IMG/VR virus record: IMGVR_UViG_3300027980_000100
Location: 1-22,313 of that record
Strand: one strand, 5' to 3'
Source of the DNA: a virus
Length of the DNA: 22,313 bases
Below the pieces are notes generated by a model. It searched no databases and was not told the origin of the DNA. It was given only the letters and a program-made list of their open reading frames with translations. The translations under genes and the position numbers were made by a program. Positions 1 to 22,313 of the stretch are shown here, piece by piece; the stretch's first letter is position 1, and every line of letters starts with the position of its first letter.

Positions 1-223
1 AATTATGTTTTGATTTCTTGATATATCCATCAACATAAGTAACTATCTTTCCGGGCTTGTTTCTGCCTTTCTGGAAGAGTTCGTTTTGTTCATCGGATGT
101 TCTATGTCCGTGAGTTATTCCGAAGTCGTAAGGGCTTGCTTTTATAGCTTCAATTGCCAATAATTGTAAATCTTCATGGCAAGTGCTTAATCTCTCGATA
201 CTATTTGCGCTAAATTTATACAT
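1..223 (-). CDS. Endolysin, M15-type L-Ala-D-Glu/D-Ala peptidase (partial, C-terminus off window)
   Basis: The ATG at 223 opens a frame that runs off the left edge with no stop, giving 74 residues. Residues about 34-53 read FGITHGHRTSDEQNELFQKG, and near the edge comes DGYIKKSKHN. This is the layout of small phage M15 (VanY-like) peptidases: an IT-x-G-x-RT-x-x-EQ segment, then a T-x-x-DG-x-x-x-S-x-H-N segment whose His is a zinc ligand. The SxHxxGxAxD remainder and the last His lie outside the window. Such enzymes cut the peptide stems of peptidoglycan at lysis. The gene ends a run of small membrane and lipoprotein genes and starts 3 nt after the stop of the lipoprotein gene, which fits a lysis cassette. 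The N-terminus has no signal peptide, so a holin would be needed for export. Family is fairly sure; exact bond specificity is not. Confidence 0.8.
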   Translation of the reverse strand, partial: MYKFSANSIERLSTCHEDLQLLAIEAIKASPYDFGITHGHRTSDEQNELFQKGRNKPGKIVTYVDGYIKKSKHN

Positions 224-225
224 AA

Positions 226-600
226 TTAGTAATTTATTATTCTATCTTCCGGCAACCATGTCTGTTCTTGAATCGAATCTACTGCAAACCTAACCTCAAT
301 ATTATTGTCAATTCTCCATAAGTGACTGCGTTTTTCGCCTTCAATTATAGAAAGCCAAACATCATTATTATTTCGCTTTGCATTTACGGTTATTCCGGAA
401 CTTTCAAAACTCAAATCAAAAGTATCTGATCGAACATTCATTGAAGCAATCAGATTTTCAAAATACTCTATAGTATCATATCTCAATTGTCTTTCCATCT
501 GCATATCATCTTCAGAATAGCAAATAATAGTGTCCGGCTCCTGGCATGTTGCAGCCATAAGAGCCAGACTAAAAAGCAGTAGTGTGGTTATTTTTTTCAT
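226..600 (-). CDS. Small lipoprotein in the lysis region, outer-spanin candidate
   Basis: The 124-residue product starts with a clear export signal: MKK, a hydrophobic stretch (residues 5-16), then MAATC with Cys19. The lipobox (A-A-T before Cys) is not canonical, but Bacteroidota lipoboxes are loose at these positions. The mature part is about 105 residues, polar and acidic, with no domain I recognise. ATG at 600 overlaps the stop of the 66-residue gene (ATGA), and the endolysin follows directly. A small lipoprotein beside holin-like and endolysin genes is where an outer-membrane spanin would sit, but it lacks the proline-rich look of classical o-spanins. It could instead be a lysogenic-conversion or superinfection-exclusion lipoprotein. 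Signal peptide: fairly sure. Spanin role: inference from position only. Confidence 0.7.
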   Translation of the reverse strand: MKKITTLLLFSLALMAATCQEPDTIICYSEDDMQMERQLRYDTIEYFENLIASMNVRSDTFDLSFESSGITVNAKRNNNDVWLSIIEGEKRSHLWRIDNNIEVRFAVDSIQEQTWLPEDRIINY

Positions 601-797
601 TTTCTTTCTTGTTGTTTGATTATTTTGATAGCTTCATTTAGTGCGTTGGTGGTCTTATCTATAAGCTTACCCTGATCATCCAATACTTGCTTGTAAAAAG
701 CTATTTGTTGTTGATTGTTTTTGTATAAATAAAACATCAATATAACAGCAATTGGAGCTTGAATAAGAACATCTATATAGTTTCCGAAGTTCTCCAT
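597..797 (-). CDS. Small single-TM protein with coiled-coil tail, BhlA/UviB-like holin candidate
   Basis: This 66-residue protein has a short polar N-terminus, one hydrophobic segment (about residues 9-25, IDVLIQAPIAVILMFYLY) and a charged, heptad-like helix to the end (LIDKTTNALNEAIKIIKQQ). A short N-terminus, a single helix containing QAP/QGP and a helical cytoplasmic tail recall BhlA/UviB-type holin-like proteins. Its ATG at 797 forms a TAATG junction with the stop of the preceding 94-residue gene, and its own stop overlaps the lipoprotein start (ATGA), so translation of the three is probably coupled. Holin function is inferred from topology plus location two genes before the endolysin. 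An inner-membrane spanin is an alternative. Confidence 0.7.
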   Translation of the reverse strand: MENFGNYIDVLIQAPIAVILMFYLYKNNQQQIAFYKQVLDDQGKLIDKTTNALNEAIKIIKQQERK

Positions 798-1048
798 TAA
801 TTATCCTTTTTAGAAATCTCACTTTCATAAAGAAAAAGTACCATATCAAACGTTTTTTGTGCTCGTTCATCATTTTTTTTCTGCACTTCATCATGAGCAT
901 TCCACCTTTTTTCTTGGTCAGCTTCATATTCAATCTTATCCATCTTACTATCTAACATTGTTCTTCTAATTCCAACAGATGTTAAGATAAATGTAATAAA
1001 GCTCATTAAAATTAATTTCGCTATGTCTTCCAGAGTCTTTTTCCCCAT
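797..1048 (-). CDS. Single-TM membrane protein with charged C-terminal helix (lysis region)
   Basis: From the ATG at 1048 the product is 83 residues: MGKKTLEDIAKL, a hydrophobic segment (about LILMSFITFILTSVGI), then a long charged helix rich in Lys, Glu and Asp. An alternative GTG at 1081 adds 11 residues but deepens the overlap with the previous gene from 28 to 61 nt, so I prefer the ATG; this is not certain. One TM helix followed by a soluble coiled coil suits an inner-membrane spanin or a holin accessory protein. No enzyme motif is visible. It is coupled to the next gene through TAATG. The function is inferred from context only. Confidence 0.6.
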   Translation of the reverse strand: MGKKTLEDIAKLILMSFITFILTSVGIRRTMLDSKMDKIEYEADQEKRWNAHDEVQKKNDERAQKTFDMVLFLYESEISKKDN

Positions 1049-1383
1049 GCCAGTAAATTTATGAACAAAAGAGCAATACACATTAACCCTGTTGTAATTA
1101 TTCTTAACTTATTTTCGTTCACACTTACAATGTAATCATCAAATGGCACGTTGATAAAAGTAAGTTCATAAATTGCTAACACAACAAAAAATATAGCAAA
1201 AGCCATGCCTGTATACTTTATCGATTTACTAGCTCTTATAAATAAATCAACCGAAATTAAAGCTACGGACAAATAAATACTTGCAAAATAAAATATTGAC
1301 CAATTAGTCGATCCCCCAACCGCCTTATAGTCAAATAGCCATTCTGCAAGAGCAATTATCGCTATACCTATCAGTGTAAGCAT
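1021..1383 (-). CDS. Four-TM integral membrane protein
   Basis: The 120-residue product is almost entirely membrane: hydrophobic segments near residues 2-16, 26-48, 56-76 and 96-113, joined by short loops, with a basic C-terminal end (GKRLWKT). I do not recognise a family. The ATG at 1383 is preceded by GAGGATTAATT, a plausible ribosome site lying inside the end of the small acidic ORF upstream. Because it opens the cluster of small membrane genes before the endolysin, it may be a multi-span holin or an immunity/exclusion protein. Multi-span holins usually have two to four helices, so size and topology fit, but nothing in the sequence is diagnostic. Confidence 0.65.
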   Translation of the reverse strand: MLTLIGIAIIALAEWLFDYKAVGGSTNWSIFYFASIYLSVALISVDLFIRASKSIKYTGMAFAIFFVVLAIYELTFINVPFDDYIVSVNENKLRIITTGLMCIALLFINLLAWGKRLWKT

Positions 1384-1385
1384 AA

Positions 1386-1472
1386 TTAATCCTCGTCATT
1401 ATTTTCCTCAGGGTTATCCTCAGTTGGTTTTGTTGGTTTAATTGGGTGGTCATCTTCTCTAAATAGTTTCAT
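1386..1472 (-). CDS. Small acidic ORF, 28 residues
   Basis: This small frame fills the otherwise empty gap between the 178-residue tail gene and the four-TM gene. It starts with ATG at 1472, preceded by GAGGATT as a possible ribosome site, and ends with TAA at 1388-1386. The product begins MKLFREDDHP, has a KPTKPTED stretch and ends in a run of Asn, Asp and Glu. It is strongly acidic with no hydrophobic core, so it is probably disordered. Its stop lies 2 nt before the next ATG, matching the tight packing of the operon. It may be a real micro-protein or just a spacer that carries a ribosome site. I know no family. Confidence 0.45.
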   Translation of the reverse strand: MKLFREDDHPIKPTKPTEDNPEENNDED

Positions 1473-1483
1473 AATCCTCGTTT

Positions 1484-2020
1484 TTAATTTAATTTAATTG
1501 TTTCAGAACCGTCCGGGATTGTCCCGTCTGGTATATTACCCCCAGGCACATCAGTTGAAATAAATCCACTTGTAGCCGTAACAGGTGTATAATCCTTTAT
1601 TCTTTTGCCGAAAATAATGTTTTGTAATTGTATGTTGTAGTGATTTGATACATTGTTATCAATGGCAGAATCAACAAACTTAAAGGGATTCTCAATAATC
1701 TTTTGTGAGTTATTGTAAAATTCCAAGACCGGAACCCACCCGTATATTGATTGTTTCAGTATGTTTATTAAGTCTAAATTAGAATTAATAAATCCGATTT
1801 GCTTCCAGGTAATTGTATTTTTATAAGTTAATCGATTGTTTCCAGATCTTCTGTGTTCAAAAGTATAACCTAAATCAATAGTGTAGCAATCGGAATTTTC
1901 AACCTCAACAACTTGCCCGGTGTTTGAAATATCCCTAATGGTATTCTCATCAATATAAAACAACGAAAGCCCTTTAGCTTCGTAAAATGTAAATCGATAT
2001 ATACCCGCTTGTTCTTCCAT
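1484..2020 (-). CDS. Probable phage tail/structural protein, 178 residues
   Basis: The 178-residue protein has no signal peptide or membrane segment. It is rich in beta-forming and aromatic residues (YRFTFYEAKGLSLFYID; LGYTFEHRR), and its last ~30 residues are Gly/Pro/Asp-rich (FISTDVPGG, NIPDGTIPDG), ending SETIKLN. That ending closely resembles the C-terminus of the 184-residue protein two genes upstream (IPDEETTIKLG). The ATG at 2020 joins the stop of the 744-residue gene as TAATG. Location among tail genes suggests a virion protein such as a tail-tube or adaptor subunit, but I recognise no defined family. Confidence 0.6.
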   Translation of the reverse strand: MEEQAGIYRFTFYEAKGLSLFYIDENTIRDISNTGQVVEVENSDCYTIDLGYTFEHRRSGNNRLTYKNTITWKQIGFINSNLDLINILKQSIYGWVPVLEFYNNSQKIIENPFKFVDSAIDNNVSNHYNIQLQNIIFGKRIKDYTPVTATSGFISTDVPGGNIPDGTIPDGSETIKLN

Positions 2021-4254
2021 TATTTTATCTTAATCAAAATTGTTCCTCCCTGGAATTCGTCTCTGAAAGCTTTTCCATTATCCGAAACACTAAACCAACC
2101 ATCGGAATCAACTGGTTTTATATTTACATAAAAGCTATTACCTGAAATAATATTTAATTCGCTCAATTGAAACTCAGGAGTCCAGGTGTTACCGTCATCA
2201 ACAGATATTAATAATTTACTTTGATTAGTTGTTATAATTATAGTATCGTTTGATTCATATAAATTTGCGCCTGAATTAGATAAATCTATTAATGTTCTAT
2301 GATTCAGAATATTTTTGATGTTAGCATAAGCCATTCTATACACACCTTGGTCGTTCTTACCTAAATTATCATCTGAGACTAAAGTCAATGAATCGTTTTC
2401 CCAATGAATCCCACCTGCCTTAAACCTTCCTGCATCATACCAACTTGCAATCGTATCGGTTGATAGTGTTGAGTCATTTATAAAGTAACTTCGATATAAT
2501 TTTGATTCGTTTTCAGCATCTCCTGTACAGAATACAATTGAATCTTCGGCAAAAGTAAAATCGTGTATATGCCTAGCGATAATTGGGTTTCCTGCATCAC
2601 CTAACAAATTACCCGTTGTACCTCCATCCGTTGTACCGTCGTCCCTAACATCAGGATTTTGTCCGAACTCATAACCTACACGCCACGTTCGGCCTGTATC
2701 GGCACTAAACCATAATATAGTTGGCACAGCTCCACCACTTACATTCCCGTAATTTCCAACGGTTAATATATATCTGCCTTCAATCATACCAGCCTTTATT
2801 CTTCCCACTTCATTAAAGTATAGCCCCGGAAAATCTGGATTAACAGGAGTATGGAAAGTAAATGGTGTGCCGTCTTTTTCAATTACTGAACCCGTTACAA
2901 TACTCGTTAATGAGTCATCTGAATAGTAAGCTGTATTTTCATTAAAAAAGCTCACCACATTATCATCTGATACAAAAGCGGTTTGAACTTTTTTAGCTAC
3001 GTTAAAAAATTGCTTGTATGGATATGTTGAGCCATTGTCTAAACTTAAATATATTGTGTCATTCGTATAAATTAGCTTCTTCGCTGCCTCTTGATATAAA
3101 ATAATCGGATTATTTACATTGATACTCGCTACCCTATTGACCTTATATTGTACATAATCGTTTTCGTGGGTTATTGTTTCAGCATTAAACGATCCTATGT
3201 AATTATTTAAAGCATTATTAATTACAGCGACTTCTGAGTCTGTTAAATATTCAGCAACATAAAAATAGCTAATTGTGTTCTTGGTCGTGTTAATAATACT
3301 ATTATCTTGATTCATTGAACTGAGATATATGTCTTCATCAGGAGCACCCACATAAGTGCGTATATTATTATACAATCTATTGTTATCCTCATCGATTACA
3401 ATCACACTATCAGCATTTCTAATTAAATGAAAAGCCCCGATTATTTTTGATGATACAGTTGTTATTGGAGTGGTTGTATTAACAAATGTGTTTTTAGTGA
3501 ATCCAACATCTCCAGTTTTTCTACCGATTTGTATGTTTGCAATGGTTGATAAATCATAAGCCCCAAATTGATTTCCGTTATCATCGTATTTATATAAATC
3601 ATTGGTATATATTCCATAAACAACGCTATCTTCTATTCCTTCGGTGAATGGATTATAATTAGTATTAGCGTATGCGTGATTTACAAATGAACCATATCTA
3701 ATTCCCTCTAGTCCCGAGTTTCTAAAAAAGTGAGGTTTTTGGTTTTCTGGATAACTTATCGCGTCATCACCTACCCATGAGTGCATTGTGCTTGAATCTG
3801 AATAGCCGTAGAATACATATAGGAGTTTGATTTTATTCAAAACAGTGTCTAAATCATCAAAAGCGGTTGAAATTGGTAATTTGTAAGGAACATGTATTTC
3901 ATATTCACGATTAAAATAAGTAATAGCATTTATATTATAGATATTCGTGTCATTTACAGCATAATTAAATTTATTTCGCCATGTTTCAAAATCATCCGAT
4001 CCATAAATTATTGTATCTAATGAATTTTGAGTTTTAGCATAAATATATGTATTAACTTTTATGCTCCAAGTTAAAAGGCTATCAACACCTAACAGTATAG
4101 TGTCATTATTAACTCCCTTAATTCCTGAATTGAATTTTTCGGACCAGATCTGCATTGTTGTATCTGCTAAATAATAATCAATTTGCTCAGTATCTTCAAC
4201 AGCACAATTATAAATTGATAAAAATATAGCGATATATAAAAGTATTCTTTTCAT
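2020..4254 (-). CDS. Large secreted protein with lectin-like region and Asp-box repeats; fibre or surface lipoprotein
   Basis: The 744-residue product opens with a signal peptide (MKRILLYIAIFLSIYNC), with Cys17 at a possible but weak lipobox. The N-terminal half includes a stretch near residues 335-355 (LTDSEVAVINNALNNYIGSF) like the end of concanavalin/LamG-type domains in phage proteins. The C-terminal half holds Asp-box (BNR) motifs, S-x-D-x-G-x-T-W/Y: SLDNGSTY at 404-411, SADTGRTW at 517-524 and SVDDGNTW at 684-691, which point to a beta-propeller. Asp boxes are structural and do not prove sialidase activity; I see no catalytic Arg triad. It lies between two tail-type genes (TAATG at both ends). 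A receptor-binding or tail-spike role is likely from position, but the signal peptide argues for export to the host surface. Role unresolved. Confidence 0.75.
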   Translation of the reverse strand: MKRILLYIAIFLSIYNCAVEDTEQIDYYLADTTMQIWSEKFNSGIKGVNNDTILLGVDSLLTWSIKVNTYIYAKTQNSLDTIIYGSDDFETWRNKFNYAVNDTNIYNINAITYFNREYEIHVPYKLPISTAFDDLDTVLNKIKLLYVFYGYSDSSTMHSWVGDDAISYPENQKPHFFRNSGLEGIRYGSFVNHAYANTNYNPFTEGIEDSVVYGIYTNDLYKYDDNGNQFGAYDLSTIANIQIGRKTGDVGFTKNTFVNTTTPITTVSSKIIGAFHLIRNADSVIVIDEDNNRLYNNIRTYVGAPDEDIYLSSMNQDNSIINTTKNTISYFYVAEYLTDSEVAVINNALNNYIGSFNAETITHENDYVQYKVNRVASINVNNPIILYQEAAKKLIYTNDTIYLSLDNGSTYPYKQFFNVAKKVQTAFVSDDNVVSFFNENTAYYSDDSLTSIVTGSVIEKDGTPFTFHTPVNPDFPGLYFNEVGRIKAGMIEGRYILTVGNYGNVSGGAVPTILWFSADTGRTWRVGYEFGQNPDVRDDGTTDGGTTGNLLGDAGNPIIARHIHDFTFAEDSIVFCTGDAENESKLYRSYFINDSTLSTDTIASWYDAGRFKAGGIHWENDSLTLVSDDNLGKNDQGVYRMAYANIKNILNHRTLIDLSNSGANLYESNDTIIITTNQSKLLISVDDGNTWTPEFQLSELNIISGNSFYVNIKPVDSDGWFSVSDNGKAFRDEFQGGTILIKIK

Positions 4255-4808
4255 TATCCTAGTTTTATAGTTGTTTCTTCATCTGGTATAAAACCATCTT
4301 CAACGGTTGCGCCGGCTATATCAGAACTCAATAACTCATTACCACCCCTGCACCAATTTCTAATTTGATTCTCTTTAAATCTTCCTTCAGCTTCAACACC
4401 AACCAACACAGAATTGTATACTTTAAATTTAGGTGTTATTCTATATTGCTGAACTTCAGAGCCTTGCAACCTAATGCTATCAAGCTGATAAATCTGTATC
4501 ATTATTTCATCTGCAATTATTTCAAGCTCTTCAATTGCTGCGTTCATTTCTAGGTCAGTTGCATAAACTGAGTCGTCAGCCTTGACAAGAAATTGCATTA
4601 TTATTCTGGTTCCGGCTAATATGCTGGCATTTTGTTCAATCGATTTATCTTTTGGTATCTCGTTATTTAGAATGATTAAAGGAGTATCAAGAGTCATTGA
4701 AGCAATGTCAAAACTTGCCCGGTTAGCTTTAAACCATGAGCTTAACATATAATGAGCATCAGGGTATTTGGTTTCTACAATATCGGATATGTCACTTGTT
4801 AAACTCAT
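4254..4808 (-). CDS. Probable tail completion/terminator-like protein, 184 residues
   Basis: This 184-residue soluble protein begins MSLTSDISDIVETKYPDAHY, contains a segment around residues 38-52 (TLDTPLIILNNEIP) and continues as mixed alpha/beta. Bacteroidota phages often carry a protein of this size with a YP/W-x-x-x...P-x-x-x-L pattern near the tail genes, and I place it there loosely as a tail terminator or minor tail component. Its C-terminal tail (IPDEETTIKLG) resembles that of the 178-residue protein. Its ATG at 4808 overlaps the stop of the -1 frame of the chaperone-like gene as ATGA, which matters for interpreting that gene. It joins the 744-residue gene as TAATG. Function is uncertain. 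Confidence 0.6.
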   Translation of the reverse strand: MSLTSDISDIVETKYPDAHYMLSSWFKANRASFDIASMTLDTPLIILNNEIPKDKSIEQNASILAGTRIIMQFLVKADDSVYATDLEMNAAIEELEIIADEIMIQIYQLDSIRLQGSEVQQYRITPKFKVYNSVLVGVEAEGRFKENQIRNWCRGGNELLSSDIAGATVEDGFIPDEETTIKLG

Positions 4809-5547
4809 TTTTGTTTATTTATCATTTCGCCAAATCTATTTTCAAAGTTAACACTTTCTTTGTTGCCAATCAATATTTTGGTTGCATACACATCGTTTAG
4901 CTCAAAAACCTCGTCATCATTCCGGTTCAATAGTTTGCAAAGCGTTTGAATTTCATAAAAGTTAATATGTGGACTAAGTTTTTTAATCCCTGCTTGCTCT
5001 CGTTGAGCCTCATATTTATCAATTGTCTTGACATCTTCAAATAATTCATTGCGCCTTTTCTGCCAATTAAAAAACGATTGGCCAAAAAAAAAGCGGTTGG
5101 AAGTATTTTTTTGTATGGCTCCTTCAATAATTTATCCTTTAATTCGTTGATATTATCAATATTCATCGGATCATCGACAATGCCAGTTGCTAAAATAAAA
5201 CAAAGTAATTCCTCTTCTTTTAACTTCCTGGCGTTTTCCTCAATCATGAATCTTTGTCCTACTGTTGATAAATCAATATCTTTAAAAATAATCAGTTCTT
5301 CACCTATTATCATGGTTTTTGGTGGTGATATTTTAGTGTAATCCTCCAATACTCCCAACCTTTTTAATAGTTTTTTTGTGCCTTTTACCTTTAAATTAAA
5401 AGCCGCTTTGTAATCGATCCCCAGTGTAACGGATAAATAAGTAACAATATTCACATCTTTTTTAGATAATTCAATGAATTGACTAACTGTTAGCTCATCC
5501 ATTGAAGGCACTTCTTTTTTCTCTTTGTTAATGGTTAATGTTATCAT
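4805..5547 (-). CDS. Tail-assembly-chaperone-like gene, -1 frameshift product (GT-like, 247 residues)
   Basis: Residues 1-154 come from the ATG at 5547. At the T9 tract (5092-5084) a -1 shift enters a frame that stays open for about 290 nt and stops at 4807-4805. The added 93 residues start FGQSFFNWQKRRNELFEDVK, continue with DKYEAQREQAGIKKL and FELNDVYATKILIGNK, and end in EMINKQK. They look like natural soluble protein, and their stop overlaps the next start as ATGA, whereas the unshifted frame leaves a 118-nt gap. A short form plus a frameshifted long form is the hallmark of lambda G/GT-type tail chaperones, which load the tape measure protein, and the tape measure gene lies two genes upstream. 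The alternative is a lost T in a homopolymer, real or from sequencing. Chaperone identity rests on context and frameshift, not on a recognised domain. Confidence 0.65.
4843..4874 (-). promoter_or_regulatory. Possible internal Bacteroidota-type promoter
   Basis: Read on the minus strand, ATTG (4874-4871), 20 nt, then TAACTTTG (4850-4843). The -7 element is a full match to TAnnTTTG and identical to the one before the portal gene; the -33 element matches TTTG at three of four positions. It would start a transcript about 30 nt before the ATG at 4808. It lies inside the shifted coding frame, so it could be a chance match. Confidence 0.3.
4927..5547 (-). CDS. Tail-assembly-chaperone-like gene, unshifted product (G-like, 206 residues)
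   Basis: Without a shift, translation from the ATG at 5547 gives 206 residues. The first ~154 (MITLTINKEKKEV..., ELTVSQFIELSKKD, LGIDYKAAFNLK, then an acidic helical part and PYKKILPTAFF) are common to both products. The last ~50 (LANRFLIGRKG, MNYLKMSRQ, ending KRFANY) are read from DNA whose -1 frame looks better as protein, so they may be an incidental tail. The ATG overlaps the stop of the HTH-like gene (ATGA). In G/GT systems the short product is the abundant one and the shifted product a minority. If the T9 tract is instead a sequence error, this short form does not exist and the gene is one 247-248-residue ORF. Confidence 0.65.
   Translation of the reverse strand: MITLTINKEKKEVPSMDELTVSQFIELSKKDVNIVTYLSVTLGIDYKAAFNLKVKGTKKLLKRLGVLEDYTKISPPKTMIIGEELIIFKDIDLSTVGQRFMIEENARKLKEEELLCFILATGIVDDPMNIDNINELKDKLLKEPYKKILPTAFFLANRFLIGRKGAMNYLKMSRQLINMRLNESKQGLKNLVHILTFMKFKRFANY
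5062..5092 (-). promoter_or_regulatory. Slippery T9 tract with adjacent hairpin, candidate -1 frameshift signal
   Basis: On the coding strand, codons GCT TTT TTT TTG (from 5094) contain a T-TTT-TTT heptamer in the right phase for -1 slippage; the nine T's are 5092-5084. One base later, GCCAAT (5082-5077) and ATTGGC (5067-5062) form a perfect 6-bp stem with a 9-nt loop. A slippery heptamer plus a downstream hairpin is the standard layout of programmed -1 sites, although the spacer here (1 nt) is shorter than the usual 5-9 nt. U-rich slippery sites can also work without a structure. Confidence 0.6.
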
Positions 5548-5747
5548 TCTTTTATTATGTCTCTTAAAATTGTTTTCTCCGATACTCCGAAAATACGACT
5601 AAGTGCATAAACCGTATCACTAGTTGTTTTAGTATTCCCTAATCCTTCAGCTAATTGATGTAATTCTTTAGCCGCTTTTTTAGGATTATTGATTGCTTGT
5701 TTCACCAAGCTTACACGTATATTCAAAAGTTCTTTGTTTCTTTTCAT
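5544..5747 (-). CDS. Small HTH-like protein, 67 residues
   Basis: The basic 67-residue protein has a helical N-terminal half (NIRVSLVKQAINNPKKAAKELHQLAEGL) and a C-terminal half reading TVYALSRIFGVSEKTILRDI, very like DeoR/HTH_11-type helix-turn-helix units (LA-x-x-FGVSE-x-TI-x-RDI). It is wedged between tape measure and chaperone-like genes with ATGA overlaps on both sides, so it is translated with them. DNA binding is inferred from the motif alone. It could be a late-gene regulator, or a structural protein whose helices merely resemble an HTH. There is no effector domain. Confidence 0.65.
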   Translation of the reverse strand: MKRNKELLNIRVSLVKQAINNPKKAAKELHQLAEGLGNTKTTSDTVYALSRIFGVSEKTILRDIIKE

Positions 5748-7930
5748 ACTACTGATACATCAATTACATCTTGTCTATCTTCCAAACCTGTTTTAATATC
5801 AACCGTTTGTACGACTATCGGAGGAAGATTTCTAATTACACTCTCTGTAATGTTATTTATGTTTGGTGCTGGTGATTCTTGTTGAATGTCAGCTTGCCCT
5901 CCGTCCTGCATACGGCCTCTTTTACTTGACAAAGGTACACCACCGCCAATGCGTTGGTTAATATCACTCAGTGAATTAATATAGGCTGAAGCATCTTTAT
6001 TAAGAACATAAAAGTTTTCTTTTCCTTCTACGTTGGCAACATGCCGCCCGGAACCTGTGAATAAATCTATTCCACCGCCTGAGTGACTTGGGCCTTCGAA
6101 AGTTCCAAAGCTTGCGCCTTTTTTAGCGAGTGGAACTTTACCGCCTTTAGCAAATTTTTGATTTCTGATTGTTGCTATTTGAAAGGCTGTTGCTGTTGCG
6201 GCTGCGCCTGCTGCAATTATACCAGCCGGGATAAATGGCTGAGTCAATAAAGCATTTAAAAATACTAATGAACCCTTAACAATAGCTTGCCTTATTGCTA
6301 ACTTCTGATTTCTTTTAGCAAATTTCTTTTCAATTGCTGCTTTTTTCTCTTCATTATCTCCTGCGGCTGCTAATTCAGCTTGTAATTTAGCGTTATTTTG
6401 GTCAATTAAAAACTGAGTGGCTTGACCTGTGATATCTTGTATTGCACTAATAGATTGCTTTAAAATATTACGCCTGGCAGCGGCTTGGTTTTTTGTATCT
6501 TCTGTTTGCTGTTCTTGAGCTTCAAGATTTATCTCTACTGATTTTCTAGCTGCTTCCTTTTCAGCTTCTAGCATTAAATCAATATTTTCTAGCTCTCTTT
6601 CTATTTCTTCATCAATTTCGGCTTGGGCTAATTCTTTTTCAGCTTGTTTTTCTGCATTAATCTGATTAATAGCTGTCTGTCTTTCGCTCTGGAATCTCCT
6701 GCGCCTTTCCGCATTTGTAGTTTCTAAATCAATTTGAGCCTTCTCAAGTTCTGCAAGTTTTTCATAATCTTCAAGCCTATTTTCACCTTGAGCCATTTCA
6801 AGTTTCTGAATCTGTACCCTTTCGGCTGCAAGATCCTCTTCAATAGCTAATATCTCATTTTGTTTATTGATAGCTTCATCAAGTAGATCCAATCTTTGCT
6901 GTGCTGTTGTATTTTCTCTGTCTGCTGCCTCTGCTCTTAATTGTGCGATATCTCTGTTAAGCATTGCAACATCAGTTAAGGAGCTTATTTCATCTCTTCT
7001 TAATTCGTTTTGTTTTGCTGCAATTGTCTCGGCTCTCTTTAAGTTTTCTTCTAAATCTGCATTTAATTCATCAAGTTTACCCTTTACTGCATCAATGGCT
7101 TTGCCTGCGTTGTCTTTTAAGGTATTCCAAAGCCCGTTATCTTTAACATCTTCACCAAATTTTTTAAGTCCTGCCTGAGCCTTATCTTTTAAATTTTTAG
7201 CCCAACCCTTTATCCCTCCTTCGGATTCTCTTATATTTTTTGTAAAGTCAGATATACCTTTCCCGGCATTAATTAATTGATCTTTAAAGACACTCACCAC
7301 ACCTTTAGCCTTATTCATTGTTTTATTCCAACGCTCTTGGCCTTCTGCGGAGCCTGTGAAAAATGATTTTAAAGCGGCTCCTGCTCCTGCAATAAGACCA
7401 ATAAGCCAACCTAATGGTGTTGCAAATATTACTTTAGCAAGCGTTTTCATCATTGTAATTACACTACTAATTGGGCCAGGTAACCCGCTCATGGCTTGCC
7501 CGTACTTACCTATATTACCTTTTGCTTTCTCTGTTTGGGTTCCTGATTTTTGATAAGCCTTATCAAGCTTATTAATTTTCTTTCTTAGCTCTTCAGAACG
7601 TTTTGCACCTTCTTTTGTAGATGTGTTTAAAGAATTCCTTTCCCTTATTAATTGGCTAATTGCTTGCTTTAATTGATCACGACTTCCTTTTTCGGATTGT
7701 ACTATCTTAATTAAATCTTTACGTTGTTTCTTTTCGGCTCCTAATTGGGTTTGTATTTTAGCTTTTTGCTTTGATGCTTCAACATCTGAGATCTGACCCT
7801 TTTCAACCTGATCTTTTAATTGAGCTTGGGCAACGGTTAATCCCTCGATTGATTGAGTAAGATCATCAATTCCTTTCTCAGCCTCATCAGTATTATATTC
7901 TACATCAATTAAAATCGTTTCGTCAGCCAT
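5744..7930 (-). CDS. Tail tape measure protein
   Basis: The 728-residue protein has long Lys/Glu/Gln/Ala-rich coiled-coil stretches (about residues 20-135 and 280-540), a hydrophobic block around 155-190 (AKVIFATPLGWLIGLIAGAG) and a second around 553-585 (GSLVFLNALL, PAGIIAAGAAATATAF). The C-terminal part carries a glycine-rich segment GPSHSGGGID followed by ANVEGKENFYVL, a pattern common near the end of Bacteroidota phage tape measures. The protein sets tail length and spans the tube lumen. By the rule of thumb of about 0.15 nm per residue, the tail would be near 110 nm. The ATG at 7930 follows the previous stop by one base; the stop overlaps the HTH-like gene. Being short, it suits a siphovirus with a modest tail. 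Confidence 0.9.
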   Translation of the reverse strand: MADETILIDVEYNTDEAEKGIDDLTQSIEGLTVAQAQLKDQVEKGQISDVEASKQKAKIQTQLGAEKKQRKDLIKIVQSEKGSRDQLKQAISQLIRERNSLNTSTKEGAKRSEELRKKINKLDKAYQKSGTQTEKAKGNIGKYGQAMSGLPGPISSVITMMKTLAKVIFATPLGWLIGLIAGAGAALKSFFTGSAEGQERWNKTMNKAKGVVSVFKDQLINAGKGISDFTKNIRESEGGIKGWAKNLKDKAQAGLKKFGEDVKDNGLWNTLKDNAGKAIDAVKGKLDELNADLEENLKRAETIAAKQNELRRDEISSLTDVAMLNRDIAQLRAEAADRENTTAQQRLDLLDEAINKQNEILAIEEDLAAERVQIQKLEMAQGENRLEDYEKLAELEKAQIDLETTNAERRRRFQSERQTAINQINAEKQAEKELAQAEIDEEIERELENIDLMLEAEKEAARKSVEINLEAQEQQTEDTKNQAAARRNILKQSISAIQDITGQATQFLIDQNNAKLQAELAAAGDNEEKKAAIEKKFAKRNQKLAIRQAIVKGSLVFLNALLTQPFIPAGIIAAGAAATATAFQIATIRNQKFAKGGKVPLAKKGASFGTFEGPSHSGGGIDLFTGSGRHVANVEGKENFYVLNKDASAYINSLSDINQRIGGGVPLSSKRGRMQDGGQADIQQESPAPNINNITESVIRNLPPIVVQTVDIKTGLEDRQDVIDVSVV

Positions 7931-7931
7931 A

Positions 7932-9713
7932 TTATAAAAACTTAAATAGTTCTACTTTTGTCATCTTTCCTGGTGTAAAATCCTCCATTACTTGAACAAA
8001 GAAATTACTTTTAAAATGCTCAATATAAACCAAAGTTAAGAAATCATGACCAATTACATCAAGTTGGTTTAAATCTGCAACACCTTCGATTAATCTTAGC
8101 CTATAAAAAGAGTCTAACCAATTCTGATAATAATTAGCTTTCAATGTTCTCCAATCTAATTGAAGGAATCTTCCTAATAATGTCGAGGCTCCTTCTGTTT
8201 CATCAATCATATAGACTAATCTATTATTGATTTCGTTTAATCTTTCGGTATCATCGTATATTTCGAAACCAGCAATAGTTTCATTTGCGTTTTCAATCTC
8301 GAATTCCTCTGACGCTCCCCACTCTAATTGCAACACATCTACAATGTCTTGTAAGGCTTCATTATTAATCGTAAATGTTTCTTCGCCTAAATCAGATTGC
8401 ACCGTATCATCATTATCATAAATAAGATTATTAAGCTTGGCATATCCTGAAATCCGATTTGTTTGTGAAAAATTATCTGCATCAAATTTATCAGACCAAT
8501 CAATTGAATTAAGTTTTGATAAGTTTTTAAGACTCCTTAATTTTATGACTTTATTAAATGAATCAGGTTCGATAATGCTGTTTGTTATTTTTATTGCATC
8601 CCTGAATATATCAACCTGCTCCTTTTCTGGCATATTATCGTAAGCTTTAACACGATATCCAATAAGATTATTGCTTGATATATTACCTAGCTCTTGTTCT
8701 TCGATGATGGTATAAAGGAAAGTACTATCAAAAGTGAAATCACCGGAACCATTAATTGTTACCTGGACATTTACAGAAGTGTCGCTTCCTGAAGCTTTGA
8801 AAGTACTTGTTTTCAAATCAATAAATGTTTGCTCTTTAGAAACAAAGAATTCTTTTGTTTGTTGCTTTCCGCTTGGTGATGATGTGCTAATAAATTTTAT
8901 TGTTACATCAGTTTCAGCCTCAATATCACCTCTGAGCCTAAAAATAGTGGGCGTGGTTCCTATGGTTACGGTTGTACTAGCTGTTGTTACATTAAATTCA
9001 AAATCATTTGTATCTAACCCAGATAAATTTTCTTCACCCGATAGACTTAATGTAGTATCAAGTGTTTTTTGATAACTAGTCACATAAAATACTGCGGCAT
9101 TGGAAGAAATTGCAATCTTTTCAAGGATACCAGTATCAATATCAATAGTCCATCCTTGCGCCTCAATAGCATCAATCAATATTCTTTCAAATGAAAAACA
9201 AGGCCTTGAGTATGTTAACCCTGCATCTCCTGAAGTAAAACGGGTTTTATCCTCTGTTTTTTCTTCATGCATAGCAATTATAGGCCAAATCCATACATTT
9301 GTAATTGATAAAGAATTCAAAGCGTTGTAAGATGTATCATTGAATGTGAAATCATATTGATCCCAGGGTAAGCGGTTAATAAGCTGGCTTAGATTTTCAA
9401 ATAATTCTTTGGAGCTTTCGGATAATTGAAATTGATATGAATCATTTGCCTCGTTGAGAAATCCAACACCATTAAAAATAAAGAATTGATCTATTAATTT
9501 GGCTGTATAAAGTTTATCCAATCCCGATCCATTTGTTTCTACACGATCAGCACTCTCAAAAATCTCTTGATTAGTATTAGTTTTTGGTAGTTTAAGCCGA
9601 TTCGTCGTATCAATATTGCGCAAAGAAAGGTTTGAAAGGTCTATAGCCTTCCTGGTAATAGCAATTACATTATTACCCAAATCCGCTTCCTTTCCGTTTA
9701 TCTCTAATCTCAT
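7932..9713 (-). CDS. Large tail/baseplate-type structural protein, 593 residues
   Basis: The 593-residue protein starts MRLEINGKEADLGNNVIAIT and, near residues 31-50, has LRNIDTTNRLKLPKTNTNQE. A start of the form 'xINGKxxDL' followed by an 'LPKTNTNxxIF' segment recurs in uncharacterised tail proteins of Bacteroidota phages and prophages. The rest is beta-rich (SLSGEENLSGLDTNDFEFNV) with few cysteines and no signal peptide. It ends in a compact segment LFKFL. It lies directly before the tape measure and is ATGA-coupled to the 143-residue gene, so it is probably part of the tail tip or baseplate, comparable in place to distal tail proteins. No catalytic motif is visible. Confidence 0.6.
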   Translation of the reverse strand: MRLEINGKEADLGNNVIAITRKAIDLSNLSLRNIDTTNRLKLPKTNTNQEIFESADRVETNGSGLDKLYTAKLIDQFFIFNGVGFLNEANDSYQFQLSESSKELFENLSQLINRLPWDQYDFTFNDTSYNALNSLSITNVWIWPIIAMHEEKTEDKTRFTSGDAGLTYSRPCFSFERILIDAIEAQGWTIDIDTGILEKIAISSNAAVFYVTSYQKTLDTTLSLSGEENLSGLDTNDFEFNVTTASTTVTIGTTPTIFRLRGDIEAETDVTIKFISTSSPSGKQQTKEFFVSKEQTFIDLKTSTFKASGSDTSVNVQVTINGSGDFTFDSTFLYTIIEEQELGNISSNNLIGYRVKAYDNMPEKEQVDIFRDAIKITNSIIEPDSFNKVIKLRSLKNLSKLNSIDWSDKFDADNFSQTNRISGYAKLNNLIYDNDDTVQSDLGEETFTINNEALQDIVDVLQLEWGASEEFEIENANETIAGFEIYDDTERLNEINNRLVYMIDETEGASTLLGRFLQLDWRTLKANYYQNWLDSFYRLRLIEGVADLNQLDVIGHDFLTLVYIEHFKSNFFVQVMEDFTPGKMTKVELFKFL

Positions 9714-10141
9714 TTTGCAAGAGCTAATTCATATTGAATAATATTGAATGTCAAATTATATCGTCCGTTTGTTTGTCTCCATCTGTTAGGATTTCCAACT
9801 ATCCCGACACGTTCAGTTGTACCATCTTTGAAAACCCTTATAATTTTTTTAGCCACAAGAATAGAACTTAAAACTTTCAAATCATTAAGTGTTAAATCTT
9901 CGGCAACTAATTTAATAGGTCTTTCTTCTGATGAAATAATATTTTGAAGTTTTGACTCTGTTTGTAAATTAACAGGTGATGCACTTACATCCTGCGATTC
10001 TTCCCAATCAGTAAACAAATAATTCATATAGCTGCCTGTTCTGGAATACCAACCAAGCATAAATTCAAACTCTTCATAATTCGAATCTGACTCGCTTGTT
10101 GGTGTCTCAACCTTGATTATTTTTGTGTTTATTGTCGCCAT
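9710..10141 (-). CDS. Probable minor tail protein, 143 residues
   Basis: The 143-residue protein is mostly beta and polar, with EFMLGWYSRTGSYMNYLFTDWEE in the first half and a segment around VFKDGTTERVGIVGNPNRW near the end. There is no signal peptide or membrane helix. The ATG at 10141 lies 13 nt inside the end of the HExxH gene; its stop overlaps the start of the 593-residue protein (ATGA). The pairing with the large tail protein suggests a partner in the tail tip, but I recognise no family. Confidence 0.55.
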   Translation of the reverse strand: MATINTKIIKVETPTSESDSNYEEFEFMLGWYSRTGSYMNYLFTDWEESQDVSASPVNLQTESKLQNIISSEERPIKLVAEDLTLNDLKVLSSILVAKKIIRVFKDGTTERVGIVGNPNRWRQTNGRYNLTFNIIQYELALAK

Positions 10142-10413
10142 TGTGCAAAGTGTTTCCTATTCTTTAAATAGTTTGGATCGCTTTGGTGTTTATATGCTTC
10201 TTTTTCGAATGATATACCTCGATAACCTTTAAAAATCCATTCAATGAAGTATATCAGATAGAAGAAAACAATCAACAATTCCTTTTGTTGCTCTCCATGA
10301 ATCGACTCGTGCCTTCTCATTATAAGATTATCTTTCTTATAAAAAACAAATGGCCAATGTGTAATTGCATTAAAACCCTTTGCAGGATAGCGTTTTGTCT
10401 TAATGAATTTCAT
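10129..10413 (-). CDS. Small HExxH protein with hydrophobic helix, putative zincin-like
   Basis: From the ATG at 10413 the product is 94 residues. This ATG makes a TAATG junction with the previous stop and follows AGGAG by two bases; the longer frame would need TTG at 10428. The sequence contains RRHESIHGEQQKELL, a zinc-peptidase-like HExxH, followed by a hydrophobic helix (IVFFYLIYFIEWIF) and then ISFEKEAYKH, where the Glu could be a third ligand. I recall similar small 'HE-x-IH-x-x-QQ-x-EL...FYL-x-Y...SFE-x-EAY' proteins of unknown function in Bacteroidota. The length is far below that of a usual peptidase. It sits inside the tail operon, so a role in processing a virion protein or in envelope entry is possible but unproven. 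Confidence 0.65.
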   Translation of the reverse strand: MKFIKTKRYPAKGFNAITHWPFVFYKKDNLIMRRHESIHGEQQKELLIVFFYLIYFIEWIFKGYRGISFEKEAYKHQSDPNYLKNRKHFAQWRQ

Positions 10414-11165
10414 TACTCCTCGTGCCAAATAGTTATAAACCCTCTATTATATGATGTTTTATCAAATATTGTTGTGTCAAATTGGCCGCCTGTAACTCTA
10501 CTCATAAATACATTAGCTCCTTTTAATATCCAAGCTCCATCCATTGCTAGTGCGCTACCTGGAACCGCTGACGATTCAACAACATTAAGACTAAAAGCTT
10601 CAGGCCAAATCGCTGCATCATCATCCGCATATATCTGCACATCTACAACTTTTATTTTAGTCCAATCACTTATTCCGTGTGCAATACTCACTGAAATTGT
10701 AGTATCCATATTCCAATCACCAATTTGAATTACTTTTTGTTTAAGCTCAATATTGTTATCAACATTAACAGACTCTATATAAATAGAATTATCCTTATTG
10801 GTAATGCGATAAATAACATCTGTTACAGTGTTATCAATATAATCTTGCCTTTGTGACACATCAGTTGCCCCGGTAAAGTCTACAGTGTGACCCGCTGATT
10901 TAGTTAATTTCAAATATTTAATTTCACCTTGCGCAATATTACTCAATGTGTAGGTGCTATTTGCGCTTTGTGTTACTGTTATATAATCAATATCAGTAAA
11001 ATCTAATGTTTTGGTTCCTGCGGCTGTATCTGCAAAAGTTACATCTTTGCGAAATGTCAAGCTCTGACAAAAGTTATCATTAAGCACCTCCTTTAGTTCT
11101 TCAAGGTCAACAATTGCGGCTAATGCCTCAATAAATACTGCTACCTCATCTCTATTGTTTGCCAT
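10413..11165 (-). CDS. Probable tail-fibre/receptor-binding type protein, 250 residues
   Basis: The 250-residue protein has an N-terminal helical part (FIEALAAIVDLEELKEVL), a beta-rich middle with many Thr/Ser/Asn (FADTAAGTKTLDFTDIDY; KSAGHTVDFTG) and a C-terminal region (QIGDWNMDTT, YADDDAAIWP, TGGQFD, SYNRGFITIWHEE). An 'IGDW-x-MD' start and an 'NRG-x-I' end recall C-terminal domains of phage fibre proteins that I have seen in Bacteroidota phages; this is memory, not a search. No signal peptide. Gap of 2 nt to the previous gene; its stop joins the HExxH gene as TAATG. Confidence 0.55.
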   Translation of the reverse strand: MANNRDEVAVFIEALAAIVDLEELKEVLNDNFCQSLTFRKDVTFADTAAGTKTLDFTDIDYITVTQSANSTYTLSNIAQGEIKYLKLTKSAGHTVDFTGATDVSQRQDYIDNTVTDVIYRITNKDNSIYIESVNVDNNIELKQKVIQIGDWNMDTTISVSIAHGISDWTKIKVVDVQIYADDDAAIWPEAFSLNVVESSAVPGSALAMDGAWILKGANVFMSRVTGGQFDTTIFDKTSYNRGFITIWHEE

Positions 11166-11167
11166 AT

Positions 11168-12109
11168 CTAAGTTATTTTAAAATCACTACTAAAATCGTC
11201 AGGGCTAAAATCTGGTAATGTTGAATACTCAGCCACAAACTCAATATATTCTGTATCTGAATCATAAACAAAATCTTTATCCAGATTAATAAAAAACAAT
11301 CCTTGTTCTGAAGCGTTCAAAGTTGTTATTGCATTGTCAGCTACTAAAAGACTTTGGTTAATGTCAAGCTCATCAAATGATATTGCTAAACCGGACCCAT
11401 CATTGTTTAATTTAGAATGAGTCAAGATAATACCATATGGATAACCCTTCCATAGTTTTGGTTCGTCAAGTTCATTAATTAAGCTTTCATATTCTGCCTG
11501 CTCAGTTCCATAGTATAATATTATTTCCTGATCAATTAGTGTGAATGTTGTTGAGCTATCCTCATATACTTCTCTATACTGAACTTTGAAAACAACCCTT
11601 GATTCTTCAAGTAGTTGGGTGATATATTCAAAGAAAATTATGTTTAAATCATTTGCAATAGATGTATCAATTGTTACATTTCCGGCATTGTCCCCGTCGT
11701 CAATTAGTGAGAAGGGTAAAATCTTTATTGATGAGTTATCCGGGTCGATTAATTCACATTCTAAGTGCCAATTTTTTAGATAATTTATGTATCCAGTATT
11801 AGAGCTTTCAACAAAATTAATTTCCGCATCAATTGTGTTTGCTGTAATTGCGGTTATGGTTCCAGTTTCATCATATTGATAACCTGTTGTTCCAATAGCA
11901 TTAAGATAAACCTGATCGCCAATAGATAGAATACTTGTTAAATCACTGCCAATTGTAATACGAACGAATGAACCAACGCCCAACCCAACAGAAGTAATTG
12001 ATAAATCCTCCCTTTTAAATTTGTACTCTACAGGAAGAAAGCCAGCAAATAAGTTCTTCACAATGCCGCCTTCAGTTATAACCGGGCTTTCTGTTACTGC
12101 TACGCTCAT
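11168..12109 (-). CDS. Phage structural protein, 313 residues
   Basis: The 313-residue protein begins MSVAVTESPVITEGG, followed by LFAGFLPVEYKFKREDL. It is beta-rich, with a possible Ig/SH3-like part around SIGDQVYLNAIGTTGYQYD that reads like a beta-barrel insertion, and it ends in an acidic stretch (DFSPDDFSSDFKIT). Proteins with an 'FAG-x-x-P-x-EYKF-x-RED' start are common hypothetical structural proteins in Bacteroidota phages, as far as I recall. It is ATGA-coupled to the gp10-like neck gene, so a neck or tail role is reasonable. Function unresolved. Confidence 0.55.
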   Translation of the reverse strand: MSVAVTESPVITEGGIVKNLFAGFLPVEYKFKREDLSITSVGLGVGSFVRITIGSDLTSILSIGDQVYLNAIGTTGYQYDETGTITAITANTIDAEINFVESSNTGYINYLKNWHLECELIDPDNSSIKILPFSLIDDGDNAGNVTIDTSIANDLNIIFFEYITQLLEESRVVFKVQYREVYEDSSTTFTLIDQEIILYYGTEQAEYESLINELDEPKLWKGYPYGIILTHSKLNNDGSGLAISFDELDINQSLLVADNAITTLNASEQGLFFINLDKDFVYDSDTEYIEFVAEYSTLPDFSPDDFSSDFKIT

Positions 12110-12543
12110 ATCTTATTAATACCTTTCATTTTTACTAATAAATCTTGTTTGGCCCACCTTGGAGCCTCGCGGTTTAATTCGTCAAGTAATGCTTTTCTCT
12201 TCTTATCAAGTTCAATACCCTTAGAACTATTTTTAAAAATCTCTGTTCCTTCTCTAGCAATCTTACGACCAATTAAATAAGGTGAAATCTCAACAGGTTT
12301 GTTAACTGCCCACTCTGTTATAACATCTACAGGGGGAAATCTCCCAGGGGCACGACCTTTATCAAGATAATACATGTAGAAAATACCGTATGAAGTGACA
12401 GAATTTTTGCGCTCATTAACCTCAATACGCATTGAATTTGCAGCCTCTTGAGTGTTATCAATGCCTTTTGAGCTTAAATCATCCCTTATCGATTGATTGA
12501 ATTGCTCTACTAGTTTTTCGGTATTGTATAGTAATTCACTCAT
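12106..12543 (-). CDS. HK97 gp10-like neck / head-tail joining protein
   Basis: The 145-residue protein has the pattern of gp10-type neck proteins: an N-terminal helix, a strand region around NSVTSYGIFYMYYLDKGRAP, then GRFPPVDVITEWAVNK, and a C-terminal helical part with IGRKIAREGTEIF. The 'YLDKGR-x-PG-x-x-PP-x-x-x-I-x-x-W' segment is the most telling. In tailed phages this protein helps close the head and join it to the tail. It is flanked by TAATG (upstream) and ATGA (downstream) junctions. Length fits the family. Confidence 0.75.
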   Translation of the reverse strand: MSELLYNTEKLVEQFNQSIRDDLSSKGIDNTQEAANSMRIEVNERKNSVTSYGIFYMYYLDKGRAPGRFPPVDVITEWAVNKPVEISPYLIGRKIAREGTEIFKNSSKGIELDKKRKALLDELNREAPRWAKQDLLVKMKGINKI

Positions 12544-13589
12544 TATGGATCTACAATGTGACCTTCAGCAACAACTAAAAATGAAATTATACTCGATAAA
12601 TCATCTTGTACTAAAAATTCTAAATCCTCTCCCGGAGCAAGTCTTATAACTACCCCAATTTTAGATTGACCACCAAATGTTAAACGTGATGTAAAACCGT
12701 CTTGTCCTTGTTGTGGGTTAGTGGCAGATGCAACATCCCAATCATACATCAACCCGGCTAAGTCTTGATTTGTTTTCGCGTTAAATATATTATAGTACGT
12801 GCCGTCACGTTTTCGTAATACTAACCCGTTAGTTATACCCCCGGCTATATCTGCAAATGTTGATAAATCAACCGCCGAAGTGGTTGTACATGTAAATATT
12901 ATTCTCGTTACGTCAATAGTAATTCCAATAGGTGAAGGAGAAACCCCCCTTAATCCAAATGTTTGTGTTGCTTGACTGCCGTCAACGGCCAAATTTTTAT
13001 CTGTTAAATCAACAAATGAAGCCGAATCATAGGCAACATCTAAAGGAGTGTCAAGAAATAAAGTATCTATGTTTTTAGATAACGTATTAAATGTTGAAAA
13101 CCTATTCAATGTTGGGTTAAATATCACTACGTAGGTGTTATTAGCAGATCCTAAAGTGTCCAATACTGTTATAAATGTGTCGCCAACGGCTCGATCAGCT
13201 GCTAAAGTTGTTGATTCTGCTATACGATTAAAATTAACTATTACCGCTTGTGTTGTCTGGTCTTGCACTGAAACATCAGAAACAACCCTATTTAATATTG
13301 TTGTTAAATAATCAATGGCCTCATCTTGAGTGTTGAATGTTGATGAATCTGTTTTAAATATCTCTGAATAGGTTCCTATATTGTATTCCTGCTTTGTAAT
13401 TCCATCTTTTAAAATGAAGTTATCCCGCACCAACCTATAATTAACCATGCCAGGAGTCATAAATAACGGCGTAGTCTCTAAATTATCTATGCGAATCATC
13501 CCGTTTTCTTGATAAACATAATTAGAATCCTGTGTGTAACTATTTAGAATTAGTCCAAATAAAAACAATAATGTGAATAACTTTTTCAT
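12543..13589 (-). CDS. Virion-type protein carrying a Sec signal peptide, 348 residues
   Basis: The first ~20 residues (MKKLFTLLFLFGLILNSYT) are a clear export signal. The rest looks like phage structure: an N-terminal part (IRIDNLETTPLFMTPGMVNY; TQDEAIDYLTTILNR), a beta-rich middle, and a C-terminal region with GGITNGLVLRKRDGTYYNIF, AKTNQDLAG, RLTFGGQSKIGVVIRLAPG and VQDDLSSIISF. The 'LTNG...KTN...TF-G-Q-x-x-x-GV-x-IRL...QDDLS' order resembles a widespread structural protein of marine phages, as I remember it. It lies between the connector and neck genes. A signal peptide on such a protein is odd: either the signal is a membrane anchor or the protein goes to the envelope. Cleavage near residue 19-20 is a guess. 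Confidence 0.7.
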   Translation of the reverse strand: MKKLFTLLFLFGLILNSYTQDSNYVYQENGMIRIDNLETTPLFMTPGMVNYRLVRDNFILKDGITKQEYNIGTYSEIFKTDSSTFNTQDEAIDYLTTILNRVVSDVSVQDQTTQAVIVNFNRIAESTTLAADRAVGDTFITVLDTLGSANNTYVVIFNPTLNRFSTFNTLSKNIDTLFLDTPLDVAYDSASFVDLTDKNLAVDGSQATQTFGLRGVSPSPIGITIDVTRIIFTCTTTSAVDLSTFADIAGGITNGLVLRKRDGTYYNIFNAKTNQDLAGLMYDWDVASATNPQQGQDGFTSRLTFGGQSKIGVVIRLAPGEDLEFLVQDDLSSIISFLVVAEGHIVDP

Positions 13590-13593
13590 GATT

Positions 13594-14136
13594 TCAAATT
13601 GTTAGTGTATTAAATGATGTTTTTGGTTTGTTTTCTGCTCTTCCTTCCCATTCTGGATAAGTTGAATCGTTTTCATTAAGAAATTCGACAATATTGTTAC
13701 GGTAAGAAGTAATATTCTTGAAGTATGCTGAGTTAATACGGTCTATTGTTTTCTGATTGATTTTAGTCATGTTATCTTGTGGGTTATCCTGAAATTGTAT
13801 ATTTCCGTAGTCAGCTTGGAAGTAATCACCCTCACGAACATTAAGAGCAAGCCAATGGTAAGCAAGAAAAGGCCGTAAACCGTAGTAAATTATTGTATCA
13901 TTGTCGAGCTCATATTCTTTACCGTCTACTAAATCAACATATTTTTGTGCTGTTGGTTGGCCTGTTGTCTCACTTAAATCATTATATAAAGCAGTATAAA
14001 GAGGATCACGTAACAACTCCCTTAATTGAGTTTGTTGCACTTCAAATGCAAAAGCGTTGAAACGCTCTTGATTAAAGTTATTAGAAATATTCCTATATTC
14101 CTGGACGTTACTCTGCGTCAATATCACCTTCGCCAT
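13594..14136 (-). CDS. Head-tail connector / head completion protein
   Basis: The 180-residue, mainly helical protein begins MAKVILTQSNVQEYRNISNN and has a stretch QTQLRELLRDPLYTALYNDL, then a YGLRPFLAYHWLAL helix and a C-terminal helix rich in Tyr/Asn. Small helical proteins of this kind directly after the portal are head-tail connectors, and it resembles the Bacteroidota connector group (DUF6712-like) that I remember. It is coupled to the portal gene by a TAATG junction. The next gene starts after a 4-nt gap. Confidence 0.6.
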   Translation of the reverse strand: MAKVILTQSNVQEYRNISNNFNQERFNAFAFEVQQTQLRELLRDPLYTALYNDLSETTGQPTAQKYVDLVDGKEYELDNDTIIYYGLRPFLAYHWLALNVREGDYFQADYGNIQFQDNPQDNMTKINQKTIDRINSAYFKNITSYRNNIVEFLNENDSTYPEWEGRAENKPKTSFNTLTI

Positions 14137-15581
14137 TATTCCTCTATTGTTTTATCGGTTTGTTTTAAATCAATTGGTTCCCCTAATATTTTACGTGCTT
14201 TATCCTCCTCAAAACCGTAAATCTCGACTAATATCTCAAGCCCTGCATCATATTGCGTAGTCCCTTCGCTTACAGATCGTTGTATTTCTAATATACCTTG
14301 AACACCTCCAACAGTACCTTTTAAATTTGCCTGTGCTTTTGCTCTTTCTGCGCTAACTTCGTCACCTCCTTCACCTTCAACCATCAACGCTTCTGCTGTT
14401 GCTGATTGGAAATTTAAAGGCTCTATTTCTAAGTTATCTAAGCCCCAAATAGTAAAAGGCATAAATAAATTGAATATTCTTTCAAGCTCCTGTCTATCTT
14501 TTTCAGTGATTGAATTATAGTAGTGAAAAGCATCTTGAAAACTCTCTTGATTAAACATTCCATTAGTAGCAATTCCGTTTAATATTGGTGGTTGTTGGAA
14601 TCTTGCGTAAATATTGGATCTACTCTCACTATTTTGCTTTTCAAATAGTTTGTCAACTCCTATGCGTGGTATCTCTTCAAATATTTTACGGCTACCCATT
14701 GCCTCAAGAAAGGCGGCGTTTAATGGTAATACTTTTGTTCTTCCTGCATTGTTAGCCCCTCTACTCTTTTGAACATCTTTTATTTTATCCTCTTGCTCTT
14801 TTCCGCTTGTCAATGCCATTGGCGTTATCTCAACATAATTAGCAGAAAAACCGTTTTGTATATTTCTGAGTTTGTAAACTCCTGATTCATGCTCAAACTG
14901 AACATCATCAAGTACGCTATCAAATGTTGCGAGTGGGTATATTTCTTTTCTTTCTGGAATCCAATATAAAACTTGTCCTGGATAATTCTCAATGCCTCCA
15001 CTCTCTGCAATTTCTTCCTGTACTGTTTCTGGATTGAATTTATAGAACTCAATCTTATCATTCTTACTAAATCGGCCTGATTTGCTCCAATCTGGTGTGA
15101 ATACTAATCTTGAAAAGTCTTTTTTCCAGCGTAATGTTTTGAAGGGAATTTCTTGAATCTCTATTATTTCGCCTAAAACATTATAATTAAAATGTAGTGG
15201 AACTCCGAATTTTGATTTTTCAATTGAAGTGTGATCGAGTATATCAAATAATGTTTCCCCGTCATCATTAACAATGATTTTATTTATATCCTGACCGCCC
15301 TGTTCTTTGAATCCTTGGCCTGCTAAAAATCTGCCTAATGTTCTTATAGCTGTTTTGCAACTCTGTGAACGTTGAGCCATTGATTCAACCTTATCCGGAT
15401 AGAGATTATCCTTTCCGTATAAGAGAATATTACCAGAGCCACGCGATAAATAAAGAGGGTTAGGAAGTCTCTCAACGTAAACAGCTTGTTCGACAGTGTT
15501 AACAGTTGCAAATAAATCACCTTGTACAACACCATCATCATTATGGAATGAACCTGAAGCATTCGACCTTGCATCGCTCAT
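14136..15581 (-). CDS. Phage portal protein
   Basis: From the ATG at 15581 the product is 481 residues (MSDARSNASGSF...). It has the features of portal proteins: N-terminal SGNILLYGKDNLYP, a helical crown and wing with repeated YxF elements, QQPPILNGIATNGMFNQESF in the clip/stem half, and a Lys/Glu-rich C-terminus with a glycine hinge (GEGGDEVSAERAKAQ). The twelvefold portal ring is the DNA gate and the seat of terminase and connector. A TTG at 15599 would add six residues but lies inside the -7 promoter element, so the ATG is preferred. The gene follows the capsid unit instead of preceding it as in HK97. Confidence 0.85.
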   Translation of the reverse strand: MSDARSNASGSFHNDDGVVQGDLFATVNTVEQAVYVERLPNPLYLSRGSGNILLYGKDNLYPDKVESMAQRSQSCKTAIRTLGRFLAGQGFKEQGGQDINKIIVNDDGETLFDILDHTSIEKSKFGVPLHFNYNVLGEIIEIQEIPFKTLRWKKDFSRLVFTPDWSKSGRFSKNDKIEFYKFNPETVQEEIAESGGIENYPGQVLYWIPERKEIYPLATFDSVLDDVQFEHESGVYKLRNIQNGFSANYVEITPMALTSGKEQEDKIKDVQKSRGANNAGRTKVLPLNAAFLEAMGSRKIFEEIPRIGVDKLFEKQNSESRSNIYARFQQPPILNGIATNGMFNQESFQDAFHYYNSITEKDRQELERIFNLFMPFTIWGLDNLEIEPLNFQSATAEALMVEGEGGDEVSAERAKAQANLKGTVGGVQGILEIQRSVSEGTTQYDAGLEILVEIYGFEEDKARKILGEPIDLKQTDKTIEE

Positions 15582-15596
15582 ATCTTGAATTTTTAC

Positions 15597-15628
15597 CAAA
15601 GTTAATTTTTAATTAGATTAAATACAAA
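15597..15628 (-). promoter_or_regulatory. Bacteroidota-type promoter before portal
   Basis: On the minus strand TTTG (15628-15625), exactly 20 nt, TAACTTTG (15604-15597): a full match to the TTTG / TAnnTTTG promoter described for Bacteroides. The transcript would begin about 10-15 nt before the ATG at 15581, giving a very short leader. It lies just after the terminator of the preceding unit, as a promoter for the portal-to-lysis transcription unit would. Confidence 0.75.
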
Positions 15629-15658
15629 TAAAAAAGAGGTTACTAAAAAGCAACCTCT
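15629..15658 (-). terminator. Rho-independent terminator after head operon
   Basis: In the minus-strand transcript AGAGGTT (15658-15652) and AACCTCT (15641-15635) form a perfect 7-bp stem with a 10-nt loop, followed by a U tract (T6, complement of 15635-15630). It lies 22 nt after the stop at 15680. Confidence 0.85.
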
Positions 15659-15679
15659 CTCAATAATTAACCTATATAT

Positions 15680-16093
15680 CTAAAACCAACTGCCTGCAAT
15701 CTTTGCGTCAACAAATTCCTTATGAATTGTTTCGGGGACTCCATAACCTTTCACGATTTTTCGAGTGCCTAAACCAAGTCCCATGAATACGTTAGCTGTT
15801 TTCTTTGGCTTCTTACCTTTGTACTCTTTGAATTTCTTCTCAAGCTTCTGGTAATTTTCATAAGCCGCTTTTTTGATTTTCTTCGGATCAAAACCGTTCT
15901 CATCACACATTAAAAGGTGTAATTCAGCAAACTTGGTGTAATCCTGGGCATCTTGAGCAAGCTCTTTTATTTTGGCTTCCTCTACAAGTTTAGCGGCTTC
16001 AGCAGCGGCCTTGTCGGCTTTCTCTTTGGCCAGCTTATCAGCTTCAGCAGCGGCCTTGTCGGCTTTAATTTTAGCCTCTTGTTCTGGTGTCAT
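15680..16093 (-). CDS. Ala/Lys-rich coiled-coil protein with internal repeat, 137 residues
   Basis: The first ~45 residues are an Ala/Lys/Glu-rich helix built from a 15-residue repeat (ADKAAAEADKLAKEK then ADKAAAEAAKLVEEA). The second half is different: FAELHLLMCDENGFDPKKI, a Lys-rich helix, then a small Gly-rich part (VFMGLGLGTRKIVKGYG). The repeat is visible in the DNA as two identical 26-bp copies 45 bp apart. Its start abuts the stop of the 53-residue gene (TAAATG). It ends the head unit before a terminator. A scaffold, decoration or DNA-packing role is conceivable. No family recognised. Confidence 0.65.
   Translation of the reverse strand: MTPEQEAKIKADKAAAEADKLAKEKADKAAAEAAKLVEEAKIKELAQDAQDYTKFAELHLLMCDENGFDPKKIKKAAYENYQKLEKKFKEYKGKKPKKTANVFMGLGLGTRKIVKGYGVPETIHKEFVDAKIAGSWF
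15996..16066. repeat. Two perfect 26-bp direct repeats, 45-bp period
   Basis: The sequence GCTTCAGCAGCGGCCTTGTC plus GGCTTT occurs at 15996-16021 and again at 16041-16066. It is coding and encodes the repeated Ala/Lys-rich helix of the 137-residue protein; the 45-bp spacing equals 15 codons. Confidence 0.9.
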
Positions 16094-16255
16094 TTACTTT
16101 TCGGTTTTAGTTTGTTTAACTTCTTTGATTATTCCAGCTTTTAGCCAGATTTTCAGGATTCTATCAGGAAAGGAATTGAGGTTATCATCAGACAACCTCT
16201 TCCCTTTATATCCTGTATTTCCTTTTTGCTTTGCTAATTTATAACTATTTATCAT
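16094..16255 (-). CDS. Small basic protein, 53 residues
   Basis: A frame from the ATG at 16255 to TAA at 16096-16094 fills a gap of over 150 nt between two structural genes. The product starts MINSYKLAKQKGNTGYKGKR, has a central RLSDDNLNSFPDRILKIWL part and ends in a Lys-rich tail. It is basic, with one amphipathic helix and no signal or membrane segment. Its stop directly touches the next ATG (TAAATG), and the previous gene ends 10 nt upstream, so it behaves like an operon member. Basic charge in a head operon could suit DNA or scaffold contact, but no family is known to me. Confidence 0.65.
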   Translation of the reverse strand: MINSYKLAKQKGNTGYKGKRLSDDNLNSFPDRILKIWLKAGIIKEVKQTKTEK

Positions 16256-16265
16256 AATTCACAAA

Positions 16266-16850
16266 TTAAACAACCGGAGTTAATAAAGCTTCTAAATCTA
16301 CAGTACTCGCAATTACTTGCGCTTCGAATACTTCAGGTGGATCAACATCGGGAGTTTTAGCAATAAATTGCAATGTACCTCCTAGTCCAGCATCACCTTG
16401 GTTATCTTGCCAATCTGATAAACGCATACCAACACCAACGGGTGACGGTGTTGCATCAACTTTACCACCGTATATAATAGCGCGACCCTCAAGCAAAGGG
16501 ATGATAATAACAACCTTGTTAAATCTCATTCTCACAAGATTTTGCCTAACAAGTGCGTCAATATTGTTTACCCTTGCATCAACCTGATCGTCAAATCCAT
16601 CAACACCATCAATAACCCGCAAAACAGAAGTGCCGATTATATTCGAAGATTTAGGGCATTGGATTTTATAAGCTGCCGCCCCTGTCTCAGTTAATGTGAT
16701 AGCGGTGATCTCTTCAGTGACCCCGGTATCTTTAGTAACTGTCGCTGTTTTCCACTCAGAGTAATTCAGAATATAAAAATAATTCTGAATACCTCCTTGT
16801 TGGAGGGCATCACAATCAAATGTAACGCCCGCATCTAATTTGCAGCTCAT
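16266..16850 (-). CDS. Phage structural protein, tail-tube or decoration type, 194 residues
   Basis: The 194-residue protein begins MSCKLDAGVTFDCDALQQGG with IQNYFYILNY next. Bacteroidota phages often have a protein starting 'C...GV...DC...GGI-x-x-x-Y-x-x-N', which I associate loosely with major tail or virion surface subunits. The rest is beta-rich: GVTEEITAITLTETGAAAYK, then a segment NKVVIIIPLLEGRAIIYGG and an acidic stretch with QDNQGDAGLGGTLQF, ending in ASTVDLEALLTPVV. The position two genes after the capsid and the strong ribosome site before it suggest an abundant protein. Exact role uncertain. Confidence 0.6.
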   Translation of the reverse strand: MSCKLDAGVTFDCDALQQGGIQNYFYILNYSEWKTATVTKDTGVTEEITAITLTETGAAAYKIQCPKSSNIIGTSVLRVIDGVDGFDDQVDARVNNIDALVRQNLVRMRFNKVVIIIPLLEGRAIIYGGKVDATPSPVGVGMRLSDWQDNQGDAGLGGTLQFIAKTPDVDPPEVFEAQVIASTVDLEALLTPVV

Positions 16851-16852
16851 AT

Positions 16853-17260
16853 TTAATCCTCCTTAACTATTAAAATCGCGTTAGTTACTGCGACCGTATC
16901 ACCTGATGCGCAAGCCAAAAACCCCCTATAATATAAGTCTAATGGATTTGTGACATACAAACGTGAAACACCATCTGTTGAAGTTGCTGCTAAATTTGCC
17001 GAAGCATCAGCCAAATCATAAAAATTTACATTATTATTTGACCCTTGGATCTTCGCAACACTTAATGAATCTGCTACATCTACTTTAACAAATGTGAAAG
17101 TAACAACTGTGGTTGAATACTTTTCAACTGCTCTATTACCAGCATAAGTTGAAGTGTCTGCTTGAACCGTGTCGTTAGCAAATGGATAGCTTTGTTTCTG
17201 TGCGCTTGCTGTTATACCTAGTACAACAAAAAGCAAGCTAATTAAAAATAATTTTTTCAT
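16853..17260 (-). CDS. Signal-peptide protein after the capsid gene, 135 residues
   Basis: Residues 1-20 (MKKLFLISLLFVVLGITASA) are a textbook signal peptide, with a likely cut after ASA and before Gln21. The remaining ~115 residues are beta-rich: TYAGNRAVEKYSTTVVTFTF, DSLSVAKIQGSNNNVNFYDL and a segment SRLYVTNPLDLYYRGFLAC. The 'DSL-x-x-x-x-IQGS-x-x-x-x-NFYDL' pattern looks like a phage virion domain, not a host enzyme. It lies between capsid and structural genes in a tight operon. Capsid genes rarely neighbour exported proteins, so it may be a virion-associated protein with an unexpected signal, or an exported exclusion protein. Confidence 0.7.
   Translation of the reverse strand: MKKLFLISLLFVVLGITASAQKQSYPFANDTVQADTSTYAGNRAVEKYSTTVVTFTFVKVDVADSLSVAKIQGSNNNVNFYDLADASANLAATSTDGVSRLYVTNPLDLYYRGFLACASGDTVAVTNAILIVKED
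16858..16864 (-). promoter_or_regulatory. Strong Shine-Dalgarno before the 194-residue structural gene
   Basis: The coding strand reads AAGGAGG, seven bases before the ATG at 16850. It is the strongest ribosome site I noticed in the window; Bacteroidota genes usually lack one, so high translation is likely. It overlaps the last codons of the upstream gene. Confidence 0.75.
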
Positions 17261-17271
17261 ATCACTATCTA

Positions 17272-18210
17272 TTAAGCTGGTTCATAAAGAACGATTTCTG
17301 AAGACTCTCTATAATTTGCATCGGCTTTAAGGTCAATACGCACAAATCTCAAGCGTCCTGCATTTTCTTTATAGTCAATGCGTGGATTCTCATTTGTATA
17401 CTCAACATAAAAACCAAAGAATAGATTAGATGTTGCAGCATCGGCCACGCCTTTTGCACCTACTATATAATTTTTTGGTAATCCAGAATAGTGTACAATC
17501 CTTTTGTTTAAGAATAGCATGCTAATCTCTTCATCAAGAACACCGACCGTTGTTTTCTTCGCATCATTATTGAAGCGTTGTAACAATTTAAAATCTGTTG
17601 TGTTCATGTGAATCTGATAGTTGCTATCATCAATAAACTTATCAGGTATTGCGCTCCAAACTTCAGCAACACGATCCGCAACATTGGCCTGGGTAATTGC
17701 TCCGGCTGGTGTTACTTTAATTGTGTTAGCATCAGCACTCGCACGTGTGATAATACCGTTAAATTTATTAAGTGGGTCGTTAGCTAACAGAGTAGTGTCA
17801 CCTTGCCAGAATAATTTCGAAAGTTGCGTACCTCCATTGTTCATGTAAAGTTCGATTACATCAGCTAAGAACTCAGGATTGTGCATTAAATTGGTAAAGT
17901 CACCAACTGGCTGCCACTTTTCCCAAACATCTTGAAAGTCCTCTGGTAAAAACTCTTCATAGAGAGTCATTTTCTGAGGTTCAATGCTTCTTTCCGCGTA
18001 AGTAGTTGTTACACTTTCAGTGGCTGGAACCCCGGAGGTATAGTCACCTATTGGATCTTCAGTTTGACTAAGGCGGGGTAAGGCTCTCTTTTGAGCAATT
18101 CCGACCTGTACGTTAGTTACTCCTTTTTCGATTACTTGGTTTCCTACTGTGAAAACCTGATATAAAAAGGATAAAAAATCACCTGCGTATGAGCTATTTC
18201 CTACATTCAT
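17272..18210 (-). CDS. Major capsid protein, HK97-like fold
   Basis: The 312-residue protein begins MNVGNSSYAGDFLSFLYQVF. Its N-terminal helix-turn part is followed by a YAERSIEPQKMTLYEEFLPE segment as in E-loop regions, a spine-helix stretch NPEFLADVIELYMNNGGTQL, a P-domain with ITRASADANTIKV and a late NLFFGFYVEYTNENPRIDY segment, ending SSEIVLYEPA. Position directly after a ClpP-like prohead protease and its extension, together with length and composition, identify the capsid subunit. Start ATG at 18210 lies 12 nt after the protease stop. Whether the N-terminus is trimmed by the protease is not visible. Confidence 0.85.
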   Translation of the reverse strand: MNVGNSSYAGDFLSFLYQVFTVGNQVIEKGVTNVQVGIAQKRALPRLSQTEDPIGDYTSGVPATESVTTTYAERSIEPQKMTLYEEFLPEDFQDVWEKWQPVGDFTNLMHNPEFLADVIELYMNNGGTQLSKLFWQGDTTLLANDPLNKFNGIITRASADANTIKVTPAGAITQANVADRVAEVWSAIPDKFIDDSNYQIHMNTTDFKLLQRFNNDAKKTTVGVLDEEISMLFLNKRIVHYSGLPKNYIVGAKGVADAATSNLFFGFYVEYTNENPRIDYKENAGRLRFVRIDLKADANYRESSEIVLYEPA

Positions 18211-18221
18211 GATTTACAATT

Positions 18222-19403
18222 TTAAGCGTTAGCTAGTTCTTCTTTCTTCTTCTGAATGTCGGCCGCAAGCTTACGCATATTTGCCTGTGCACTTGCTTGA
18301 GTTCCAACTTCCAACTCAATAGATTGAGAGTTTTTAATTTTTGGAACCTTCTTTGTGGATCCTGCACTTCTCAATTCTGCAATACTATCAGCAATAAGTT
18401 TTGCTGTTTTAGCCTCAGAATCAACAAGCAGTTGAGCAACTATCTCAGTAACTTGCTCCGCTGTTATACCTTCGTTAGTTGCTGCAGCTTGCACCTCAAC
18501 AATTTCCGAAACAACGTTTTCAGCATTAACCTTAATGGTGCGTCCATCTTCAAGAGGATAGTCACCCTCTGCGGTTGTAGCTCCTGACAATTGCACTTCA
18601 GAGTCAACTTTCAACTCACCTTCATGCAAAAGTACTTTACCGTCTTTATCAATCGTTGAATTGATAACGGTATCTTCTTTTTTACCGAATCTTAAATTCA
18701 TATTTAAACTATTTAATTTATTTTGTGGTACTTTATACCCGAATTTTTCAAGCCTACTCAAATCATAATGAGCGGCGGCCCTCATTGGCTCTGTAATATG
18801 TTTAATAAGTCCTACCTCAAGGGCCTCGGAGGCTGTTAACCATTCACCATCACCATTGTTTTCATTCATTAAGGCTGTCATTTCTTCCTTAGTATTGCCT
18901 GTTTGGTCTGAATAAACACCTGCCATTGTTCCGTTAATCTTATCTAACCATGAAGCATAACGACTCATATCAGAAGAAACACCACATGCACAACCTCTTG
19001 CCTGGTGTATTAGAATCATGTTCGTGTTGGACATTGTAATATTGTTGTCTGTGGCTGCGGCTGCAATGATTGTTGCAATGGAAGCTGACCACCCTGTATA
19101 TTCAACCTCAATATTTGCCGGATTCTTTGCAAGTGCTGAATACATCGATTGACCGTGATTAACATCACCGCCCAGGGAATCAATATTTACTTTTATGGTA
19201 TCTGCTTTAAGGTTGGATATTTCCTTTAACTCTGCTTGCATCTTTTCTTTAGTAGATACATATTCTTTTTCCATATCTGCATCAAACTGCCACCATTCAG
19301 GGCAACCAATAAAACCAGATATATTAATCTCTGCGGTTTTATTAGCTTTCATTTGGATTGTTGACCAGGTGGTAAGTTGTTTTGGTCTATTGAATAAGTT
19401 CAT
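18222..19403 (-). CDS. Prohead protease, ClpP/S14-like, with long C-terminal extension
   Basis: The 393-residue protein has a ClpP-type core in residues 20-210: IDSLGGDVNHG (74-84), GWSASIATIIAAAA with putative catalytic Ser108, MILIHQARG with His133, and a candidate Asp near 154 (WLDKI). The stretch WLTASEALEVGLI (188-200) matches the 'WLTA-x-EA-x-x-xGLI' end of phage S14 proteases. Residues ~240-393 are extra: an acidic/hydrophobic beta part, then EQVTEIVAQLLVDSEAKTAK and a Lys-rich helix to the end (MRKLAADIQKKKEELANA). Such tails often act as an internal scaffold. It is the first gene after a terminator and a candidate promoter. The exact triad needs a structural model. Confidence 0.85.
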   Translation of the reverse strand: MNLFNRPKQLTTWSTIQMKANKTAEINISGFIGCPEWWQFDADMEKEYVSTKEKMQAELKEISNLKADTIKVNIDSLGGDVNHGQSMYSALAKNPANIEVEYTGWSASIATIIAAAATDNNITMSNTNMILIHQARGCACGVSSDMSRYASWLDKINGTMAGVYSDQTGNTKEEMTALMNENNGDGEWLTASEALEVGLIKHITEPMRAAAHYDLSRLEKFGYKVPQNKLNSLNMNLRFGKKEDTVINSTIDKDGKVLLHEGELKVDSEVQLSGATTAEGDYPLEDGRTIKVNAENVVSEIVEVQAAATNEGITAEQVTEIVAQLLVDSEAKTAKLIADSIAELRSAGSTKKVPKIKNSQSIELEVGTQASAQANMRKLAADIQKKKEELANA

Positions 19404-19416
19404 ATTGCTGTATTTA

Positions 19417-19430
19417 GTAACAATTGTTAC
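19417..19430. promoter_or_regulatory. 14-bp palindrome in protease leader, operator candidate
   Basis: GTAACAATTGTTAC is a perfect inverted repeat without spacer, 14 nt before the protease ATG and about 25 nt below the candidate promoter. It could bind a dimeric repressor or form a short leader structure. No binding partner is visible. Confidence 0.35.
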
Positions 19431-19453
19431 ACAATATTAATTCTTATTTAGAA

Positions 19454-19485
19454 CAAATAAAAATTATAAAGCAATAGTGTCCAAA
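19454..19485 (-). promoter_or_regulatory. Candidate Bacteroidota-type promoter before protease
   Basis: On the minus strand TTTG (19485-19482), 20 nt, TTTATTTG (19461-19454): full -33 match and seven of eight positions of TAnnTTTG if N is free, with T in place of A at the second base. The spacing equals that of the portal promoter. It lies between a terminator and the protease gene, giving a leader of about 45 nt. Confidence 0.5.
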
Positions 19486-19494
19486 TTAGGGCAT

Positions 19495-19522
19495 AAAAAA
19501 ACCCCCAGTCCAGAACCGGGGG
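19495..19522 (-). terminator. Rho-independent terminator after packaging genes
   Basis: In the minus-strand transcript CCCCC (19522-19518) pairs with GGGGG (19506-19502) around an 11-nt loop, with two more inner pairs after one mismatch, followed by a U tract of seven (complement of 19501-19495). It lies 67 nt after the stop at 19590. The rest of the 19404-19589 gap holds the promoter and palindrome listed separately and no gene. Confidence 0.85.
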
Positions 19523-19589
19523 CAAACCTTTAATCGAACAAAATCTTACATCGAATACAAAGATATGAAATTATTTAATGTTTGTCAAA

Positions 19590-19904
19590 TTACTTTAACA
19601 TTCTATTTCCTGAAGGAGTGCTAAAATGAGCCATTCTAAGAAGATCGTTTATGTTAACCTTCTTAACTCCTTTCAACTTATTGTAAACTTTGCGCCAGTT
19701 GTTATCAATAATTATTACGTTCTCACCCATTGGCATGATGTGGTATTGTAATCCTGTGATTTCGTGGGCTCCTAACGCTAATTTTTTAACTCTCTTGATT
19801 TGTCTTTTGGTTTTGTATTTGAGAGGTCTTTTGGTTTGATAATTATGGTCGTTCCTTCGCTTCCAGTTTTTAAACCAGGTCTTTAATTGTTTAAGTTTTT
19901 TCAT
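19590..19904 (-). CDS. Basic protein of unknown function, 104 residues
   Basis: The 104-residue protein has a strongly basic N-terminal third (MKKLKQLKTWFKNWKRR; RPLKYKTKRQIKRVKKL) and a C-terminal part with a short beta-like segment (HIMPMGENVIIIDNNWRKVY) and a helix (NINDLLRMAHF). There is no signal peptide or membrane segment. It starts 3 nt after the terminase stop and ends the packaging operon. Basic charge beside terminase would suit DNA or RNA binding, but I know no family; small basic proteins at this site can be accessory packaging factors. Function not assigned. Confidence 0.65.
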   Translation of the reverse strand: MKKLKQLKTWFKNWKRRNDHNYQTKRPLKYKTKRQIKRVKKLALGAHEITGLQYHIMPMGENVIIIDNNWRKVYNKLKGVKKVNINDLLRMAHFSTPSGNRMLK

Positions 19905-19907
19905 AGG

Positions 19908-21197
19908 TTAAGTATTATATTGATATCCATAATTCACATGGTAGTATCTTGTAGCGTAAAATCGGGCATCCTGTAAGTGATTGTTTTTATCTTCTGGTTT
20001 GTTTAGTGGTTCCTTAGTTGTGGCATCCATAGCCCATTTAAAGTTTTGTAGTTCAAAGATAAGATTTTCAGAGTCCTCATGCACAAAAGTTTCATATTCT
20101 TTTGCCATGTCTATAACATCCTTCCGGAAGTCATCATTGATTTTTGTCTTGTCTGCTTTGATTACATTTATACCTGCATCTGATAACTCAAATCGCTTAT
20201 CTTTTCGAGCTGAATCACACACAACCTCATGATTTTCCGGATTAACTTCTTTGATTAGGCTTATTAATTCACTGTTTAATATCTCAGGTTGATAGAGTAT
20301 TTCACGCATGTACACTCGTTTTTTCTTCTTATCGAAATTGAGTTTAATAATAGCGTGCGGATCATTGCCTCCCCAATCAAGCCCATAAACAGTATAAAAG
20401 TATGTGTCCTGTGGTAATTCTTTGTAGAGTTTCCACTTCTTAAATATCTGCCCTTTGGCTCCTGATGAAACAAGACCTTTGATATCAGTTAAATAATGGT
20501 CGAGTGTCCGCTCATGGTTTTTGTAATCCTCCCACATTTCGCGGGTGACTTCATTAATGTTATCATAGTTGTCCAGGTAAGTTGAGAATATACTTAAATG
20601 CCTTGGTAATCCTTTAGGAATAAAATTGAAATACTCTTCATGTTCCGGGTGAGGCTCAAGATTGTAATATGTTTTTATTATCCAGTGGTCTTTCTGTGGA
20701 GGGTTCCAAATGCGTAATATTTGAGGCTGCGCTTTGGTGGTCCTAAGTGAATCTTTAAGCTTTCTATAGTCGTATTCTTCTACCTCTTCAAATTCCTCAA
20801 TGATTATATTTGTAGCACCGGCAATCGATTTCATTTTAGCGGTACGACTGTTTGAACTCTTCCTGAACCCTTTTGATTCAATCTTATTGCCATTGGGTAA
20901 GTATTCAATCGACATATTATTGTCATTGAAATGAAACTTATCCATTAGCTTGATGCCGAATTCCTCTTCTTTCTCTTCGATTCTATCTTTGAAGTCTTGA
21001 TATAATGAGGTCCTGATATCTGAGTGGACCAATCGCATGAAATAACCCCGGAAATACTTAGATGATATAATCTTTAAAAGGAAGTAATCAGTTGCAAAAT
21101 GACTACCCCCTCTTCCACGTCCACCGCAAATGTCTATCTCATAGGCTGTTGCATCACTAAAAACAGGGTTATATATTTCATTGAAATGGAACTGCAT
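19908..21197 (-). CDS. terL: Terminase large subunit
   Basis: The 429-residue protein has both terminase halves. ATPase: GGRGRGGS at residues 25-32 in the Walker A place, and TNIIIEEFEE (129-138) as Walker B with catalytic Glu. Between them lie ESKGFRKSSNSRTAK and SIAGATN. Nuclease: YGLDWGG (Asp274), VVCDSARKDK (Asp328) and NHLQDARFYATRYY (Asp410), three acidic residues in RNaseH-fold order. It packages DNA into the prohead using ATP and cuts the concatemer. Length is in the usual range. The Walker A lacks the standard Gly-Lys-Ser/Thr: the position holds Gly-Gly-Ser with an Arg two residues earlier. No small terminase is seen in the window; it may lie upstream. Confidence 0.9.
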   Translation of the reverse strand: MQFHFNEIYNPVFSDATAYEIDICGGRGRGGSHFATDYFLLKIISSKYFRGYFMRLVHSDIRTSLYQDFKDRIEEKEEEFGIKLMDKFHFNDNNMSIEYLPNGNKIESKGFRKSSNSRTAKMKSIAGATNIIIEEFEEVEEYDYRKLKDSLRTTKAQPQILRIWNPPQKDHWIIKTYYNLEPHPEHEEYFNFIPKGLPRHLSIFSTYLDNYDNINEVTREMWEDYKNHERTLDHYLTDIKGLVSSGAKGQIFKKWKLYKELPQDTYFYTVYGLDWGGNDPHAIIKLNFDKKKKRVYMREILYQPEILNSELISLIKEVNPENHEVVCDSARKDKRFELSDAGINVIKADKTKINDDFRKDVIDMAKEYETFVHEDSENLIFELQNFKWAMDATTKEPLNKPEDKNNHLQDARFYATRYYHVNYGYQYNT

Positions 21198-21208
21198 TAA
21201 CTAGCTTT

Positions 21209-21460
21209 TCATGTTGTTTGATAATATTTTGGTTCAATTATTTCGATGTCTTCAGACTTTAATATATTTCTAAACCCGATATTAATTTTCAATGGTTGGT
21301 CTTCGTCTTCTTGCTCTAATTTAAGGCTATTTTTATTTATCTTCTTAACTACACCCACAAACATGTGTTTATTAGTGTTCTTGCGCCTGTAATATACCCT
21401 CACTTTTTTATTGAGCATGGGCTTTACTTTTAATCTGATTAGTTCGATGTGTTCGCTCAT
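21209..21460 (-). CDS. Small basic protein, possible Sm/SH3-like barrel, 83 residues
   Basis: From the ATG at 21460 the product is 83 residues (MSEHIELIRLKVKPML...). This start is preferred over the ATG at 21478 because it overlaps the previous stop as ATGA and follows GGAGG by nine bases. The middle alternates hydrophobic and basic residues (KKVRVYYRRKN, HMFVGVVKKINKNSLKLEQ, LKINIGFRNILKSEDIEII), like a small beta barrel of the Sm/SH3 kind: a basic strand, a 'G-x-V' turn, then 'I-x-x-x-DI'. An RNA- or DNA-binding role is therefore possible, but this is inferred from pattern only. It lies between the methyltransferase-like and terminase genes. Confidence 0.65.
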   Translation of the reverse strand: MSEHIELIRLKVKPMLNKKVRVYYRRKNTNKHMFVGVVKKINKNSLKLEQEDEDQPLKINIGFRNILKSEDIEIIEPKYYQTT

Positions 21461-22110
21461 TTTGCTGTTCCTCCCCATTGCCCTGCCATAGCTTTTGCTA
21501 TTCCTGGATATGTTTTTGACCTTATCTTTTGCCTGTTAGGCCCCGGAGGACAATAATGCACCTTTGCTCTTTCTGCATATGATAACTTCATCATTTCGTT
21601 ATATACATTGTTTGTTTCTTTTAGCTTAGGTAATCCATAAAGCCACAAGCAAGTTGCCTTCTTTTCTAAATGGCCGAACTGGTAGGGCTGAATTATTTGT
21701 GTTGGCTTAGAGTTTTCAGAAGCTAAGAATATTTCGTTTTTAGCGTGCTTGTGCATTATAGGGTTTTCTATAGCTATCTTGTTACCTAGTTTACCGTAAA
21801 ATTTGAATATCTTAAAGAATTCTGCACCTTCTATCATTTTGTCAATTCTATCCTTCTTAAAGCCATTTTCTTTTTTACAATCAATATATAAATGCTTTGA
21901 ACCTGAATTAGCTAAAAAAGTACATGTCGGAAAGGCTATAACTAAATCCCATTTACAACTGTATAATATATTTCTAACATCACCTTTTATATGCCATTCA
22001 GGATGCCCGCCGGAACAATCTTGTAAATCACAACTATAGGCTTCATGACCTAATTTTCTAAGCTCAATTGTCACAGCTTGGCTTTCTTCACATGCTACTA
22101 ATACTTTCAT
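21457..22110 (-). CDS. Cytosine-methyltransferase-like protein (SAM-binding fold), 217 residues
   Basis: The 217-residue protein starts MKVLVACEESQAVTIELRKL, a Rossmann-type opening with a CEES loop, then GHEAYSCDLQD as in motif II, HIKGDV, and LVIAFPTCTFLANSG (57-70) at the place of the catalytic Pro-Cys motif, followed by KIAIENPIMH (111-120) like the ENV motif, then QPYQFGH and KKATCLWLYGLP. The end GIAKAMAGQW is typical of a widespread phage family annotated as DNA cytosine methyltransferase-like. The usual PPC is PTC here, with Cys63 retained. It could methylate phage DNA or be a diverged relative with another role; no target-recognition domain is present. The ATG at 22110 overlaps the previous stop as ATGA. 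Confidence 0.75.
   Translation of the reverse strand: MKVLVACEESQAVTIELRKLGHEAYSCDLQDCSGGHPEWHIKGDVRNILYSCKWDLVIAFPTCTFLANSGSKHLYIDCKKENGFKKDRIDKMIEGAEFFKIFKFYGKLGNKIAIENPIMHKHAKNEIFLASENSKPTQIIQPYQFGHLEKKATCLWLYGLPKLKETNNVYNEMMKLSYAERAKVHYCPPGPNRQKIRSKTYPGIAKAMAGQWGGTAK
21470..21474 (-). promoter_or_regulatory. Shine-Dalgarno that decides the start of the 83-residue gene
   Basis: GGAGG on the coding strand, nine bases before the ATG at 21460 and inside the last codons of the upstream gene. It supports the shorter start over the ATG at 21478, which would lie upstream of it. Confidence 0.6.
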
Positions 22111-22268
22111 TCCTTAATTTCTTTTATTACCTCCTTAGTCTCAAATTGCCTGTTTAAAATAACTGGCTCTTCTTTAGGTTCAAGTACTTTGACTAAAAGA
22201 ATTACTACAAGTATTGCAATAAGACTAAATAGGATGTATGATATTGTTTTTGTTTTATTTAAAGGCAT
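22107..22268 (-). CDS. Small single-TM protein, 53 residues
   Basis: ATG at 22268 to TGA at 22109-22107. The product starts MPLNKTKTIS, followed by a hydrophobic segment (about residues 10-28, YILFSLIAILVVILLVKVL), then an acidic/basic helical tail (EPKEEPVILNRQF, KEVIKEIKE). The stop overlaps the methyltransferase-like start as ATGA, so it belongs to this operon. One membrane anchor plus a soluble helix is all that can be said. The role is unknown. It fills a gap that would otherwise be empty. Confidence 0.6.
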   Translation of the reverse strand: MPLNKTKTISYILFSLIAILVVILLVKVLEPKEEPVILNRQFETKEVIKEIKE

Positions 22269-22313
22269 CGAAAAAGTGTTTTAGATATCCTTCAACATGT
22301 AGATACATAAATA
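22255..22313 (-). CDS. Possible C-terminal end of an upstream gene (partial)
   Basis: A frame open from the right edge ends in TAA at 22257-22255 and reads (F)MYLHVEGYLKHFFDAFK before the stop. It overlaps the start of the 53-residue TM gene by 14 nt, which is acceptable for phage operons. Another frame also stops nearby (22281). Too little is visible to decide which is real, or whether it is the tail of a larger protein. Confidence 0.3.
   Translation of the reverse strand, partial: FMYLHVEGYLKHFFDAFK

Follow-up and report, generated by a model that had tools for sequence, protein, structure and literature searches.

The window (the whole stretch of 22,313 nucleotides analysed here, a 22-kb record that may be a fragment of a genome) comes from a phage whose host probably belongs to the Bacteroidota. 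On its minus strand, the head genes form a block that starts with a ClpP-like head maturation protease gene (18222-19403; phrog_133, E 5e-39, among other matches) and continues with the gene for the major capsid protein (17272-18210; phrog_1623, virion structural protein, with further matches annotated as major capsid protein). These are followed by two ORFs conserved in relatives (16853-17260 and 16266-16850, the latter designated ORF 16266), a 53-aa ORF (YKGKRLSDDNLNSFPD...; 16094-16255) at the position where, in relatives, a covarying stem-loop lies inside a small ORF, and the last ORF of the block, ORF 15680 (15680-16093). The first gene after the block encodes the portal protein (14136-15581, minus strand; phrog_11226, E 2e-47). 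No DNA-level relatives of the window were found among named phages, and among species genomes prophage-like relatives are limited to one locus (L096). Literature searches revealed no mapped transcript starts for any related phage.

Two intrinsic terminators on the minus strand delimit the block: T1 (19501-19523, T run to ~19495) before the protease gene and T2 (15632-15661) at the boundary to the portal gene. The T1 hairpin (19522-19502) has 9 bp, including 6 GC pairs, and the T2 hairpin (15660-15633) has 12 bp, including 4 GC pairs, with a fold z-score of -5.9; a T tract follows each. In a strict terminator scan of both strands of the window, they were the sole two matches, whereas 200 dinucleotide shuffles averaged 0.07 per strand and never exceeded 1. 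A stable G+C-containing hairpin with a T run is thus present beyond chance at both ends of the head unit, as a sequence-only reading of this DNA had proposed. A laxer scan of positions 10000-22313 lists T1 and T2 as well, without an overall excess (6 matches vs 7.4 expected). The Rfam matches close to these two terminators (L20 leader, E 0.008; FopS, E 0.88; anti-hemB, E 0.084) were regarded as chance, since their scores are far under gathering and they cover the terminator hairpin with its AT-rich flanks.

The primary sigma factor of Bacteroidota recognizes TTTG at -33 and TAnnTTTG at -7 (excerpts of PMC7366714 and PMC6847099); in the mapped promoters of Flavobacterium johnsoniae, A-11 is nearly invariant and transcripts start 4-5 nt past the -7 box (excerpt of PMC6847099). 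Two predicted promoters in the window match every base of this consensus, within the 19-21 nt spacing and beyond chance (0.23-0.37 perfect sites expected per strand; two found on both strands together). One of them, P3 (TTTG-N20-TAACTTTG; 15597-15628, minus strand), follows T2. Only a fraction of 0.0002 of local shuffles hold a perfect site, and the earlier claim of a perfect match to the Bacteroides consensus at this position stands. Transcripts from P3 are predicted to start at ~15592, with a leader of 10-11 nt before the portal gene. The other, P1 (TTTG-N20-TATCTTTG; 19558-19589, minus strand; local shuffle p 0.0016), had escaped the sequence-only reading. It lies upstream of T1; its first base directly follows the ORF 19590-19904 stop codon, and it ends 35 nt before the terminator. 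P1 should give a terminated RNA of ~59 nt (19495-19553, minus strand) or an attenuated head transcript; the fold of 19494-19555 has a z-score of -2.4. Elsewhere in the window, a further promoter candidate at 4874-4843 was rejected, as this stretch is coding in the frame that extends ORF 4927-5547. A plain sigma-70 scan was uninformative (50 sites found vs 47.2 expected).

The promoter originally proposed for the head genes, P2 (TTTG-N20-TTTATTTG; 19454-19485, minus strand), did not hold up. It matches 9 of 10 consensus bases, and the changed base is A-11 of the -7 box, which is replaced by T. Sites with at least 9 of 10 matches number 13 per strand (including the two perfect ones on the minus strand) vs 7.7 +/- 3.5 expected, and 12.6% of local shuffles contain a site of this grade (p 0.13), so that P2 is not beyond chance; of the near-invariant bases T-12, A-11, T-8, T-7, T-6 and G-5, it lacks A-11. 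The two ends of the head unit are consequently not of the same design, as the head side consists of a perfect promoter, a terminator and a degenerate promoter, and the identical 20-nt spacing noted for the two terminator-promoter junctions rests on a single real pair, the portal-side one. A candidate for a head promoter is the element TAATTTGGACACTATTG (19472-19488, minus strand), which is homologous to TATTTTTGGACACTATTG after the terminator of the relative L122 and to the perfect promoter of L120, though in the window it falls one base short of TAnnTTTG. In both the window and L122, TTTGGACACTATTG comes after the protease-side terminator. Comparison with L122 suggests that the TTTG formerly read as a -33 element in fact belongs to a -7 box.

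In relatives, terminators are found specifically at the two boundaries of the head block. Within 150 nt before the protease start they are present in 9 of 17 loci and within 150 nt before the portal start in 8 of 22, whereas no terminator precedes the capsid gene start (0/24) or ORF 16266 (0/23); among random stretches, 44 of 1440 carry one. As the relatives are mutually related, these counts do not represent independent events. In six of them (L003, L095, L096, L122, L127, L128), the portal-side terminator ends 14-23 nt before the ATG and no TAnnTTTG follows. This gap leaves scant space for a promoter, which favours read-through. By scan and eye, the portal-side terminator is absent from 13 of the 22 non-redundant loci with a portal start found, and in 11 of these 13 the portal gap is at most 13 nt. 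In L124 and its near-duplicate L125, the -7 box of P3, TAACTTTG, recurs behind a terminator, 16 nt ahead of the start codon of the portal gene. Most portal-side terminators have no TAnnTTTG after them. As far as these sequences tell, the recurring feature is the terminator and not the promoter.

These data bear on the original proposal that packaging, head and portal-to-lysis genes are three fully separate units with complete terminators and their own N20-spaced promoters. T1, T2 and P3 are real, and terminator-promoter junctions occur before the portal gene in L124/L125 as well as at structural gene boundaries of phages crAss001 and B40-8. The latter two belong to different families, have no sequence relation to the window and, unlike it, possess no perfect promoter upstream of the terminator. 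Their junctions make the architecture of the window ordinary in this respect; across 10 records of named phages, a terminator stands 4-60 nt ahead of 5 out of the 40 relaxed promoters (TTG-N18-22-TAnnTTTG) that lie in intergenic gaps. However, the proposed head promoter is at chance level and lacks A-11, the perfect promoter P1 sits upstream of T1 instead, and in most relatives that carry a terminator before the portal gene no promoter follows. We regard three fully separate units as unlikely. As most portal-side terminators of the relatives have no sigma-A-type promoter behind them, transcription that passes an incomplete terminator is no less probable than fully separate units. Overall, the earlier observation is partly confirmed and its interpretation partly supported.

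A perfect promoter stands 35 nt ahead of a strong terminator, and the head genes come immediately after. This raises the question of whether P1 is constitutive and T1 blocks transcription until a phage factor lets the polymerase ignore it, thus switching on the head genes. In phage lambda, the terminator tR', which lies early in the transcript of the late promoter pR', is overridden by the antiterminator Q. P1-T1 resembles this arrangement (cf. the abstract of PMC7171158) in having a promoter shortly upstream of a terminator ahead of virion genes, but no Q-like protein or Q-binding site was found in the window, and the promoter class differs. The leader that spans the P1 start and the ATG of the protease gene has more structure than shuffled sequences (z -4.2; the part after T1, z -2.8), and Polaribacter phage P12002L has a comparable promoter-terminator leader. 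Nevertheless, this layout is present at none of the 10 strict intergenic promoters of named phages, P1 is shared by L002 alone, which is identical over the junction, and no antiterminator was identified in the record, which is possibly a fragment. The small basic ORF 19590-19904 beside P1 gained no support for this role, as it has no regulator match and its relatives are placed elsewhere; in L106, it sits within a gene run without such a leader. Control of the lambda type is, in our opinion, decidedly improbable here. Alternatively, P1-T1 could encode a free-standing small regulatory RNA of ~59 nt, unconnected with head-gene transcription. Indeed, an intergenic promoter combined with an intrinsic terminator is the selection rule for high-confidence Bacteroides sRNAs (excerpt of PMC7366714). 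Against this, the window contains no Rfam match at gathering level (15500-19700 has only matches far below threshold), no exact complementarity of at least 11 nt to its minus-strand transcripts exists, and apart from L002 no relative of this RNA was found in the viral_contigs set. A free-standing RNA of this kind is very unlikely.

The reading that we favour, with somewhat better than even confidence, is that the block from the protease gene to ORF 15680 is a transcription unit bounded by T1 and T2, with a probably partial T2 setting the dose of the genes behind it. Both terminators stand just before the protease and portal genes, and this placement recurs in relatives. A partial T2 would reduce the transcripts from the genes for the abundant capsid proteins before they reach the low-copy portal and downstream genes, to which P3 would, in this phage, add a controlled dose. 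As P3 matches the consensus completely, a partial T2 is not required here. The protease and capsid genes may be transcribed from a weak or factor-dependent promoter immediately after T1 (TAATTTG-GACACTATTG), from P1 by read-through of T1, or from both; P1 transcripts halted at T1 would be the predicted ~59-nt RNAs. T7 provides a precedent, with its terminator T-phi placed like T2 after the capsid gene block and before low-copy virion genes, and with genes 11 and 12 reached solely via read-through of this terminator behind capsid gene 10 (excerpt of PMC5592923). The same placement is seen in the relatives of the window (portal 8/22 vs capsid 0/24). T7 uses its own polymerase, whereas T2 has its own predicted consensus promoter after it. 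Partial termination has been reported in a flavobacterium (excerpt of PMC9723704).

A second device may operate at the head-to-portal boundary. In 13 non-redundant relatives, a stem-loop of ~14 bp lies inside a small ORF located behind the last head genes and ahead of the ORF that precedes the portal gene, and its bases covary even where the encoded amino acids change. None of the 11 of these 13 relatives with a portal start found has a terminator before the portal gene, whereas relatives without the stem-loop carry one in 7 of 10 cases by scan, or in 9 of 10 if two terminators read by eye are added. For the stem-loop, a pure protein motif was rejected as an explanation, as codons 4 and 9 vary in concert at every codon position, the second included; an intrinsic terminator was rejected too, as no T run follows on the coding strand. 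In the window, a hairpin within the 53-aa ORF (16167-16213, minus strand; z -3.7) is possibly a diverged copy, though the covariance model of the relatives gives no match to it at E up to 10. L122 has a small ORF similar to that of the window without the hairpin (z +1.0), which counts against universality. We tentatively suggest, as a possibility that is still rather doubtful, that two interchangeable devices, the terminator and the stem-loop, exert control at the RNA level over the head-to-portal boundary of these phages.

The comparative result predicts the exact sites at which transcripts should start and stop. The terminator layout probably sets the amount of each virion part made, and the recurrence of the terminator rather than of a promoter points to read-through as the means of dose control, because most portal-side terminators have no promoter after them. 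The less expected part is the covarying stem-loop, which suggests selection for RNA structure overriding protein sequence in a phage head operon. If true, the stem-loop would represent a previously undescribed RNA element embedded in coding sequence, with the capsid-to-portal ratio set via processing, pausing or translational control.

All genes of the 22,313-base window lie on the - strand, in the order methyltransferase, terminase, ORF 19590, protease, major capsid protein, ORFs 16853 and 16266, a 53-aa ORF (16094-16255), ORF 15680, portal and downstream genes, the last including a weak tape-measure match. Because the matches to the capsid and portal include phages of Bacteroides, Nonlabens, Cellulophaga and Flavobacterium, the host likely belongs to the Bacteroidota; the record may be a fragment. 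Simple scripted ORF calling left five intergenic gaps of at least 90 nt (the two record ends not counted): 16094-16265 contains the 53-aa ORF, 1384-1483 contains a short reading frame, and a shift of frame makes 4809-4926 coding, whereas 19404-19589 and 15582-15679, the two of the sequence-only reading, are true junctions. At the shifted frame, ORF 4927-5547 seems to run on for ~60 codons in the -1 frame (4809-4926) past an in-frame A AAA AAC heptamer (about 4978-4984, - strand), which we take to resemble the programmed -1 frameshift expected for a tail assembly chaperone; a sequencing error may also be the source of the shift. The small basic protein encoded by ORF 19590-19904 falls in phrog_22658, a family of unknown function, and is related to proteins of the phage loci L003, L096, L106 and L107; that of L096 adjoins the protease gene in the opposite direction.

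Under a strict definition, exactly two intrinsic terminators are found on both strands of the window, T1 before the head genes (19522-19502) and T2 between the head block and portal (15660-15633), compared with a mean of 0.07 per strand in 200 shuffles. The Bacteroidota consensus TTTG-N19-21-TAnnTTTG is likewise matched perfectly at exactly two sites, P1 (19589-19558) and P3 (15628-15597); one-strand shuffles contain 0.37 on average and at least two in 4% of cases, and the local-shuffle chance is 0.0016 for P1 and 0.0002 for P3. It had been claimed that the head genes are enclosed by two terminator-promoter junctions with identical 20-nt promoter spacing. Both terminators and P3 are confirmed by the shuffle statistics; the promoter proposed after T1 (P2, 19485-19454), which has a mismatch at A-11, is not. 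P2 is a 9-of-10 consensus site, and a site of this quality is present in 12.6% of local shuffles; sites scoring at least 9 number 13 per strand versus 7.7 expected, the - strand count including the two perfect sites. In mapped promoters of F. johnsoniae, whose starts lie 4-5 nt past the -7 box, six bases hardly vary and A-11 is among them, according to the available portion of PMC6847099. P1, upstream of T1, had been overlooked.

Past its protease-side terminator, the related locus L122 has TATTTTTGGACACTATTG, to which CTAATTTGGACACTATTG in the window and TTTG-N20-TAATTTTGGTTACTATTA in L120 (terminator there not picked up by the scan) correspond. The 14-mer TTTGGACACTATTG was found in 4 of 134 loci searched: in L122, and in three that are copies of the window locus or of its near-identical relative. 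From this alignment and the common 14-mer, the '-33' TTTG of P2 is probably homologous to a -7 box. The window copy of this element is one base short of TAnnTTTG and resembles the TAnnTTG core of the variant TAnnTTGY known from F. psychrophilum, with the final pyrimidine absent (excerpt of PMC9723704); we tentatively regard it as a plausible weak or factor-dependent promoter. Inverted repeats occur shortly 5' of the protease ATG in the window (19417-19430, GTAACAATTGTTAC) and in L003:6427-6441 and its L095 equivalent (ATGTT(T/A)AAAAACAT), and a long hairpin in L122 (2185-2222) finishes at this ATG; such repeats could be operators or translation controls.

Relatives' loci with the order protease, capsid, ORF 16266 homologue (o16266) and portal were collected by profile searches and one genome scan. 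Within 150 nt before the gene, window included and near-duplicates removed, a terminator precedes the protease in 9/17 and the portal in 8/22 loci, the capsid gene in 0/24 and o16266 in 0/23, compared with 44/1440 random stretches, these being counts of related loci rather than independent events. Extra portal-side terminators missed by the scan are visible in folds of L120 and L129. Only the window, L124 and L125 have a TAnnTTTG box in the 150 nt leading up to the portal ATG (3/24 loci, duplicates included). In the latter two the box, TAACTTTG, lies past a terminator, as in the window, and is 16 nt from the ATG (15 nt in the window); unlike in the window, no TTTG precedes it with N19-21 spacing. 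No such box accompanies the terminator of L003, L095, L096, L122, L127 and L128, where only 14-23 nt separate the terminator end from the portal ATG. Before the protease, boxes are found in L016, L120, L122 and L124 (4/18, duplicates included), and, outside this count, L096 has a perfect N19 promoter.

Ten records or record parts of named Bacteroidota phages (L013, L014, L097-L104) contain 43 intergenic terminators; intergenic promoters number 10 by the strict and 40 by the relaxed definition. A terminator followed by a promoter within 60 nt was found once with strict and five times with relaxed promoters (crAss001 at 16913, 27040 and 41937; B40-8 twice), and a promoter followed by a terminator within 120 nt in no strict and one relaxed case, Polaribacter phage P12002L (L103) at 14201, where the terminator is trailed by another TATATTTG (read by eye). 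This intergenic stretch (14201-14390), after a tail gene, has a promoter, terminator, promoter-like order similar to the window. Across 50 non-redundant loci including the window (621 kb; simple ORF call), 13 of 43 perfect promoter sites are intergenic, and only the window's two of these have a terminator nearby. From these survey counts, the terminator-promoter junction is an ordinary, though not frequent, device and the promoter-terminator leader a rare one.

Relatives have a small ORF between o16266 and the ORF that precedes portal; its product is mostly KGKxVxFDxLPL-like, and a stem-loop of about 14 bp lies inside it (L015-L020, L111, L113, L115-L117, L119, L121, L123; e.g., L018:5682-5716). 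The DNA folds into a hairpin in 13 of 14 loci folded, including the window (16167-16213, inside the 53-aa ORF); L122 is the sole exception (z +1.0). Twelve relatives were aligned without gaps, anchored on the protein and excluding the window, L122 and the duplicate L020. Of the cells, 86.9% are paired (74.8 ± 2.0 in shuffles) and 21 are changed on both sides (shuffles 8.6 ± 1.9); a covariation score of 0.426 (0.192 ± 0.029) is reached by 0/500 shuffles. Relatedness inflates statistics of this kind, and all 12 come from one part of the family. Sliding the 3' arm lowers the score to at most 0.148; the count of six pairs with both sides changed, a weaker measure, is reached in 24/500 shuffles. 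The covariation is strong and includes compensations that alter amino acids; the pair of codon 4 and codon 9 second bases is GC, CG or TA and never broken. A covariance model from the 12 relatives recovers L116, outside the training set (56.9 bits, 13/14 pairs kept), and misses the window hairpin at E up to 10; Rfam gave no convincing family match.

Terminators thus recur at two boundaries, and each window junction has one perfect promoter, in one case upstream of its terminator. T2 would lessen transcription past the capsid block, for which T7 is a precedent, with a terminator after gene 10 and genes 11 and 12 reached only via read-through (available part of PMC5592923); partial termination reported in a flavobacterium is another (excerpt of PMC9723704). 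P3 would add transcription of the portal block, and P1 may yield a ~59-nt RNA or supply the head genes through T1. P1 with T1 may also resemble the lambda late promoter.
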